64,000 bases of DNA from Rhizobiaceae bacterium (GTDB lineage Bacteria; Pseudomonadota; Alphaproteobacteria; Rhizobiales; Rhizobiaceae), in assembly GCA_014238155.1 (NCBI GenBank), contig JABABQ010000002.1:62001-126000 (forward strand), given 5' to 3'. Position numbers and translations under genes: made by a program. The notes beneath the pieces are model-generated. The model was not told the DNA's origin. It saw only the letters and a list, made by a program, of their open reading frames with translations, and ran no database searches. Shown piece by piece: positions 1 to 64,000 of the stretch. Position 1 is the first letter of the stretch, and each line of letters starts with the position of its first letter.

Positions 1-158
1 TGCGCCGCCGGGCAATCTGTTCCCGGTTCGAGCACAATGGTGCGGAAGCCCAAACGCGCCGCGCTACCTGCCAGCATTCGAGCGAGTTGCCCACCACCTA
101 TAATGCCAATCGTGGAATTTGGTGGCAGCGACGTCGTCAGAGTTCTGGCCTCAGTCAA
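1..158 (-). CDS. purK: 5-(carboxyamino)imidazole ribonucleotide synthase, N-terminal part
   Basis: Only the first 52 or so codons lie in the window; the gene runs off the left edge. The product ATP-dependently carboxylates aminoimidazole ribonucleotide in purine synthesis and hands N5-CAIR to PurE. The visible part has the typical PurK opening, [11 protein letters not shown] at about residues 19-29, the phosphate-binding turn of the N-terminal domain. The best start is a TTG at 158-156 that overlaps the purE stop, so the two genes are translationally coupled. A non-ATG start is an inference; no ATG is available between the purE stop and the conserved motif. Confidence 0.9.
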
Positions 159-642
159 TCGGGGCCTCCCTAACCGCATCGGTTTGAGCGCTGCGATAGG
201 CCTCGAGCCTGTCGGCCAATTGTTGATCGGACAGCGCCAAGACCGCGGCTGCCAACAAGGCGGCGTTTGCAGCCCCTGCCTGGCCAATGGCCAATGTGCC
301 CACAGGAATGCCGGCTGGCATTTGCACGATGGACAAAAGGCTGTCTTTGCCGGACAAGGCCTTTGATTGGACGGGAACCCCCAATACCGGCAATGGAGTC
401 AACGCCGCCACCATACCAGGAAGATGAGCAGCTCCCCCCGCACCAGCAATTATCACTTTGAATCCATTGTCTTTTGCCGACTTGGCAAACGCCACCATGC
501 GATCCGGAGTGCGATGGGCAGACACAATTTTCGCTTCATAACTCACGTCAAGTTTGTCAAGAATATCGGCGGCATGTTTCATCGTCGGCCAATCCGACTG
601 GCTGCCCATGATGACGGCGACTGATGGTCTGTCCTGGGTCAT
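151..642 (-). CDS. purE: N5-carboxyaminoimidazole ribonucleotide mutase
   Basis: The 163-residue product is a class I PurE, which converts N5-CAIR to CAIR in cytoplasmic purine synthesis. The family signatures are clear: [10 protein letters not shown] at residues 12-21, SAHRTPD at 41-47 with the catalytic-region histidine, and GGAAHLPG at about 69-76. Length is normal for the family. It lies just upstream of purK and overlaps it, and its own start overlaps the stop of the preceding DUF465 gene by four bases (ATGA), so the three genes probably form one transcript read leftwards. Confidence 0.97.
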
Positions 643-848
643 GCGATGATGTCCGGAATCAGGGTTGATTTAACCATGGAAATCCGGTCCTTCAGTTCGA
701 GCTTCTTTTTCTTCAAACGTTGTATTTGCAGGGGATCGCATCGCTGTGCGATCATCGCATCGATTGCCGCGTGATAGTCATCGTGCTCAAGCTGCAGTCG
801 GGCCAGCTTCATTCGCTCCTGCGCCTGGTCCTGATCATCACTCATCAA
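639..848 (-). CDS. DUF465/YdcH-family small protein
   Basis: A 69-residue, highly charged protein with a coiled-coil look. The second half has the DUF465 (YdcH) signature, [13 protein letters not shown] at about residues 44-56. The family is common in alphaproteobacteria and its molecular role is unknown. It is the first gene of the leftward DUF465-purE-purK unit, overlapping purE by ATGA. A second DUF465 gene is transcribed divergently just upstream (1024-1194), so the pair flanks a shared promoter region of about 175 bases. Confidence 0.85.
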
Positions 849-1023
849 TTGCGTCCTCTGTGAGAGGCACTTCTAGCCGCTCCCACGCCCAAGGCCAAGC
901 CCGAACCTGATATCCCCAAAATCATTCACAAGCTGATCTATATTGTTCCCGAATTCTCGACACGGATGCTTATTTGTGACAGCATTGTGACTGCTATGTA
1001 TCAACATGAACGAGAGGAAACTC

Positions 1024-1194
1024 ATGACCGTAACTGCGCATGTCGAACAACTTAAGCAACGCCACCAGATGTTGGAAACCGAGCTGGCCAATCTGACTTC
1101 GAGCCCATCGTCAAGTGATGCCGAACTGGCAGAGATAAAACGCCGAAAACTCAAGCTTAAAGATGAAATAGCGCGGTTGAACGCTACCGGCTGA
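1024..1194 (+). CDS. DUF465/YdcH-family small protein
   Basis: A 56-residue coiled-coil protein ending with the family signature RRKLKLKDEIARL. I chose the ATG at 1024 over the in-frame ATG at 1006 because GAGAGGAAACTC places a ribosome-binding site about seven bases before 1024, and the conserved part begins after it. It is divergent from the other DUF465 gene at 639-848 and shares the same C-terminal pattern, so the two are probably old paralogues. Function unknown. Confidence 0.8.
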   Translation: MTVTAHVEQLKQRHQMLETELANLTSSPSSSDAELAEIKRRKLKLKDEIARLNATG

Positions 1195-1237
1195 ATTCGG
1201 GACTAAATCGCACAAAAGTTCTATAAAATAAGGCCTT

Positions 1238-1966
1238 GTGCAGGAAGCGCGCGCGCTCTATGCCGTTGGTATGCCTGAACAGAGCCAACTAACCCCGTTC
1301 GACAGATGCCGGCTGGTCCTTTGTATGGGACCGGCAGAAATGTCGCAGTTTAATGCAACGCAATTTTCTGACCTGCTTGCGGCTGGTGATGTAGCGAGCA
1401 TTGTCTTCTCTCCCGAGCATATGGACGAATCAGCGTTCCAGAAACTGGTTGAGCCTCTGGTCAAGGTAGCTCAGGAGTTGGGTATTGCAGCAGTTATAGC
1501 CGACTACAGTCGCATCGCCGGCAGGGTGAAGGCAGACGGGCTGCAACTGGGGCAGGACCTGACGGCACTCAAAGACGCAATTGACAAATTGTCACCCGGC
1601 ATGATGGTCGGGGCAGCCAATGTCAAAACCCGCCACAACGCTCTTGGTATCGGCGAATTGCAGCCTGACTACCTGATGTTTGGCAAGCCTGACGGTGATA
1701 TTCGCCCTGAACCACACCCGAAAAACCTTGCGCTCGGCCAATGGTGGTCCGAAATAGTCGAAATTCCCTGTATTGTTATGGGTGGAAGCGATTTGGAGTC
1801 TATCGTAGACGTTGCCAAAAGCGGTGCAGAGTTTGTTGCATTGCGTCAGGCCATATTTGCATCCGACCCAAATGCAAATGAAATCTCATCCGCACCCGAC
1901 AGGGTTCGTAACGCCAACCAGTTGTTGAACGAGCATGCTCCACGTTTTGAAACCATTGAAGATTAA
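1238..1966 (+). CDS. thiamine phosphate synthase-like protein
   Basis: A 242-residue TIM-barrel protein of the ThiE/TenI type. Visible family features are ADGLQLGQDL (about 102-111), a DYLMFGKPDGD segment that corresponds to the ThiE region usually reading DY-G-GP, and a phosphate-binding turn IVMGGSDLESI near residue 191. The last is degenerate compared with the usual GGI-P-N of ThiE, so catalytic activity is uncertain. The start may be the GTG at 1238 or the ATG at 1271. The 3' end overlaps the Sel1 gene by about 32 bases, which suggests coupling. I know ThiE-like genes beside Sel1 genes from Rhizobiales, but no thiamine genes are nearby here. Confidence 0.72.
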   Translation: MQEARALYAVGMPEQSQLTPFDRCRLVLCMGPAEMSQFNATQFSDLLAAGDVASIVFSPEHMDESAFQKLVEPLVKVAQELGIAAVIADYSRIAGRVKADGLQLGQDLTALKDAIDKLSPGMMVGAANVKTRHNALGIGELQPDYLMFGKPDGDIRPEPHPKNLALGQWWSEIVEIPCIVMGGSDLESIVDVAKSGAEFVALRQAIFASDPNANEISSAPDRVRNANQLLNEHAPRFETIED

Positions 1967-2996
1967 GCTATTTCTGGCCAGTTTCATGGCGCTGCAGACC
2001 GTTGCTATGGCACAGGAACCGGCCAGCGCAACTGAATCCAAAACCCGCTTCACGAAACCAATTGGCGGCCCTCAGCTTCCTGCCCCCATCTCCGGACCGG
2101 ATGCCAATTCTACAGATCCAAACGTTGACAGTTCCTCCAAACCGAACCCAGACTTTGCTTACGGTGCATTTCAGCGAGGTTACTACCTGACGGCTTTGGA
2201 GATGGCGCTGCCAAGAGCTGAAATCGGCGATCCGGCCGCACAGACCCTGGTTGCCGAGCTCCTTTGGAAGGGCCTGGGAATTGCACGCGACCGCAAAAAG
2301 GCTGCCAACTGGTATCGATTTGCTGCAAAAGGTGGAGGACGTGCGGCTCAATTTCACTATGGCAATCTGTTGCTGCAGGGGGAATTTGTCGAACAGGACT
2401 TGAAGCTGGGGGAAGACTATCTGCGCAAAGCGGCTGATGCCGGCCATCCGCGGGCGCAATTTAATCTGGCGCAGATCATCACTTCCCGTCGCCCCACCTG
2501 GAACGGTTTTAAGAGCGCGTTGCCGTTTTATCAGGCCGCAGCCAATGCCGGTATCGCAGATGCACAATATGCTCTGGCAAATATCTATGCCGAAGCCAAG
2601 GGGGTAAATTTTGCTGATGAAAAACAAGCCAGATCGTGGCTGAAAAAATCTGCTCTGGGCGGTTTTGATACTGCTCAGGTTGAGTTTGGGGTGTGGCTGG
2701 CAAATGGACGTGGCGGCGAGAGTGACAAAGTTCAGGCACAATTCTGGTTCACCAGAGCGGCAGTGCAGGGCAATGTTGTGGCGCAAAACCGCCTGGCCCG
2801 CATTCACGCATTTGCCGATGAGGATAATCCTGACCTGATACGGGCCGGTGCCTGGTATGTAATTTCCCGCCGCGCAGGTTTTAGCGATTCAGAACTGGAT
2901 CGAATGTTTCAGGCATTGCCTGAAATCGACAAAAAACGCGCAATAGAAGCCGCTAACCAACTCACAAGAGGTCTTGCCCGCCTAGCAAAGGGCTAG
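1935..2996 (+). CDS. Sel1-repeat (TPR-like) exported protein
   Basis: The 353-residue product begins with a signal peptide (hydrophobic stretch about residues 9-24, AMA cleavage site near 24-26), then a proline- and serine-rich linker, then Sel1-type repeats from about residue 70 to 300. Repeat cores of the GDPAAQ...AANWYRFAAKGG type recur every 36 residues. Sel1 proteins act as scaffolds for protein contacts, usually in the periplasm or envelope. The ATG overlaps the preceding ThiE-like gene. The TAG stop lies inside the left end of a 150-bp inverted-repeat element at 2993-3142. Confidence 0.85.
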   Translation: MLHVLKPLKIKLFLASFMALQTVAMAQEPASATESKTRFTKPIGGPQLPAPISGPDANSTDPNVDSSSKPNPDFAYGAFQRGYYLTALEMALPRAEIGDPAAQTLVAELLWKGLGIARDRKKAANWYRFAAKGGGRAAQFHYGNLLLQGEFVEQDLKLGEDYLRKAADAGHPRAQFNLAQIITSRRPTWNGFKSALPFYQAAANAGIADAQYALANIYAEAKGVNFADEKQARSWLKKSALGGFDTAQVEFGVWLANGRGGESDKVQAQFWFTRAAVQGNVVAQNRLARIHAFADEDNPDLIRAGAWYVISRRAGFSDSELDRMFQALPEIDKKRAIEAANQLTRGLARLAKG

Positions 2997-3142
2997 GGTC
3001 TGGACCCATTATTCTGATGTATTCTGCGGTGGTGAATTTTGTTGCTGGCAAGGAGCACAGACGCAGGAAACCTGTTGGTTTTCAAGGTTCTGCGACGCTG
3101 TCCAGCGGCGAAATACACCACATTAATGGGTCCCGACCCTAG
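2993..3142. mobile_element. MITE-like element with 19-bp terminal inverted repeats
   Basis: The ends are inverted copies with one mismatch: CTAGGGTCTGGACCCATTA at 2993-3011 and its complement at 3124-3142. Weaker inverted similarity continues inward for about 20 more bases, so the whole unit could fold into a long hairpin. The outer CTAG on both sides could be a 4-bp target duplication, which fits IS5-like transposition as I know it. There is no room for a transposase. The element starts at the stop codon of the Sel1 gene and leaves that stop intact. No second copy was noticed in the window. Confidence 0.65.
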
Positions 3143-3285
3143 TTCGGCGACATCAACGCCTTGAACCTTGGGCAAAAGTGTGATCAATCCCCGATCGACT
3201 ACTCGCGTTGCTTCAGCGACGCGCAATTCGCCTTTCACATCACGCCGACCATTTTGAACCGGCTTAACAGGATCGAGTACTAATA

Positions 3286-4095
3286 ATGGCCCGCTCTGCG
3301 CTACTTAATGTGATGGTCAACGCAGCCTCAAAAGCTGGCCGATCTCTGACCCGAGACTTCGGTGAAATCGAAAACCTGCAGATTTCCGTGAAAGGTCCGG
3401 CCGACTTCGTCTCACAGGCTGACCTGAAGGCCGAAAAGACATTGCGCGATTCGCTCAACAAGGACCGTCCCGGATATTGCTTTTTGATGGAAGAAGGCGG
3501 CGTGGTGGATACCGGTTCCGACCACCGCTGGATTATCGATCCACTGGACGGGACCACCAATTATTTGCACGGCAATCCGTTTTTTGCAGTTTCGCTTGCG
3601 TTGGAATCTGCCGGCCAGCTGGTTGCCGGCGTCATTTATAGCCCTATCACAGAGGAATTGTTCACAGCTGAACGTGGTCGCGGAGCATACATCAATGATC
3701 GCCGTATGCGGGTAGCTAATCGATCTGCACTGGATGAATGTGTGATCGCCACTGGCATTCCCGCACTCAATAAAAAAGGCCATGGCGTAGCGCTGTTTGA
3801 ACAGCGGAACATTATGAACCAGACCGCAGGGGTGCGTGCCACTGGTTCTGCCGCATTGAATCTCGCTTATGTCGCTGCTGGTCGATTCGACGGATATTGG
3901 GAAGATGGACTTTCAGCTTGGGATGTCGCAGCGGGCATGTTGATGGTGCGAGAAGCCGGTGGATTTGCCACCGAACCCGATCCACAAGCATCAATTTATG
4001 AATCGGGGCGTCTGGTGGCCGGCAACGAAGCCATTCATGGAAAATTACGGACGATAATAAACCGCCCACTGCCAGAAAGCATGGCTCGCGACTAA
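3286..4095 (+). CDS. suhB: inositol monophosphatase family protein
   Basis: A 269-residue Mg-dependent phosphatase of the IMPase/SuhB family, cytoplasmic. The metal-binding motifs are in place: EE at 69-70, DPLDGTTN at 85-92 and the C-terminal LSAWDVAAG near 208. The family hydrolyses inositol monophosphate and related sugar phosphates; in many bacteria SuhB also acts in rRNA transcription. The symbol is a family-level assignment. The start ATG at 3286 follows two in-frame stops and has only a weak upstream purine stretch. It is followed by the ExbB-like gene after a 219-base gap. Confidence 0.9.
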   Translation: MARSALLNVMVNAASKAGRSLTRDFGEIENLQISVKGPADFVSQADLKAEKTLRDSLNKDRPGYCFLMEEGGVVDTGSDHRWIIDPLDGTTNYLHGNPFFAVSLALESAGQLVAGVIYSPITEELFTAERGRGAYINDRRMRVANRSALDECVIATGIPALNKKGHGVALFEQRNIMNQTAGVRATGSAALNLAYVAAGRFDGYWEDGLSAWDVAAGMLMVREAGGFATEPDPQASIYESGRLVAGNEAIHGKLRTIINRPLPESMARD

Positions 4096-4220
4096 ATCGC
4101 CATTGCGCTAAAACAACAAGCTTTTGGAGCGCCTTGTTTTCCGCCCATTCTTGTATTCAACTGCCGGACAATTTGCGGTACATAGGGTCGAGGTGATTTG
4201 TTTTGCCGTTCGCCCTACCC

Positions 4221-4238
4221 GTCCCGTTGGCCCGGGAC
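4221..4238. other. short perfect hairpin in the suhB to ExbB-like gap
   Basis: GTCCCG at 4221-4226 and CGGGAC at 4233-4238 are separated by six bases. There is no following T-run, so it is not an obvious terminator. It sits about 75 bases before the start of the ExbB-like gene and could be a leader structure. A weak A/T-rich inverted repeat at 4115-4138 after suhB is the only other thing seen in this 219-base gap. Confidence 0.3.
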
Positions 4239-4314
4239 AGAACCGAACGACCGGCTGATCGGTTGATTGGCAAGCATGCTGGCGTTTCGGCGCCTTCAAA
4301 GGAGCATCTTTCGC

Positions 4315-5322
4315 ATGGCGCGTGAATACGACCCCCACAAGCTTTCTTCTCCCCGGGTATACTTGTTCTCAATGCTGATATTTATCGCATTGGTCGCATT
4401 TCTAGTGCTGATCCTGAATCGCCAGATACTTGAGAATTTCTCGACCAATCCGGGATTGAATGGCCTCATTTTGGGCGTCTTGCTGGTTGGCATCATATTG
4501 GCCTTCCTGCAGGTAATCAGACTAATGCCGGAAGTCGCCTGGGTGAATTCATTTCGTCGCGGACAGGCAGATGAGCGACGGCGTAAGCCGGTGCTGCTGG
4601 CACCGATGGAAGCTATGATGGGGGACAACTCCGATGTTGCCCTGTCAACTGGATCAACCCAATCCATTCTGGATTCGATTGGCAACCGGCTTGATGAGCG
4701 ACGTGAAATTTCTCGCTACCTGATCAGCCTGCTGGTTTTTCTGGGGCTGCTCGGCACGTTTTGGGGCCTTTTAGGCACCATTGGGTCGATCGGTGACACC
4801 ATCGGCTCGCTTAATCCCAATTCCGGCGATACCAACGATATTTTGGATTCACTCAAGTCCGGCCTTCGCGCGCCTCTGGACGGCATGGGCACTGCCTTTT
4901 CATCCTCGTTATTTGGCCTTGCCGGATCACTCGTATTGGGGTTTCTCGATCTGCAATCAGGGCAGGCGCAAAACCGATTCTATCTGGAACTTGAAAACTG
5001 GCTGTCTTCGGTGACCGACTTGAACAGTGATTTCCAGGCCGCCGCCAGCGGTGGAAAAGACGTCACCCAGGCGATGGAGAGAATTGCCAGTCAGGTTAAA
5101 GAAGGTGGTGGCGGAGCGCGCACAACAGCTGCCATGGCCAGCCTGGCTGAAGGTATTCAGGCGCTGGTCAAGCACATGCGCAGCGAACAGCAACTGATCC
5201 GAGACTGGGTTGAATCCCAGAGCAAATCGCAAAACGACGTCAGGAAACTGCTGGAACAGCTCAACCGCAACATTGAAAAACCGAGCGCGCCGCGCGCCCG
5301 CAAGCCGAAGGACGGATCTTAG
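4315..5322 (+). CDS. MotA/TolQ/ExbB-like proton-channel family membrane protein
   Basis: A 335-residue inner-membrane protein with four predicted helices: about 14-36 and 45-65 near the N-terminus, then about 135-160 (glycine-rich LGTFWGLLGTIGSI) and 185-205 (AFSSSLFGLAGSLVLG), which carry the MotA/ExbB-like channel signature. A proline- and lysine-rich tail follows. I chose the ATG at 4315 because AAAGGAG lies ten bases before it; an in-frame ATG at 4267 has no such site. The next gene starts three bases after its stop and encodes an OmpA/MotB-like partner, so the two probably form an envelope stator-like complex. No flagellar genes are nearby, so motility is not implied. Confidence 0.85.
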   Translation: MAREYDPHKLSSPRVYLFSMLIFIALVAFLVLILNRQILENFSTNPGLNGLILGVLLVGIILAFLQVIRLMPEVAWVNSFRRGQADERRRKPVLLAPMEAMMGDNSDVALSTGSTQSILDSIGNRLDERREISRYLISLLVFLGLLGTFWGLLGTIGSIGDTIGSLNPNSGDTNDILDSLKSGLRAPLDGMGTAFSSSLFGLAGSLVLGFLDLQSGQAQNRFYLELENWLSSVTDLNSDFQAAASGGKDVTQAMERIASQVKEGGGGARTTAAMASLAEGIQALVKHMRSEQQLIRDWVESQSKSQNDVRKLLEQLNRNIEKPSAPRARKPKDGS

Positions 5323-5325
5323 ATC

Positions 5326-6360
5326 ATGGCGCTAAGTCGCGGGCGCAAACGAGGCGGAGATCGCGTCGACTACTGGCCAGGGTTTGTCGACGCCCTGTCC
5401 ACATTGCTGCTGGCGATCATGTTCCTGTTATCGGTATTTGTGCTTGCACAATTCATCCTGAGTCAGGAGATCACCGGCAAAGACACGGTATTAAATCGAC
5501 TGAACAGCCAACTTAACGAACTGACGGCGCTGCTGTCGCTGGAGCGGTCGGAAAATCAGGATCTGGAGGATCAGATCAAGACCCTGTCCGCTAGCCTGAC
5601 AAGCAGCAAGGACGAGCGGTCCAGACTGGAATCGCTGCTGGCTCGCGGTGCTGGCGCGGCCGACACTGCGCAAGACCGGGCCGAGATACTGTCAGATTCG
5701 CTTGATGACGAGCGCAAAATCACCCGCAGGGCGTTGAATCAGGTCAGTCTGCTCAACCAACAAATTTCTGCACTGAGAAAGCAAATTGCCGCATTGGAAG
5801 ATGCTCTGGATGCTTCGGAGGTCAAAGACCGCGAAAGTTCCACCAAAATCGCCGATCTTGGAAAACGCCTGAATGTGGCGCTCGCCAAGCGAGTACAGGA
5901 ACTCAATCGTTATCGCTCTGACTTCTTTGGACGGTTGCGCGAAATTCTTGGTGCCCGCGACGATATTCGCGTGGTTGGCGACCGTTTCGTCTTTCAGTCA
6001 GAAGTATTATTCCCTTCCGGCGGTGCCCAACTAAATGAAGACGGCCTCGGTGAAATGACCAAGCTGGCCAAAGCTCTGATTGAGCTGGGCAAAGAAATCC
6101 CCGACGAAATCGACTGGGTATTGCGGGTTGACGGCCATACCGACAACATTCCGCTAGGCGGCAATGGACGCTACCGCGATAACTGGGAATTATCGTCTGG
6201 CCGCGCCACATCCGTGGTCAAGTATTTGGTTTCCGAGGGCGTGCCCTCCAAACGTTTGGTGGCGGCCGGGTTTGGTGAGTTTCAACCACTTGATCCCGAA
6301 GATTCTCAAGAAGCGCGTGATCGCAATCGCCGCATTGAGTTGAAACTGACCGAAAAATAA
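5326..6360 (+). CDS. OmpA/MotB-like peptidoglycan-binding protein
   Basis: The 344-residue product has one N-terminal membrane helix (about 20-46) that starts with an aspartate (FVDALSTLLLAIMF), as in MotB and TolR, then a long coiled coil (about 50-195), then a C-terminal OmpA-like domain (about 215-340) with DGHTDN, NWELSSGRA and DRNRRIEL motifs that bind peptidoglycan. It directly follows the ExbB/MotA-like gene. The domain order says it is the wall-anchoring partner of that channel. Such pairs occur outside flagellar loci and may serve envelope maintenance, but the exact role is not known to me. Confidence 0.87.
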   Translation: MALSRGRKRGGDRVDYWPGFVDALSTLLLAIMFLLSVFVLAQFILSQEITGKDTVLNRLNSQLNELTALLSLERSENQDLEDQIKTLSASLTSSKDERSRLESLLARGAGAADTAQDRAEILSDSLDDERKITRRALNQVSLLNQQISALRKQIAALEDALDASEVKDRESSTKIADLGKRLNVALAKRVQELNRYRSDFFGRLREILGARDDIRVVGDRFVFQSEVLFPSGGAQLNEDGLGEMTKLAKALIELGKEIPDEIDWVLRVDGHTDNIPLGGNGRYRDNWELSSGRATSVVKYLVSEGVPSKRLVAAGFGEFQPLDPEDSQEARDRNRRIELKLTEK

Positions 6361-6394
6361 CCCTGCTTTCCCTATCTTCAGTACTGAGAAGTCC

Positions 6395-7153
6395 ATGACA
6401 TCCAAATTTGCCACTTATCCGAGTCTGCAAGATGAAGTTGTATTCATAACCGGCGGCGCATCGGGCATTGGGGCGGATATGGTCCGCGCATTTGCAGAAC
6501 AAGGTGCCAAGGTAGGTTTTGTCGATATTGATGAAACGGGTGGAACCGCCCTGAGCCAACAGCTTGGTGCCAATGTAGCATTTGAAAACTGCGATTTACG
6601 CAATATTGAACAATTGAAGACCGCCTTTGCCAGTCTGGCCGATCAACTCGGCGCTGCCACCGTCCTGGTCAATAATGCGGCCCGCGATGATCGACATGGC
6701 TGGCAGGAAGTTACGCCAGACTATTGGGACGAGAGACTCGGCTCTAATCTACGGCACCAGTTTTTCGCCATTCAGGCGGTTGCACCAGGTATGATCGAAG
6801 CAGGCGGTGGATCAATCATCAATATGGGATCTAACTCCTGGTGGGAAGCTGGCGGCAATATGCCGGCTTATACGACCTCCAAAGCCGCCGTGCACGGATT
6901 GACCCGCACCATGGCGCGAGATCTTGGTGAACACCGAATTCGCGTCAACACTGTTGTACCCGGCTGGATCATGACAGCGCGGCAAAAGGAACTTTGGGTA
7001 ACCGAAGAGAGCATTGAAAAGCATCGTGCCCGGCAATGTTTGAAGGACCTCATTGATCCAATCTACGTTGCACGCATGGTGCTTTTCCTCGCTTCCGATG
7101 ACGCAGCCATGTGCACCGCGAACAATTACATGGTGGAAGCCGGGTCAATTTGA
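6395..7153 (+). CDS. SDR family oxidoreductase
   Basis: A 252-residue short-chain dehydrogenase. The Rossmann motif TGGASGIG lies at residues 18-25, NNAA at about 90-93, and the catalytic set is complete: Ser in NMGSNS and Tyr-Lys in YTTSK at about 154-158. Acidic residues after beta-2 (VDIDE) suggest NAD preference. The substrate cannot be read from the sequence. It overlaps or abuts the VOC gene that follows and may be co-transcribed with it and the ACT gene. Confidence 0.88.
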   Translation: MTSKFATYPSLQDEVVFITGGASGIGADMVRAFAEQGAKVGFVDIDETGGTALSQQLGANVAFENCDLRNIEQLKTAFASLADQLGAATVLVNNAARDDRHGWQEVTPDYWDERLGSNLRHQFFAIQAVAPGMIEAGGGSIINMGSNSWWEAGGNMPAYTTSKAAVHGLTRTMARDLGEHRIRVNTVVPGWIMTARQKELWVTEESIEKHRARQCLKDLIDPIYVARMVLFLASDDAAMCTANNYMVEAGSI

Positions 7154-7161
7154 GTACGGTC

Positions 7162-7629
7162 ATGGAAAGAGGAAACCAAACACCGTTTGCAGCGCTGGTT
7201 CCGGAACTCTCCTGTTCAGACTTTGTCGTCAGCCGCGCCTTTTATGTGGATGTCCTGGGTTTTAACATTCGATATGAGCGGCCCGAACACCAGTTTGCCT
7301 ACCTCCAATTGGGCTCGGCACAAATCATGATCGAACAGGTGAACGGAAACTGGGAAACGGGTCCGATGGAGCAACCCTTTGGACGCGGGATCAACTTTCA
7401 AATTGAGATTGACGACGCCAAAACGCTCAGCAGTCAGATTTTATCAAGCGGTTATTGCCTGTTTAGAAAATTGACAACAAGTTGGCACCGGGAAAATGAC
7501 ATTGAACATGGTCAGGACGAGTTTTTGATCCTTGACCCCGACGGTTACCTGTTGCGTTTCGCCACCTCGATCGGCACACGGCCATGGAACCCAAACCAGC
7601 AGGAATCGAGCGATAGCCATACTCGGTAA
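7162..7629 (+). CDS. VOC superfamily (glyoxalase/bleomycin-resistance-like) protein
   Basis: The 155-residue product has the beta-alpha-beta-beta-beta layout of vicinal-oxygen-chelate proteins: LSCSDFVVSRAFYVDVLGF near the start, then a strand with QIMIEQ, and a C-terminal DPDGYLLRF, the usual end of the fold. Homologues include bleomycin-binding resistance proteins and small metalloenzymes; the true role is unknown. The ATG at 7162 or the TTG at 7150, which overlaps the SDR stop, are both possible. Either way it is tightly linked to the SDR gene. Confidence 0.8.
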   Translation: MERGNQTPFAALVPELSCSDFVVSRAFYVDVLGFNIRYERPEHQFAYLQLGSAQIMIEQVNGNWETGPMEQPFGRGINFQIEIDDAKTLSSQILSSGYCLFRKLTTSWHRENDIEHGQDEFLILDPDGYLLRFATSIGTRPWNPNQQESSDSHTR

Positions 7630-7655
7630 AATGGAACCATTGTGAAGGAAGCCCT

Positions 7656-8063
7656 ATGAGCGGCGAATTGAGTCTCAGCAAGTTGCTGCAAACACTCACG
7701 GCAGAACTGGTCGAAGGAATTTTTGTTTTCATCACAATTGCCGATAATGCAGTGCCTGCGAATTTGGCGCCACGTATGATGTTTCGCGAAGCTGAAGGAA
7801 CGACGCTGATCCTGCTGAAATCAGAAGCCGAAGCTCACGGATTGGCATATGAATTTCCCTGTCGAATGATCACTCTCAATGTGCATTCTTCCCTGGAGGC
7901 GGTTGGCTTCATTGCGCATATCGCGACGCAGCTCGCCCAGCAGGGAATGGGCGTAAATCCCGTATCCGGCTTTTTTCACGATCATCTGTTCATTCCTGAG
8001 GGCCGAGAGGCCGATGCGCTCAGGATATTGGACGATATTGCGCATCGGGCACAGGAAGTTTAA
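7656..8063 (+). CDS. ACT domain-containing protein (COG3602 type)
   Basis: A 135-residue cytoplasmic protein of the small double-ACT type. The N-terminal half contains FVFITIAD and the C-terminal half SSLEAVGFIAHIATQLAQQGMGVNPVSGFFHDHLF-like order, where a strand-helix-strand typical of ACT domains is visible. ACT domains bind amino acids and usually regulate enzymes; free-standing ones of this family have no established role. It is the last gene of the rightward group and ends seven bases before the stop of the convergent ABC exporter. Confidence 0.8.
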   Translation: MSGELSLSKLLQTLTAELVEGIFVFITIADNAVPANLAPRMMFREAEGTTLILLKSEAEAHGLAYEFPCRMITLNVHSSLEAVGFIAHIATQLAQQGMGVNPVSGFFHDHLFIPEGREADALRILDDIAHRAQEV

Positions 8064-8069
8064 AGCGCT

Positions 8070-9854
8070 TTAAGCCGCCAGTTCAGTTTCAAATTGCAGT
8101 TTTGCCAGCCGGGCATAGATGCCTTTTTTGGCCACAAGCTCTTCGTGGGTGCCTTCTTCGACAAACTGTCCGCCATCCATCACCATGATACGATCGGCCT
8201 TCAACACCGTCGCCAACCGGTGGGCTATGACGATTGTGGTGCGGCCAACCATCAGGCCGTCGAGAGCTTTTTGAACAAGCTTTTCACTTTCTGCATCAAG
8301 CGCACTCGTCGCCTCATCAAGCAACAAGAGTGGCGCATTTTTCAAAATAGCACGGGCGATCGCCATGCGCTGGCGCTGACCACCCGACAAAGTGATCCCC
8401 CGCTCACCGACCACAGTTTCATAGCCGTCTTTTAACTGCGTAATGAATTCATCTGCCAGGGCCAGTTTAGCCGCTTCCACAACTTGCTGATCTGTCGCCT
8501 CTGGCAGTCCAAACCGAATATTATCGGCAGCCGACATGGCAAATATCGTTGTATCCTGTGGCACCAGCGCGATGCGACGGCGAACTTCCTGGGGCGATAC
8601 CTGCGATATGTCGACATCATCCAGAGTCACCACACCATCGGTCGGGTCATAATAACGAAGCGCCAGATTGAATAACGTGCTCTTGCCGGAGCCTGAGGCA
8701 CCGACAAGTGCGACGGTCTCACCGGGTTTAACCGAGAGGTTCAGGCCGTCGACAATCGGGTAATCAACTCTGGTGGGATAGGCAAATGAAGCGTTCTTGA
8801 ACTCCAGCGCGCCGATCGACTTATCTGGTAGTGCAAGCGCATTTTCCGGTTCGGCAATTTCAGGATCGGTATCCAGCAACTCACTCAGTCGCTCTGCTGC
8901 GCCCGCAGCCTGAGACAATTCCCCCCACACTTCTGACAGCGCTCCCAGCGCTCCGGCCGCCATGACGGAATAGAGCAGAAACTGCCCCAGCAGACCCGGG
9001 CTCATTGAACCTTCCAACACGGCTCCCGCGCCAATCCACAGAACACCAACAACACTGGAAAAAATCATGAAAATGGCAAATGCCGTCAAAAATGCCCGCG
9101 CTGCGATGGAAGAGCGGGCGGCATCAAAGGCCGCTTCCACTGCATCAGAAAACCGGCCAGACACCAGTTTTTCATTGGTGAATGCCTGGAGTGTGCGCAC
9201 CGCGGATATGCTTTCAGATGCGTAGGCAGTTGCGTCTGCCAGCTTGTCTTGGGCAAATCTGGACTTGCGTCGAACATTGCGGCCAAAAGCGAATATTGGC
9301 AGCACAATCACCGGTATCGCCGCCAGGACGATAAATGACAGGCTCGGACTGGTATAAATCATGCCGAACATGGCGCCGATGATCAGCACAACATTGCGCA
9401 ACGCCATTGAAGCAGTTGCACCGGCTGCACTTTTAATCTGAGTTGTATCTGCCGTCAGTCTTGAAACCAATTCGCCGGTTTTCGCAGTATCGTAGAAATT
9501 GGCAGACAGATTGGTGAGATGTGCAAAGACTTCACCACGCAGGTCTGAAACGACCCTTTCCCCTAACCAGATGACAAAATAATAGCGCATTGAACTGGAG
9601 ATCGCGAGCAAGGCGGCGATGGCAAACAACGCGTAAAAATAGTTATCTACAAATGACGTATCGGCCTTGCTGAAGCCGTTATCAATCATTGAGCGGACAG
9701 CCAGCGGCAACGAAAGCGTCGTAACCGCTGCCAGCGCAAGAAAAATTAATGCCCCAATCACGTGGGACTTGTAGCGCCAAAGATAGGGCATCAGGCGGCC
9801 CAACGGCTTGAGGCCTGTGCGGTCCTTGGTTTCATGGGAGGTTTGATTGCTCAC
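8070..9854 (-). CDS. ABC exporter half-transporter (MsbA-like permease fused to ATPase)
   Basis: A 594-residue fusion: an N-terminal type I exporter membrane domain with six helices (about residues 25-320) and a C-terminal ATPase. Walker A GASGSGKST lies near residue 382, the Q-loop at VPQDTTIF, the signature LSGGQRQRMAIARA, Walker B LLLLDEATSALD and the H-loop IAHR. It should work as a homodimer exporting a lipid or hydrophobic compound; the cargo is not evident. It is monocistronic and divergent from rpmE, an arrangement I recall from Rhizobiales. Confidence 0.9.
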   Translation of the reverse strand: MSNQTSHETKDRTGLKPLGRLMPYLWRYKSHVIGALIFLALAAVTTLSLPLAVRSMIDNGFSKADTSFVDNYFYALFAIAALLAISSSMRYYFVIWLGERVVSDLRGEVFAHLTNLSANFYDTAKTGELVSRLTADTTQIKSAAGATASMALRNVVLIIGAMFGMIYTSPSLSFIVLAAIPVIVLPIFAFGRNVRRKSRFAQDKLADATAYASESISAVRTLQAFTNEKLVSGRFSDAVEAAFDAARSSIAARAFLTAFAIFMIFSSVVGVLWIGAGAVLEGSMSPGLLGQFLLYSVMAAGALGALSEVWGELSQAAGAAERLSELLDTDPEIAEPENALALPDKSIGALEFKNASFAYPTRVDYPIVDGLNLSVKPGETVALVGASGSGKSTLFNLALRYYDPTDGVVTLDDVDISQVSPQEVRRRIALVPQDTTIFAMSAADNIRFGLPEATDQQVVEAAKLALADEFITQLKDGYETVVGERGITLSGGQRQRMAIARAILKNAPLLLLDEATSALDAESEKLVQKALDGLMVGRTTIVIAHRLATVLKADRIMVMDGGQFVEEGTHEELVAKKGIYARLAKLQFETELAA

Positions 9855-10041
9855 GTTCTACCTACGATACCTTCTTGTCTTGGCTGAAACCTTCATGTAT
9901 AGGCTGCGGCACGAAATTCAAAGATGCTAACGGCGTTCTCACCACATGGTGACAAAATTACATCTTTATTATCAAAAACAGTCCGGCACACATGTCCTCC
10001 CGTCGAGAGCATGGTCCGGCGTTAAAATCAGGACGAAGACG

Positions 10042-10263
10042 ATGAAAGCCGAAATCCATCCAGATTACCATACCATCAAAGTGGTGATGACAGACGGCAC
10101 GGAATATGAAACAAAATCCACATGGGGCAAAGAAGGCGACGTCATGAACCTCGACGTCGATCCAACTTCCCACCCCGCATGGACAGGCGGCGGCGGCCAG
10201 GTACTGGACCGCGATGGTCGTGTTTCCAAATTCAACAAGAAATTCGGTGGTCTGGGCCTCTAA
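10042..10263 (+). CDS. rpmE: 50S ribosomal protein L31
   Basis: The 73-residue product is a type A-size L31 ([19 protein letters not shown] start, then the KFNKKF end), but it lacks the four zinc-binding cysteines, which is common in alphaproteobacterial copies. I start it at the ATG at 10042, preceded by AGGAC at a good distance; a longer in-frame start at 9946 would add residues not found in L31. A strong terminator follows at 10291-10321. The 187 bases upstream to the ABC exporter hold its promoter, but I see no clear boxes. Confidence 0.95.
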
Positions 10264-10290
10264 GCCCCGCTATTCCACAAGATTTACAGA

Positions 10291-10322
10291 AAACCCGCCC
10301 GGCTGGCCGCGGCGGGTTTTTT
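10291..10322. terminator. rho-independent terminator after rpmE, probably bidirectional
   Basis: AAACCCGCC at 10291-10299 pairs with GGCGGGTTT at 10311-10319, with an 11-base loop and a T-run to 10322. The left side is A-rich, so on the minus strand the same stem also ends in T residues and could stop transcription of the alpha/beta hydrolase gene coming from the right, whose stop is at 10329. Confidence 0.9.
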
Positions 10323-10328
10323 GTTGCC

Positions 10329-11060
10329 TTAGAGCCGTTCACGACCAAGCCACTCCAGAACAGCTGAATTGACTTCATTCGGCGCTTCAATCGGAGCCAG
10401 ATGACCAGCACCGTCAATGATTTTCAACGAGGCATTTGGGATAAGGTCAGCCATTTCCCTGTGCCATTCTGGCAGACACAGAATGTCCAAGCCGCCGCAC
10501 AAAACCAGCGTATTGCCTTTATAGAGCGGCAGATGTTCACGTACACTGGCGCGGGACATTAATGCGTTTTGCTGGCGCTCATAGACAGCAACTCCATGCT
10601 CTTCCGCCATGGCAACGGCAGTGTCGATCATGGCTGGTGTCTGGTTAGCAGGTGCGAGATAAAGTTTGGCTAATTCCTGCCGGGTCAATTCCCCAACGCC
10701 AATACGGTGTGCGTCCTCAATCTGGCGGCGGCGATTGGCGCGGCGCTTCTCATCATCTGCGCCCGGATTGGCATCCAATATGGCCAAACGTTCAACCCTT
10801 TCAGGAACCCAGCGAGCCATGTTCATCGCCAATGCGCCTCCCATCGACAAACCGGCCAGGGCAAACCGGTCAAACTGCGTCTGTTCCAGCACTGCTGCAG
10901 ACATCGCTTCAAACGTATCGTATGCGCCAAGATTTGGGGCTTCTGTGGGGTAAATTCCCTCAAGCGCTGCCAGTTGTGGGGCGAAAAGCTTTTGATCGCA
11001 CAACAGGCCAGGCAGAAAAATCACCCCGTCAAACGGGCGCTGGGCCACCACCTCAGACAC
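10329..11060 (-). CDS. alpha/beta hydrolase
   Basis: A 243-residue alpha/beta-hydrolase-fold protein. The nucleophile elbow GLSMGG is at about residue 82-87, an oxyanion HG-like region is replaced by FLPGLLCD near 15-22, and the catalytic histidine sits in GAGHLAP near 223. The GTG at 11060 overlaps the stop of the MetE-like gene (GTGTCTGA), so I prefer it to longer starts inside that gene. It is the last gene of the leftward HisD-SDR-NTF2-cupin-MetE-like unit and may hydrolyse an ester or lactone made there; that is inference from position only. Confidence 0.82.
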   Translation of the reverse strand: MSEVVAQRPFDGVIFLPGLLCDQKLFAPQLAALEGIYPTEAPNLGAYDTFEAMSAAVLEQTQFDRFALAGLSMGGALAMNMARWVPERVERLAILDANPGADDEKRRANRRRQIEDAHRIGVGELTRQELAKLYLAPANQTPAMIDTAVAMAEEHGVAVYERQQNALMSRASVREHLPLYKGNTLVLCGGLDILCLPEWHREMADLIPNASLKIIDGAGHLAPIEAPNEVNSAVLEWLGRERL

Positions 11061-12186
11061 GGGCTGCGGCCAATCCAGCACCTTCGCTGAGAGTTGCCAG
11101 CTTGGCGTAGGCAATTTCGGGATCAACCGATCCGAAACCAGCAAATGTGCCAAATCCACAATCGGATCCTGCAATCACCCGGTCTGATCCGACTATATTG
11201 ACAAACCGCTCAAGTCGCTGGGCGACAACTTCCGGGTGTTCGATAAAATTCGTGGTTGTATCAACCACCCCGGGCATCAAAATCTTGTCGTCAGGTATCT
11301 CCGACTTTCGATCTCGAAATACCGTCCATTCATGGGCATGGCGGGGATTGGAGGTTTCAAACAGCACGGTTCCTGCATTGGCCCGCATCAGAGTTGGAAA
11401 CACAGTGTCCATATCAATGTCACAGCAGTGAGGCCCCTCATAATTGCCCCAACAAATGTGAATTCGCACTTTGTCCGGTGGTATATTATCCAACGCGTGG
11501 TTCAGCACTGCGACATGCATGTCTGCAACTTTTAAGAATTCTGCATCCGACAGGTCGGTGAACAGCATATGGCGCGACAAAGCCAGATCGGGACAATCAA
11601 GTTGCAATTGCAATCCAGACGCCACGATCGTTTCGTATTCTGCCCGCATAGCTTCGGCCAGCGCTTCAAGGTATTTCTCTCGTGTCGGATAGTGAACATT
11701 TTGCAAAAACAAGGAGATAACTCCGGGTGATGCGGCATTCATGAAACCACGCTCAACTCCGTGCTTGGCCATCGCCGCCTTTAAATTTGCAATATCTTTT
11801 TTCAGTTCGACCTGCCCCTTGGACACAACGTCGCCGGTGCATTGGGGGCGTGCATATTTTGGTGTCCCGCCGCTGTTTGCCAGGCGCTCAAGAAACGTCG
11901 GGAACATTTTTAGATCGGCTGGCGCATTGCGATCGCTGTCGCCGGAAAACCCGGTATATCGATCCTTCACATAGGTTGCGTAAGAAATTTTTGACGTCTC
12001 GCCATCGGAAACAATATCGATGCCCGACGCGACCTGACGGCGCACGGTTTCGTCGACGGCCTCGGTCATTGTCGCGTCGAACCCGGCACCATCGTAGGGC
12101 TGTTCTTTTTCCCGGGCAAAGATGAAATCAACGACCTTTTGCGTGCGCGGCAATGAACCAACATGGCTGACTGGGATTTTGGTCAT
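11053..12186 (-). CDS. MetE C-terminal-like zinc methyl/alkyltransferase family protein
   Basis: The 377-residue product matches the C-terminal catalytic domain of cobalamin-independent methionine synthase. The zinc ligands are all visible: His and Cys in HICWGN (about 244-249), Glu in LFETSN (about 285) and Cys in SDCGFG (about 347). The N-terminal methyltetrahydrofolate half of full MetE is absent. Short MetE-like proteins of this size include other zinc thiol alkyltransferases, for example epoxyalkane:coenzyme M transferase, so methionine synthesis is not assured. Start ATG at 12186 (MTKIPVSHVGSLPR) rather than 12216. It lies 17 bases after the start region of the bicupin gene's stop, in the same unit. 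Confidence 0.85.
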   Translation of the reverse strand: MTKIPVSHVGSLPRTQKVVDFIFAREKEQPYDGAGFDATMTEAVDETVRRQVASGIDIVSDGETSKISYATYVKDRYTGFSGDSDRNAPADLKMFPTFLERLANSGGTPKYARPQCTGDVVSKGQVELKKDIANLKAAMAKHGVERGFMNAASPGVISLFLQNVHYPTREKYLEALAEAMRAEYETIVASGLQLQLDCPDLALSRHMLFTDLSDAEFLKVADMHVAVLNHALDNIPPDKVRIHICWGNYEGPHCCDIDMDTVFPTLMRANAGTVLFETSNPRHAHEWTVFRDRKSEIPDDKILMPGVVDTTTNFIEHPEVVAQRLERFVNIVGSDRVIAGSDCGFGTFAGFGSVDPEIAYAKLATLSEGAGLAAARV

Positions 12187-12233
12187 TTTGCATACTCCAA
12201 TGCCGGCCACACACATTTAAGTGGCAAAAAAAG

Positions 12234-13205
12234 TTAGTGCAGATCAGTAGCTGTTGGTCCAGCCGGATCGTCGGTATTGATCACCCGGAACAGGCTGCAA
12301 GTCCCGGTCATGGTGGGATTTAGCTGATAGGGAAGTCCCGCAGGTATCGCGCAGGTATCGCCCGGTGCGAGTGTCGAACCTGCCTCGCTGCACTGCAACC
12401 GCCAATGGCCTTCGTGGACCAGCAAAATATGGTGACGTCCATCGCCACCCTGCGGACCGCTGAGAGAGTCGCGACCGATGAATTCAATCTCAAATCCCGG
12501 CTTGTCGCAGATCAATGCGGATTCACCGATGATCTGCGCCGGCCCGCTGGCGGCCAGTGCCATCATATCATGATAGCGGCCAATATATTCGGGCACCACT
12601 TGTTCAACCGGCACTTCGGGATAGTTCTTCAACTGTTGATCGGTCAGCAACGCCATTGGTGCAACGCCCTCGGGCAGCGGCTGCCCTTTTTTTGTGTCGA
12701 AGAGCTGTCCGGTTTCCGCCAGAACGAGACCGTGATCTGCTGCATCCTGTATCACTTGCGGTGCCCAGATTACGCCACCTCCGGCATCGTCTCCGCCGAG
12801 GATCGCCATGATCATGCCGTACTGGGTGCCGACATTTTCAAAGCCGCGAAAAATCCCCGTTGGAATGTTGAAGATGTCACCCTCTTCCAACACGACTTCT
12901 CCAGCAGTTCCATAGCGCCCCCAAAAAAAGCGCCAGCGGCCTTTGTGAACATAAAATACTTCTGCGGTGCGATGACTGTGCAGTGAATTGCGGCAGTTTG
13001 GCGGTTGCCCCGCTGCGCCAATATTAAAGCCCGGAGTTTCTGTTATGTGGACATGCTGATCGAGGGATTCCGATACCCCTCCCCCAATGATTGTGAAATT
13101 TTCCTTGCTGTCAGATCCCGGCGTATGGGCGTCAATGAAGGCTGTCTTGCACGGCACCAGGTCTCCGTAGCGAACGATGCGTGCTTCGATTTCTTCAGCA
13201 GTCAT
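12234..13205 (-). CDS. bicupin protein
   Basis: A 323-residue protein with two cupin barrels. The first shows HSHRTAEVFYVHKGRW (about 92-107) and a following EEGDIFNIPTGIFRGFEN, the second GRHHILLVHEGHW and a GDTCAIPAGLPYQL. The first domain keeps histidines suitable for metal binding; the second is poorer. Such bicupins include gentisate-dioxygenase-like and sugar isomerase-like enzymes. The ATG at 13205 overlaps the stop of the preceding NTF2-like gene by ATGA, so the pair is coupled. The substrate is unknown. Confidence 0.83.
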   Translation of the reverse strand: MTAEEIEARIVRYGDLVPCKTAFIDAHTPGSDSKENFTIIGGGVSESLDQHVHITETPGFNIGAAGQPPNCRNSLHSHRTAEVFYVHKGRWRFFWGRYGTAGEVVLEEGDIFNIPTGIFRGFENVGTQYGMIMAILGGDDAGGGVIWAPQVIQDAADHGLVLAETGQLFDTKKGQPLPEGVAPMALLTDQQLKNYPEVPVEQVVPEYIGRYHDMMALAASGPAQIIGESALICDKPGFEIEFIGRDSLSGPQGGDGRHHILLVHEGHWRLQCSEAGSTLAPGDTCAIPAGLPYQLNPTMTGTCSLFRVINTDDPAGPTATDLH

Positions 13206-14200
13206 GAAAGCTCTCCACTTTGCATCAAAATCTGTTTCCAAATCGCTATTTCGTCATACAGAGCATATTCACGACGAATGCCCTCGCCATTGGCTCCAAA
13301 TGGCCCGAATTCAACGTGGCACATGCCCATCACATGAACCTGTGCACCTGTCGGCCTGCCGAACGTGCCCCATCCCGTATGGATCCCATCCAACGACCAG
13401 CGGATTGCCGCTCGCGGCGACAACATATCGCCGTCCATGCCAATCTGATGATGGATTTTGAATTCGGCATCAGGAAATGACGAACGAAGTCCAAGCCAGA
13501 ATCCATCCACCGATGAATGTGACAGACCAGATACTGCTCCTGGATATTCAGTAACCACTGCCCGGTCGTAAACCTCGGGAATGATATGGAATTCCTTGTC
13601 CATCAACCGGGTTAGAATGGCGGCGTATTTGGCGCCCCAGGGATTGTCGTTTCCGGAGCCGTGATAACCACCATCAATGTCCATATCCGGCGAAAAGGGC
13701 TTGACGCAGTTTTCAATTCCACCTTCTGATGCGATGAGTTGGCCTGCATAGGTTTTGGGATCCAAACCCAGCTGACGAACAATGCCGCCATAATCCCGCA
13801 CCAACCATTCATCAAAAATTGTATTGTCTTTGGCGGCGCAATCGGCAATCACGCGAATTGTAAACTTCTTTCCGGTGGCGGGGCCAAATGCGCCATCTTG
13901 CAGATGTGTCGCTGTCGTGATCAGCCGGTGAGAGGACAGCAAACCCGTCTGCGGGTCTCCTGACCAGATGACGTCCTCGCCCAGTAACTCCCGATCAGGA
14001 AACTCGTGACAGGTCGCCATGGTTGCCGCAATCACTGCCTGGTTGCCACGCTGAATTCCCATTGGAGAGCGCACGGGGATGTCTTCAGCATAGTAGTGAT
14101 TGAGCGTCCCAATACCGCGACTTTCCCAAATCTCATTGGTGATGCCGATAATGTAGTCGGGAAAATCTTTCCACTCTTGGGAAAAGCCTTTGATGGTCAC
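13202..14200 (-). CDS. tandem NTF2/SnoaL-like protein
   Basis: A 332-residue protein with two SnoaL/NTF2-like domains, about residues 10-150 and 180-325. Each has the pattern of a helical start (IWESRGIGTLNHYYAED; ILTRLMDKEFHIIPEVYD), conserved polar pocket positions and long curved strands, with IHTGWGTFGRPTGAQVHVMG in the second. SnoaL-like enzymes catalyse aldol-type or dehydration steps on small molecules; no function is known for tandem versions. Start is GTG at 14200 with AAGGA nine bases upstream. It is coupled to the bicupin gene and follows the SDR. Confidence 0.78.
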   Translation of the reverse strand: MTIKGFSQEWKDFPDYIIGITNEIWESRGIGTLNHYYAEDIPVRSPMGIQRGNQAVIAATMATCHEFPDRELLGEDVIWSGDPQTGLLSSHRLITTATHLQDGAFGPATGKKFTIRVIADCAAKDNTIFDEWLVRDYGGIVRQLGLDPKTYAGQLIASEGGIENCVKPFSPDMDIDGGYHGSGNDNPWGAKYAAILTRLMDKEFHIIPEVYDRAVVTEYPGAVSGLSHSSVDGFWLGLRSSFPDAEFKIHHQIGMDGDMLSPRAAIRWSLDGIHTGWGTFGRPTGAQVHVMGMCHVEFGPFGANGEGIRREYALYDEIAIWKQILMQSGELS

Positions 14201-14212
14201 GCTTAATATCCT

Positions 14213-14980
14213 TTAGTCGGCGGTCCAGCCGCCATCGATCAGTAAACTTGTGCCGGTGATCAGCGAGGAAGCGTCACCGGCGAGAAAAACAACCGCTCCC
14301 ATAATATCTTCTATTTCCCCAACACGGCCCAGCTTGATCTTTTCTTCCAACCACGCCACGCGCTCTGGATTTTCAAAAGTGGACGCTGTCATTGGAGTGC
14401 GAATGAAAGTGGGGCAGATGGTGTTGACGCGGATTTTGTGGGCTGCCAGTTCAATGGCTGATGCTCGGGTCACGCCCTCAATACCGAATTTGGAACCACA
14501 ATAAACAGACCGATCAATGCCACCAACATGACCCATTTGGCTGGATGTGTGGATGATCGATCCACCTTGGCCTGCATCGATCATGCCTTTTGCCACCTCT
14601 TGAGCCATGAAGAATGCCGACTTCAGGTTCAAATCGGTGATCAGGTCAAAATTGTCCGGCGTGACATCCACATAGGGCATTGGTGCGTTGGTGCCGGCAT
14701 TGTTGAACAAAATATCAAACGGCCCATATTGACGCACCGCAGAAATCATCGCCTCGTGGTCCCCAACATCCAGCGATATGGATTCTGCGGAATAACCTGC
14801 ATCGCGCACCTGTTGGGCAGCCGCACCTATTTCCTCGGCATTGCGCGCAGCCATCACTACATGCGCACCATGTTCTGCAAGCGCCATGGCGCCACCCAGA
14901 CCAATACCGCGCGATGCGCCAGTCACAAGGGCGCGTTTGCCGTTCAATTGAAAGGAAGGAGTACGTGGAAGTTCGGTCAT
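14213..14980 (-). CDS. SDR family oxidoreductase
   Basis: A 255-residue short-chain dehydrogenase. TGASRGIG at 20-27, NNAG at about 94-97, catalytic Ser in IHTSSQ and Tyr-Lys in YCGSK near 163-167 are all present, with a C-terminal TGTSLLIDGGW as in FabG-like and gluconate 5-dehydrogenase-like enzymes. It sits between the HisD-like dehydrogenase and the tandem NTF2 gene in one leftward unit, which points to a two-step oxidation of a polyol- or sugar-like substrate. That role is inferred. Confidence 0.88.
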   Translation of the reverse strand: MTELPRTPSFQLNGKRALVTGASRGIGLGGAMALAEHGAHVVMAARNAEEIGAAAQQVRDAGYSAESISLDVGDHEAMISAVRQYGPFDILFNNAGTNAPMPYVDVTPDNFDLITDLNLKSAFFMAQEVAKGMIDAGQGGSIIHTSSQMGHVGGIDRSVYCGSKFGIEGVTRASAIELAAHKIRVNTICPTFIRTPMTASTFENPERVAWLEEKIKLGRVGEIEDIMGAVVFLAGDASSLITGTSLLIDGGWTAD

Positions 14981-15048
14981 GAAATTATCATTTGTCTAAA
15001 AGGAATAACCAGCTGCTTGTGACATGGGAATTGGCCTGTCGCCAGTCC

Positions 15049-16377
15049 TTACTCTGCTGCGTCAGCGGCTGGTTCCGCCGCCTCGCCATAGGGAATGTTG
15101 CGCCCGCCATAGCGGCGCACACGAATGTTGCATTGTTCAGCATGACCAACGAAACCCTCCAGCATGCAAAGGCGTGAGCCAATTTCGCCGATATGTGCTG
15201 CAGCTTCGTCCGTCAGTACTTTTTGATAGGAGTGCGTTTTCAGAAATTTGCCGACCCAAAGACCACCTGTGTAACGCCCGGCGCGTTTTGTCGGCAAAGT
15301 ATGGTTTGTGCCGATTACCTTATCTCCGTTTGAAACATTGGTACGTGGGCCCAAAAACAGAGCCCCATAGCTGGTCATATGTTCCAGAAACCAGTCGTCG
15401 CGATCGGTCATAACCTGAACATGTTCAGAGGCAATCTCGTCAGCCACCTCCAACATCTCATCATAGGTGTCACAGACAATCACCTCACCGTAATCCTCCC
15501 AGCTCTTGGAAGCAGTTTCGGCGGTCGGCAGGATATTCAAAATACGGGTGATCTCCTCCATCGTCTGGCGAGCCAGTTTTTCGCTGTTGGTGACCAATAC
15601 CGCTGGCGAATTGTAGCCATGCTCGGCCTGCCCCAGCAGATCGGTGGCGCACAATTCGGGGTCGACGGTATCATCGGCAATTACCATCGTCTCGGTTGGA
15701 CCGGCAAACAGGTCAATTCCAACACGGCCAAACAGCTGCCGCTTGGCCTCCGCAACAAAGGCGTTACCCGGACCAACAATCATATGACACGGTTCAATCG
15801 TTTCGGTTCCCAATGCCATCGATCCGACGGCCTGAATGCCGCCCATGACATAAATTTCGTGGGCCCCGCCAAGCTTCATCGCGGTCACAATGGCCGGGTG
15901 TGGTTCACCATTTTGCGGTGGTGCGGAGGCAACGATTCGCGGCACTCCTGCAACTGACGCCGTCAACACCGACATGTGGGCGGAAGCCACCATCGGGAAT
16001 TTTCCACCCGGCACATAACATCCAACAGATTGCACCGGAATGTTCTTGTGGCCCAAAATCACTCCGGGCAGCGTCTCAATTTCAATGTCCGTCATAGACG
16101 CCCGCTGAGCGTTGGCAAAGTTACGGATTTGCGTCTGAGCAAATTTAATGTCTTCCATGTCGCGGGCCGAGACTTTGCTCATGGCCGCGTCGATTTCAGA
16201 GTCGCTTAACTTGAAATTCGCCGGAGAGTAATTGTCGAATTTCTGCGACAATTCCCGAACTGCTGCGTCACCACGGTTCTCGATATCCTTCAAAATGGAT
16301 TCAACGGTGCCACGCACCTTTGCATCGTCCTCAGCACGATCTTCTGCACTGCGTGCGGTTTTTAAGTGACGGATCAT
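15049..16377 (-). CDS. HisD-family NAD-dependent dehydrogenase (HpsN/histidinol-dehydrogenase-like)
   Basis: The 442-residue product is a full-length histidinol dehydrogenase homologue. Zinc and catalytic positions are kept: Gln and His in GQAEHG, Glu-His in ASEHVQV, Asp-His in [13 protein letters not shown] and the late His in GFVGHAEQ. HisD enzymes oxidise an alcohol to a carboxylate in two NAD-dependent steps; HpsN uses the same fold for dihydroxypropanesulfonate. No other his genes are near, and the ABC importer context favours catabolism. The ATG at 16377 is preceded by GGAGG; 16425 is a longer alternative lying over the operator-like palindrome at 16420-16435. Confidence 0.87.
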
Positions 16378-16419
16378 TTTACCTCCAAAGAGCCCGGTAC
16401 CTCTTAACAGTATGGCTCT

Positions 16420-16435
16420 TTGCATACGTATGCAA
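16420..16435. promoter_or_regulatory. operator-like perfect palindrome before the HisD-like gene
   Basis: TTGCATACGTATGCAA, a perfect 16-bp palindrome with a central CG, about 50 bases upstream of the HisD-like start. The same 16 bases recur at 21542-21557 in the divergent promoter of the importer. TG...CG...CA symmetry is typical of LacI-family operators, so a LacI-type repressor is the likely binder; none is encoded within this block. Confidence 0.8.
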
Positions 16436-16496
16436 TCGGTTTATGAAGCCAGCCCATTTTATTCATCCATTTGGTTCCAATTTATTGTTTTGTGGC

Positions 16497-17042
16497 CTAT
16501 TTTCTCCAAGGCAGTTGGTCGGGCCGGAAATCCCGCTTTGGATTATCGGTTAAGTTCTCCCAGCCCATTCCGGCAAATACATCATGCCCCAATTGCTTCA
16601 AAACACTGGGAAAATCGACCATTACCCAATTGTCGATAACTTTTCCATCGACGACTTTCCAGAAATCCATGTACCGAATGACAACCTTTTTGCCGGTCGC
16701 GGCCAGACCCATAAAGTCTCCCGAATGAATCGCTTCCTGGCGGCCGAATGCGGCGGCCCACTGACCATCGAACAACCGTGCTTCGTCAATACACACCTTA
16801 TCGGAAAACGCGGCCTGAAACGGTTTTTGCCAGGCTTCCTGAAACTCCCGCAACCCCTGTTTGAAACCGCAACCTTGATTTCCCATCCACCGAAAATCAT
16901 CTGAAAAATATTCGCCAATATCGGCAATGCGATGGTCGTTCAGTCCATCGACCATGCCCTCTATTACCGCGCGAGTAGCGGCGGTATCATCTTCATTATT
17001 ATCCTGGCTCAAATATGCCTGCTGTGGACGCGCACCTAACAT
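16497..17042 (-). CDS. single-domain NTF2/SnoaL-like protein
   Basis: A 181-residue SnoaL-like protein with a short N-terminal extension. The core has TRAVIEGMVDGLNDHRIADIG-type opening helix, then FSDDFRWMG, and the long strands VIRYMDFWKVVDGKVIDNWVMVD, the hallmark GKV--NW turn of ester-cyclase-like proteins. It is 15 bases after the stop of the UgpC-like ATPase gene, so it is the last gene of the importer transcript. It is one of three NTF2-like genes in the block. The reaction is not known. Confidence 0.8.
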   Translation of the reverse strand: MLGARPQQAYLSQDNNEDDTAATRAVIEGMVDGLNDHRIADIGEYFSDDFRWMGNQGCGFKQGLREFQEAWQKPFQAAFSDKVCIDEARLFDGQWAAAFGRQEAIHSGDFMGLAATGKKVVIRYMDFWKVVDGKVIDNWVMVDFPSVLKQLGHDVFAGMGWENLTDNPKRDFRPDQLPWRK

Positions 17043-17057
17043 GAAAATCTCATATTA

Positions 17058-18110
17058 CTACAGATGGAGCCGTTCACCGGTGTTTCCATCAAACAGATGG
17101 CAAATACTTGGAGGCACAGAAACTTTCATCGTATCACCAATTTCGCAGCGATAATCCTTTGCTGCCTTGACAGATACCAGGCTGTCCCCGGCCCTGGCTG
17201 TTACCATGGTTGCCTCGCCCAGCAATTCCATGGAATAAACAGGCGCCTCAAAATCGGCCTCCGCATCCGTGATGCTGGCATCTTCAGCTCTGAAGCCCAG
17301 AGTTACATTGCCGGAATACGACTTACCCAATCTGGGTATCGTGATATTTGGCCCGGTGAAAACTCCATCTTCGATGATCCCTTCAATCAGGTTCATCGCT
17401 GGCGAGCCAATGAAAGCTGCTACAAATGTGTTTTGCGGATGGTCGTAAATATCCACCGGCGTCCCAACCTGCTGCACAATGCCAGCATTCATCACAACAA
17501 CCCGGTCGGCCAATGTCATGGCTTCAATCTGGTCATGGGTTACATAAATTGTCGTGGTGGCAAGGGTATTTTGCAAATTCTTGATCTGTGCCCGGGTTGA
17601 AACACGCAGTTTTGCGTCTAGGTTCGACAAGGGCTCATCCATCAGGAACACCGTGGGTTCGCGAACAATGGCGCGGGCCAATGCTACACGCTGACGCTGA
17701 CCTCCCGACAGTTCCGCCGGGCGGCGATGGGTAAAATCGTTCAACTCCACCATGTCGACGGCGCGCTGCACCCGTTCGGCATGAGTTGACGGATCAACCT
17801 TTCGCACCTTTAGCGGAAATCGAATGTTTTCATAAACCGTCATGTTCGGATAAAGGCCATAGCTTTGGAACACCATGGCGATGTCACGGTCCTTCGGCTC
17901 CAGGTCATTGACAATTTGGTCGCCAATCCAGATTTCACCGGATGTGGCTTCTTCCAGCCCGGCAATCATCCGCATGGTGGTTGTTTTGCCGCACCCCGAC
18001 GGTCCCAGAAGGACGAGGAATTCCTTATCGGCAATTTCAAGATCAAACTCCTGAACACCGACGAAATCTCCCCAGCGCTTGCTGACTTTATTCAGACTGA
18101 TACTGGCCAT
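17058..18110 (-). CDS. ABC importer ATPase, UgpC/MalK type
   Basis: A 350-residue ATPase with a C-terminal TOBE domain. Walker A GPSGCGKTT at about 38-46, signature LSGGQRQRVALARA, Walker B VFLMDEPLSNLD and H-loop THDQ are complete. The C-terminal 110 residues (from FIGSPAMNLIEG) are the regulatory OB-like domain of MalK/UgpC proteins. It would energise the two permeases encoded upstream on the same strand. Substrate class by family: sugars, polyols or glycerol phosphates. Confidence 0.93.
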   Translation of the reverse strand: MASISLNKVSKRWGDFVGVQEFDLEIADKEFLVLLGPSGCGKTTTMRMIAGLEEATSGEIWIGDQIVNDLEPKDRDIAMVFQSYGLYPNMTVYENIRFPLKVRKVDPSTHAERVQRAVDMVELNDFTHRRPAELSGGQRQRVALARAIVREPTVFLMDEPLSNLDAKLRVSTRAQIKNLQNTLATTTIYVTHDQIEAMTLADRVVVMNAGIVQQVGTPVDIYDHPQNTFVAAFIGSPAMNLIEGIIEDGVFTGPNITIPRLGKSYSGNVTLGFRAEDASITDAEADFEAPVYSMELLGEATMVTARAGDSLVSVKAAKDYRCEIGDTMKVSVPPSICHLFDGNTGERLHL

Positions 18111-18170
18111 TTCTCAACCTCGAAACATGCACTTTTGGTGCGTTAAATATTGCGATCCAGACACTCTGCC

Positions 18171-19052
18171 CTACCCCTTCACAGCGCCAGCGGTAAGCCC
18201 ACTGACAATCTGTCGCTGAAAAATCATAACCAAGACAAACAATGGCGCGGTGGCCGAGACCACAGAGGCAACCGCGAACATGACATTGCCCTCGGTCTGG
18301 GTCGTGCCAAGGAAGCTCGCAATCTTGGGAACCATTGTCTGATTTTCCTTCGACAACAGCATCGCGGTGACGGCGAAGTCATTATAGGCGAGTAGAAACG
18401 AGAACAGTCCGGTGGTGATCACACCCGGCCACATGACCGGGATTATGACGTGGCGAAATGCCTGGAACCGTGTGCACCCGTCAACCATTGCGCTTTCATC
18501 GAGGTCTTTTGGAATCTTCTGAAAAAACGAATGCAACATCCACAAGGTGAACGGTTGGTTGATAGCCACCAGAACGATGATTGTGGTCGGTAGAATTCCC
18601 CATAGGTTCCATTCAAAAAACGGCAGCAGATAGCCCGACACCAACGTTGTTGGAGGCAGGGCTCGAAATATCAGAGCCAGAATAAGCAGCCAGAATGTAT
18701 AGCGGAATCCCGACCGGGATAATGCATAACCTCCCAGTGTTCCGATGGTCAGTGAGGTGCAAACAACGAAGAAACAAACAATCGCAGTATTGATGGCCGC
18801 CTTCCAGAATTCTTCCTGCACCCAGGCACCTTCATACCCCGTGCCGGTAAATGCAGTGCCATATTCAGCAACAGTGCGGGCGCCGGACAGTGCGTTGGTC
18901 CAGTCGGCTTTTGAGAAAAAGTCGAGTTCCACCTTGAACGAACCCCAAAGGGTCCACAGGAATGGAAAGGCGGCCAGAATGAGCCACAAGATTACGAAGC
19001 CATAGAGAAAGAAACGAAGGCCGGTTGGTTGTTTTTCCGCTGCACTGGCCAT
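18171..19052 (-). CDS. ABC importer permease, MalG type
   Basis: A 293-residue inner-membrane permease with six helices. The EAA loop that contacts the ATPase is clear: ESAMVDGCTRFQAFRHVIIPVMWPG (about 195-219), as is the MalG-like TM arrangement. The C-terminus ends in LTAGAVKG, the conserved end of this family. It lies four bases after the stop of the MalF-type permease gene. Confidence 0.93.
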   Translation of the reverse strand: MASAAEKQPTGLRFFLYGFVILWLILAAFPFLWTLWGSFKVELDFFSKADWTNALSGARTVAEYGTAFTGTGYEGAWVQEEFWKAAINTAIVCFFVVCTSLTIGTLGGYALSRSGFRYTFWLLILALIFRALPPTTLVSGYLLPFFEWNLWGILPTTIIVLVAINQPFTLWMLHSFFQKIPKDLDESAMVDGCTRFQAFRHVIIPVMWPGVITTGLFSFLLAYNDFAVTAMLLSKENQTMVPKIASFLGTTQTEGNVMFAVASVVSATAPLFVLVMIFQRQIVSGLTAGAVKG

Positions 19053-19056
19053 GGAA

Positions 19057-20082
19057 TTAAGCCTTCCTGTTGAAATCGCGCCACGTGCGCACCAGCACCG
19101 GTGACAACAGGATTGCCACTCCGATAATGGTCAGAACTGAAGTTGCTGCTGCAGAGGACAGCAATCGGGTTTCTCCACCCAGATCGTTATATATGATCCA
19201 TGAAAGAGACGTTGCATGAGCTTCGGCATTAAAGCCAATAATCGGCTCGAAAACCCTGAAATTATCCATCAACTGAATCAGTGCAACGAATGTCACCAAC
19301 GGCATGATGTGCGGAATAACCACAAAGCGAATGCGCTGCCAGCGCGTCGCTCCATCAATCATCGCAGATTCCAATGTATCCTGCGGCAATGTTTGCAGGC
19401 CCGCATAAAACACCACAAAGGCAAATGGTGCAGCGTGCCAAACCCCATAGACCATCAGCATGATCCAGGTGAGACCAGTTGATGCTTTCAGTGACAAATC
19501 CGGATCTCCGGCCAACCACTGAAGTGCAGAACCAATGACACCACGAGAATCGATCATCCAGAACAGGATCAGTGAACCAATCAACGGCGTGACAATCATT
19601 GGCAGCAAGGAAAAGAAAATCACCAAGCCTTTGAGCCGTTGATTGAGCGCGTTAACTGAGACCGCAATCATAAAGCCCAGGATGATCAACATCGGTGTCA
19701 CCACAAATGTATAAGTCAGGGTGAATGACATCGCCCGGTAAAATGGCAAATTAATTATCGTCGACAGGAATTCATCCATGCTTTGCGACTTGGTCCAGGC
19801 ATCGGCCACTTCGGAGGTCGCCAAATGGCCACGGTCAAAGTAAATGTCGGTTCCGACCCATTTTCCCAACGGTTGTTCCCGGCGCAGAGATTCAGTTGCC
19901 GCAGTGTCGACAGAAGTTTCTTTTTCGCAGCCGAATGGTCCGCAGTTTTCGACTTCGATAATGACCTGGTCATGGGCTGTATGCAGCGATTGGGTAACCA
20001 CAGACACAATAGGCAACGCAATAAACAGCATCATCGCCAGCGCTGTCGGCAAGAAGAACCAGAAGAATGTCCGATGTTTCAT
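19057..20082 (-). CDS. ABC importer permease, MalF type
   Basis: A 341-residue permease. After the first helix (about 8-30) there is a periplasmic insert of roughly 80 residues (to about 110) that contains CGPFGCEKE with two cysteines, perhaps a disulfide. Six further helices follow; the EAA loop reads ESAMIDGATRWQRIRFVVIPHIMP (about 240-263). The insert is larger than in ordinary MalF-type sugar permeases other than MalF itself and could contact the binding protein. Confidence 0.92.
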   Translation of the reverse strand: MKHRTFFWFFLPTALAMMLFIALPIVSVVTQSLHTAHDQVIIEVENCGPFGCEKETSVDTAATESLRREQPLGKWVGTDIYFDRGHLATSEVADAWTKSQSMDEFLSTIINLPFYRAMSFTLTYTFVVTPMLIILGFMIAVSVNALNQRLKGLVIFFSLLPMIVTPLIGSLILFWMIDSRGVIGSALQWLAGDPDLSLKASTGLTWIMLMVYGVWHAAPFAFVVFYAGLQTLPQDTLESAMIDGATRWQRIRFVVIPHIMPLVTFVALIQLMDNFRVFEPIIGFNAEAHATSLSWIIYNDLGGETRLLSSAAATSVLTIIGVAILLSPVLVRTWRDFNRKA

Positions 20083-20128
20083 ACTACCCCGCGTATATTA
20101 GTCGGCCCCGTACTCAAGTATAAATGCG

Positions 20129-20153
20129 GGGGCGGATGATTGTCACCCGCCCC
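20129..20153 (-). other. intercistronic hairpin between binding-protein and permease genes
   Basis: On the transcribed (minus) strand GGGGCGG and CCGCCCC pair, and GTGA/TCAT extend the stem to 11 base pairs (one G-T) around a three-base loop. No T-run follows, so it looks more like a 3'-end stabiliser of the binding-protein message than a terminator. It begins ten bases after the binding-protein stop. Confidence 0.7.
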
Positions 20154-20162
20154 GGGCAAGAC

Positions 20163-21398
20163 TTATTTAAGATAGCCTTTTTCCTTGGCTGCCGCCGAAT
20201 AGGCTGCTTCGACATCGGCCAAAGTTTTTTCAGCACTTTCCTTACCCTGCATAAAGTCGGCCAGTTCGGCACCAAGCGCTGAATGCAGCAAACCCTGGAA
20301 TGGGCGCATTGGATAAGGTTTGGTGCCCATTGATGCGGCAGCAAATACGCCTTTAGCTGCATCGGTCGGCTCATATCCGTCGATCAGCCATACTGCCTGC
20401 GGCGTGGTCTCATTGTTCAGAATACTCGGATCAATAGCCGCTTTCAGCGCCTTAAACGTGGCTTCAGCGTCTTCATCGGAGATGTTCTTGGAAACAGTCC
20501 AACCATCCCACCAAAGAGTGGTTGCAGGGACCGCACCACCACCAACCGTCATCGGAGCAGAAATCGCGGTGTTATCAACGACTTCCTGCGAAGAACCTTC
20601 GGTTTCGCGAAGCGGGCCAACTCGAGAGCCCCACATGTTCATCAAGCCAACATTGCCGGCTTTCCATTCTGCAGATGTGGCGTTTGAATCGTGTGTGAGG
20701 TAGTCGGGATTCATATATTCAGACAGGCTTTTCATCATGTTGAGAGCGGCAACACCCTGTTCATTGTTGATGGTGACTTCGGCCGTGCCCGACTTAAAAA
20801 ACTCGCCGCCGTAGCCGATATACATATTGTTGAATTCCTGAGCCAGATTCCAACCAGCTTTATAGGCGCCACCAACGGGGTTTTGGAGAATGCCCTTGTC
20901 GCGGATAGTTTTCGCTGCTGCGAGCATGTCTTCATAAGTCTTTGGAACTCCCAGACCGGCTTTTTCCAAAACATCTTTACGATAAACCAGATGCTGGGCG
21001 TTCGCCATGAACGCGACCGCCATGACTTTTCCATCAACGGTGATCAATTGGTTTTTCTTCAGGCCGTCACCAAATTTGGCAACATAATCGTCAAGCGGAC
21101 GAATCAGATCGTCGTTCATCAAAGCAACAATTGAAGAGTTCGCGACAATCGCAGATGTGTATTCAGCAGGGTTGCCAGACATGCCCGCAACATTGATCTT
21201 CTGGTGATCTGCGGTGAGATTGGCTTTGACCTCAACACCATTGCCGGCGCAGGACATGGCGCCCTTGCCAATGGTCTGGATCGCCGGGAACTCGTTTCCA
21301 ACAATGCTGACCCGCCCACTGGAAATGTCGCAGGCAGCATGTGCTGATGCTGTTGCGGCCAGGGCAAGTCCACTGGCCAGAATAAGTTTCTTAATCAT
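20163..21398 (-). CDS. ABC importer solute-binding protein (family 1, sugar type)
   Basis: The 411-residue product starts with a signal peptide (KKLILASGLALAATASAHA, residues 3-21) and is periplasmic. The fold is the MalE-like binding protein: an N-terminal lobe with AEYTSAIVANSSIVALMNDD-type loops and a hinge. It has cysteines at the start of the mature part (CDISS and MSCAG) that could form a disulfide. It precedes the two permease genes. The start region lies about 140 bases from the palindrome at 21540-21559. Confidence 0.92.
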   Translation of the reverse strand: MIKKLILASGLALAATASAHAACDISSGRVSIVGNEFPAIQTIGKGAMSCAGNGVEVKANLTADHQKINVAGMSGNPAEYTSAIVANSSIVALMNDDLIRPLDDYVAKFGDGLKKNQLITVDGKVMAVAFMANAQHLVYRKDVLEKAGLGVPKTYEDMLAAAKTIRDKGILQNPVGGAYKAGWNLAQEFNNMYIGYGGEFFKSGTAEVTINNEQGVAALNMMKSLSEYMNPDYLTHDSNATSAEWKAGNVGLMNMWGSRVGPLRETEGSSQEVVDNTAISAPMTVGGGAVPATTLWWDGWTVSKNISDEDAEATFKALKAAIDPSILNNETTPQAVWLIDGYEPTDAAKGVFAAASMGTKPYPMRPFQGLLHSALGAELADFMQGKESAEKTLADVEAAYSAAAKEKGYLK

Positions 21399-21539
21399 GT
21401 CTAAAATTCTCCCTAGAGTTTGAGGCTATATGCACCTCAAGATTTTTCACGCGCGAAACGATGGTCCAAGACCGTCAGCTTCTCTCGCCATTTGAATAAC
21501 AGCAAGACAAATCCTTCGTTCTGGTATAAGACAAACATT

Positions 21540-21559
21540 TATTGCATACGTATGCAATA
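21540..21559. promoter_or_regulatory. operator-like perfect 20-bp palindrome in the divergent importer promoter
   Basis: TATTGCATACGTATGCAATA is a perfect 20-bp palindrome between the binding-protein gene (minus) and the tandem NTF2 gene (plus). Its 16-bp core is identical to 16420-16435. Its place suits control of both divergent genes by the same factor, probably LacI-like from the central CG and TG/CA ends. Confidence 0.82.
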
Positions 21560-21618
21560 TCTAATGTGAACGAAACTTCCAAACCAACGATTCTTTCTGC
21601 TAACAGACTGATAATATA

Positions 21619-22743
21619 ATGAAAAATGGCTGCCTTCCGATTCCACAAACACTCAATTTGACCAATAAAACGCTTGTGCAGAGGGCCATGCAGGCGATTG
21701 CAGATTGCCAAACCGGTCAGCTGAATGAGGTGTTGGCGAACTCATATGTCGATGGGGCAATCTGGCGTGGCTCCCATCCTCTCAATCAATTGGAAGGCAC
21801 AGATTCCATTGCAGAAACAGCTTGGTTGCCGCTGAAACACAGTCTTCCTGACATGGAGCGGCGCGATGAAATCATTGTTGGTGGTCGGTATCGTGACCGT
21901 CACGGTGAAGAACACGACATGGTCGCCTGTCTTGGGCATTATTGCGGTACATTTAAGCGTGACTGGCTGGATATTCCCGCAACTGGGCAACCCCTGTATG
22001 TCCGATACGGAGAAGTTCACACCGTCAAGAATGGAAAGATCACCCAATCGAGCTGTCTGTGGGATGTGCTTGATGTCATCCGTCAGGCCGGTTTCTGGCC
22101 TCTGGCACCGAGTTGGGGCCAGGAAGGCCGATGGATGGGACCGATCACCTGCGATGGTCTGGTTTTGACCGAACAGGACATTGAGGAAGGTCTTGGCTCG
22201 ATTGCCCAGGCGCTGGCGATGCACAAGACGCTGAGCGATTACAAAGATCACAATATGAAAGGTCGCGAAGGCCTGATCAACATGGCTCAAAAAGACCACT
22301 GGCATCAAAAAATGATGTGGTACGGGCCGTCGGGCATCGGCACCACGAGAGGATTGCCCGGTTTCGTCGACTTCCATCAATTGCCGTTTCGACTTTTCTG
22401 GCCCGGTCGCAGGGGCGGTCAGTCGATCATCAATGAAGAAAGTCAGTCAGGCATAAAGTCCGACTCGGGGCATTATATCCAGATCGGAGATGGTCCTTAT
22501 TCCGTTACCGGTGGCTGGCCCAGCGTGATTGCACAGAACCAAGGGGGTGGCCTGTTTGGCAGTGGCGCGACCGGCCGCCCAACGCAGATGCGGGTGATCG
22601 ACTTTTATCTGCATCACGAAGGAAAAATTCGCGAAAACTGGGTGCCCATCGATGTGATCCATATTTTGCTGCAGCTGGATATCGACGTCATGCAACGTGT
22701 GCGAGATCAATTTGGGCGCAACCGTCTGGGACTACGGGTCTAG
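21619..22743 (+). CDS. tandem NTF2/SnoaL-like protein
   Basis: A 374-residue protein with two SnoaL-like halves (about 20-165 and 190-365). The first contains RYGEVHTVKNGKITQSSCLWD and the second RVIDFYLHHEGKIRENWVPID, the same GKI-NW turn as the other NTF2-like proteins of the block. It is divergent from the ABC importer and shares its operator-like palindrome. The start has a poor ribosome-binding site; an internal start near 21658-21688 is possible. Function unknown, but co-regulation suggests a step in use of the imported compound. Confidence 0.78.
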   Translation: MKNGCLPIPQTLNLTNKTLVQRAMQAIADCQTGQLNEVLANSYVDGAIWRGSHPLNQLEGTDSIAETAWLPLKHSLPDMERRDEIIVGGRYRDRHGEEHDMVACLGHYCGTFKRDWLDIPATGQPLYVRYGEVHTVKNGKITQSSCLWDVLDVIRQAGFWPLAPSWGQEGRWMGPITCDGLVLTEQDIEEGLGSIAQALAMHKTLSDYKDHNMKGREGLINMAQKDHWHQKMMWYGPSGIGTTRGLPGFVDFHQLPFRLFWPGRRGGQSIINEESQSGIKSDSGHYIQIGDGPYSVTGGWPSVIAQNQGGGLFGSGATGRPTQMRVIDFYLHHEGKIRENWVPIDVIHILLQLDIDVMQRVRDQFGRNRLGLRV

Positions 22744-22765
22744 AACCGTTCGCGATTAGATGGCT

Positions 22766-24601
22766 CTAAGCGTAACACGCGGTAATGATACGCGGTGGCG
22801 CGCGGCGTTCTTCCGTTTCCATGATTGTTGATAAAACGGACTTGTTCGACAGGTGCTTACTGAACAGATGGGAAATCAGAATTGAGCTTGCCAGACTTGC
22901 AGCAATCGGCACCAGCCACAGAGAAACAATTCCGGCACCTATGCCAATCCCCAGCAAAGTTCCAACGCAGGTTTCCAGCCAATGAAAACGCGCAAGCACG
23001 GCAAATCCGTAGTTGCTGTCACCACGATTTTGGGGTGTCCAACCCGTATCTCGCCCCACGATGGTGTGAACCACCGCCGAAACATGCTGCACCATCAAGA
23101 TAGGTGCCAACAGAAATGACAATACGATTTCGCAGACAACATTGGCTGAAAATCTCAACGGACCGCCGACATTTGTCAGCGAAGGATCTCTGCTGATGGT
23201 CTGGGCAACGCCCATCAGTTTAGGGGTCAATAACAGGCCCAGCATGAAAGCCAGAACGACCATTCGACTGACCGTGTCAATCTGCGGCCACTGCGGAAAC
23301 AAGGGATTGGTATCGGCAAAATAACGGAATACGCTGTCTTCCCTGCCACGCCCCATCAAAGCCCAGACCACCAACAGACCGAACCAGACGACGGACGCAA
23401 TATACGCCATCGCCCCCTGCAACATGTGAAATCGCGATGCAGCTGAAAAACCGCTCGAGAACAGCAAACGCAAGTGCTGGAGATTGCCCTGACACCAACG
23501 CCGATCGCGCAGCACATAGTCAATAATGCTCTGCGGTGTTTCTTCATAGGTTTGTGACAGATCCGGCAACAGACGAACCGACCAGCCCGCACGGCGCAAC
23601 AGGGCAGCCTCGACAAAGTCGTGGCTTTTGATGGTTCCTCCAAGGGCGCCGCTTCCGCGCAAAACCGGCAAACCCGAACAGGCAGCAAATGCCGTTGTCC
23701 GGATTATGGCATTATGGCCCCAGTAATTTCCCTCATTGCCTGACCAGCGGTCGAGACCCCGCGCCAGAGCACCGCCATAGATGTTGTTGGCAAATTGCTG
23801 AACTCGGGAAAATATTGAATTTGCCCCGATCAGGCGCGGCACAGTCTGGATCAGTCCAGCTTCTGGCGTCGCAACCATTTCGTCTGCCAGACGAATGATG
23901 GATGAGGCAGACATTAGGCTGTCTGCATCGAGCGTCACAAATGCCGACCAGCCTGCCCCCCAGGATTCGATCCAGTCGCGGATATTACCGGTTTTTCGCT
24001 CGGTGTTGAGAGCCCGTCGCCGGTAGTAAACTTCTATCGCGCCACGTGACTGATGACGAATCTGGTCGAACAATGCCGTCTCGCGAAACGCGATTGCGTC
24101 GTCGCGCGTGTCACTCAGCAGAAATATCCCAAATTTATGATGGGTCTTTGAACTCTCCAGATCTTCGCGCATTGCCTTCAATCGGCCAAACACAGCATCC
24201 GGGTCTTCATTATAAACCGGAATCAGAAGCGCTACCTGCAACGCACCAGACGGGCCCGCTGGCTGCGCGACATCAGATTCACGCGCAAAAAACAAACCAA
24301 TCGTACTGGAGGCAACTGAAAGCGCAATCCAGAATGCGGAAAACCCAACCAGAGCCATCATGGCAATTTCAATCGCCACGAAGCCGTCATTTTCGAACCA
24401 ATCCATAATGATGCCAACAAGCACCAAGGAGGTAAGAGCCGCGGGAACAAAGGTTGCCAGACGAAACAGATATGTGCCCTTCAGTGGTGTCAACTTGTTG
24501 ACCTGTGGATCGTTGAACGGTTTTGCAAAATCCTGCAAAGGCATCGCAAGAGGTGCATGTTGCGGCATTTGAGCGTCTATTTTCAACTCCTGCATACTCA
24601 T
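22766..24601 (-). CDS. opgH: glucans biosynthesis glucosyltransferase H
   Basis: A 611-residue inner-membrane GT2 glycosyltransferase that builds the beta-glucan backbone of osmoregulated periplasmic glucans. Two N-terminal helices (about 45-95), a cytoplasmic catalytic domain with VTLDADSLMS (the D-D metal site) and RDRRWCQGNLQH (the Q/RxxRW acceptor motif), then several C-terminal helices. It is shorter than enterobacterial OpgH (about 850 residues), mainly at the N-terminus, as usual in alphaproteobacteria. The ATG at 24601 overlaps the opgG stop (ATGA). Confidence 0.93.
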   Translation of the reverse strand: MSMQELKIDAQMPQHAPLAMPLQDFAKPFNDPQVNKLTPLKGTYLFRLATFVPAALTSLVLVGIIMDWFENDGFVAIEIAMMALVGFSAFWIALSVASSTIGLFFARESDVAQPAGPSGALQVALLIPVYNEDPDAVFGRLKAMREDLESSKTHHKFGIFLLSDTRDDAIAFRETALFDQIRHQSRGAIEVYYRRRALNTERKTGNIRDWIESWGAGWSAFVTLDADSLMSASSIIRLADEMVATPEAGLIQTVPRLIGANSIFSRVQQFANNIYGGALARGLDRWSGNEGNYWGHNAIIRTTAFAACSGLPVLRGSGALGGTIKSHDFVEAALLRRAGWSVRLLPDLSQTYEETPQSIIDYVLRDRRWCQGNLQHLRLLFSSGFSAASRFHMLQGAMAYIASVVWFGLLVVWALMGRGREDSVFRYFADTNPLFPQWPQIDTVSRMVVLAFMLGLLLTPKLMGVAQTISRDPSLTNVGGPLRFSANVVCEIVLSFLLAPILMVQHVSAVVHTIVGRDTGWTPQNRGDSNYGFAVLARFHWLETCVGTLLGIGIGAGIVSLWLVPIAASLASSILISHLFSKHLSNKSVLSTIMETEERRAPPRIITACYA

Positions 24602-26169
24602 GCGGTCCACCTGTAAAGCCAGACTTCCGAGGCCATCTTGCCGTCCAGCATGAGTTGGGCACGCAGTTCCAGCGACGTCAGATTTTCCGGGTAAAAAGTG
24701 AAGGCCAGACGCACACCGCCGGTTCTTGGATTGCGTTGCAGGATGCCAGGGCTAACCTTGGCGCGGTTGGAACTGACATGGAGCGTCACATTATCGAGCT
24801 TTTCCGGCAGGATTTCGGCATCGGAATAATCGATTGTCACCAAACGACCGCCTGCAAAACGCTTGCCCATGCGGGTGTTCACAACACGCGGCATTTTTTG
24901 AGCGATTGGCGGGTCTTCGCACCAGGTCAGACGATAGGAATAGTTGTGTTCTGACCCGGCTTCCATGGGTTCGTGTGGCCGCCAGTAGGCGACTATGTTG
25001 TCGTAAATTTCTCGATCCGCTGGAATCTCGACCAACGATACAGAGCCTTTTCCCCAATCTTCACCAGGCGTTACCCATAGGCCGGGGCGTTTGTGGTAAT
25101 TCGCCTCCAGATCGGCGAAATCGTCGAATGCGCGAGGTCGCTGCATCAGGCCGAAACCTTTTGGGCTATTATCAACGAAGCTGGACACTTGAAGGGTCAG
25201 CGGGTTGGCCAATTGCCGCCACAGCGTCTCACCTGCCCCGTTTACAATCAGCAACCCGTCGGTGTCGTGAACGGCTGGGCGAAAATCTTCAAATCGATGA
25301 CGGTTGGTCTGATCGAACAGAAACATGCTGGTCTCTGCACCAATGCCAACATGATTGAGGGTCACCCGCGGAAACAGCACTGCCCGAACATCCATTTCTG
25401 TTGAAGGCCCAGCAGTGATCTCAAACGAATAGAGACCACATACGCTTGGAGAATCCAACAGGGCATGGATCGTAAAGTTTTTGGCACCCGGTGCGACACC
25501 TTCAATCCAGAAGGCGCGAAAATCGGGGAACTCCTCACCCTTTGCCTCGCCGGTATCAATGGCCAGGCCACGAGCAGAAAGACCATAGATCTGTCCTTTG
25601 CCCACGGCGCGAAAATAGCTGGCTCCCTGGAAAACCACGAATTCGTCTTTGCGAACCGGGTCATTAATCGTCGTGCGTACGCGAAAGCCCGCATAGCCGA
25701 GTGTTTCATCCACGGGCAGATCCGGCACCAGATGGGCATATCTGAATACGTCTTTTGAAAACAGCACCGGGCGGCTGGTGTCACCATCGACGACGGAGAC
25801 TGAAATTGCGGTCGGAAAATACAGGCCAGGCGCGAAGAACTCCATATTGAATGGAAGGTCGGTGTCTTTCCATAACCCCGAATCCGGATTGAACTCGATG
25901 CCGCGATACTGATCGTAGGTCATATCGATCCAGGGCTGAGGGATTTTTGTCGGTGCGACATACTCTTTGCCGGCAATCTGGCGCACCTTCTCCAGCAAAT
26001 TGTCTTTGGAAAAGGCTTGTTCCTTACCCAATTGCACAGGAGTTGCTGGTTGCTCTGCTTCAGCACTTGCCTCAGGTTGCGCCTGAGCACCTGCCCACGC
26101 CCCGCCAACGGGAAGCCCGGCACCGCCTGCCATGGCGATCAAACTCAATAGTGTACGCCTGTTGATCAT
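24598..26169 (-). CDS. opgG: glucans biosynthesis protein G
   Basis: The 523-residue product is a periplasmic OpgG/MdoG needed for glucan branching or release. It begins with a Tat-like signal (INRRTLLSLIAMAGGAG, twin arginine at residues 4-5), then an alanine/glutamine-rich linker, then the OpgG beta-sandwich with YDQYRGIEFNPD at about 107 and the late FAGGRLVTIDY. A TTG at 26181 overlapping opgC is an alternative start. It lies between opgC and opgH in one leftward operon. Confidence 0.92.
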   Translation of the reverse strand: MINRRTLLSLIAMAGGAGLPVGGAWAGAQAQPEASAEAEQPATPVQLGKEQAFSKDNLLEKVRQIAGKEYVAPTKIPQPWIDMTYDQYRGIEFNPDSGLWKDTDLPFNMEFFAPGLYFPTAISVSVVDGDTSRPVLFSKDVFRYAHLVPDLPVDETLGYAGFRVRTTINDPVRKDEFVVFQGASYFRAVGKGQIYGLSARGLAIDTGEAKGEEFPDFRAFWIEGVAPGAKNFTIHALLDSPSVCGLYSFEITAGPSTEMDVRAVLFPRVTLNHVGIGAETSMFLFDQTNRHRFEDFRPAVHDTDGLLIVNGAGETLWRQLANPLTLQVSSFVDNSPKGFGLMQRPRAFDDFADLEANYHKRPGLWVTPGEDWGKGSVSLVEIPADREIYDNIVAYWRPHEPMEAGSEHNYSYRLTWCEDPPIAQKMPRVVNTRMGKRFAGGRLVTIDYSDAEILPEKLDNVTLHVSSNRAKVSPGILQRNPRTGGVRLAFTFYPENLTSLELRAQLMLDGKMASEVWLYRWTA

Positions 26170-26173
26170 CGCC

Positions 26174-27448
26174 TCAATCAATCTTCCTTGCCGGAACGCC
26201 CAACGGCATCGTTGAACTGCCCGATTGCGTTAATGTTGAGGCAGGCGCTCTCACTTTTTGTTGCCGCCAAGGCTGAGATTTGAACCAGGCAACCGAATAG
26301 GCCACGGCAATCAATCCAGCAAAACCGATCAAATTACCAACCGCTACAATTGCCCAGTGGTTTCCAAACATGCGAAATCCCATGCCGACTATCTGCGCGA
26401 TGACCAGGGAGGAAACGAAGACGGCCAACGACTGCTGCCCGACTTTTCGAATTGTATCGACAACGAACTGCGCACTGCCCCAGTTTTTCAATCTTGATCC
26501 CAGCGGGCCAACAGCAACCCAGCCGAGATAGGCCGTTGCCAGGAAATGAATATACCTAAACAGGCCAAATTCTGTCTTGCCAATCAATGGAGCCAGCAGT
26601 TCACGCTGGTCCTTGAACCAGGGGCTCAGCTCGGTATAGAGCAGCCAACTCGGGCGGGCATTGTATATGCGAAAATAAGCAAATGGCAGCGAAATCAGAA
26701 CAATGCCAATTGCCAGCCAGATGTATTTCTTTTCCACAGGAGGCGGCTTGATCCAGCCACGCATAAAGGCAAAGCCGGTGAAAAACACCAATTGCCAGCC
26801 AAGTGGGTTGAAGAACCAGTTGCGTTGGGACCAGGGCTCAGCTGGCAGGTTGTAAGGGACAGCCCCGAATAGCTCCAGATTGGCGGTCAGCCAGACGCCA
26901 ATAACGAAAGCCACAACCGCCCACAAGGAAATCCGCGAAAGACCCATCACAATCGGTATCATCGCCAGAATAACCAGATACATCGGCAGAATATCAAAAT
27001 AGTTGGGCACATAGCTCAGAGTAAAAAGCCCGATAATCAGATCTGGAGTTTTGGTAAAAAAGTGTTTCAGATTGAGCGCACCAACATAAGAGCGCTGCCA
27101 GTTTTCACTGGTAAAAATGCCAGCCTGATCAAAACTTGTGACCAGCAACAAAATTGCAAAAAACAAGCCAATATGAGCCCAGTAAACCTGCCACACCCGA
27201 TAAACAATGCGGGCCGTTCCCATCAACCAGCCACGTTTTTGAAAAATCACCCCAAAGGCAATTGCCGATGCCATGCCGGAACAGAAAACAAAAGTTTCCG
27301 TTGCATCGGAAAATCCAAACCGAGCGGGTATCCATAGAGCCCAGAAATCCCTCGGGGTATGGGCAATGAAAATGATAAACATTGCCAACCCGCGAAAGAA
27401 ATCGAGTCGCGGATCGCGAACCGTTCTTTGTGGTGCTGTTGTGGTCAT
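26174..27448 (-). CDS. opgC: OpgC family membrane acyltransferase
   Basis: A 424-residue protein with about ten membrane helices, of the OpgC family that adds succinyl or similar groups to periplasmic glucans. The start has RDPRLDFFRGLAMFIIFIAHTP, the conserved opening with RLDFFRG, and the second helix FVFCSGMASA carries the typical FC-SG motif. Start ATG at 27448 rather than the upstream in-frame codon. It is the first gene of opgC-opgG-opgH. Confidence 0.88.
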   Translation of the reverse strand: MTTTAPQRTVRDPRLDFFRGLAMFIIFIAHTPRDFWALWIPARFGFSDATETFVFCSGMASAIAFGVIFQKRGWLMGTARIVYRVWQVYWAHIGLFFAILLLVTSFDQAGIFTSENWQRSYVGALNLKHFFTKTPDLIIGLFTLSYVPNYFDILPMYLVILAMIPIVMGLSRISLWAVVAFVIGVWLTANLELFGAVPYNLPAEPWSQRNWFFNPLGWQLVFFTGFAFMRGWIKPPPVEKKYIWLAIGIVLISLPFAYFRIYNARPSWLLYTELSPWFKDQRELLAPLIGKTEFGLFRYIHFLATAYLGWVAVGPLGSRLKNWGSAQFVVDTIRKVGQQSLAVFVSSLVIAQIVGMGFRMFGNHWAIVAVGNLIGFAGLIAVAYSVAWFKSQPWRQQKVRAPASTLTQSGSSTMPLGVPARKID

Positions 27449-27527
27449 GTTTTTATTTCCAAATCTTCGTCGCAACGTGGTTCAGATGCCGCCATTTACG
27501 CCAATGCGCAACCAAAAGTTCTTACAT

Positions 27528-28907
27528 TCATTCAGCCGGAATCATCTGGGCATCAAATTGTTCGCCGCGACAACGCGCCAATTCGTCAAACCGTAATGCG
27601 GCGAAGCGGTCCAACTTGCCGGCCCGCTTGTCGGTGCGTGCCTGCAGAAACCGTTCAGCGGCATCCAAATACCCGCCACGAAGAGCTGCTTCAATTGTCA
27701 GACGTTCAAATACATCTCGCTGAGCGTGGCTGCCACCAATGGTTTGCATCGCATCGCGGGCACCGGCCATATGCTGAAATGCCCTGGTGTAATTGCCTTC
27801 TCCAAAGGCTTCCAGACCCTGGGCCACAGACAGACCGGGATGTTTCATAATCCGGTCGATCTCATTGGCTTCTGCGGCTGCATCCTTGCGCATGCGGGTC
27901 AGCAGATTGGTAACGGCAAGCTTCCGGTCCCCACCAATCAACGACAATATGTAGTGAAGATCTGCAAATGCCAAACATCCGTCCTGGGTTCGACCTTCAG
28001 ACAGGTTTGCCAGTTCATCCCATCTGTTACCGACGTTTAATCCATCCAGTTCCAGCCGCGACAGCAGCGATGCCGCATTGGAAATGTCACGGTAGTCATC
28101 GGTCTGATCTTTGCGGATCTGCTGATCGTACAGGGCAAAAACTGCGTCTACTTCTCCCCTGTTGAGATGCATGAGCGCCATGTGCCACCATACGTGATAG
28201 CGGAAATTATTGCAGTGCGCCCAGGCTTCAGTGCGGTTGGTCAGCCAATCAAGACCTGCCTTGGTGTCGTTGGTCATGTCATAAACATGGGCCACAGCGT
28301 GCAGTCCCCATGCATCATCAGGTGAATGGACAACTCCCTCCCGCCCGATGCGCTCGGCCAGGGCATATTCACCGGTTTCTTCCAATGTGAACGCATGGCA
28401 ACCCAGCGCATAGCCATAGGCTTTGTCTTGTGAGGTCAAATGCGGGATGACGGATTCAATTGAGGAACGCATGCCAATGGCATCACCCAGTACGAAGCGA
28501 ATGGCTTGTACCAGCTTCATCGCCAACGCGTCCTGAGGGTGTTCCAACACCAGTCGATCGAGGCGATCGCCGGCTGATTTGGGAGACCCCCGGTTCCAGT
28601 CGGCAAGAGCCTCCAGAAACTCCATTTCCCTGCGAGTTACCGAGGTTTGGTTGTGCAGCAGGCGGGCCTGCCGTTCAGCCTCAACGGCCACATCAGTGAG
28701 CTCGCGGCGGCCCAACAAAAGCGAAAACAAGCCTTTGCAGATGAGCGGCAGAGCGAATCCGGGGTCGCTGGCGATGGTTGTGCCGAGATGATCTGGAGTG
28801 ACAGCTGCATGCGCAAGAAATGCCAGCTGGGTCTTGTTCCAGGCATTCATATCGCCAGCGGCCGTCATGGTGACAGGACAGCCAAAAATATCGTCACGTG
28901 TGGTCAT
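27528..28907 (-). CDS. TTC38-like tetratricopeptide-repeat protein
   Basis: A 459-residue all-helical protein resembling eukaryotic TTC38 and its bacterial homologues. Recognisable TPR-type pieces are FLEALADWNRGSPKSAGDRLDRL (about 95-117), YALGCHAFTLEETGEYALAERIGREGV and the conserved HAVAHVYDM. No signal peptide or membrane segment is visible. The biochemical role of the family is unknown. The stop is 79 bases from the opgC start; a common promoter with the opg genes is possible but not shown. Confidence 0.8.
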   Translation of the reverse strand: MTTRDDIFGCPVTMTAAGDMNAWNKTQLAFLAHAAVTPDHLGTTIASDPGFALPLICKGLFSLLLGRRELTDVAVEAERQARLLHNQTSVTRREMEFLEALADWNRGSPKSAGDRLDRLVLEHPQDALAMKLVQAIRFVLGDAIGMRSSIESVIPHLTSQDKAYGYALGCHAFTLEETGEYALAERIGREGVVHSPDDAWGLHAVAHVYDMTNDTKAGLDWLTNRTEAWAHCNNFRYHVWWHMALMHLNRGEVDAVFALYDQQIRKDQTDDYRDISNAASLLSRLELDGLNVGNRWDELANLSEGRTQDGCLAFADLHYILSLIGGDRKLAVTNLLTRMRKDAAAEANEIDRIMKHPGLSVAQGLEAFGEGNYTRAFQHMAGARDAMQTIGGSHAQRDVFERLTIEAALRGGYLDAAERFLQARTDKRAGKLDRFAALRFDELARCRGEQFDAQMIPAE

Positions 28908-29023
28908 TGGGCGGTGGCCTCAACAGGATTTTGTTGAAGCCAGACAACATTTTACGAACCCAATCGGCAAATAAACCCTCGTGACAATTGTGTGAAGAAA
29001 AAGCCGCATTAATTGACTTCGGC

Positions 29024-29043
29024 TCTGCCACATATGTGGCAGA
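29024..29043. promoter_or_regulatory. perfect 20-bp palindrome upstream of the YeeE-DUF302 pair
   Basis: TCTGCCACATATGTGGCAGA is a perfect inverted repeat 45 bases before the YeeE-family start. A TTGACT at 29013-29018 just upstream could be a -35 box, so a protein bound here would cover the promoter. The binder is unknown; no regulator gene is adjacent. The remainder of the 180-base gap to the TPR gene shows nothing else clear. Confidence 0.72.
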
Positions 29044-29087
29044 AAGGTTAATGACACCATGAACTCCGGTTCAAGGATCAGGAGACC

Positions 29088-30269
29088 ATGTCAAATACAG
29101 CCCAAATGGGCATCAACAACGGCGTATTCCCAGCAAGAAACGTGCTTGCAATGGCTTTGCTGGCGATTGCTCTGATTTGCATGGCGGCCTATCCCCATGG
29201 CGGACCGCGCTATGTTGTTGCGGTTTTAATCGGTGTTGTAGCTGGGTTTGGCCTTTATCATGCCGCCTTTGGCTTTACCGCTGCATGGCGGCGCATTGTC
29301 ACTGAAAAGCGCGGCCAGGGATTGCGTGCCCAGATGATCCTTCTGGCGGTAGCCTGTCTGTTCACATATCCGTTGATCGCCTATGGGGCACCATTTGCCG
29401 AATATGGTCTGCGCAGCGGCGCCTGGGTTTTGCCGTTTGGCGTCACCGCCCTGATTGGCGCATTTTTGTTCGGCATGGGGATGCAATTGGGTGGTGGCTG
29501 CGGTTCCGGTACACTGTTCACCGTTGGCGGCGGCAGTACCCGCATGGTGATCACTCTGGCGGCGTTTATTGCCGGGTCTCTGATTGGCACCTGGAACCTG
29601 CCAGCATGGCGCGGATTGCCACGGATCGAAAGTTTCTCCTTGATCCGCGAGTTTGGCGCTGTTGGCGCAGTTATGGCCATTCTGCTGATTACCGGCACAG
29701 TCTGGTTGGTGAGCCGTCGCATTGAACTGAGGGCGCACGGCAATCTCGAGATGCCCCGCCAAACAGGTGGATTGTTTCGTGGCCCCTGGTCTCACACTTT
29801 CGGAATTATTGCTCTGGCATTTGTCAGCGTTGCAACGATCTTAACGCTTGGCCGACCCTGGGGCATCACTTCCGGTTTTGCTTTGTGGGGTGCAAAGATT
29901 GCGAGTTTTTCAGGAGTGGATGTCCTCAGCTGGCCCTATTGGAGCGGTGGGCGCGCCGCTGCGGTTGAGCGCAGCGTGTTTGCCAATTCCACCTCAATCA
30001 TGAATTTCGGCATCATATTTGGCGCAATGTCAGCCGCAGCGCTGGCTGGAAAATTCTCTCCGGTTTTGCGCATTGGCTTGAAGAATGCTGCCACAGCGGT
30101 CATTGGCGGCCTTCTCATGGGATACGGCGCGCGTCTCGCTTATGGTTGCAATATCGGTGCCTATCTTGGGGGCATTGTATCCGGCAGCCTGCATGGCTGG
30201 CTATGGGGCATTGTTGCTTTCGGCGGCAGTGCGGTGATGTCTAACCTGAAACTGAAATTCAATTGGTAG
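29088..30269 (+). CDS. YeeE/YedE (TsuA-like) sulfur-compound transporter
   Basis: A 393-residue polytopic membrane protein. The two conserved cysteine motifs of the thiosulfate transporter TsuA are present: GGGCGSGTLFTVGGG near 136-150 and AYGCNIGAYLGG near 345-356. In TsuA these cysteines pass thiosulfate along the pore. The substrate here could be thiosulfate or another small sulfur anion. SD GGATCAGGAGACC precedes the start. It is followed after 15 bases by a DUF302 gene. Confidence 0.88.
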   Translation: MSNTAQMGINNGVFPARNVLAMALLAIALICMAAYPHGGPRYVVAVLIGVVAGFGLYHAAFGFTAAWRRIVTEKRGQGLRAQMILLAVACLFTYPLIAYGAPFAEYGLRSGAWVLPFGVTALIGAFLFGMGMQLGGGCGSGTLFTVGGGSTRMVITLAAFIAGSLIGTWNLPAWRGLPRIESFSLIREFGAVGAVMAILLITGTVWLVSRRIELRAHGNLEMPRQTGGLFRGPWSHTFGIIALAFVSVATILTLGRPWGITSGFALWGAKIASFSGVDVLSWPYWSGGRAAAVERSVFANSTSIMNFGIIFGAMSAAALAGKFSPVLRIGLKNAATAVIGGLLMGYGARLAYGCNIGAYLGGIVSGSLHGWLWGIVAFGGSAVMSNLKLKFNW

Positions 30270-30284
30270 TCGGGAGATAAATCG

Positions 30285-30764
30285 ATGAAAACACTTCTGC
30301 AATTATCCATGTTGGCTTTGTTTATGTTTGCTTTGGGGTCACCAGGTGTTGCGGCCGACCGTGCTGGTTGGGTGCGTTATGAAACTAACATCCCCTACGC
30401 CAAGATGATCAAACGCCTGAATGCGGCGGTAAAGGCTGAGAAAATGCTGCTGGTTTCCCGCGCTAGTGCCTCTTCGGGGGCAAAACGTCGGAAGATTAAA
30501 ATTCCTGGCAATATGGTGGTTGGGGTCTATCGCAACGATTATGCCTTGCGAATGCTGGACGCCAGCGTCGAAGCAGGCATTGAGGCGCCGATCCGCTTCT
30601 ACATTACCGAACGGTCAAGCGGTGGCTCAACGCTCTCCTACAAAACGCCAAGCCATGTCTTTTCACCTTATATGGCAACGGCCCAACCAGACCTTGAGGA
30701 GCTGGCGCAAGAGCTGGATGGGGTTTTTGAGACCATCGCCGAAAAGGCCGTCCGCGGCGATTAA
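30285..30764 (+). CDS. DUF302 domain protein, exported
   Basis: A 159-residue protein with a signal peptide (about residues 1-24, ending GVAA) and a DUF302-like body: RYETNIPYAKMIKRLNAAVK then IPGNMVVGVYRNDYALRMLDA and IRFYITE. DUF302 proteins are small alpha-beta folds often found beside YeeE/sulfur genes; their role is unknown. It is the second gene of a two-gene operon with the YeeE protein. It converges on the ThDP enzyme with an 8-base gap. Confidence 0.83.
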   Translation: MKTLLQLSMLALFMFALGSPGVAADRAGWVRYETNIPYAKMIKRLNAAVKAEKMLLVSRASASSGAKRRKIKIPGNMVVGVYRNDYALRMLDASVEAGIEAPIRFYITERSSGGSTLSYKTPSHVFSPYMATAQPDLEELAQELDGVFETIAEKAVRGD

Positions 30765-30771
30765 GCGACGG

Positions 30772-32412
30772 TTAGAAAGTCCCATCATAGGCGCGGCGGC
30801 TGATGCGGCAGGCCAGCACAGTAAATGTATTGCGCTGCAGTGCAGCCGTCGCCTCTTTCTCAAGCGACCCCGTATCGTCAATCCAAACGCCATGACCGCC
30901 CATGGCGCTGGCAACGCCTACAAAATCTGTACCTGTAAAGTCCACACCAACATTCTTGCGCTGGCCGCTTCGCTGCTTCAGCTCGATGAGCGAGAGCGAC
31001 TTGTCGACCAGAACGCAGATGATCACCGGCAACTCCAGTTCGCGCAATGTTGCCAGTTCTCCCAGCCCCATTTCCAGACCGGCATCTCCGACAAATGCAC
31101 ATACCGGGGTTTGTGGCCGCGCCAATTTGTAGCCCGCGGCCAGGGGCACCGCGCAGCCCATCGTGCACAAGGCGGTGGATTGGAGAAATGTTTGGGCATG
31201 GTGACACTGCCACATCTGGGAAACCAAAATGCGGTGGGCACCGGCATCCGCTGTAACCACAGTTTGCTGCGGCAGACACTCATTCAGTGTGGCGAATACC
31301 CGACCAGGCCCCCAACCATCCGGCGCGGCAAAATCATCGACCAGCTCGCGTCGAACATTTGCCGCCTCTCCACCCGGCCAGTGCGCCCCGCATTCAAGAA
31401 CGTGGTTGAACTGGGCTAAAGTTGGCTCAATCGCCGACCGCAGACTGATATCGGCACGATGCATGCCATGGGTGCGCAGGACCGGCGTGATGTCAATCAC
31501 AGTTGCATCGTCAGCCCAGGGATCACGCCAACCAGCCCGCATTTCGATTGGATCATAGCCAGCCAGAAGAACACAGTCGGCCTTTTTGACAAATGGCAGC
31601 AGCTGCTTTTCGGCTTTTGGCGAAAGCCCGTGTCCACCCAGACATAAAGGATGGGTCTCATTCAGCAGGCCCTTCCCTTTGTAGGTGGTGATAATCGGAA
31701 TATCGTGACGTATACAAAATTCGGTCAATACCGGCCCGGCATTTTCGGTCACCGCATCGACGCCTGCAATGATCAACGGTCGTTGCGATGCGTTCAGCGC
31801 ATCAATTGCGGCTCCAACGATGGGATCAGGCGCGGTCATAACTGCTGGCGCCAGATCAGGCAGATTACGGATAGATTCGTCACTGATTTCTTCAGCAACA
31901 CTGATCGGCACGTCAATATGAACCGGACCAGGTTGACCATCCAGCGCGATCGCCAGTGCTTTTTCCATCATAACGCCCACCGTACCGGCACTGGCTTTGA
32001 ATGTAGCTTTGACGACAGGCCGTAAAATCGCCTGATGGTCAAATATCTGATGGGTATAAGTTTCTGCTACAGCTGCTTCGACGCAGCCGGTTAGAAATAT
32101 CAGTGGCACACGATCCTGCATGGCATTGGCAACAACGTTGACTGCGTTGGAAACACCAGGACCAACTGTGGCGACCAGGATGCCGGGTGCCCGCGATCCG
32201 TCCTCTTCCGCATGCCATGCGCCTTCGGCCATGAACCCAGCGGAATTTTCATGCTTTGCGAGATGAAAATCGATCCCCACTTCATCCAGCCCGGTCAATA
32301 TTGCCAGGACTTCACCGCCGGGTATTCCGAAAGCGCGCTGGCATCCTGCCTGCTTGAGTTTGGTCGCAATAATATGGGCACCAGTCAGGCCGGCAGACGA
32401 GATCGCGGTCAT
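30772..32412 (-). CDS. thiamine-diphosphate enzyme, acetolactate-synthase-like
   Basis: A 546-residue ThDP enzyme with the three domains of the acetolactate synthase family. The catalytic Glu is in KHENSAGFMAEGA (about residue 55), and the ThDP/metal site is GDAGLEMGLGELATL near 442 with VDKS in place of the usual Asn pair, so cofactor binding differs somewhat from ALS. The substrate cannot be deduced; candidates are 2-oxo acid decarboxylation or carboligation. It is divergent from a LacI-family regulator at 32549, its likely controller. Confidence 0.87.
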   Translation of the reverse strand: MTAISSAGLTGAHIIATKLKQAGCQRAFGIPGGEVLAILTGLDEVGIDFHLAKHENSAGFMAEGAWHAEEDGSRAPGILVATVGPGVSNAVNVVANAMQDRVPLIFLTGCVEAAVAETYTHQIFDHQAILRPVVKATFKASAGTVGVMMEKALAIALDGQPGPVHIDVPISVAEEISDESIRNLPDLAPAVMTAPDPIVGAAIDALNASQRPLIIAGVDAVTENAGPVLTEFCIRHDIPIITTYKGKGLLNETHPLCLGGHGLSPKAEKQLLPFVKKADCVLLAGYDPIEMRAGWRDPWADDATVIDITPVLRTHGMHRADISLRSAIEPTLAQFNHVLECGAHWPGGEAANVRRELVDDFAAPDGWGPGRVFATLNECLPQQTVVTADAGAHRILVSQMWQCHHAQTFLQSTALCTMGCAVPLAAGYKLARPQTPVCAFVGDAGLEMGLGELATLRELELPVIICVLVDKSLSLIELKQRSGQRKNVGVDFTGTDFVGVASAMGGHGVWIDDTGSLEKEATAALQRNTFTVLACRISRRAYDGTF

Positions 32413-32468
32413 GGGATTCTTCCAATTGGATTATTCTAATGACTGAATAAGCGCCTTGCGATAGGCTG

Positions 32469-32482
32469 GCAACAGGCGTTGC
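32469..32482. promoter_or_regulatory. inverted repeat in the ThDP-enzyme/LacI divergent promoter
   Basis: GCAAC at 32469-32473 and GTTGC at 32478-32482 flank four bases. A second, AT-rich repeat, TTATTC with TGAATAA, lies near 32432-32451. Either could be an operator for the LacI protein that starts at 32549, but neither has the classic central CG. Low confidence. Confidence 0.35.
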
Positions 32483-32548
32483 TATCAACTGACCACAAAG
32501 TATTTTGAGCATTGCCTAACCAGATAATTCCGTGACACATTCCGCTCC

Positions 32549-33556
32549 ATGGCCAAACCGACCGTAACATCTGCCGACGTGGCCCGCGCCGCACAAGTCT
32601 CCCAATCAGCTGTCAGCCGAACCTTTACCCGGGGCGCTTCGGTTGCACAGGAAACCAGACGCAAAGTGTTACAGGCCGCCGACGAGCTTGGTTATCGTCC
32701 CAACGCATTGGCGCGCTCGCTGATCTCGGGAAAATCCGGGATCATCGGTGTCCTTGTCGCCTATCTGGACAATCAGTTTTATCCGGTTGTGATTGAAAAA
32801 CTATCTCGTTCGCTGCAGGCCAAAGGCTATCGCGTATTGCTGTTCATGACCGATCAGGGCGACCAGGACGCGGTCGTCAAGGACATGTTGCAATATCAGG
32901 TGGAAGGCGTGGTGATGGCGTCTGCGCACTTGTCGTCTCAGCTGGCTCAGCAGTGTGCAGACAACGGTATTCCCGTGGTTTTGTTCAACCGCTATATCGC
33001 CACCTCACCGGCCAATTCAGTGACGTCGGACAATCTGGATGGTGGCCGCATGGTGGCCGACTACCTAATTCGGGGCGGCCACAAGCGGATCTCGTTCATT
33101 GCAGGTTTCGAGGAATCCTCGACCAATCGGGATCGTGAAGCCGGGTTTTACAAAGGCCTGGCGGAGCATGGCGCAGTTTGTTTTTCCCGGGGCGTCGGTG
33201 CCTACACACAGGAAGGTGCAGCACAGGCTGCCCGTGACCTGTTTGGTGAGGCAAAGAAACCCGACGCAGTATTCGTTGCCAATGACCACATGGCCTTTGC
33301 AGTCATGGATGTTTTGCGCGACGAACTTAATCTGCACATACCTAACGACGTCTCTGTCGTCGGCTATGATGATGTGCCTCAGTCCGCGTGGAAGGCCTAT
33401 GACCTGACAACGGTCGAACAGCCCTCCGGCCCGATGATCGATGCCACTGTAGACATTTTGTTGGAACAGATTTCCAATCAGGATGTAACACGTAAGGCAG
33501 CGGTGCTTCCGGCGCGTTTTGTAGTGCGCAACAGTGCAAAAAAGCCTACCAGCTGA
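32549..33556 (+). CDS. LacI family transcriptional regulator
   Basis: The 335-residue product has an N-terminal HTH (TSADVARAAQVSQSAVSRTF, residues 7-26), the hinge helix RPNALARSLISG near 52-63 and a periplasmic-binding-type effector domain (from GIIGVLVAYLDN). The start is ATG at 32549. The divergent ThDP enzyme is the most likely target. It is also the only LacI regulator in the window, so it is a candidate, unproven, for the palindromes at 16420 and 21540. Confidence 0.93.
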   Translation: MAKPTVTSADVARAAQVSQSAVSRTFTRGASVAQETRRKVLQAADELGYRPNALARSLISGKSGIIGVLVAYLDNQFYPVVIEKLSRSLQAKGYRVLLFMTDQGDQDAVVKDMLQYQVEGVVMASAHLSSQLAQQCADNGIPVVLFNRYIATSPANSVTSDNLDGGRMVADYLIRGGHKRISFIAGFEESSTNRDREAGFYKGLAEHGAVCFSRGVGAYTQEGAAQAARDLFGEAKKPDAVFVANDHMAFAVMDVLRDELNLHIPNDVSVVGYDDVPQSAWKAYDLTTVEQPSGPMIDATVDILLEQISNQDVTRKAAVLPARFVVRNSAKKPTS

Positions 33557-33578
33557 ATTAGGTAAGGTAATACCGCTC

Positions 33579-33908
33579 TTAGTTCACCACAGATCGGCGG
33601 GCGGTGATCTTAACCGGTTTTGCCTCGCCAAGGCTGAATGTTGAGACCGGCCACGCCTGATGACCCGATCTGATCAGTGAGCGCGACAGCATGCCGGTGA
33701 GGATCAGAAATGGCATCACCAAAATTACAATCGCCAGTCCAGCAATTGTGTGCACTGTCGATATCGCCGACGCCTGCTCCAGAAATTGAATTCCAGTATA
33801 GCCGCTGATTGCGGTGAAACCGCAGGCAACAAGCGCAGTAACCACCCTTTTGTTGCTGCCGCAAAACCGCTTTGCAGATGGACGATGTGTTAATGACGAA
33901 GCTTGCAT
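33579..33908 (-). CDS. small membrane protein, unknown
   Basis: A 109-residue protein from the ATG at 33908 (a longer start at 33941 exists). Two hydrophobic segments, about 21-40 (VVTALVACGFTAISGYTGIQ) and 50-75 (IAGLAIVILVMPFLILTGMLS), are separated by a short loop, and the C-terminus is polar and basic. I do not recognise a family. It ends 23 bases from the LacI stop and is convergent with it. The 250 bases upstream to the next gene show only AT-rich sequence. Confidence 0.55.
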   Translation of the reverse strand: MQASSLTHRPSAKRFCGSNKRVVTALVACGFTAISGYTGIQFLEQASAISTVHTIAGLAIVILVMPFLILTGMLSRSLIRSGHQAWPVSTFSLGEAKPVKITARRSVVN

Positions 33909-34161
33909 TTCTTGATCCCCGATCAGCGCTTCAACCAGCAAAACACAAGGCTGATTACGGATCTCTTAATGAGCTCGCATCGACAACGGCAAGTTCCAGC
34001 TGAGTTTAATCAAACGTTAACGTAGGATTCCAACGGTCGACGCGAATCCGTGTCTAAACCATCTTCCAAACACTAAAGTCCAAGTTATGGCGCACCAGGC
34101 TTCAACATGAGTAATTTGAGTGCCATAAAAGCCGCCAGAAAACCTCGTTGGCGATGGAAAT

Positions 34162-35076
34162 ATGAACATATCAGCTCAACCGACTGTGACTTTTATCGGA
34201 TTTGGAGAGGCAGGGGCCGCGTTTGCGCAGGGCTGGTTACAGCACGACCTCAACTTGAAGGCATTTGATATCAAAACTCAATCCGATGCGACGCGGACTG
34301 AAATGCTATCCAGTTATGCCCAATTTGGAGTCGAAGGATGCGATTTTCTGTCAGACGCGGTTGCGGATTGCGACGTGATTTTCAGCTTCGTTACCGCTGA
34401 TCAGGCGCACCTGGCGGCCAAAAGTGTACTCGGACAGTGCAGACCTGGCACGTTGTTTTTTGACTGCAATTCCTGTGCTCCTGACACAAAGCGGGCATCT
34501 GCAAAAGTCATCGAAACCGATGGTCTACGCTATGTCGACGTTGCCGTGATGGCGCCGGTCCACGCTGGATTGCACGAAACGAAAGTTCATATTTGCGGTC
34601 CTCACAGCGCAGTTGCTCTTAAAGTTATGAAGCAGTTGCATATGAATGTGACGGTCCAGGAAGGTGAAATCGGCCATGCCTCAGCAATCAAAATGGTTCG
34701 TTCAATCATGGTTAAAGGACTGGAGGCAACGATACTGGAATGCGTGTTGTCCGCCCGCAAGGCTGGCATCGATGAAGTGGTGTTGGATTCCCTCGACCAA
34801 ACCTATCCGGGCTTCAACTTTCGCGAAAAAGCCAATTATATGTTGGAACGGGTAATCGTGCACGGAGTGCGTCGCGCTGAAGAAATGCGTGAAGTCGCCC
34901 TGACCGTTGAGCAACTGGGTCTCGACAATCACATGTCCAAAGCAATTGTTGAGTGGCAACAAACTGTGGGAGAAATGAAGCTTGATCCCAATGTCGATCT
35001 CGAACCGCAAAATTACGGTCCCCGCGCTGACATCGTGCTGGATGCCCTGCAAACTTGCAGTTCGACAAAAAATTAG
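34162..35076 (+). CDS. NAD(P)-dependent beta-hydroxyacid dehydrogenase-like protein with DUF1932
   Basis: A 304-residue protein. The N-terminal Rossmann domain starts with FIGFGEAGAAFAQG (about 9-22). The C-terminal part has the DUF1932 pattern with KMVRSIMVKGLEATILECVL, where the Lys is the likely catalytic residue, and RAEEMREVALTVEQLG. DUF1932 proteins are 6-phosphogluconate-dehydrogenase-like; known relatives act on branched or hydroxylated acids. It is convergent with the EamA gene and stands at the start of the TRAP/dioxygenase region. Confidence 0.82.
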   Translation: MNISAQPTVTFIGFGEAGAAFAQGWLQHDLNLKAFDIKTQSDATRTEMLSSYAQFGVEGCDFLSDAVADCDVIFSFVTADQAHLAAKSVLGQCRPGTLFFDCNSCAPDTKRASAKVIETDGLRYVDVAVMAPVHAGLHETKVHICGPHSAVALKVMKQLHMNVTVQEGEIGHASAIKMVRSIMVKGLEATILECVLSARKAGIDEVVLDSLDQTYPGFNFREKANYMLERVIVHGVRRAEEMREVALTVEQLGLDNHMSKAIVEWQQTVGEMKLDPNVDLEPQNYGPRADIVLDALQTCSSTKN

Positions 35077-35092
35077 TCTGCAAACGATGTGA

Positions 35093-36007
35093 TCAAGGGT
35101 GAGACAGGCGCGATCTTTTGGCCAGTGTCCGTTCACGTATCCAGATGATCAGACCCGCGGCAACGATAAATATCGCCCCAATAATTGTCCAGCGATCAGG
35201 CAGATGGTTGAACAACAGATAACTCCACGCAGTCAGATACAGAATAAAGGAATAGGAAAACGGGCTGAGAATGCTGGCCGGTGCATATCGGTAGGCATTG
35301 GTTAAAAGCTGGTGTCCGCCCCACCCCAGGAAACCGAGGCTGAAGAGCAACAACCAGTCGAGCAGATTGTCCGGGTTCTGCCAGGTGAAAAATGCAAATG
35401 GCGCCAAGATCACAAAACCCACCGCACCAGAATAAAACTGCATGGTATCGGTAGAAACCGTACCAGCGAGCTTGCGGGTAAGGATCAGATACATCGCGAA
35501 ACTAATCGCCGACATCAGCGAGATGATGACCGCCCAGTGAAATTCTTCGCCAAACGGTCGCACAGCGATGACGATGCCGCAGAATCCCACCAAAATGGCG
35601 AACCAGCGCCACGGCCCCACGCGCTCGCCGAGCAGCGGCCAGGACAATGCACAAACAATGAGGGGGGAAGAAAACAATATCGTGGAAGTCAGGGTCAGCG
35701 GCAAATATCGAACCGCGAAGAAATTAAACACAGTAGACAACATGATAAGCGAACCACGCACCACCACCAGAACCGGCCGATTAGTTGTAAAACGCTGCTT
35801 TGAAAAGCCACCTCGCAGGATGATTGCCAGCGATATGAGAAAATGTGCTGCATAACGCATGAAGGCCAGTTGAAGCGCTGGCAGGCCGGCAATTGCCAGC
35901 CATTTGACCGATGTGTCAATGAAGGAGAATGCCAGATAGGCAATCAGCATCAGTCCGATGCCGAACAACGCCCTGTCTTCATTGGCCTTTGCGGCAAGCC
36001 CTACCAC
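35093..36007 (-). CDS. EamA/DMT family transporter
   Basis: A 304-residue protein with ten hydrophobic helices in two repeats of the EamA type. The internal repeat pattern is visible: SFIDTSVKWLAIAGLPALQLAFMRY in the first half and a matching RYAPASILSPFSYSFILYLTAW in the second. Start is probably GTG at 36007. Family members export or exchange metabolites such as amino acids. It lies 21 bases after the stop of the HIBADH-like gene and is the last gene of the leftward cluster. Confidence 0.88.
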   Translation of the reverse strand: MVGLAAKANEDRALFGIGLMLIAYLAFSFIDTSVKWLAIAGLPALQLAFMRYAAHFLISLAIILRGGFSKQRFTTNRPVLVVVRGSLIMLSTVFNFFAVRYLPLTLTSTILFSSPLIVCALSWPLLGERVGPWRWFAILVGFCGIVIAVRPFGEEFHWAVIISLMSAISFAMYLILTRKLAGTVSTDTMQFYSGAVGFVILAPFAFFTWQNPDNLLDWLLLFSLGFLGWGGHQLLTNAYRYAPASILSPFSYSFILYLTAWSYLLFNHLPDRWTIIGAIFIVAAGLIIWIRERTLAKRSRLSHP

Positions 36008-36028
36008 GTTACAGCAGATCTCATTGGG

Positions 36029-36919
36029 CTATTTCTGCTTAAACAGGTCAGCGTAAAAATCCACCATCTGAGAGACCATCTGGTCACCACGTCCATCGGC
36101 TACGGCCAGTCCCAGCGCATTTTTTGCCGCTCCCGACATCAGGCTGGTGACACCGGCATCATCAGCCATGGTCGCATAATAACCGACATCCTTGCGGGCA
36201 TTCTTAATCGCAAATGCCAACTGAGCGGGGTCACCATCAACCGCATAGCCTTTGACAAAATCCATCATGCCGGAATGCAACGGACCCGCTGACATGACAT
36301 CATATACTGTCTGGCGGTCCAGCCCGGCCAGATCAGCCATTGCAAAAGCCTCCGACATGGCATTGGCCACAGTCATACCAAAAAAATTGTTGATCAGCTT
36401 GATCGTGTGCCCGGCCCCCAAAGGGCCAACAAAAAAGACATTCTCCCCCAAATCGTCGAGCACCGATTTCACTCGATCGAAGACTTCCTGGTCACCAGCC
36501 CCCATAATATTAAGTTCGCCGTCCAGCGCGTGTGCCGGTGTCCGACCAAGCGGGGCATCCATATAGGCTGCGCCAATGGCGTCCGCCTTCTCACCCAACG
36601 CCCGGGTTGAGGCTGGCAAGGATGTGCCAAAATCAATAACCGTATTTCCAGGCGAAAGACCCGCCAGCACTCCGTCATCGCCCAACATCCGCGACTCGAC
36701 CGCCACAGAAGTATCCATGCAAAGCATGACGATGTCGCTGGCTTCAGCCAGAGACTTGGTCGAAGAATGTTCCACCGCGCCGCGGGCGACCGCGGCCTCG
36801 ACCTTATCGCGGCTGCGATTGGCGATGACGTGAAGCTGATAGCCTTGCGCCTGAAGCCGCTGGACCATTGCGTCGCCCATAAGGCCCAGTCCAATGAATC
36901 CGATGGAGGGTTTGTTCAT
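36029..36919 (-). CDS. 3-hydroxyisobutyrate dehydrogenase family protein
   Basis: A 296-residue NAD(P)-dependent beta-hydroxyacid dehydrogenase. GFIGLGLMGDAM (about 6-17) is the Rossmann motif, DAPLGRTPAHALDGELNIMGAG is the substrate loop, and the catalytic Lys is in GAGHTIKLINN (about 168-178). Typical substrates are tartronate semialdehyde, 3-hydroxyisobutyrate or similar. Its start overlaps the stop of the PhyH-type gene by ATGA. Together with the UxaA-like protein it suggests sugar-acid catabolism. Confidence 0.9.
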   Translation of the reverse strand: MNKPSIGFIGLGLMGDAMVQRLQAQGYQLHVIANRSRDKVEAAVARGAVEHSSTKSLAEASDIVMLCMDTSVAVESRMLGDDGVLAGLSPGNTVIDFGTSLPASTRALGEKADAIGAAYMDAPLGRTPAHALDGELNIMGAGDQEVFDRVKSVLDDLGENVFFVGPLGAGHTIKLINNFFGMTVANAMSEAFAMADLAGLDRQTVYDVMSAGPLHSGMMDFVKGYAVDGDPAQLAFAIKNARKDVGYYATMADDAGVTSLMSGAAKNALGLAVADGRGDQMVSQMVDFYADLFKQK

Positions 36920-37818
36920 GTTGCTTGTTTCACTTCTTCATAGGTGACGTAGCCTGGTTTTCCGCTCTGCGATTGTATTTCGTAGATGGAACCTGCTTTC
37001 GCCGGTTGTGGTTGGGGAATGCGAATGGGAATTTCTTTCAGTCGCGGTTGTTTTGTGGGTTCGCCGCAAAGCATCAATTCGTCGTATTGATCAATCGACT
37101 CAAACTTGGTCATCCCACCCATGACGGGAAATGCGTCAGCTGCCATCATTTCGTAAAACAACATCTGCCGGTCTCGGGGAGACCGGTTCAACGCTGAGCC
37201 GTGTAGCGTTCTTGCATGATGAATGGTGATTGTTCCCGCCGGACCGGTCAATGAAACCGCATCTTTCATGTTCAATCCAGCACCCGGTAAATCGACGGCT
37301 CCGGTAAATACTCCGTCATAATGGTGATCGAGAAGGGGACCTTTTTGCGATCCGGGAAACACCTGCAGCGGACCGTTTTCCAGGCTGATATCGTCAAACA
37401 CGATACCAATCGCCAGCACGTCGTCATTGGTGTGCGGATAAAAGGCAAAATCCTGGTGCCACTGTACCGGTGCCCCGAACTCAGCTTTTTTCATGTTCAG
37501 CTTGGTCGTGTGCATGCGCAAGTTGGGTCCGATCAAATCACGCGCCGGACCAAGAATAAGGTCGCTGCGCATGAGCTTGTCAAAAAAGTCACTTTGCAGG
37601 TCGGGCCGCTTGATCCGACGAATGCGCGGCGCATCTGGCGAATGACTGTCTTCCACATCTATCAGGTCGTCGCTGCCGGAGATTAAATTGGCATGTTCCG
37701 ACAGACGCGCAATCTCAACGTGAGCCTGTTCGATAATTTCCGCAGGCAGATGAGCTGGCAGAACCAGAAATCCGTTCTCATCATAAAAACTGTGCTGCTG
37801 GTCGTTCAGGAACTCCAT
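36916..37818 (-). CDS. phytanoyl-CoA dioxygenase (PhyH) family protein
   Basis: A 300-residue Fe(II)/2-oxoglutarate dioxygenase. The HxD iron site is in WHQDFAFYPHTND (about 118-130), the distal His in HHARTLHGSALNRS (about 199-212) and the Arg in the following SPRDRQ. GPLQVFPGSQKGPLL is the family's conserved turn. Members hydroxylate many small molecules, not only phytanoyl-CoA. It is the second such enzyme in the same transcript (see 39367). The upstream UxaA-like gene is 30 bases away. Confidence 0.88.
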   Translation of the reverse strand: MEFLNDQQHSFYDENGFLVLPAHLPAEIIEQAHVEIARLSEHANLISGSDDLIDVEDSHSPDAPRIRRIKRPDLQSDFFDKLMRSDLILGPARDLIGPNLRMHTTKLNMKKAEFGAPVQWHQDFAFYPHTNDDVLAIGIVFDDISLENGPLQVFPGSQKGPLLDHHYDGVFTGAVDLPGAGLNMKDAVSLTGPAGTITIHHARTLHGSALNRSPRDRQMLFYEMMAADAFPVMGGMTKFESIDQYDELMLCGEPTKQPRLKEIPIRIPQPQPAKAGSIYEIQSQSGKPGYVTYEEVKQAT

Positions 37819-37848
37819 CTCACTACTTTCTCAAGCCAATCACCATGA

Positions 37849-39354
37849 TTACATGGTTGCCCCGATTTGCCAGGGAACAAATTCGTAGTCCCCCAATCCC
37901 TGTAATTCCGACTTTGTCTTTTCGCCTGAGGCCACACGTAGCCACATTTGATAGATTTCACGCCCGGCTGCCTCAACGGATTTTCCTTCAGTCAATATCG
38001 CACCGGCATTGTAGTCCATGTCATCCGTCATGCGTTCATACATCTGCGAGTTGGTGGCAATTTTTGAACAGGGTGCAGGCTTGCTGCCAAAGGCGGAGCC
38101 GCGCCCGGTGGTGAAGGTAACGACATTGCAACCACTGGCAATCTGTCCGGTCACGGAAGCGGGATCGTATCCGGGAGAATCCATGAATGCAAAACCCTTT
38201 TTGTCGACCGGTTCGCCGTATTTGTAGACGCCGGTCAGCGGGCTGGTTCCACCTTTCGCCGTAGCTCCCAGAGACTTTTCCAAAATGGTGGTCAGACCAC
38301 CCTTCTTGTTGCCCGGTGATGGATTATTGTCCATCGAGCCTTTGTTGCGATGGGTGTAATCTTCCCACCATCGAATGAGGGAAACCAGTTTCTTACCAAC
38401 TTTTTCATCAACCGCGCGGCGGGTCAGCAAATGTTCGGCGCCATAGATTTCCGGTGTTTCGGCCAGCACACCGGTACCGCCCTGTGCCACCAGAATATCA
38501 CATGCGTGACCAACTGCTGGATTGGCAGTTATTCCTGACCATGCATCCGATCCGCCACATTGCAGCGCGACGGTTAATTCCGATGCCGGACAAGGCTCTC
38601 TGACGGCCTTGTTCGCTTCTGGCAACATCGCCCGGACTTTTTCAATGCCGAGTTCGACGGTTTTGGAAAGTCCCGCGACGTCTTGAATATTCATCGCGTG
38701 AAACAGCGGGCCTTTTTTGATGCCTAACGCTTCCAACAGCCAGTCGATCTGGTTCATTTCGCAACCCAGGCCAACCATCAAAACACCGGCATGATTGGGG
38801 TGACGGGCATAGCCCCACATCACCCTTTGCAAAGCTTCAAAGCCTTCACCGTCACCGGCCATGCCACAGCCGGTTCCGTGAACGAAGGCGACGATACCAT
38901 CGACATTTGGATAATCGGCAAGTTCTTCCGGCCCAAACGCATCAGCAATTTTACGTGCCGCCGTTGCCGAACAGTTCACCGAAGTCAAAACAGCAATATA
39001 ATTGCGCGTACCAACCTTACCATTGGCCCGCCGGTATCCCATAAAAGTGTCCGGCTTGTCAGCTGGTGTTACAGGTCTCAGATCGGTTGAAAATTCATAA
39101 TCCGCATCGGTGTTTCTGAACTCGACATTATGAGTGTGAACATGATCACCTGGAGAAATTTGTTGCTCTGCATAGCCGATCACCTGAGCGTATTTACGGA
39201 TTGGTTGCCCGGGCTCTATCCCCTCAGTAGCAATCTTGTGGCCTCTTGGAATAAGTGCGGTTGTCGCAACTTGTTCGACGGCTGCGCCGAGCTCAAGAGG
39301 TTTGATGGCCGTGACCACATTATCGGAAGGGTCAAGCCGAACCACGTTGCTCAT
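37849..39354 (-). CDS. UxaA family dehydratase (altronate/galactarate dehydratase-like)
   Basis: A 501-residue fusion of an N-terminal SAF domain (about 15-85) and the C-terminal UxaA domain. Conserved iron-site-like motifs include GRTNYIAVLTSVNCSAT, FVHGTGCGMAGDGEG, GLGCEMNQI and LQCGGSDAWSGITANP. Family members dehydrate sugar acids or cleave sulfolactate (SuyAB). The fused single-chain form is like altronate dehydratase. Its context with two dioxygenases and HIBADH-like enzymes does not match a standard hexuronate operon, so the substrate is open. Confidence 0.88.
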   Translation of the reverse strand: MSNVVRLDPSDNVVTAIKPLELGAAVEQVATTALIPRGHKIATEGIEPGQPIRKYAQVIGYAEQQISPGDHVHTHNVEFRNTDADYEFSTDLRPVTPADKPDTFMGYRRANGKVGTRNYIAVLTSVNCSATAARKIADAFGPEELADYPNVDGIVAFVHGTGCGMAGDGEGFEALQRVMWGYARHPNHAGVLMVGLGCEMNQIDWLLEALGIKKGPLFHAMNIQDVAGLSKTVELGIEKVRAMLPEANKAVREPCPASELTVALQCGGSDAWSGITANPAVGHACDILVAQGGTGVLAETPEIYGAEHLLTRRAVDEKVGKKLVSLIRWWEDYTHRNKGSMDNNPSPGNKKGGLTTILEKSLGATAKGGTSPLTGVYKYGEPVDKKGFAFMDSPGYDPASVTGQIASGCNVVTFTTGRGSAFGSKPAPCSKIATNSQMYERMTDDMDYNAGAILTEGKSVEAAGREIYQMWLRVASGEKTKSELQGLGDYEFVPWQIGATM

Positions 39355-39366
39355 ATTATCTATTTC

Positions 39367-40323
39367 CTACGCACAGGCCGGCGCATCGGCGCTCCAGCGA
39401 TGAATGTCAATATGCGGGCTGTCCGCAAGTTTCGCCCGTGCTTCATACCAGAGGTTACGCCACTCCCGCCAGTCCTTCAATTCAAGTTCAGGGTTGTTGG
39501 CGCTTCTTGCCACGAATTCCGGGAAATGTGAGCGCCCTGTGGGCTCCCCGGTTACATTGAATCGCAAATCAAAGGACCATCGTATTCCTGTCGAACGATT
39601 AATCAGCGACGCATGCGGCGTCAATGGATGAAATACTACAATACCACCGGACTTAACCGGTAGGGGGAGCGCCCGATCAACGGCAACCTGGTTGTCTGCA
39701 ATGGCGGTCTGGGTTTTCGGACAATGGGGTTTCAGGCCTTCTCGATGCGCTCCTGGAATCACCTGAAGACAGCCATTTTCCTCGGTGGCATCAGTTACGG
39801 CACACCAGATTGTAATCATATTGGTTTGGTCGGCCTCCGCCAGCGCGACGGCTCGGTCCTGATGCCAATCAGTAGAGGTGACATGTGCCCTGACTTCGCC
39901 CTGCTGGAGGTCCAGAGCTGGTGGTTTGATGCGAATGTGCTGAATTGGATTGGAAGTGATTTCCGGTCCAATCAAACATTCCACAATGTCGAGCAGGCGC
40001 GAATTTGTGACCATGTCAAATATTGCCGGACCAAAATGCATCGGCGTATCGGCGAATATTTTTTCGCCTGGCAAAGATATATCAAAGGCCTGGAACCAGT
40101 CGCAGCCGGATCGGTAGGACTCAATCAGCTTTTGATCAAACGTCAGCTTGCCGGGCGCCAACTCGACCTTTCCCTGATGATACCAATTGGCGTAAAGCCG
40201 GTCCAGGAGTTGACCATACTCAGCGCGAACCGGATCGAGTATCGACGTTTGATCAAGGGCATCATTGATGACCAGATAGCCTTCGCGATCAAAGAACAAA
40301 ATTTGATCCGCACCCAGCATCAA
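39367..40323 (-). CDS. phytanoyl-CoA dioxygenase (PhyH) family protein
   Basis: A 318-residue Fe(II)/2-oxoglutarate dioxygenase. HxD in DWHQDRAVALAEAD (about 149), distal His in FHPLTPHASLINRS and the Arg in IRWSFDLRF complete the iron and 2-oxoglutarate sites. CLQVIPGAHREGL is the conserved turn. It is clearly diverged from the 36916 enzyme, so the pair is unlikely to be a recent duplication. It lies between the TRAP large permease and the UxaA-like gene. Confidence 0.88.
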   Translation of the reverse strand: MMLGADQILFFDREGYLVINDALDQTSILDPVRAEYGQLLDRLYANWYHQGKVELAPGKLTFDQKLIESYRSGCDWFQAFDISLPGEKIFADTPMHFGPAIFDMVTNSRLLDIVECLIGPEITSNPIQHIRIKPPALDLQQGEVRAHVTSTDWHQDRAVALAEADQTNMITIWCAVTDATEENGCLQVIPGAHREGLKPHCPKTQTAIADNQVAVDRALPLPVKSGGIVVFHPLTPHASLINRSTGIRWSFDLRFNVTGEPTGRSHFPEFVARSANNPELELKDWREWRNLWYEARAKLADSPHIDIHRWSADAPACA

Positions 40324-40329
40324 AACTCC

Positions 40330-41985
40330 CTACAAAAAGACCGTCGTGATTTCCGGTGCCAACAAAATGATCATTAGAATAAACAATTGCATTGCGATAA
40401 AGGGCAGGAATCCGCGGAAAATATCTGGCAACGTAATGTGTGGTGGTGCTACCGATTTCAGGTAGAACGCTGCTGGCCCGAATGGCGGCGATAGGAAACT
40501 CACTTGCATGTTGACGCAGAATAATATGCCGAACCAGACGCGCACCATATTGGCAGATTCCAATCCACCAGTCAGGCCAAGCTCTGCAATCGGCAACTTC
40601 ATGACGATGGGCAGAAAAACCGGCATCACCAACAACACAATACCGGTCCAGTCCATAAAAGCACCAAGGAACAGGAAGATGACCATCATCACCAGCAACA
40701 CGCCCATGGTAGGCAGGTCATAACCAACGATCAGATTGGCGACATAAGTTGGACCCCCGGCGATGGTGTATGCACCGGCCAATGCCGTGGCCCCAAAGGT
40801 CACCCAGATGATGGTACCGGTGGACTTAAACGTCCGCATCGAGGCTTCCCGCAACAGGTTTAGCGAAAACTCTCCGCGAACCCAGATCAGGAACAAGACT
40901 GCCAGCGAGCCCATTGCCGCGGCTTCGGTAATGCCCGTAATACCACCATAAATCGACCCCAGAACGACGAACACAACAAGTAGCGGAGCGACCATGCCCC
41001 TGCCTTTTTGCCAAGCTGTCTTTGCAGTTGACCAACCAAAGCCAAATGTCAGCAACGCAAGGCAGACAAGGGTAATCGATGCGTAGGTATAAAGGGTTCC
41101 ATCGTCCACCAGCACGGTATTCCCATCGATCATATTCGGATTGATCATGCTGCCACCCTGCAGGTAGAACCAGCGGGCGGTAACAAGCGCCGCACCGACG
41201 CCAACCAAAAGCACAATCAGGGTTCCCCCATAAAGGCACTTTTCCCGCATCACCATATCGCCTTCTTTGGGCTCAGGAAGTGGTGCCAAAGACGGGTTCA
41301 TGCGCGTACGCACAAGGATATAGATGATGTAACAGCCTGCCAGCATGAAGCCAGGCAGGAATGCCGCCTGGAACAGAGCATGAATTGAAGTCTCTGTAAT
41401 CAGGCCATAAAAGATCAAGACGATCGAAGGGGGGATCATCGTGCCGAGCGAACCTGACGCACAGATCGTACCAATTGCGAGGTTTTGGTTGTACCCTAGA
41501 CGCAGCATCTGCGGCAGGGCGATAAGACCGAGCAACACAACTTCACCGCCGATAATGCCAGACATGGCAGCCATGACAATCGCCATGATTGCGGTGACAA
41601 CCGCGATACCACCACGGGTCCGCGACATCCATTGGCTCAGCGAGGAATACATATCGCGGGCGATACCGGAGCGCTCCAGTAACGTCGCCATGAATATGAA
41701 CAGCGGCACCGAAACAAGAACATAATTTGTGGTGATGCCATATAATCGTTGTGCCAGAATATTCATCGGGCCACTGCCAAAGCGCCGTGTCAATGTTCCG
41801 GCTCCGGCCTTCCATGATTCAAAGTCGAAACCGTGCACAAAAGGATCAGTGATCAAAGTCGGTTCGAATTTCAGAACCATTACAACAACGGCCAAAAAGC
41901 CGGAGGCGAAACCAAGCGGCATACCAATTGCCAGCAGGATCAGCATGCCTGCCAGCAGTATAAGGGAAATACTTCCAATATCCAT
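40330..41985 (-). CDS. TRAP transporter large permease (FcbT3-like)
   Basis: A 551-residue polytopic DctM-type subunit. It has the family elements GMLILLAIGMPLGFASGF, GTLGTMIPPS-type glycine/proline motif (SGSLGTMIPPSIVLIFYG) and FMDWTGIVLLVMPVF. It is longer than ordinary DctM (about 430 residues) because of a central insert of about 100 residues around GGSMINPNMIDGNT, as in mannitol/chloroaromatic-type (FcbT) TRAP systems. It works with the small subunit and binding protein just upstream, importing with sodium. Confidence 0.92.
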   Translation of the reverse strand: MDIGSISLILLAGMLILLAIGMPLGFASGFLAVVVMVLKFEPTLITDPFVHGFDFESWKAGAGTLTRRFGSGPMNILAQRLYGITTNYVLVSVPLFIFMATLLERSGIARDMYSSLSQWMSRTRGGIAVVTAIMAIVMAAMSGIIGGEVVLLGLIALPQMLRLGYNQNLAIGTICASGSLGTMIPPSIVLIFYGLITETSIHALFQAAFLPGFMLAGCYIIYILVRTRMNPSLAPLPEPKEGDMVMREKCLYGGTLIVLLVGVGAALVTARWFYLQGGSMINPNMIDGNTVLVDDGTLYTYASITLVCLALLTFGFGWSTAKTAWQKGRGMVAPLLVVFVVLGSIYGGITGITEAAAMGSLAVLFLIWVRGEFSLNLLREASMRTFKSTGTIIWVTFGATALAGAYTIAGGPTYVANLIVGYDLPTMGVLLVMMVIFLFLGAFMDWTGIVLLVMPVFLPIVMKLPIAELGLTGGLESANMVRVWFGILFCVNMQVSFLSPPFGPAAFYLKSVAPPHITLPDIFRGFLPFIAMQLFILMIILLAPEITTVFL

Positions 41986-42000
41986 CGTCTAGATTCCCTA

Positions 42001-42825
42001 CTATTTTTGTTCTGTGGGTGATGGTTTGGGAGGATTACCGGTCAGTATTTCGTCCGGGAGTTTAACCGCCATCGCCATTTGCTGTTTGTATACGGCGGCT
42101 TCTTCTTCGATTTCATCAACTTCAACATGCGCTACCGGCGTACGATTGAAGTCCCTGAATAATCCGTACAGGACAAGCAGCACCGCTCCCAGCAAGAATA
42201 CGGCGATGCCGATCTGCCATTTCAAGGGAACCTTGTGGCCTTCCGGTGGATCGATAAACAGGTTGTAGGCAGCCGTCGCTGCCAAACCGACAACCAGCAC
42301 TGTCACGAAAATATCGAAGGCCTTTCTCACCCATGCTGCAGAAGGCCAATCGCGGATCAGGTTAGAAATCGCCTGAAGTGCCAGGAACAACATCATGGTC
42401 AAAACCAAAGGCTTGATCGTTGACGGGATGGGCGGGTCGAATGCTGTGCCAAATGTTTCAAATCGCAAAAACTTGGCTTTTGCTTCGCCAAATCCACCCC
42501 AGATGACTGCAAGGCCGAATATGGTGACGCAAACCGTCGAAGCCACATCAAAAACCCGGCGCATCCATAGCGGAGCGACGTCATAGATAATGAAAATCCG
42601 GATATGACTGCGCTGCTGCATAGCGTAGAGCCCGGCCGACAGGTAAATGCCACCAGCAATCCACAGCGACATTTCGTTCACCCACAAGGTCGCCGCAGCG
42701 AAGAAATAGCGCATGATGACTTCGTAAAGGATGATCATAACAATGAAGAACGGGGCCCACATCGCAATTCTGCTGAAGCTCCAGGTCAACAGATCCAGTG
42801 GACCAGTTCCTTCGTGTTCAACCAT
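42001..42825 (-). CDS. TRAP transporter small permease (FcbT2-like)
   Basis: A 274-residue DctQ-type protein with four to six helices. MRYFFAAATLWVNEMSLWIAGGIYL is the conserved second-third helix region and LYAMQQRSHIRI follows. An extra C-terminal part with two helices (about 175-225) and a charged tail extends it beyond the usual 160-200 residues, again as in FcbT2. It sits between the binding protein and the large permease. Confidence 0.88.
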   Translation of the reverse strand: MVEHEGTGPLDLLTWSFSRIAMWAPFFIVMIILYEVIMRYFFAAATLWVNEMSLWIAGGIYLSAGLYAMQQRSHIRIFIIYDVAPLWMRRVFDVASTVCVTIFGLAVIWGGFGEAKAKFLRFETFGTAFDPPIPSTIKPLVLTMMLFLALQAISNLIRDWPSAAWVRKAFDIFVTVLVVGLAATAAYNLFIDPPEGHKVPLKWQIGIAVFLLGAVLLVLYGLFRDFNRTPVAHVEVDEIEEEAAVYKQQMAMAVKLPDEILTGNPPKPSPTEQK

Positions 42826-42956
42826 AGTTACCCCTCCCCGGGCAAATTAACAGTTCCAGCGCCTGTCAACTTTATAAATCCTGCAACATCATCAGTCAGC
42901 AGCAGATGGTGTTGGAGGATTCCTCCGCTCTGCCTCAACGGATTTCATCCAGGCAG

Positions 42957-42989
42957 AAAACAGCGGCGGGCCCGATACAGGCCCACCGC
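42957..42989 (-). terminator. hairpin (attenuator-like) after the TRAP binding-protein gene
   Basis: On the minus strand GCGGTGGGCC and GGCCCGCCGC form a 10-bp stem (one G-T pair) with a 7-base loop, followed by CTGTTTT. It starts 14 bases after the binding-protein stop and lies before the small-permease gene, so it probably lets only part of the transcripts continue. Confidence 0.78.
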
Positions 42990-43002
42990 CACAATTTTTG
43001 TA

Positions 43003-44022
43003 TTACTTGGCCAGACCCAGCTGACGCAAATATGCCAGGTGAGCTTCCACCAGATCTTTTGCTTCGGGCGTGGTGGCGAATTCAGGCCATGTTGCCTGAG
43101 CAGCGTCACGGAACTTCTGCAGCTCTTCTGGAGCCCACTGAGACAGGGTTACACCCTTTTCACGCAGTGATGCAGCAGCTTCAGCATTCTTCTTTTCGAA
43201 GGTCAAAGCTGTCCGCAGAGCCAAAGCTTCCATCGCAACTTTCATGATGCGCTGATGGCTTGCAGGCATGGCGTCGAAGACAGCCTTGTTACAAGCCAGA
43301 TGGTCGGATGGCATCGAATGGAAACCAGGAAAGTTGGCGTATTTTACGATGTCATAAAGACCTAGTCCAACGTTGTTGGCCAGACCGGAAGCATCAGCAC
43401 CATCGATGATGCCGGACTCAAGCGCGGTAAAGATTTCGGTGAAATCCATCACGATTGGCTTAGCACCAAGTTTTTCAAAGATTTTGGTTTCCATGCCTGG
43501 AGGCGAACGGAATTTCCAGTCTTTAAAGTCAGCAACTTTGGTGATTGGCTTACCAGAAGCGAATGATTCCTGGCCATATACCCACCAGCCGATCAGCTCC
43601 ATGTCGAACTTGTTGTACAGCTTTGCTGCGGCTTCAAGACCACCACCATAATACAGCCAAGACAACTGCTGATATGGTGTTTCATAACCGCCCATGATGT
43701 CTCCAACGAACTGGAAAGCTGGATTTTTACCAGTCTGGTAACCACCACCGGTCATGTCACAGTCAAGAATGCCAGTTGCTGCAGCGTCGAATGTTTCCAC
43801 CGACTTCACAACGGAAGAAGAATAGAACATCTCAACTTTGATTTCGCCACCGGACATTGTTTGAATGTCATCGATATACTGAGCTGCTAGTTTGCCGGAT
43901 ACGGTTTCAGGCGCATAGTGCGTCTGAATACGCAGATTGGTGTCGGCAGCAGATGCAATACCCGCTGTCATCGCCATCACCGCACCACCGGCCAGCAACA
44001 TTTTTGAGATTTTTTTAAGCAT
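43003..44022 (-). CDS. TRAP transporter solute-binding protein (FcbT1/TakP-like)
   Basis: The 339-residue periplasmic receptor starts at ATG 44022 with GGGAGG upstream. Signal peptide about 1-25 (ending GIASA). The body is of the TakP type with QTHYAPETVSG, WLYYGGGLEAAAKLYNKF and FRSPPGMETKIFEKLGA, the latter including the Arg that binds the carboxylate. TakP-like proteins bind 2-oxo acids with a metal ion. The three subunits are in order P-Q-M, followed by the dioxygenase genes. Confidence 0.92.
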   Translation of the reverse strand: MLKKISKMLLAGGAVMAMTAGIASAADTNLRIQTHYAPETVSGKLAAQYIDDIQTMSGGEIKVEMFYSSSVVKSVETFDAAATGILDCDMTGGGYQTGKNPAFQFVGDIMGGYETPYQQLSWLYYGGGLEAAAKLYNKFDMELIGWWVYGQESFASGKPITKVADFKDWKFRSPPGMETKIFEKLGAKPIVMDFTEIFTALESGIIDGADASGLANNVGLGLYDIVKYANFPGFHSMPSDHLACNKAVFDAMPASHQRIMKVAMEALALRTALTFEKKNAEAAASLREKGVTLSQWAPEELQKFRDAAQATWPEFATTPEAKDLVEAHLAYLRQLGLAK

Positions 44023-44126
44023 TAGATCCTCCCAGACCAAAATTCGCTGAGGCGACGCAACCCCTTACGCAAACGAAAAAATTACAATCAAATAGTGCGC
44101 CTGAACCGCCCACTCGGAGCTTTCCG

Positions 44127-44142
44127 TTGCAAACGCTATCAA
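44127..44142. promoter_or_regulatory. weak LacI-like half-palindrome upstream of the TRAP binding protein
   Basis: TTGCAAACGCTATCAA has TTG/CAA ends and a central CG, with five of eight positions symmetric. It lies about 105 bases upstream of the FcbT1-like gene start in a 185-base gap that otherwise shows no promoter boxes I can defend. Confidence 0.25.
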
Positions 44143-44207
44143 CTGGCGGGGCTACTGACAACCACTTGGGCGAGAATTTTCAACCGTTTTAAACTTGGCG
44201 GACTGCA

Positions 44208-44918
44208 TCAGTACCGATTCGGCACCAAACTACGTTGAAACCACGTCACCAGCGTCTGAATGGAAAACACTGGCAGGCCCGTTGCGTGCGCAATATCGGC
44301 GGCATAGGGCTCCATATTTGTACACTCCAGGACAATAGCACCCAGATCGCTGTAAGTTTTTTGCATCGTCAGGGCGGCCTCGACATTGTCCTGACGCGCC
44401 AGTGCGACGTCCAGTTCAAGTTCATTATCGAGAATGGCCCGGGTGAACTCCATGCCGCCTTCGGTTGTTCCAATTGGTGTGCCAGATGGAACCGATGCGG
44501 CATCCAGATGCTGCTGCGTCAGGCTTGACCCGCTAATTGTCAAAATGCCGGCTCGTTTACCTGTTGGCAGAACCCGGTTCACCATGCCTACCTGCATCAA
44601 TGAAGATGTCACCACCGGCACCGGCACCGCTTGCGAAATCTGCTGTTGGAACAATGCCAAAAAACCGCAATTAGTGGTGATGCCGTCTACCCCTTCGCTC
44701 ACCAATTCCTGAGCTGCAGAAATAAAGGCGTCAAGCAGGCCTTCCGCACCTTGCCGAACCACCTTGTCGGGTGTGGCCCCGCGCACGATTTTATAATGGA
44801 CGGGAAAGTCCCATGTTGTCGCATTGCCCATATCACCAGGAATGCGGGGAAACTGAGCTTCCAACATCAAAATGCCGACGGCCGCTCCATAAATTGATTT
44901 TCCACCGGTTACTTTCAT
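44208..44918 (-). CDS. aspartate/glutamate racemase superfamily protein
   Basis: A 236-residue protein of the Asp/Glu/hydantoin racemase fold. Both catalytic-type cysteines are present: TTNCGFLALF (about 82-91) and VLECTNM (about 197-203), each at the end of a half-domain. Relatives include maleate isomerase, arylmalonate decarboxylase and hydantoin racemase. It lies 47 bases downstream of the GntR gene on the same strand, so it likely belongs to that regulator's transcript. Confidence 0.85.
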   Translation of the reverse strand: MKVTGGKSIYGAAVGILMLEAQFPRIPGDMGNATTWDFPVHYKIVRGATPDKVVRQGAEGLLDAFISAAQELVSEGVDGITTNCGFLALFQQQISQAVPVPVVTSSLMQVGMVNRVLPTGKRAGILTISGSSLTQQHLDAASVPSGTPIGTTEGGMEFTRAILDNELELDVALARQDNVEAALTMQKTYSDLGAIVLECTNMEPYAADIAHATGLPVFSIQTLVTWFQRSLVPNRY

Positions 44919-44965
44919 CTAAGTCTCTCGATCTGGCTTTCTATATGGTCTGGTTTTTTGCCGGC

Positions 44966-45748
44966 CTATTCGCCGGGAACGTAAATTTGCGAAAAGGCGG
45001 TGCGAACCGTTTCTTTGGCTTCGTCGGTGCTCTTTTCAATATGCGACCGCATTTTTAAAACCGTAGCTTCTGCGTCGCGCTTCAACATGGCCGTCAGGAT
45101 TTCCTGATGGGCGGCACGAGTGATGTCTATTTTCTTGCGCATCGATATCCATCGAACATAGCGAAGCCGTTCATTGATATTCTCAAGTGAGCGCACCAAT
45201 TCGTCGTTTTCCGATAGAGCGGCTATTCGAAGATGAAAAGCCTCATCAAGGCGAACAATTTCACGGGCCGAAGCGCTGCTGCTGTAGTTTGGTGCAATCT
45301 CGACGAGAAATTCCTTTAACTCAGCCAACTCGTCGTTGCTGGCACGTTGAACGGCCCGCAATACGGTTTCGCTCTCGATAGCCTGGCGTAGTTCGTAGAG
45401 TTGCACGATTTGCTCCGGGACAAGAGAACGGCAGAAAAAACCCCTCCCTTCGCGCGCCGTCAACAGGCCCTCCGCAACCAGACGATTAAGCGCCTCTCGC
45501 AACGGTGTGCGACTGATCCCGAGTTGTTTTGACAACTCGCTTTCATTGATGCGCTCTTCGGGCTTGAATTCAAATGCCGCCGCCATCGCACGAACGGTCT
45601 GATAGATGCTGTCGACACTGCTTGCCAAAAGTCTGATCCCCTCCCGGTCTGCCGACGCGATGGCTGGTGCGCACCCGGCGTCTATTGCAAAATCGCCGAT
45701 TCCTATAGGCGATGCGCCCAACTGATACAAAAATGTTGAAAAGCGCAA
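44966..45748 (-). CDS. GntR family regulator, FCD (FadR-type) subgroup
   Basis: A 260-residue protein from the TTG at 45748. The winged HTH is at about 47-115 with ERINESELSKQLGISRTPLREAL, a standard GntR recognition region, then the FCD effector domain (ELRQAIESETVLRAV, DEAFHLRIAALSEN, HQEILTAML) whose His residues bind a metal. The first 45 residues are unusual and no ATG occurs before residue 55, so the true start is uncertain. It is divergent from the ThDP-enzyme gene across the palindrome at 45777-45790. Confidence 0.88.
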   Translation of the reverse strand: MRFSTFLYQLGASPIGIGDFAIDAGCAPAIASADREGIRLLASSVDSIYQTVRAMAAAFEFKPEERINESELSKQLGISRTPLREALNRLVAEGLLTAREGRGFFCRSLVPEQIVQLYELRQAIESETVLRAVQRASNDELAELKEFLVEIAPNYSSSASAREIVRLDEAFHLRIAALSENDELVRSLENINERLRYVRWISMRKKIDITRAAHQEILTAMLKRDAEATVLKMRSHIEKSTDEAKETVRTAFSQIYVPGE

Positions 45749-45776
45749 TAATTTTCGTAGACGAGTTTGTATTTTT

Positions 45777-45790
45777 ATCTGTATACAGAT
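45777..45790. promoter_or_regulatory. GntR-type operator palindrome
   Basis: ATCTGTATACAGAT, a perfect 14-bp palindrome, 29 bases before the GntR start and 39 before the ThDP-enzyme start. FCD-type GntR proteins typically bind TTGTATACAA-like sites, so this is the likely operator for autoregulation and for the divergent operon. Confidence 0.78.
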
Positions 45791-45828
45791 GAATATTCAA
45801 TTCTCAACCCACCAAAAAGTTTGCCCGC

Positions 45829-47565
45829 ATGTCCGAAAAAAGTTCCCCACTCGCTCCCGACACATCAAATGAAATGACCAATGAGATGACCGGCGCCGAC
45901 GCCCTGGTGCGAATGCTTCAGGCGCATGACGTCACCCATATATTCGGCCTTTGTGGCGATACAACTTTGCCATTTTACGACAGCATGGCGCGTCTTGATC
46001 ATGGCATTACCCACATACTCACCCGCGACGAACGCCATGCAGGTTATATGGCTGATGCTTATGCCCGCGTTACCGGCAAGCCCGGTGTGTGCGAAGGTCC
46101 TTCCGGTGGTGGCGCGACTTATATTTTGCCGGGTGTGGTGGAAGCGAATGAGAGTTCCATTCCGATTCTTGCCATCACCTCAGATGTGGCGACAACATCA
46201 CGGGGCAAATACCCGCTGACTGAACTCGATCAGGAGGCTCTGTTCCGACCCGTCACAAAGTGGAACACATCTCTTGATCAGGCCGAAAGGTTGCCTGCGA
46301 TGTTGAGGAAGGCGTTCCGGGCAATGACAACCGGGACGCCTGGAGCCGTTCATCTGGCACTGCCGTTTGATACTCAAAAAGCGGCTGTTGATCCAGATGA
46401 AATCTGGTCGGACAAACGCTATTCGACTTTTCCCGCCGAACCGCGCATGGCTGCCGATCCTGCAGCGATCAGTGCAGCCGTCGACGCCCTTGATGTCGCC
46501 AGCAATGCAGTGGTGATATGCGGCGGCGGCCCGGTAATATCCGGCGCTGAAGCAGAACTTCTTGAACTTGCAAGATTGCTCAACCTGCCGGTTGCGACGA
46601 CGGTGTCCGGCCAGGGGTCAATTGCCGAAACCGATCCTCTGGCTGTTGGGGTTGTTGGCTCTAATGGCGCGTGCCCAACCACAAAAGAAGTGATCGACAA
46701 CGCCGATCTGATCGTATTCATCGGCTGCCGTGCGGGTTCAGTGACCACCGAGCGCTGGCGTTCGCCGAAACAGGGCACGCCGATAATTCATATCGACAGC
46801 GATCCGGAAGTCATTGGTGCAAATTACACAACCCAGGTTGCGATTGTTTCAGATGCGCGGCTGGCGCTCGATGCTTTGCTGAGGGAATGCAAACAACGCG
46901 CAGTATCAAAAGATTTCGACGGGGTTGCACGGGCTGCTGCAGCCTGGAAGGGCAAATTGGAGGCCTATGCTCCTCTTGCTGCCAGCGATGAAACTCCAAT
47001 TCGACCAGAAAGGGTTGTTGACGCGCTGAACAATGCACTCCCCGACGATGCCATCATTGTTGCTGATCCTGGCACGCCCTGCCCCTATATTTCAGCCCAT
47101 TATCGTTGGCCAAAGTCTGGGCGTCAGTTTATCACCAACCGAGCACATGGTGCGCTTGGATACGCTTTGGCGGCGTCAATGGGTGCCCATATGGGACGGC
47201 CCGAAGCCAAGACCGTCGCTATTATGGGAGATGGATCTTTCGGATTCTGCTGTGGTGAATTTGAAACCATCGTCCGTCATAAAATGCCAATCATGTCGAT
47301 TGTATTTTCAAACTCCACCTATGGCTGGATTAAAGCCGGCCAGGATTCTGGCTTTGGCAAGCGGTATTATAATGTCGATTTCAACCGCACCAATCATGCC
47401 GCCGTCGCCAGTGCTTTTGGTGTAAAATCCTGGACAGTCAATGACCCTGCCGAACTCGATTCCGTTATCAAGCAAGCCCTTGCCCATGATGGTCCGACAC
47501 TCATTGATATCATATCCCAGCCGCTTCACGAAGCAGCTGCCCCGGTCAGCGAGTGGGTGGCCTGA
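45829..47565 (+). CDS. thiamine-diphosphate enzyme, acetolactate-synthase-like
   Basis: A 578-residue three-domain ThDP enzyme. Catalytic Glu in TRDERHAGYMADAYARV (about 67), FAD/ADP-like central domain with CGGGPVISGAEAEL, and ThDP-binding GDGSFGFCCGEFETIV near 463 with the Asn in FSNSTYGW. The motif set is intact, unlike the other ThDP enzyme at 30772. The stop overlaps the start of the enolase-superfamily gene (TGATG). It is the first gene of the rightward GntR-controlled set. The substrate is unknown. Confidence 0.88.
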   Translation: MSEKSSPLAPDTSNEMTNEMTGADALVRMLQAHDVTHIFGLCGDTTLPFYDSMARLDHGITHILTRDERHAGYMADAYARVTGKPGVCEGPSGGGATYILPGVVEANESSIPILAITSDVATTSRGKYPLTELDQEALFRPVTKWNTSLDQAERLPAMLRKAFRAMTTGTPGAVHLALPFDTQKAAVDPDEIWSDKRYSTFPAEPRMAADPAAISAAVDALDVASNAVVICGGGPVISGAEAELLELARLLNLPVATTVSGQGSIAETDPLAVGVVGSNGACPTTKEVIDNADLIVFIGCRAGSVTTERWRSPKQGTPIIHIDSDPEVIGANYTTQVAIVSDARLALDALLRECKQRAVSKDFDGVARAAAAWKGKLEAYAPLAASDETPIRPERVVDALNNALPDDAIIVADPGTPCPYISAHYRWPKSGRQFITNRAHGALGYALAASMGAHMGRPEAKTVAIMGDGSFGFCCGEFETIVRHKMPIMSIVFSNSTYGWIKAGQDSGFGKRYYNVDFNRTNHAAVASAFGVKSWTVNDPAELDSVIKQALAHDGPTLIDIISQPLHEAAAPVSEWVA

Positions 47566-48707
47566 TGGTCTCCGGCCTCTCAACACTGGAAGAAAAGATC
47601 GTCGAGATGGATGTCTGGCATCTGTCGATGCCGGTCAATTCGCGACGCGATCACGGCATCGGCACCATTGCAGATGCAATTGAAATCATTGTCGTCCGTT
47701 TAACTTCTGAAAGTGGCGAGACCGGTTTTGGCGAAGCTTCTCCCTGGTCGGTTTTTACGGGTACGCCGGAAGCCAGCTATGCGGCCCTCGACCGCTACTT
47801 ACGACCACATGTTGTGGGCAAGCAACTGAACCAGTTTACCGAGACCATGGCCATTTGCCGTCGGGCAGTGGTCCACTGCACCGAAGCTAAATCTGCACTT
47901 GAATCGGCATGGCTGGATCTGTCTGGCCGAATTCTGAAGCAACCGGTCTGGGCACTGCTTGGCGAACAATGCCGCAACCGCATTCCCCTTTCCGTCTCGT
48001 TGGCCAACCCGGAATTTAACGATGACAAAGCACTGGTTGAACGGTTAATCGACGATGGAATTGGGCTGGTAAAACTGAAAACCGGGTTCAGGGATCATGC
48101 CTTTGACATGATGCGCCTGGAACATCTGCAGACCAATTATCCTCAGCTAACGGTGCGCGTTGACTACAATCAGGGATTGTCGGTGGACGAGGCATTGAAA
48201 CAGGTTCCCGAGATTGATCAATTGGGCCCATCTTTTATCGAACAGCCGGTGGCTCACTATGAATATGATGCGATGGCAAAATTGCGCAGCATGACGACGG
48301 CGCCCCTGCTGGCCGATGAAAGCGTATTTGGACCTCATGACATGCGCCGCGCCATCAGGGAAAATATCTGTGATGGCGTTTCCGTAAAGATTATGAAATC
48401 GGCTGGCATGGTGCAGGGAATGGAAGTTGCGCAGATTGCCGGTGACGCTGGATTGCCAGCCTATGGCGGCGACATGTTTGAATCGGGTCTTGCACACCTT
48501 GCCGGTGTTCACATGATAGCCTGCACTGCTAACATCACTTTGGGCTGCGAATTTTATCACGCCACCTATTATTTGAACGAAGATCTGCTGACACAACCAT
48601 TTCCGATTGAAGCTGGCGAGGTTTTGGTGCCAAATGACCCAGGGCTGGGGATGGAAATCGATTTATCCAGATTGGAAAAATATAGTCGGGCAAAATGCCT
48701 GACCTGA
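47565..48707 (+). CDS. enolase superfamily (mandelate racemase/muconate lactonizing) enzyme
   Basis: A 380-residue enzyme with an N-terminal capping domain and a C-terminal barrel. The acid-base lysine motif is LVKLKTG (about 166-172), the metal ligands are in VRVDYNQG (about 200), FIEQPV and LADESVFG, and a second lysine in VSVKIMKSAG. This is the muconate lactonizing/dipeptide epimerase pattern with Lys on both faces. The ATG at 47565 overlaps the ThDP-enzyme stop. Role with the ThDP enzyme and the FAD oxidoreductase is unknown. Confidence 0.88.
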   Translation: MVSGLSTLEEKIVEMDVWHLSMPVNSRRDHGIGTIADAIEIIVVRLTSESGETGFGEASPWSVFTGTPEASYAALDRYLRPHVVGKQLNQFTETMAICRRAVVHCTEAKSALESAWLDLSGRILKQPVWALLGEQCRNRIPLSVSLANPEFNDDKALVERLIDDGIGLVKLKTGFRDHAFDMMRLEHLQTNYPQLTVRVDYNQGLSVDEALKQVPEIDQLGPSFIEQPVAHYEYDAMAKLRSMTTAPLLADESVFGPHDMRRAIRENICDGVSVKIMKSAGMVQGMEVAQIAGDAGLPAYGGDMFESGLAHLAGVHMIACTANITLGCEFYHATYYLNEDLLTQPFPIEAGEVLVPNDPGLGMEIDLSRLEKYSRAKCLT

Positions 48708-48804
48708 AGATAGAGAATACATGGAAATAAAACATCTATAATTTATTGACAAAATGTAAATGTTATGAAAAATTGTATTTGCCTTGGGAGGGGCAGCCTT
48801 AAAG

Positions 48805-50067
48805 ATGAGCACTGCTAACCAGAGTCAAAAGCACATAGCCATCATTGGAGCTGGCATTGTGGGCGTATCGACCGCGATCTGGCTGCAACGGGCTGGACAC
48901 AGCGTCACGCTGATTGACTCGCGCGGACCTGCCGGAGGCACGTCCTACGGAAATGCCGGTGTTCTGGCTTCTGCTTCCGTTGTGCCTATCACGGTGCCTG
49001 GCCTGATGTGGAAGGCTCCAAAATTATTGTTTGACAAAAACGGACCGTTGTTTTTGCGATGGTCCTACCTGCCAAAGCTGCTACCATTCCTGATCAAATA
49101 TCTCGGCCATGCAAATGCGACAGATGTTAACCACATATCTGACGGTCTAGCGCTTATGTTGCGCGATTCAGCTGAACAGCACCTGGCAGTCGCAAAAGGA
49201 ACCGGTGCCGAGAAGTTCATTACCATTGGCGACTATCTTTTTGGCTATGCCGATCGCGCAGCTTATGAAGGTGATGCACTTGGCTGGCAGTTGCGCCGCG
49301 ACCGCGGCTATGAATTTGAAGAAATGGACGCAGAACGGTTTGCTGAATACGATCCGACAATGGCCGGGCGCTTCGGCTTTGGAGTGCGGTGCCCCGAACA
49401 CGGCCACATCAGTGATCCGGGTGAATATGTAAAAGCCCTGGCTCTTCATGTTGAGCAACAGGGCGGCAAATTCATCGAGGCCGAAGCCACTGACTATTTG
49501 CAGGTCGGTGACGCAGTTACTGGTGTGAGCACCACTGGCGGGCCAGTTGAAGCCGATGAAGTGGTGCTGGCAACCGGGGTCTGGTCCAATCCTCTGGCTG
49601 TAAAACTTGGCATCAATGTCCCAATGGAAGCCGAGCGTGGATATCACATTGAGTTTGTCAATCCATCAATCAAACCAAAAGCTCCGGTCATGGTGGCGAG
49701 TGGCAAATATGTGATGACACCGATGGAAGGACGCCTGCGATGCGCCGGTATTGTGGAATTTGGCGGACTGACGGAAGAACGCAGCAGAGCACCTTTTGAA
49801 TTGCTGAAACGGCAGACAATGGCCCTGCTGCCTGAGCTTGAATATGATCGCATCGATGAGTGGATGGGCTTCCGACCCTCGACCACAGATTCACTTCCCT
49901 TAATTGGCGCCAGCGAGCGCTACAAGAATGTCTGGACCGGCTTTGGCCACCAGCATATCGGCCTGACAGCAGGCCCCAAAACAGGCCGGTGGCTGGCACA
50001 AATGATCAATGGGCAAAAACCAAACGTTGATCTTAGTGCCTATTCACCTTTACGTTTCAACACTTGA
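48805..50067 (+). CDS. FAD-dependent oxidoreductase, D-amino-acid dehydrogenase-like
   Basis: A 420-residue DAO-family protein. The dinucleotide motif IIGAGIVGVSTAIWLQ lies at about 13-28, followed by GGTSYGNAG, and near the end FRPSTTDSLPLIGAS and GFGHQHIGLT, the conserved C-terminus of DadA-like enzymes. It oxidises an amine or amino acid with electrons likely going to the respiratory chain. Start ATG at 48805, with GGGAGGGG upstream; the gap before it is AT-rich with a TTGACA at 48746 but no matched -10. It is followed by the TRAP binding-protein gene. Confidence 0.88.
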   Translation: MSTANQSQKHIAIIGAGIVGVSTAIWLQRAGHSVTLIDSRGPAGGTSYGNAGVLASASVVPITVPGLMWKAPKLLFDKNGPLFLRWSYLPKLLPFLIKYLGHANATDVNHISDGLALMLRDSAEQHLAVAKGTGAEKFITIGDYLFGYADRAAYEGDALGWQLRRDRGYEFEEMDAERFAEYDPTMAGRFGFGVRCPEHGHISDPGEYVKALALHVEQQGGKFIEAEATDYLQVGDAVTGVSTTGGPVEADEVVLATGVWSNPLAVKLGINVPMEAERGYHIEFVNPSIKPKAPVMVASGKYVMTPMEGRLRCAGIVEFGGLTEERSRAPFELLKRQTMALLPELEYDRIDEWMGFRPSTTDSLPLIGASERYKNVWTGFGHQHIGLTAGPKTGRWLAQMINGQKPNVDLSAYSPLRFNT

Positions 50068-50099
50068 GCGAAAATACGCTCAGAACATGGGAGACTAAA

Positions 50100-51077
50100 A
50101 TGAAAATACTGAAAACATTGATGGCAGCTACTGCGCTGACTGCGGTTACCGCGACGGCAGCTGTCGCTGAAAAGTGGGATATGCCAATGGCCTATTCCGC
50201 TACTAACTTTCATTCAGCTGTGGGTGCAGAATTTGCCAAATGCGTGACCGCCGGTACCGGTGGCGATTTGGAAATCGTAACCCATCCGTCTGGTTCGTTG
50301 TTTAAAGGTGGCGAAATCAAACGCGCTGTTCAAACAGGCCAGGCACCGATCGGTGAGCGTCTGCTTTCCGGCCACCAAAATGAAAACGCCCTGTTCGGTT
50401 TTGACTCAATACCGTTCCTGGCCACTTCTTTTGACGATTCTGCCAAACTCTGGAAAGCCGCTAAACCGTCGCTGGAAAAACTTCTCGACAGCCAGAACCT
50501 GGTCCTTCTTTATGCCGTTCCATGGCCTCCACAGGGCCTGTATTTCAAAAAAGAAGTCAATTCAGTGGCTGACATGAAGGGGCTAAAGTTCCGCTCTTAC
50601 AACTCAGCAACGGCCCGACTGGCTGAACTGGCAGGCATGCTGCCAGTGCAGATTGAAGCGGCTGAAATTTCACAGGCCTTTGCAACTGGTGTTGCAGAAT
50701 CCATGGTTTCTTCCGGTTCCACCGGCTACGATCGTAAAATCTGGGAAAGCTTGACCCATTTTTATGAAGTGGATGCCTGGTTGCCTCGCAACTATGTGAT
50801 CGTCAACAAAGGTTCATGGGAAGGAACTTCAGACGCTAACCGGGCAGTGATGCGCGGATGTGCGTCGCTGGCGGAATATACCGGCAACTGGCGCTCCAAA
50901 GAATATACCGGCTTTACCTTGAGTGGCCTGCGTGCCGGTGGCATGACCGTCGGGCCAGCTGGCGAAAGCCTGGTCAACGAGCTGAAGGAATTCGGCAAAA
51001 CCATGACCAGCGAATGGCTTGAAAAAGCCGGAGACGAAGGCAAGGCAATCGTCGACGCCTTCAATGCAATGAAATAG
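50100..51077 (+). CDS. TRAP transporter solute-binding protein (DctP type)
   Basis: The 325-residue product has a signal peptide (about 1-22, AVAEK junction) and the DctP fold with VTHPSGSLFKGGEIKRAVQ, AVPWPPQGLYFKKEV and FRSYNSATARLAELAG, where the first Arg binds the ligand carboxylate. SD GGGAG seven bases before ATG at 50100. It is the first gene of a standard P-Q-M set and probably delivers the substrate of the FAD oxidoreductase or ThDP enzyme upstream. Confidence 0.92.
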   Translation: MKILKTLMAATALTAVTATAAVAEKWDMPMAYSATNFHSAVGAEFAKCVTAGTGGDLEIVTHPSGSLFKGGEIKRAVQTGQAPIGERLLSGHQNENALFGFDSIPFLATSFDDSAKLWKAAKPSLEKLLDSQNLVLLYAVPWPPQGLYFKKEVNSVADMKGLKFRSYNSATARLAELAGMLPVQIEAAEISQAFATGVAESMVSSGSTGYDRKIWESLTHFYEVDAWLPRNYVIVNKGSWEGTSDANRAVMRGCASLAEYTGNWRSKEYTGFTLSGLRAGGMTVGPAGESLVNELKEFGKTMTSEWLEKAGDEGKAIVDAFNAMK

Positions 51078-51091
51078 ACGACATCAGATTG

Positions 51092-51115
51092 GGCCCCGGT
51101 GGAAACGCCGGGGCC
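51092..51115 (+). terminator. hairpin after the DctP gene
   Basis: GGCCCCGG (51092-51099) pairs perfectly with CCGGGGCC (51108-51115) around an 8-base loop containing GAAA. Only TATTT follows, so termination is likely partial. It stands 15 bases after the binding-protein stop and before the small permease. Confidence 0.8.
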
Positions 51116-51147
51116 TATTTACTGCACATAAAGGCGGAGGATTAGCT

Positions 51148-51678
51148 GTGGCTCAGTTGACGATGTTGAGACGATTTCTGGACGGTCTGTACAAGACTGG
51201 AGGGGTTCTGGCAGCCATTTCCCTGATTGCCATTTTGGCACTTATCGTCATACAAATGGTGGCTCGCTGGACCGGCGAAGTTTTTGCCGGCGCACCTGAT
51301 TATGCCGGCTATTGCATGGCAGCTGCTTCCTTCTTTGCCTTTGCTTACGCGTTGAATCACGGAGCTCATATCCGGGTCAGCATTGTGCTCAACGCGCTGG
51401 GATCAAAACGCTGGTGGGGCGAAATCTGGTGCTTTGGAATTGGCACGGCCTTATCTACCTATTTTTCCTATTACGCGATCAAGGCAACCTACTGGTCCCG
51501 CCTGCTAAACGACATCAGTCAGGGACAGGACGCCACACCAATCTGGATTCCACAAATGGCCATGGCGATCGGATCCGTGCTTCTGGCAATTTGTTTTTGG
51601 GACAATCTGGCGCGGCTGATATTCACCGGAGAGCATGCCATCCAGTCCAACGCCATTGAGCAAGAAGGAGAGGAATAA
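51148..51678 (+). CDS. TRAP transporter small permease (DctQ type)
   Basis: A 176-residue four-helix DctQ protein. The second helix region APDYAGYCMAAASFFAFAYALNHGAHIRV is the family signature. GTG start at 51148 with AAGGCGGAGG upstream. It ends four bases before the large-permease start. Normal length. Confidence 0.92.
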   Translation: MAQLTMLRRFLDGLYKTGGVLAAISLIAILALIVIQMVARWTGEVFAGAPDYAGYCMAAASFFAFAYALNHGAHIRVSIVLNALGSKRWWGEIWCFGIGTALSTYFSYYAIKATYWSRLLNDISQGQDATPIWIPQMAMAIGSVLLAICFWDNLARLIFTGEHAIQSNAIEQEGEE

Positions 51679-51682
51679 AACC

Positions 51683-52996
51683 ATGGAACAACTCGCTCCC
51701 GTTATGATATTTCTTTTTGTTCTTTTCGCGCTGCTCGGCAGTGGCGTCTGGGTCGGTCTGGCGCTGCTTGGCGTCGCCTTTGTCGGCATGGAATTGTTCA
51801 CCACGCGCCCGCCGGGCGATGCGATGATCACCACCATATGGACGGCCTCTTCCTCGTGGACCCTGACCGCCCTGCCCTTGTTTATCTGGATGGGCGAAAT
51901 TCTTTATCGAACGCGACTGTCAGAGGATATGTTTCGCGGTCTGTCGCCCTGGATGGCTCGCTTGCCGGGCGGTCTGGTGCACACCAATATTGTGGGTTGT
52001 ACCGTATTTGCTGCTGTCTCGGGCTCTTCAGCCGCAACCCTGACCACCGTTGGCAAAATGTCGATTCCCGAACTGCGCAAACGCAATTATCCTGAGAGCA
52101 TGGTCATCGGCACGCTAGCCGGCGCTGCGACTTTGGGATTGATGATCCCGCCATCCCTGACGCTTATCGTGTATGGCGTGACCATCAATGAATCGATCAC
52201 CAAGCTATTTATGGCGGGGATTTTTCCAGGCCTCGTGCTGGCCCTGATGTTCATGGGCTATGTCGCCCTGATGTCGCGATTTTCGAAAGACTTTAACCCG
52301 ACACCAGAACCCCAAATGACCTTTGCAGAAAAAGTTGCCAATTCGCGGTTCCTGTTGCCGGTTATTCTGCTGATCCTGTTGGTCATCGGTTCGATGTATC
52401 TGGGATTTGCCACCGCAACAGAGGCGGCCGCCTTTGGTGTCCTGGGCTCATTGGCACTGGCGGCGGCTCAGGGCTCGCTCAACTTCAGCACTTTCCTTGA
52501 AAGCCTCATGGGTGCCACCCGCACATCAGCGATGATTGCCCTGATATTGGCCGGTGCGGCTTTTCTGTCTCTTTCGATGGGCTTTACCGGCCTGCCCCGC
52601 GGTCTGGCCGACTTTATCGGCTCAATGGAGTTGTCGCGGTTTGAGCTACTGATGGCATTGTTGGTTTTCTACGTCATTTTGGGCTGCTTCCTTGATGGCA
52701 TTTCCTCCGTCGTTTTGACCATGGCGGTTGTTGAACCAATGATCCGTCAGGCTGGCATTGATCTGATCTGGTTCGGTATATTCATCGTTGTGGTGATCGA
52801 AATGGCTCAGATCACACCGCCTATCGGGTTCAACCTGTTTGTGCTGCAGGGCATGACCCATCACGAGATGAACTACATCGCCAAAGCCGCGATACCGATG
52901 TTCCTGATCATGGTGCTGATGGTGTTTGTGCTGATTGGCTTCCCGGACCTTGCTACCTGGTTGCCGGAGAATATCCGCGCCCAGCCAGGAGGATAG
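51683..52996 (+). CDS. TRAP transporter large permease (DctM type)
   Basis: A 437-residue polytopic DctM protein of normal length. It has the conserved VSGSSAATLTTVGKMSIPELRKR with the family's glycine-rich loop, ATLGLMIPPSLTLIVYG, and GCFLDGISSVVLTMAVVEP. Start at 51683 after AAGGAGAGG. The gene ends with a strong AGGAGG just before the stop, which serves the next gene. Confidence 0.93.
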   Translation: MEQLAPVMIFLFVLFALLGSGVWVGLALLGVAFVGMELFTTRPPGDAMITTIWTASSSWTLTALPLFIWMGEILYRTRLSEDMFRGLSPWMARLPGGLVHTNIVGCTVFAAVSGSSAATLTTVGKMSIPELRKRNYPESMVIGTLAGAATLGLMIPPSLTLIVYGVTINESITKLFMAGIFPGLVLALMFMGYVALMSRFSKDFNPTPEPQMTFAEKVANSRFLLPVILLILLVIGSMYLGFATATEAAAFGVLGSLALAAAQGSLNFSTFLESLMGATRTSAMIALILAGAAFLSLSMGFTGLPRGLADFIGSMELSRFELLMALLVFYVILGCFLDGISSVVLTMAVVEPMIRQAGIDLIWFGIFIVVVIEMAQITPPIGFNLFVLQGMTHHEMNYIAKAAIPMFLIMVLMVFVLIGFPDLATWLPENIRAQPGG

Positions 52997-53000
52997 TCCA

Positions 53001-53933
53001 CTGGTACAATTGCTGGCATTATTTGCCCGGCACGGAAGAGTAATACTGGTCCTCGGCCTGTTGGCCGGGGTCCTTTTACCAAGTCTGGCGGCAGTAATGA
53101 AGCCGTATCTGCCACACCTAGTGGCAACAACACTGTTTCTCGCGGCGCTGCGTATAGGCCCGCGTGAGGCTGTCGGTAAATTGCGTGACCTGCGGGACAT
53201 AATCGGACTGATTGGCATTTATCAGATTGCCCTGCCGCTGATCTTTATCCTGGTGCTACCGCTGACCGGACTGTCGCCGTTGCTGGTGACAGCAATTACA
53301 CTCATGGCAGCCGCACCTTCGATATCCGGTGCGCCTAATCTCACCTTGATGATGGGACATGATCCGGCGCCAGCTCTGCGCATGCTGATCTCCGGCACTG
53401 CAGCAGTTCCTGCAACCGCCTTTATCGTTTTTTTGTTCGTACCAGCATTCGGCTCAGCTTATGATGTGGCAATTTCGGCTTTCCGTCTGCTGATGTTGAT
53501 TGCTGCGGCTGCCAGCCTGGCATTTGCGTTGCGTCTTTTCTTGTTTCGCGAAGCAACACCCAGCTTCACCAACTCGGTCGACGGGCTGTCTGCACTTGCA
53601 ATGGTTGGCATCGTGATTGGGCTGATGACAGCCATCGGACCAGCACTTCAATCCGACCCAATGTTGGTAATTCATACGCTGCTGATTGCCTGCAGTGCCA
53701 GTTTCGGGCTCCAGATTGCGGCCTATTATGTGCTGCCTAAATCGCAAAAAGGTGGCACGCGGGTCGGGCATTCAATCATCTGTGGTTGCCGCAACAATGC
53801 CTTGTTCATTACAGCTTTGCCAGCAGCGGTAACGGACCCTTTATTGCTCTATATAGGTTGTTATCAGATACCGATGTATCTGACTCCCCTGTTGTTAAAG
53901 TGGCTCTATCGCAAGGATGATCCACAAAGCTGA
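53001..53933 (+). CDS. ten-helix membrane transporter, BASS-like
   Basis: A 310-residue protein with about ten membrane helices. The glycine/proline-rich crossover segments (AAPSISGAPNLTLMMG and GCRNNALFITALPAAV) recall the bile acid:sodium symporter family, but identification is tentative. No ATG or GTG lies near the start. A perfect AGGAGG at 52987-52993 is seven bases from a CTG at 53001, which I take as the start; a TTG at 53010 is the alternative. It is coupled to the TRAP large permease and followed after 10 bases by the Ldh gene. Confidence 0.65.
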   Translation: MVQLLALFARHGRVILVLGLLAGVLLPSLAAVMKPYLPHLVATTLFLAALRIGPREAVGKLRDLRDIIGLIGIYQIALPLIFILVLPLTGLSPLLVTAITLMAAAPSISGAPNLTLMMGHDPAPALRMLISGTAAVPATAFIVFLFVPAFGSAYDVAISAFRLLMLIAAAASLAFALRLFLFREATPSFTNSVDGLSALAMVGIVIGLMTAIGPALQSDPMLVIHTLLIACSASFGLQIAAYYVLPKSQKGGTRVGHSIICGCRNNALFITALPAAVTDPLLLYIGCYQIPMYLTPLLLKWLYRKDDPQS

Positions 53934-53943
53934 AAGGCGCTTA

Positions 53944-55014
53944 ATGAACTACTCTGCAGAATCCCTCACCCGTCTTGCGCACCGAGTTCTTTCCAGCTTC
54001 GGATGTGCAGACATCGAAGCCCGCATCGTTTCCGATCATCTCGTGCAAGCCAACCTGGCGGGACACGATTCACATGGTATCGGCATGCTGCCGATGTATG
54101 GAGCGCAACTGCAAGACGGAAACCTGATTGCCAACCAAACACCACAGTTTCTTCAGCGCCACGGTGCGGTCTCAGTCGTTGATGCGCGCAAGGGGTTTGG
54201 CCACCATATGACAGTTCTTGCGCTTGACCATGCGATGGAGACGATTGCCGAGCATGGGGTCGCCATATTGGCATTGCGCAATGCCGGGCATATCTCGCGA
54301 GTTGGCACATATTCAGAATATTGCGCGGCGCGAGGATATGTCTCTATCCATATGGTCAATGTGATTGGCCATGATCCCATCGTGGCGCCATTCGGTGCTC
54401 GAGAAGGCGGATTTTCAACCAATCCTATATCGATGGCCTTGCCGTTTGAAGGCAAAGCCGAGCCATTGCTCGATATGGCCACCAGCACGGTGGCATTTGG
54501 CAAAGTCAGGGTCGCCCATAACAAGGGTGAGCAGCTGCCCCCAGGCTGCCTGCTGGACGACGACGGAATGGAAACAATCGACCCGGCTCCGATGGCGACA
54601 AATAAAGCTGGAGCGCTCAGCGCATTCGGTGCCCACAAGGGTTCCGGTCTTGGCATATTTGCCGAATTGATGGCAGGGGCCCTGGCCGGCACCAACACGA
54701 TTGCAGACGCCACAACATTTCCCAACGGTGTGCACAACAACATGTTGTCGATCATTCTTGACCCCGGCGCTTTTGACGATCCGCAAGCCGTTTCAGAACG
54801 TGCCAGCAGCTATCGCGATTTCATCAGGTCCAGACAACCAGCCAAGGGACGTCAAGCAGTTCTTCTTCCTGGCGACCCCGAGAACATCAGCCGCGCAAAA
54901 CGTAGCGCTCATGGCGTACCAGTAGATGACGAGACCATTCGCCAGATTCTGGGAACGGCAAGGCATTTTGAAGTGCCTGAGCAAGATTTGGCCGGGCTTC
55001 TTGAAACTGTCTGA
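53944..55014 (+). CDS. Ldh family (malate/L-sulfolactate-type) oxidoreductase
   Basis: A 356-residue NAD(P)-dependent dehydrogenase of the MDH-type-2/Ldh family. The catalytic His is in AGHDSHGIGMLP (about 41), with IRNAG-like ILALRNAGHISRVG, and the conserved NPISMALP and TNKAGALSAFGAHKG. Members reduce 2-oxo acids or oxidise ureidoglycolate, sulfolactate or similar hydroxyacids. The C-terminus is intact (length normal). It closes the rightward GntR-region set. Confidence 0.88.
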   Translation: MNYSAESLTRLAHRVLSSFGCADIEARIVSDHLVQANLAGHDSHGIGMLPMYGAQLQDGNLIANQTPQFLQRHGAVSVVDARKGFGHHMTVLALDHAMETIAEHGVAILALRNAGHISRVGTYSEYCAARGYVSIHMVNVIGHDPIVAPFGAREGGFSTNPISMALPFEGKAEPLLDMATSTVAFGKVRVAHNKGEQLPPGCLLDDDGMETIDPAPMATNKAGALSAFGAHKGSGLGIFAELMAGALAGTNTIADATTFPNGVHNNMLSIILDPGAFDDPQAVSERASSYRDFIRSRQPAKGRQAVLLPGDPENISRAKRSAHGVPVDDETIRQILGTARHFEVPEQDLAGLLETV

Positions 55015-55145
55015 CGAGCAGAACCAAACTTTTTAGATTCAATCGGGTTGAACATCAGTCGTGTGTTGGGCTTAACTTAACGGCAGAAGCTTGTTAGGTT
55101 TTCGACACAAGTAGACGAAAAAGTGAAAATTGGAACCGGAATAGC

Positions 55146-55151
55146 TATAAT
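55146..55151 (+). promoter_or_regulatory. possible -10 box upstream of the Dpp-like operon
   Basis: TATAAT at 55146-55151, about 80 bases before the binding-protein start; a TTGGAA ten bases upstream is too close for a normal -35. A TATACT at 55174 is a second option. The 213-base gap also holds a TTAACTTAACG stretch but no clear operator. Confidence 0.35.
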
Positions 55152-55227
55152 CCGTCGCAAACAGAAGCGGCAGTATACTATCCTAGGTTCAAATTCAAAT
55201 TATGAAAAACTTCAATGGGAGAAAAAT

Positions 55228-56898
55228 ATGAAGTTCTTTAAGCGTAACGGGCAGCCAATGCCCAAAAACATTGTCGATATGGCCGAGACGGTCAAAGACG
55301 GCAGCGATGGTGTAAACCGCCGCGAATTTTTGGCTCTTGCGAGCGTCTTCGGGGCAACCGCAGCGACGGCCTATGCCATGATCGGTCTGCCAACACCGGC
55401 GCTGGCTGACGGGCACGCCAAAAAAGGTGGCACTGTTCGCTATCAGACCGAAGTTCGGCCGCTGAAAGACCCGCGCACTTATGACTGGTCACAAATCGCA
55501 AACTTCGCCCGCGGCTGGCAGGAATATCTCGTTCAGTACAACAACGATGCAACATTCCAGGGCATGCTGTTGGAAAGCTGGGAAGTTTCTGAGGATGCCA
55601 AGACTTACATTTTGAACGTGCGCAAGGACGTAAAATGGAACAATGGCGACGACTTTACCGCTGACGATGTTGCCCGCAGCATCATCGGATGGTGTGACAA
55701 AACCGTGGAAGGTAATTCCATGGCTGGTCGCTTTGCCACGCTGATCAATGCCGACACCAACAAAGTTATTGATGGCGGCGTTGAAGTGGTCGACAGCCAC
55801 ACCGTGAAACTGAACCTGCCAAAGCCGGATATTTCATTGATTCCAGGCATGGCGGACTATCCAGCAGCAGTCGTGCACAAATCCTTCACGGCTGAAACAG
55901 CTTTGTCCAATCCAATTGGTACCGGCCCCTACAAGCCAGAATCTCTGGAAGTTGGCGTGAAAGCAATCCTGGTTCGCAACGAGGATCACACCTGGTGGAA
56001 CGCAGGCAAAGGCGCCTGGGTCGACCGTTTCGAATATATCGACTTCGGCACTGAGCCTGCTGCCTGGGTTGCCGCAGCTGAGTCAGATGAAGTGGACACC
56101 ACCTACTCGATTGAAGGGGAGTTCATCGAGCTGTTCGAATCTATCGGCGAATGGCGTCGTGACGACATCGTTACAGCCGCCACCATCGTAATTCGTCCCA
56201 ACCAGCAGGCTATCGTGGACGGCAAAAAGCCGTATGAAGATTCTCGCGTACGCCGTGCCATTCAGATGGCAGTTGACAACAAAGTCTGCCTGGAACTCGG
56301 CATGAACGGTCTTGGCATTCCAGCTCAGAACCACCATGTGGGTCCGATGCATCCAGACTACAAGGACATCGGTGACGTGCCATTCGATCCGGCTGGTGCC
56401 AAGGCACTGATGGCGGAAGCAGGCATGGCCGATTACGAGCACGAGTTGATTTCAATCGACGCTGGTTATCGTAAAGACACGACCGACTCGGTGGCCGATC
56501 AAATGCGTAAAGCTGGTCTGAAAGTGAAACGCACAGTGCTTCCCGGATCCACCTTCTGGAACGACTGGGCGAAGTATCCGTTCTCCTCCACCAACTGGAA
56601 TCACCGCCCTCTTGGCGTTCAGGTTCTGGCTCTGGCCTATCGCTCCGGTGAAGCCTGGAACGAGTCTGGCTTCGCAAACAAAGAGTTTGACGACACATTG
56701 ACGGCTGCTCTTGCCGTCGCTGATGTCGACAAACGCCGTGAGCTCGTGGCCAAGGCTGAGAAGATCATGCAGGACGAAGGTGTTACCATCCAGCCGTATT
56801 GGCGGACACTGACGAACTTCTCCAAGACCAATCTGAAGGGTACTCGACACCACATCTCGTTTGAGTTTCACCCGGCAGAAATTTACTGGGAAGCATAA
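55228..56898 (+). CDS. ABC solute-binding protein, family 5 (Dpp/Opp-like), Tat-exported
   Basis: A 556-residue periplasmic binding protein. A long n-region is followed by a Tat signal with twin arginine at 31-32 ([13 protein letters not shown]) and a hydrophobic core to about residue 56, cleavage near ALADG. The SBP_bac_5 features follow: [32 protein letters not shown] and the C-terminal LQP-YWRTL region. Start ATG at 55228 after GGGAG. Tat export of such a receptor suggests folding or cofactor acquisition in the cytoplasm, though many family members in this group carry Tat signals. Confidence 0.92.
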
Positions 56899-56914
56899 GC
56901 AAGAGTTCGAAATC

Positions 56915-56943
56915 AGGGGGCCCCGCATGTGGCCCCCTTTTTT
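56915..56943 (+). terminator. hairpin with T-run after the Dpp-like binding-protein gene
   Basis: AGGGGGCC (56915-56922) pairs with GGCCCCCT (56931-56938) around an 8-base loop, then six or seven T residues to 56943. It is a strong rho-independent terminator or attenuator 16 bases after the binding-protein stop. Permease expression must come from read-through or a promoter in the following 150 bases. Confidence 0.88.
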
Positions 56944-57095
56944 GACCCCAAACTTTCCGACTTTGAAGAAACTGCACGGACTGGGTCCTTGCCAGACGTG
57001 ACGTTTCTTGAAAGACTGAAAACAAACCGGCGGGAAGCAAACTTGCCCGTCCAAGTCCAGAACGGACTGCCGAAAAACGGCAAACGGGGAGTAAT

Positions 57096-58145
57096 ATGGG
57101 TAGTTTCTTGCTCAAGCGCAGTGGTGTAATGATTCTCACCGCGTTGTGTCTGACATTTATCGTCTTCTTTCTCACCAACCTTGATCCAAATCTGGAAAAA
57201 CTCACCAAAAGTGAGGGCAACCAGCGCATGACCGATCAGCAGGTCGAAAGCTGGCTGGTCAAAAATGGGTACCGTCAAAACCTGGTCAAGCGTTATGGAG
57301 AGTGGCTGGGTGTGGCTCCGGGTTGGACGCGTACGGATGCCGATACCGGAAAGGTTACCGGGAGATGCATTCGAAGAGACATTGCGCCAGAAGATGCCGC
57401 ATCATTTTGCGGATTGCTGCAAGGATATTGGGGGCACTCTCTCGTATTTAAGGAACCGATCGGGGGCATTATTATCAAGAAGCTTGGCCTGACGGGTTGG
57501 CTGATGTTCTGGGTGATGATCGCGATGGTGCCGATGGCACTGCTTATTGGAGTCGTTGCCGGCATGCGGGAAGGCTCAAAAACCGACCGGACATTGTCGA
57601 CATTTTCGATCATCACAACATCAACACCGGAATATGTGTCGGGCGTTATCCTGATTGTAATTTTCGCCAGCCGTTTAGGCGGATTGCGATGGTTCAAGGG
57701 CACATCACAGTCGGCAATGGACAGCATTACATTTGAAAATTTCTTCTTACCGGTCGTCGCACTGGCATTGTATGGCATGGGCTATATCGCTCGCATGACC
57801 CGCGCCTCGATGGCAGAAGTAATGACCGAACAATATATTCGTACTGCCCGTCTGAAAGGCCTTTCTTTCAGAGCCGTGGTGCTGAAGCACGCTTTGCGCA
57901 ACGCGCTGATCGCACCTTTTACGGTGATCATGCTGCAAATCCCGTGGCTGCTGACCGGGGTGGTCATCATTGAAACCCTGTTCAACTACAAGGGCTTTGG
58001 CTGGACGCTGGTGGCGGCGGTCGGCAACAACGATATTGAACTGATGATGGCAGCTTCTGTCGTTGCGGTTATGGTCGTTCTCATTACGCAGCTGATTTCC
58101 GATATCGGCTACGTCTTCCTCAACCCACGTATTCGCGTCAGCTGA
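57096..58145 (+). CDS. ABC importer permease, DppB-like
   Basis: A 349-residue permease. After the first helix there is a periplasmic region of about 90 residues (about 30-120) with charged, cysteine-containing sequence (GRCIRRDI, SFCGLLQGYWG), longer than in DppB. The EAA loop reads IRTARLKGLSFRAVVLKHALRNALIAP. Six helices in all. The ATG at 57096 follows GGGGAG. It is 12 bases from the DppC-like gene. Confidence 0.9.
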   Translation: MGSFLLKRSGVMILTALCLTFIVFFLTNLDPNLEKLTKSEGNQRMTDQQVESWLVKNGYRQNLVKRYGEWLGVAPGWTRTDADTGKVTGRCIRRDIAPEDAASFCGLLQGYWGHSLVFKEPIGGIIIKKLGLTGWLMFWVMIAMVPMALLIGVVAGMREGSKTDRTLSTFSIITTSTPEYVSGVILIVIFASRLGGLRWFKGTSQSAMDSITFENFFLPVVALALYGMGYIARMTRASMAEVMTEQYIRTARLKGLSFRAVVLKHALRNALIAPFTVIMLQIPWLLTGVVIIETLFNYKGFGWTLVAAVGNNDIELMMAASVVAVMVVLITQLISDIGYVFLNPRIRVS

Positions 58146-58156
58146 GGAGAGAGATC

Positions 58157-59353
58157 ATGGAACGTCTTACTGGAATTGAAATCATCGGTCAGGTCCTGTG
58201 GCAGTTTGCAATTGTCTGGATCGCTCTGATCGTTATCCTTGCTGCTTCAATTCATTTCCGCTCCCGTCTGGGACTTTATGGAAAACTGTTCGACAGCCCC
58301 ATCGGTATTGCCGGACTGGTGCTGGTAATGTTTTGGGTTCTGACGGCAATATTCGCCGATCAGATCGCAACCTTTGATGCGCTTGATCAGATCTCGGGCA
58401 TGAAAAACAAAAAACCCGGCTGGCCTGTGAAAGACCAGGAAGGATTGTTCTATATTCTGGGTGGCGATAATCTGGCGCGTGACGTGTTCAGCCGGATGGT
58501 TTATGGCAGTCGCGAAGTGCTGATAATTGCTCCGGCGGCAACTTTGTTTGCCTTCATGGTCGGCATCACACTGGGCCTGCCGGCCGGCTTCTATGGCGGT
58601 CGCATGGACACGATCCTGTCCTTTGTTGCCAACCTGGTTCTTGCCTTTCCGGTGATCCTTCTGTTCTTCCTGCTGGTAACGCCCGAAATCAGGGCAGACG
58701 GGCCGGAGTTCCAATTGTGGGGCGGGCAAAAATGGATCGCCTCGGTGCCCAATCTGATGGCGCTGTGCCTGTTCCTTTTCCCGATTATTTTCTTTGTCGT
58801 GCTTTGGGTCTCTCGATACTCAACCCAACCGCGCAAGCTGGCGATTTATCTGGCAGTGACACTGGTGATCGGTATCTGGGCCTATCTGGGGCTGGTGTTC
58901 AACGCTGATCCACTCGGCCTGTTCTATATGGATCCAAACCTGCTGAACATTTTTGTCTCGGTGGTCTTCGTCAACTCGCCGACGGTCTATCGTATCGTGC
59001 GGGGGGTGACGATCGACATCAAAACCCGCGACTATGTGGCAGCAGCACAGACCCGCGGCGAGCGGCCCTGGTACATCATGCTGTGGGAGGTTCTTCCCAA
59101 TGCTCGCGGGCCGCTGATCGTCGATTTCTGTTTACGCATTGGCTACACAACCATTCTGCTTGGAACTCTTGGTTTCTTCGGACTGGGCGTGTCTCCAGAA
59201 AGCCCCAACTGGGGTCAGACAATCAACGAAGGTCGCAAGCTGCTTTCACTTTATCCGCACCTGGCCTTACCGCCTGCCCTGGCACTGATGTCGCTGGTGC
59301 TTGGACTTAACCTGCTGGCCGATGGCCTGCGCGAAGAATCGCTGAAGGATTGA
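58157..59353 (+). CDS. ABC importer permease, DppC-like with inserted segment
   Basis: A 398-residue permease, about 100 longer than usual DppC. The extra part lies at about 170-270 and contains two additional hydrophobic stretches (LMALCLFLFPIIFFVVLWV and LAIYLAVTLVIGIWAYLGLV) between the normal third and fourth core helices. The EAA loop is KTRDYVAAAQTRGERPWYIMLWEVLPNARGP near 290. The insert could add a sensor or a gating element. Also the N-terminus has one extra helix before the DppC_N region. Confidence 0.88.
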   Translation: MERLTGIEIIGQVLWQFAIVWIALIVILAASIHFRSRLGLYGKLFDSPIGIAGLVLVMFWVLTAIFADQIATFDALDQISGMKNKKPGWPVKDQEGLFYILGGDNLARDVFSRMVYGSREVLIIAPAATLFAFMVGITLGLPAGFYGGRMDTILSFVANLVLAFPVILLFFLLVTPEIRADGPEFQLWGGQKWIASVPNLMALCLFLFPIIFFVVLWVSRYSTQPRKLAIYLAVTLVIGIWAYLGLVFNADPLGLFYMDPNLLNIFVSVVFVNSPTVYRIVRGVTIDIKTRDYVAAAQTRGERPWYIMLWEVLPNARGPLIVDFCLRIGYTTILLGTLGFFGLGVSPESPNWGQTINEGRKLLSLYPHLALPPALALMSLVLGLNLLADGLREESLKD

Positions 59354-59357
59354 TCCA

Positions 59358-61763
59358 ATGACAGAACCGATTCTCGAAATTGAAGATCTGAACATTTCAT
59401 TTTTTGTCCGGGCAGGCGAAATCCCTGCAGTGATGGACTTCTCCTGCAAAGTAATGCCGGGGGAAACCATGGGGCTGGTGGGTGAATCCGGCTGTGGCAA
59501 ATCCACCGTTGCTCTGGGCATTATGCGTGATATGGGCAACCGCGGCAAAATTGTCGGTGGTAAGATCAAGTTCAAAGGTCGTGACATGGGTGAAATGTCA
59601 CAGGAAGAGCTGCGTAACATCCGTGGGTCCAAAATCGCCATGATCTATCAGGAACCTATGGCCAGTTTGAATCCGGCCATGAAAATCGGCAAGCAACTGA
59701 TGGAAGTGCCGATAATTCATGAGCAGGTATCAAAAGAAGAAGCCTACGATCGGGCGCTGGCGATGCTTGATTCAGTCAAACTACCTGATCCGGCCCGTGT
59801 CATGGATTCTTTTCCGCATCAGATTTCTGGCGGTCAGCAACAGCGTATCGTTATTGCCATGGCGTTGTTGTCGAAACCCGATCTGCTACTGCTCGATGAA
59901 CCGACAACTGCGCTGGACGTGACGGTTGAGGCGGGCATTGTACAGCTGGTTAAGGAGCTGGGTGAAAAGACCGGTACCTCGATGTTGTTTATCTCGCACA
60001 ATTTGGGGCTGATTCTGGAAACCTGTGACCGGATCACTGTGATGTATTCCGGTGAGGCGGTGGAAACCGGTTCGGTTCATGAAGTATTTGACCGGATGCG
60101 TCATCCTTACACCCAGGGGCTGTTCAATTCGATCCCGCTGCCCGGTGCCGACAAGAATTCCAGACCGCTGATCTCCATTCGAGGCCAGTTGCCACTGCCG
60201 ATGGATCGACCGATTGGCTGTAATTTCGGCCCTCGCTGCGATCATTATGTAGAAGAAAAGTGCAATTCAGGCCCTGTTTTCATGCAACCAATTGAAGGCG
60301 AGGACAGACACAATTCCCGCTGCATGCGAATTGATGAAATCGATTGGTTGGCTGAACCTGAACGTCGCCTGGTGGAAGACCCAGCGAATCCAGGAGAAGT
60401 GGTTCTCGACATTCGTGATTTGAAAAAATACTACGATGTTGCGGCCAACCAGATATTTGGTGGTGGCGATGTGCGCACGGTGAAGGCCAATGAGTCGATT
60501 ACGTTCCAGGCGCGTGAATCAGAAACCGTTGCAATCGTGGGAGAATCCGGCTGCGGAAAGTCGACGCTTGCGAAAGTGCTGCTGGGGCTCGAAACAGCGA
60601 CGGAAGGCCAGGTCATGCTGGGTGCCGTTTCCATTGGTGACACGGAAGTCAACAACCGCACACGCAAAACTGTGTCATCGGTTCAGATGGTTTTCCAGAA
60701 CCCGTTTGATACGTTGAACCCCAGCCATTCAATTGGCTCACAAATCATTCGGACGCTGGAAAAATTCGGCATCGGCGATACCGAGGAGGACCGCCGAAAC
60801 CGGATGTTGGAACTGCTCGATCTGGTTAAATTGCCGCGCGCCTTTGCAGAACGGATGCCGCGCCAGCTGTCTGGTGGTCAAAAACAACGCATTGGTGTCG
60901 CCCGCGCGTTTGCTGGTCAGCCGCAAGTTGTGGTGGCCGATGAACCGGTTTCTGCGCTCGATGTGTCGGTTCAGGCAGCGGTGACTGAGCTGCTGATGGA
61001 CATCCAGCGAGAAGCCAAGACGACCATGTTGTTCATCAGTCATGACCTCTCCGTAGTGCGCTATATCGCCGACCGGGTGGTTGTGATGTATCTGGGACAC
61101 ATTGTGGAACAGGGAACAACCGATCATATATTCTCACCGCCCTATCACCCCTATACCGAAGCCTTGCTGTCAGCCATTCCAATCGCCGATACCAGCGTGG
61201 AGAAGCAGCATATCGTACTAGATGGTGACATACCTTCAGCGCTGAACCCGCCGAGTGGCTGTCCGTTCCAGACCCGTTGTCCGCGCAAAGCTGAAGTTGG
61301 TGGCGATCTCTGCGAAACCGAGATGCCACCTGCGCGCAAGCTCGGAGATGGTCACGAGGTTAAGTGTCACTTGTCGCAAGCGGTGTTTGATTCAATGACA
61401 CCAGTTATCGTGCTGGGCAACAAAAATGCCGATACGAGCGCCAAGGCCAAAAAAGCTGCTCCAAACAAAAAACCGGCGACCAAAAAAGCTGCCGCAGTAA
61501 AACCGACACCCAAGAAAGACGCCTCTCCTCCGCGTATGAGCAAGCCGTCCAAGCCGGACAATCTGAAATTGATTTCTGGGATCGGACCCAAAATCGAGGG
61601 TATTTTGAACGGATTGGGCGTTTATCAGTTCCAACAGGTCGCAAAATGGAAAAAAGCCGAGCGCGAGTGGGTGGACGATCATCTGAGTTTCAAAGGGCGC
61701 ATTGAGCGGGAAGACTGGGTCAAACAAGCCAAGGCTCTCGCAAAAGGTGGTGCCGCAAAATAA
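59358..61763 (+). CDS. fused double ABC ATPase (DppD-DppF) with C-terminal H3TH domain
   Basis: An 801-residue fusion. First ATPase about 1-330: Walker A GESGCGKST (about 44), signature ISGGQQQR, Walker B LLLLDEPTTALD, and an oligopeptide-ABC C-terminal motif GCNFGPRCDHYVEEKC. Second ATPase about 345-675: Walker A GESGCGKST, LSGGQKQR, VVADEPVSALD and GCPFQTRCPRK. Then a lysine/alanine/proline-rich linker (about 680-735) and a final helix-hairpin-helix/H3TH-type domain with LKLISGIGPKIEGILNGLGV and WVKQAKALAKGG, as seen at the C-terminus of alphaproteobacterial NuoE. An ATPase with that tail is new to me. Confidence 0.9.
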   Translation: MTEPILEIEDLNISFFVRAGEIPAVMDFSCKVMPGETMGLVGESGCGKSTVALGIMRDMGNRGKIVGGKIKFKGRDMGEMSQEELRNIRGSKIAMIYQEPMASLNPAMKIGKQLMEVPIIHEQVSKEEAYDRALAMLDSVKLPDPARVMDSFPHQISGGQQQRIVIAMALLSKPDLLLLDEPTTALDVTVEAGIVQLVKELGEKTGTSMLFISHNLGLILETCDRITVMYSGEAVETGSVHEVFDRMRHPYTQGLFNSIPLPGADKNSRPLISIRGQLPLPMDRPIGCNFGPRCDHYVEEKCNSGPVFMQPIEGEDRHNSRCMRIDEIDWLAEPERRLVEDPANPGEVVLDIRDLKKYYDVAANQIFGGGDVRTVKANESITFQARESETVAIVGESGCGKSTLAKVLLGLETATEGQVMLGAVSIGDTEVNNRTRKTVSSVQMVFQNPFDTLNPSHSIGSQIIRTLEKFGIGDTEEDRRNRMLELLDLVKLPRAFAERMPRQLSGGQKQRIGVARAFAGQPQVVVADEPVSALDVSVQAAVTELLMDIQREAKTTMLFISHDLSVVRYIADRVVVMYLGHIVEQGTTDHIFSPPYHPYTEALLSAIPIADTSVEKQHIVLDGDIPSALNPPSGCPFQTRCPRKAEVGGDLCETEMPPARKLGDGHEVKCHLSQAVFDSMTPVIVLGNKNADTSAKAKKAAPNKKPATKKAAAVKPTPKKDASPPRMSKPSKPDNLKLISGIGPKIEGILNGLGVYQFQQVAKWKKAEREWVDDHLSFKGRIEREDWVKQAKALAKGGAAK

Positions 61764-61805
61764 CAGCGGGTGTTTTGGCAAAGACCTCGCTCACGGAGGT
61801 TATGA

Positions 61806-62483
61806 ATGACAACAACGCCTGAAATTCTTGATGCAGACGTTCAGGCGGTTACTGCCTGGATGGCTAACCGTCCCGACACCAAGTCTGTAGCGTCCTTTGT
61901 TCCGGGACCCGGAATTCAGAAGCTCGCGCTAAGCTTCGATATCGAACGGCTGCGCGCGGCACTGGATCACTGCCTGTCACGCAGCGATTTTCAAGGCGAC
62001 ATGCAAGATCAGGGATTTTCTGCCCTGCCTCTAACCCAACGACCCGGTCAAACGGAATGGACCAGCAACGATTTGTCAGGTCGTTATTGGCTGCGGGCCG
62101 ATGAGCGTTACGTTGAAGAACCTCGCGAAGATCTTGTAGGCGAGGCTCAGTTCAGCGAATTCAACCCGCAATTTGCTGGCACCTATTTTGAAGAAGTGCA
62201 TCTCGAGTTGACGAAGCGATTTCCAATTGGCCGCATGAGAGTGCTGTCCAAGGGCCTGTACAACTGCAATTCCTGGCACCGGGACCCGGAACCGAGATTG
62301 CATATCCCGGTTATTACCAATCCAGGCTCGCTGTTTGTCGTCAATCATCACGTGACCCATTTACCCGCTGACGGATCGGTCTATTTCACTGATACACGCG
62401 GCTACCACACCGCACTCAATGGCGGCGATAATCATCGCGTGCACATTGTTGCCGCTTTAGCATATGACCAGATAACCGATTGA
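61806..62483 (+). CDS. Asp/Asn beta-hydroxylase-like 2-oxoglutarate dioxygenase
   Basis: A 225-residue protein. The HxD iron site is in NSWHRDPEPRLHIPV (about 155-169) and the distal His and Arg are in GGDNHRVHIVAAL (about 207-219), the pattern of the aspartyl/asparaginyl hydroxylase family. No signal peptide. SD GGAGG at 61796-61800. Family members hydroxylate proteins or small amino acids. Its place after the importer ATPase gene suggests that it works on the imported compound, which is inference. Confidence 0.8.
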   Translation: MTTTPEILDADVQAVTAWMANRPDTKSVASFVPGPGIQKLALSFDIERLRAALDHCLSRSDFQGDMQDQGFSALPLTQRPGQTEWTSNDLSGRYWLRADERYVEEPREDLVGEAQFSEFNPQFAGTYFEEVHLELTKRFPIGRMRVLSKGLYNCNSWHRDPEPRLHIPVITNPGSLFVVNHHVTHLPADGSVYFTDTRGYHTALNGGDNHRVHIVAALAYDQITD

Positions 62484-62493
62484 GTGCTGATAA

Positions 62494-63828
62494 ATGAACG
62501 ATGTAACGGGCTTCATTCGAGAATTGAAATTCACCGACCTGCCGGATGAAATTGTCGGCTCCGCTATTCGTGCATTGACCGATACGCTTGGCGTTGCGGT
62601 CGCGGGATCCCAAACCAGACTTTCCGCCATCATCCACAATCATGTGGCTGAGCAATTTGGTGCCGGGTCGAACACCCCTTCGTTTCTTTGGAACGACGGA
62701 CGCCCGGTTAGTCCGGCAGGTGCAGCGCTTGCCAATGGTATGACGATAGATTCCGTTGACGCCCATGATGGTCAGAAACTAACCAAGGGCCATGTTGGCT
62801 GCGGCGTCATCCCCGCCCTGTTTGCGTTGATCGAAGCCACTGAAAACTACGACAGCGAGGAGTTGCTCACGTCGCTTGTTGTCGGTTACGAAATCGGCTC
62901 ACGGGCGGGAATTGCCCTCCATGCAAGCGTTGAAGATTATCACACATCCGGGGCATGGGTCGCGCTGGCAACAGCTGCTCTTGGGGCTCGTTTTCTCGGC
63001 CTTGACCACGAACAGACCCGCCATGCAATTGGCATCGCCGAATATCATGGTCCGCGGAGCCAGATGATGCGGGCAATCGATCATCCGACCATGGTCAAAG
63101 ATGGGTCTGGCTGGGGCTCTATGGCCGGCGTTTCTGCAGCTTATCTGGCCAGAGATGGATTTACCGGCGCTCCGGCCATTTCTGTGGAGGCACCGGAACT
63201 GGCCCCTGTCTGGTCTGATCTTGGCGATCACTGGTACATTACAGAGCAATATATCAAGCTCTATCCTGTTTGCCGGTGGGCCCAACCACCGGTTGAAGCT
63301 GTGCTCCACCTGCAAAAACAGCATAAATTTGACACCGAAGATGTCGCTGCCATCCGGGTAGATACATTTCACGAAGCAAAGCGATTGTGTACCAAACACC
63401 CAGGCTCAACCGAGGAAGCCCAGTATTCATTGCCCTATTCGGTTGCAGCAGCGTTGGTTCACGGCACAATTGGTGCAGAACATATCAGCGATGAAGCCCT
63501 GTCCCATCCGCAGATCGACCACCTGCAGGACCTGATAGAAATCGATGAGACCGATGCCTTTAATGAAGTGTTCCCAAAACATCGAATTGCCAGTGTTGAG
63601 CTCACATTGAAAGATGGCCAGGTGCTCAAATCGGAGCCGACAGAGGCGCGGGGTGATCCCGAAAATCCGATCAGTGAAGCAGGAATCAACTGTAAATTCA
63701 AAGCCTTCACTGAGCCGGTTATGGGCGCTGATGGATCATCTTTGCTTTTGCAAAATATTGTTGGCCTGAACAGCAACGGGTCCGCGCGACCGCTCACTGA
63801 AGCGCTGGCCCGGCATCACAATTTGTAG
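62494..63828 (+). CDS. MmgE/PrpD family protein
   Basis: A 444-residue protein of the MmgE/PrpD fold (2-methylcitrate dehydratase, aconitate-decarboxylase-like). Typical pieces are LTDTLGVAVAGSQ, NGMTIDSVDAHDG with the family's Asp, GYEIGSRAGIALH, WVALATAALGARFLGLD and KLYPVCRWAQPP. PrpD homologues also serve other dehydrations. It closes the Dpp-like cluster and overlaps the convergent protease gene by 13 bases. Confidence 0.87.
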   Translation: MNDVTGFIRELKFTDLPDEIVGSAIRALTDTLGVAVAGSQTRLSAIIHNHVAEQFGAGSNTPSFLWNDGRPVSPAGAALANGMTIDSVDAHDGQKLTKGHVGCGVIPALFALIEATENYDSEELLTSLVVGYEIGSRAGIALHASVEDYHTSGAWVALATAALGARFLGLDHEQTRHAIGIAEYHGPRSQMMRAIDHPTMVKDGSGWGSMAGVSAAYLARDGFTGAPAISVEAPELAPVWSDLGDHWYITEQYIKLYPVCRWAQPPVEAVLHLQKQHKFDTEDVAAIRVDTFHEAKRLCTKHPGSTEEAQYSLPYSVAAALVHGTIGAEHISDEALSHPQIDHLQDLIEIDETDAFNEVFPKHRIASVELTLKDGQVLKSEPTEARGDPENPISEAGINCKFKAFTEPVMGADGSSLLLQNIVGLNSNGSARPLTEALARHHNL

Positions 63829-64000
63829 GAAGGCAGCGACCCGAACGCTTCGCGCAACGCATCACCCCAGCCAGTCGTGATGGACTGATAATACTCATCA
63901 TCATCCTCAATGCGCCGCTGTAGCGATGTTTTGTAAGTATCTTTTTCGTAGATCTGCAGATCAAACGGCAGGCCAACAGACAGGTTTGCCTTGATGGTAG
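63816..64000 (-). CDS. proteasome-type protease, C-terminal part
   Basis: The window holds only the last 61 codons, reading leftwards to the stop TGA at 63816-63818. The ending has NLSVGLPFDLQIYEKDTY, QRRIEDDDEYYQSI and WGDALREAFGSLPSY, which match the C-terminus of the bacterial Anbu/COG3484 proteasome-like peptidases. These are Ntn-hydrolase-fold proteins whose substrates are not well defined. The catalytic N-terminus is outside the window. Overlaps the MmgE/PrpD stop region. Confidence 0.75.
   Translation of the reverse strand, partial: TIKANLSVGLPFDLQIYEKDTYKTSLQRRIEDDDEYYQSITTGWGDALREAFGSLPSYKL

Follow-up and report, generated by a model that had tools for sequence, protein, structure and literature searches.

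What compound is taken up and broken down by the twelve genes at about 10329-22743 of the window (the whole 64,000-nucleotide stretch of DNA analysed here), and do these genes belong to a pathway that has already been described? An earlier note had regarded the region as an import-and-catabolism block, and this description stands: all of the genes are open reading frames, and the profile searches (Pfam, NCBIfam) by which we assigned families gave matches to the families it had named. The features are as follows, the last of them a candidate regulator gene 10 kb from the cluster.

10329..11060, minus strand: alpha/beta hydrolase, PcaD-like (Pfam Abhydrolase_1, 3.6e-12; NCBIfam PcaD-like model, far under its cut-off)
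11053..12186, minus strand: MetE-like zinc protein, catalytic half only (PF01717, 3e-11)
12234..13205, minus strand: bicupin (Pfam)
13202..14200, minus strand: double SnoaL/NTF2-like protein A (PF07366)
14213..14980, minus strand: SDR (Pfam)
15049..16377, minus strand: HpsN/HisD-fold dehydrogenase (PF00815, 3.8e-137)
16497..17042, minus strand: single SnoaL/NTF2-like protein (PF07366, 3.2e-18)
17058..18110, minus strand: ABC importer ATPase, UgpC/MalK type (NF008653, 453.8 bits, cut-off 432)
18171..19052, minus strand: ABC importer permease 2 (PF00528, 1.5e-18)
19057..20082, minus strand: ABC importer permease 1 (PF00528, 1.1e-14)
20163..21398, minus strand: sugar-type solute-binding protein (PF01547, 1.1e-19)
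21619..22743, plus strand: double SnoaL/NTF2-like protein B, divergent (PF07366, 1.1e-16)
32549..33556, plus strand: LacI-family candidate regulator (Pfam LacI; similarity to a Ruegeria cluster LacI)

Down the minus strand from 21398 the order is SBP_bac_1, two BPD_transp_1 genes, the UgpC/MalK-type ATPase, SnoaL, Histidinol_dh, SDR, double SnoaL, cupin, Meth_synt_2 and the alpha/beta hydrolase, with -122 to +80 bases between neighbours as measured on the longest open reading frames; on the same measure the divergent double SnoaL gene lies 220 bases from the nearest minus-strand gene. The likely starts of three genes are not those of the longest frames: ATG 16377 for the HisD-like gene, with GGAGG upstream; ATG 12186 for the MetE-like gene, with GGAG upstream; and ATG 13205 for the cupin gene, in an ATGA overlap with the SnoaL stop, the latter two matching the starts of orthologues. 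The hydrolase start is uncertain, with GTG 11060, 11051 and 11048 among the candidates and the longest frame reaching 11174.

The earlier note knew of no described pathway with this set of genes and proposed conservation of the neighbourhood as a check. We likewise found no description of the set in the literature searched for the marker genes together, and neighbourhood maps of relatives, built by tblastn, recover the set in Hyphomicrobiales, Rhodobacterales and Granulosicoccaceae, in many families, which rules out a chance grouping. The bicupin occurs at 60% identity or more in 18 of 61 related genomes (the window's own included), all 18 of which hold the HisD-like gene at a minimum of 78%, and that gene is present in only one of the 43 related genomes lacking such a bicupin. 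In eight genomes the bicupin stands alone, and in all eight the HisD-like gene is present elsewhere (in one of them, G067, a second bicupin adjoins it, at L157), so that solo-cupin loci can be ruled out as a separate function. Among 385 genomes sampled from the class, a full-length bicupin was found in 29, from 20 families; three bicupin genomes of only 1.4-1.6 Mb also carry HisD-like, MetE-like and SnoaL genes, and the bicupin is also present in 8 Rhodobacteraceae-type genomes, Planktomarina included. Plasmid records with a cupin below 60% identity were examined for 11 of 26. The best explanation is that the window operon is one member of a larger, so far undescribed pathway family.

In distant relatives the cupin and hydrolase form a triad with a class II pyruvate aldolase, which is accompanied by HisD-like and SDR genes or by the tetronate genes OtnK and OtnC, never by both (0/145). 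The lower module in these 145 loci, which include one duplicate (L100 and L222 are the same contig), is a HisD-like gene at no less than 50% identity in 102, OtnK in 7 and neither in 36, and three genomes (G022, G799 and G801) house both kinds of cluster, one copy each, at different locations. The sister clusters join OtnK, OtnC and often OtnI to the triad, a likeness to the OtnK-OtnC-OtnI tetronate (threonate/erythronate) pathway, whereas the window type has the HisD-like and SDR genes in place of the Otn genes. Many relatives' clusters carry an RraA or HpcH/HpaI pyruvate aldolase and a LacI regulator; neither these nor the OtnK-type sister pathway featured in the earlier note. The OtnK loci have an HpcH aldolase in 7/7, the hydrolase in 6/7 and RraA in 0/7, and in the full HisD-bearing loci RraA is found in 42 of 78 and RraA or HpcH in 49 of 78. 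The idea that RraA is confined to HisD-like loci is wrong on count, as 10 loci have RraA and no HisD-like gene.

The RraA-like protein has Glu at the Asp position of the canonical RraA motif, D-X20-R-D, a difference from known RraA-type (HMG/CHA) aldolases. The Klebsiella triad aldolase scores 2.6e-60 against SwHKA and 2.7e-47 against HpaI, and that of Rhizorhabdus wittichii is the crystallised SwHKA itself (250 residues identical to 6r62), described in the available part of its report as a pyruvate-type aldolase (PMC10099721); the triad thus provides gene context for this enzyme. The window cluster differs in having no linked pyruvate aldolase gene, and its genome holds two distant HpcH homologues (29-33%). 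The aldolases, LacI regulators and OtnK-type sister clusters of relatives argue for a pathway that cleaves C-C bonds, and not for simple polyol oxidation. Probably this is an undescribed pathway, common to many bacteria of land and sea, that splits a sugar-like ring compound to pyruvate and a four-carbon acid.

We propose, at a probability of roughly 0.4, that the operon serves the uptake and breakdown of a sugar-like anion, often methylated, whose core is a beta-dicarbonyl (an enolised diketone or a reductone), in six steps. First, the ABC importer, identified by its family, would take up the compound. Second, its decorations would be stripped by the SnoaL-like proteins together with the MetE-like zinc protein, which would pass a methyl group from a putative donor to homocysteine; both steps draw on protein families and sites. 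For the remaining steps we infer the chemistry. The bicupin, a 2-His-1-Glu metal enzyme, would open the ring and the hydrolase would hydrolyse the product, as the fold and the frequent company of the two suggest. A class II pyruvate aldolase (in many relatives an RraA or an HpcH/HpaI enzyme, and in the window's genome perhaps one of the two HpcH homologues outside the cluster) would then yield pyruvate and a C4 keto acid. Fifth, the NADPH-type SDR would reduce this acid, for instance 4-hydroxy-3-oxobutyrate to 3,4-dihydroxybutyrate, and sixth, the HisD-like enzyme would carry out a four-electron oxidation of CH2OH to COOH to yield malate, a step modelled on HpsN acting on DHPS, with carboxylate replacing sulfonate. 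In the OtnK-type sister clusters a hydroxylated C4 product (3-oxotetronate) would instead pass via OtnK and OtnC to DHAP.

The first barrel of the bicupin has His-X-His-X3-Glu (H88, H90 and E94, numbered from TTG 13241), with Arg132 in the place of the canonical motif's fourth-ligand His, and these ligand-site residues are invariant in 40/40 and 11/11 rows. An AlphaFold2 model (pLDDT 82) has the bicupin fold; the folds that it matches best are those of ring-cleaving dioxygenases and of oxalate decarboxylase, with which seed globulins tie. Identity to the bicupins quercetinase and gentisate/salicylate 1,2-dioxygenase is 9-16%, with unrelated bicupins tying, and the window protein differs from such ring-cleaving enzymes in its metal ligands, HxHx3E with an Arg in the fourth position. 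The best reading is that cupin and hydrolase would open a sugar-like beta-dicarbonyl ring.

No substrate for the pathway was found in the literature searched. One specific candidate, unlikely as it stands, is the C7 ring found in gadusols and mycosporine-like amino acids, compounds that serve algae, cyanobacteria and fungi as sunscreens. From the structures of the gadusols, 4-deoxygadusol and O2 would be converted by the bicupin to 4-hydroxy-4-hydroxymethyl-2-oxoadipate in methyl ester form (if the methyl has not already been taken off by the MetE-like protein), the hydrolase would free the acid, the class II aldolase would give pyruvate and 4-hydroxy-3-oxobutyrate, and SDR and HisD-like enzyme would lead to malate. 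Gadusol, with one hydroxyl more, would give pyruvate and 3-oxotetronate, the OtnK substrate, and this difference in products would account for the mutual exclusion of the two lower modules; the amino acids would be taken off by an amidase and the SnoaL proteins. For mycosporine breakdown we found no catabolic gene set in the literature searched, part of that search being loosely targeted, and the available part of one MAA review gives no bacterial catabolic pathway. The concrete prediction is gadusol or mycosporine turnover, or at minimum the use of a C4 carboxylate analogue of DHPS. Other substrates that we took to be worth weighing were kojic acid, C7 cyclitols and ascorbate-type compounds.

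The MetE-like protein has 377 aa and resembles the C-terminal half of cobalamin-independent methionine synthase (MetE), without the N-terminal half. Comparing letters with E. coli MetE, at residues whose roles we take to be zinc binding, homocysteine binding and folate stacking, we find the four zinc ligands H641/C643/E665/C726 as H245/C247/E279/C345 and S433/E484/D599 of the homocysteine site as S13/E65/D199, whereas at 20% identity, and in a catabolic operon, the folate-stacking W561 is lost (F162 in the window; the column is F or T). Since the zinc and homocysteine residues are kept, transfer of a methyl or alkyl group, as the earlier note had guessed, is reasonable, the acceptor being a thiol, and the protein probably removes a methyl group. 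That it only recycles methyl from methyl-tetrahydrofolate to homocysteine for another demethylase is doubtful though quite conceivable: the homocysteine site is intact, and a Sphingobium relative (52%) has a GcvT-type barrel protein and methylenetetrahydrofolate reductase in its vicinity, in an aromatic-acid region, but the window protein stands alone without the N-terminal domain and Trp561, its gene follows one particular SnoaL gene (double SnoaL A, in 40/42 loci containing the MetE-like gene), and family searches recognised no folate-linked demethylase in the cluster.

Alternatively, the HisD-like enzyme and SDR might act first, oxidising hydroxyls of the compound as imported (CH2OH to COOH, CHOH to C=O) and giving a beta-keto or beta-diketone acid that is then cut by the cupin, hydrolase and RraA-type aldolase; with CH2OH oxidised beforehand, the aldolase products would be oxaloacetate and pyruvate. 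Members of the HisD family do oxidise primary alcohols, RraA-family aldolases include HMG/CHA aldolase, and the presence of RraA in HisD-bearing but not OtnK loci fits this order. We nevertheless consider it somewhat unlikely, as the OtnK-type clusters possess the triad although no HisD or SDR was recognised in them. The SDR itself (Tyr160-X3-Lys164) has Arg46 after beta-2 in 91/91 rows (the window and 90 others, 88 of the 90 distinct), and an Arg there generally favours NADPH; the enzyme would therefore be of the NADPH type, favouring reduction, which also counts against this order.

Ordinary catabolism of a sugar acid or tetronate conjugate (for instance ascorbate-derived or a polyol), in which the aldolase would cleave a 2-keto-3-deoxy acid and the cupin would serve as a decarboxylase or a sugar isomerase, is distinctly unlikely. 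The LacI regulators, sugar-type importers and OtnK/OtnC/OtnI neighbours would suit it, as would oxalate decarboxylase among the cupin's top folds, but it leaves the MetE-like protein, a SAM methyltransferase, the amidase and the numerous SnoaL proteins unexplained, and the variety of transporter types suggests decorated substrates.

HpsN is the closest solved relative of the HisD-like protein, a kinship that the earlier note had surmised. In 95 HisD-like rows (the window and 94 others, 92 of the 94 distinct) the zinc ligands Gln248, His251 and His411 and the catalytic Glu318, His319 and Asp352, together with Lys353, are kept in 95/95. The column of HpsN His126, which according to the available part of one report recognises the sulfonate and sets DHPS dehydrogenases apart (PMC11382572), has His in 0/95, Met in 86 and Leu in 9, the window protein having Met129 within GKFPM. 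In a tree that lacks 4 of 14 sampled stretches, among them the own-genome HisD (a 30% homologue), the HisD-like rows form a 28-row clade (99/99) separate from 12 HpsN-motif rows (100/99) and sister to a 13-row group of these plus one long-branch KYPL-motif row; five HisD-type rows from other genomes branch away. By sequence, then, the protein is a third clade of the HpsN/HisD family, sister to HpsN, the pathway defining this branch, and clade and gene context rule out a role in histidine synthesis.

The HpsN/HpsO/HpsP pathway for DHPS (Cupriavidus pinatubonensis and others) likewise has a HisD-fold dehydrogenase, NAD-dependent and acting in a four-electron step, beside partner oxidoreductases, but the window type imports by ABC, TRAP or MFS transporters and brings in further genes (family-wide), for a MetE-like protein, a cupin, a hydrolase and a pyruvate aldolase. 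Catabolism of DHPS or another C3 sulfonate in the HpsN manner, the parallel drawn in the earlier note, is highly improbable, and DHPS itself is rejected as an unlikely substrate because the sulfonate-binding His126 is missing: HpsN is indeed the nearest kin and Lys353 is retained, but the window's genome has a separate HpsN-type gene (RYAH motif) elsewhere, a second HisD homologue (46-50% identity) is held by all 8 stand-alone-bicupin genomes, with the HpsN motif in the six read, and family searches recognised no sulfite-releasing gene among the cluster's genes.

As to import and regulation, solved structures offer no informative relative for the solute-binding protein (weak PDB matches, best E 1.1e-10), and the solved relatives of the Roseibium TRAP binding protein point only to the general DctP family. 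Transporter types across relatives include Ugp, other ABC, TRAP and two kinds of MFS, and the remaining neighbour genes, when clustered, are mainly apparent alternative importers (judged by eye) and local synteny; several relatives have double SnoaL B at the equivalent position. The LacI protein at 32549..33556 is 54% identical to that of the Ruegeria cluster and is the best of 7 own-genome matches to it (E 3.7e-107), which makes it a candidate regulator of the cluster.

An import-and-catabolism gene block, claimed by the earlier note, is borne out by open frames and family searches, which place 12 genes with the claimed families at about 10329-22743. This confirms the note's observation; its interpretation, as set out here, is supported in part. 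The likelier starts are ATG 16377 for the HisD-like gene, ATG 12186 for the MetE-like gene and ATG 13205 for the cupin gene. The genome (4.8 Mb, 77 contigs) offers the following in the window:

10329-22743, minus strand for 11 of the 12 genes (nearly gapless), one divergent: HpsN/HisD-fold dehydrogenase, SDR, bicupin, MetE-like protein and alpha/beta hydrolase; a full set of sugar-type ABC importer components; one single-domain and two double-domain SnoaL/NTF2-like proteins
22766-26181, directly adjoining the block: membrane glycosyltransferase-like gene and MdoG gene, probably for osmoregulated periplasmic glucan synthesis
30772-33556: LacI-family regulator (plus) beside a thiamine-diphosphate enzyme (minus)
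34162-45748: further catabolic block with two beta-hydroxyacid-dehydrogenase-type proteins and a galactarate/altronate dehydratase-like protein, also with a PhyH-type dioxygenase, a TRAP importer and a GntR regulator
45829-52996: single run of a thiamine-diphosphate enzyme, a mandelate racemase-like enzyme, an FAD oxidoreductase and a second TRAP importer

The pathway is widespread and without description in the literature searched; its mechanism is testable and its substrate unproven. Conservation of the neighbourhood, a check that the earlier note had proposed, was found in tblastn maps, where the gene set appears repeatedly and the operon recurs across relatives, often joined by a LacI regulator and by an aldolase of the RraA family, both missing from the window cluster. 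Among 74 full-context loci, HisD-like is present at 62, SDR at 56, LacI at 55, the double SnoaL protein A (SnoaL-A) at 48, MetE-like at 42 and RraA at 37. We infer that the LacI-family gene at 32549-33556, which lies 10 kb from the block and shares 54% identity with the Ruegeria operon's LacI, may be the block's moved regulator. The bicupin family occurs in 20 of 61 related genomes (at >=60% identity in 18) and, among 385 genomes sampled evenly from the class, in 41 at E <= 1e-20, 29 of which, across 20 families, reach E <= 5e-80. In a species collection at least 593 stretches matched a pattern, at least 553 of them coding for a relative; among the matches listed, the 80 kept come from Hyphomicrobiales, Rhodobacterales, Granulosicoccaceae and Paraburkholderia, and the best cupin matches are Hyphomicrobiales/Rhizobiaceae MAGs.

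The association of bicupin and HisD-like exceeds mere synteny. A HisD-like gene (>=78%) is found in 18/18 of the related genomes with the bicupin at >=60% identity, counting G007, where it is split into two pieces, as against 1/43 of the others. Eight Rhodobacteraceae-type genomes carry a lone bicupin among unrelated genes, and all eight have a HisD-like gene elsewhere (78-80% identity), adjoined by SnoaL-A in 8/8 and MetE-like in 6/8; one of them, G067, has a second bicupin adjoining a HisD-like gene (L157). MetE-like and SnoaL-A also travel together, the latter being present at 40/42 full-context loci with MetE-like versus 8/32 others.

The nearest solved relatives of the HisD-like protein are HpsN enzymes (E ~1e-111), followed by histidinol dehydrogenases (1.6e-80). 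DHPS (dihydroxypropanesulfonate) dehydrogenases are described as set apart by His126, with the sulfonate contacted by Lys353 as well (PMC11382572). The window's clade, taken as 95 aligned rows with >=60% identity to one or other of two queries, keeps without exception (95/95) the zinc ligands as well as Glu318, His319, Asp352 and Lys353, all shared with HpsN, whereas the position of His126 holds Met (86) or Leu (9) and never His. In a tree of 54 rows, a 28-row HisD-like clade is sister to 12 HpsN-motif rows plus one long-branch KYPL-motif row; HisD branches apart, and the long branches of HisD and another paralogue group may join falsely. The window's genome also encodes a separate HpsN-type protein with an RYAH motif. 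Because of these features, two-step oxidation of a CH2OH beside a carbinol, with a Lys-held anion, is probably kept, but this anion is probably something other than a sulfonate; DHPS, whose use the earlier note had cited as a parallel, becomes unlikely as the substrate as far as sequence goes. A carboxylate would be the simplest choice instead.

A cupin relative below 60% identity occurs in 26 plasmid records; 11 of these were examined, and 10 carry an alpha/beta hydrolase and an HpcH/HpaI-type aldolase near the cupin (32-49% identity): Klebsiella (aldolase HpaI-like), Pantoea, Novosphingobium, Deinococcus, Vibrio, Salinivibrio, Thioclava, Ensifer, Roseomonas and Rhizorhabdus; neither was found near the cupin of the Cupriavidus plasmid. 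The aldolase of this triad in Rhizorhabdus wittichii RW1, Swit_5035, is identical over 250 residues to crystallised SwHKA, a pyruvate/hydroxypyruvate aldolase (PMC10099721); that paper does not use the terms "physiological", "natural substrate", "operon" or "gene cluster". Its locus (L191:7617-11017, plasmid pSWIT02) is an SDR-hydrolase-aldolase-cupin run flanked by IS4 transposase genes.

The remaining enzymes at triad loci are of two kinds, HisD+SDR or, in their place, the tetronate-type OtnK+OtnC, often with OtnI. Within 9.5 kb of the cupin at 145 loci (HisD-like threshold >=50%), 102 have HisD-like, 7 OtnK, 36 neither (the SwHKA locus among them) and 0 both; less one duplicate contig (n=144), the counts are 101, 7, 36 and 0. 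OtnK loci have the HpcH aldolase in 7/7 and the hydrolase in 6/7. In three genomes (G022, G799, G801) both kinds occur, one cluster apiece and at different sites; the two therefore seem to be pathways that serve related compounds in parallel.

Most likely, the triad would cleave an enolised diketone or reductone, setting pyruvate free and leaving a C4 keto acid. Were this 4-hydroxy-3-oxobutyrate, the SDR would yield 3,4-dihydroxybutyrate, the carboxylate counterpart of DHPS, which HisD-like would oxidise to malate; with one extra hydroxyl it would be 3-oxotetronate, which OtnK/OtnC would convert to DHAP.

The boldest reading, which is not a result, takes deoxygadusol or gadusol as the substrate. 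From the structures of 4-deoxygadusol (C8H12O5) and gadusol (C8H12O6), the atom balance closes: with O2 either would give a methyl ester, water would then release methanol to leave C7H10O7 or C7H10O8, from which the aldolase would yield pyruvate and C4H6O4 or C4H6O5. In a review table, deoxygadusol is given at m/z 189.0757 and gadusol at 205.0707, one oxygen apart. This reading leaves unaccounted for the three SnoaL proteins, the lack of MetE-like at 26/78 full HisD loci, the lack of a linked aldolase at 29/78 and in the window cluster, and cupin-less pairs of third-clade HisD-like and SDR (L166:8562-10648, L167:8327-13006), which are another use of the same pair. The L167 pair adjoins an FAA hydrolase, a small cupin and an epimerase-type dehydrogenase.

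Importers vary among relatives: two Ugp types (the window's and a second), further ABC sets in some clusters (partly judged by eye), TRAP in others, and MFS transporters, one of the sugar-type MFS_2 kind in pelagic roseobacters and another in enterobacteria. Some clusters add a SAM methyltransferase, others an M20 peptidase, and others an amidase with a second HisD paralogue. The latter paralogues, with an RYPLLSAP or RFPLLSAP motif (L048:10816-12207, also L059, L067, L081, L121 and L029), form a further HisD-fold group for which we know of no described function. The core stays constant while the importers and the stripping enzymes change, a pattern consistent with decorated substrates that form a family.

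One pelagic roseobacter operon (L153:3114-8786) encodes a fusion of LysM with SBP_bac_3 and two proteins without a Pfam match, one again LysM-like and the other conserved and ~220 aa long; similar genes occur at L148, L150, L151 and L155. Haloarchaeal plasmids carry MetE-like relatives at 37-40% (L177:8983-10137, L178:6112-10137), and the one in Haloterrigena adjoins PEP hydrolase-like, cupin and Tm-1-like proteins, another uncharacterised set.
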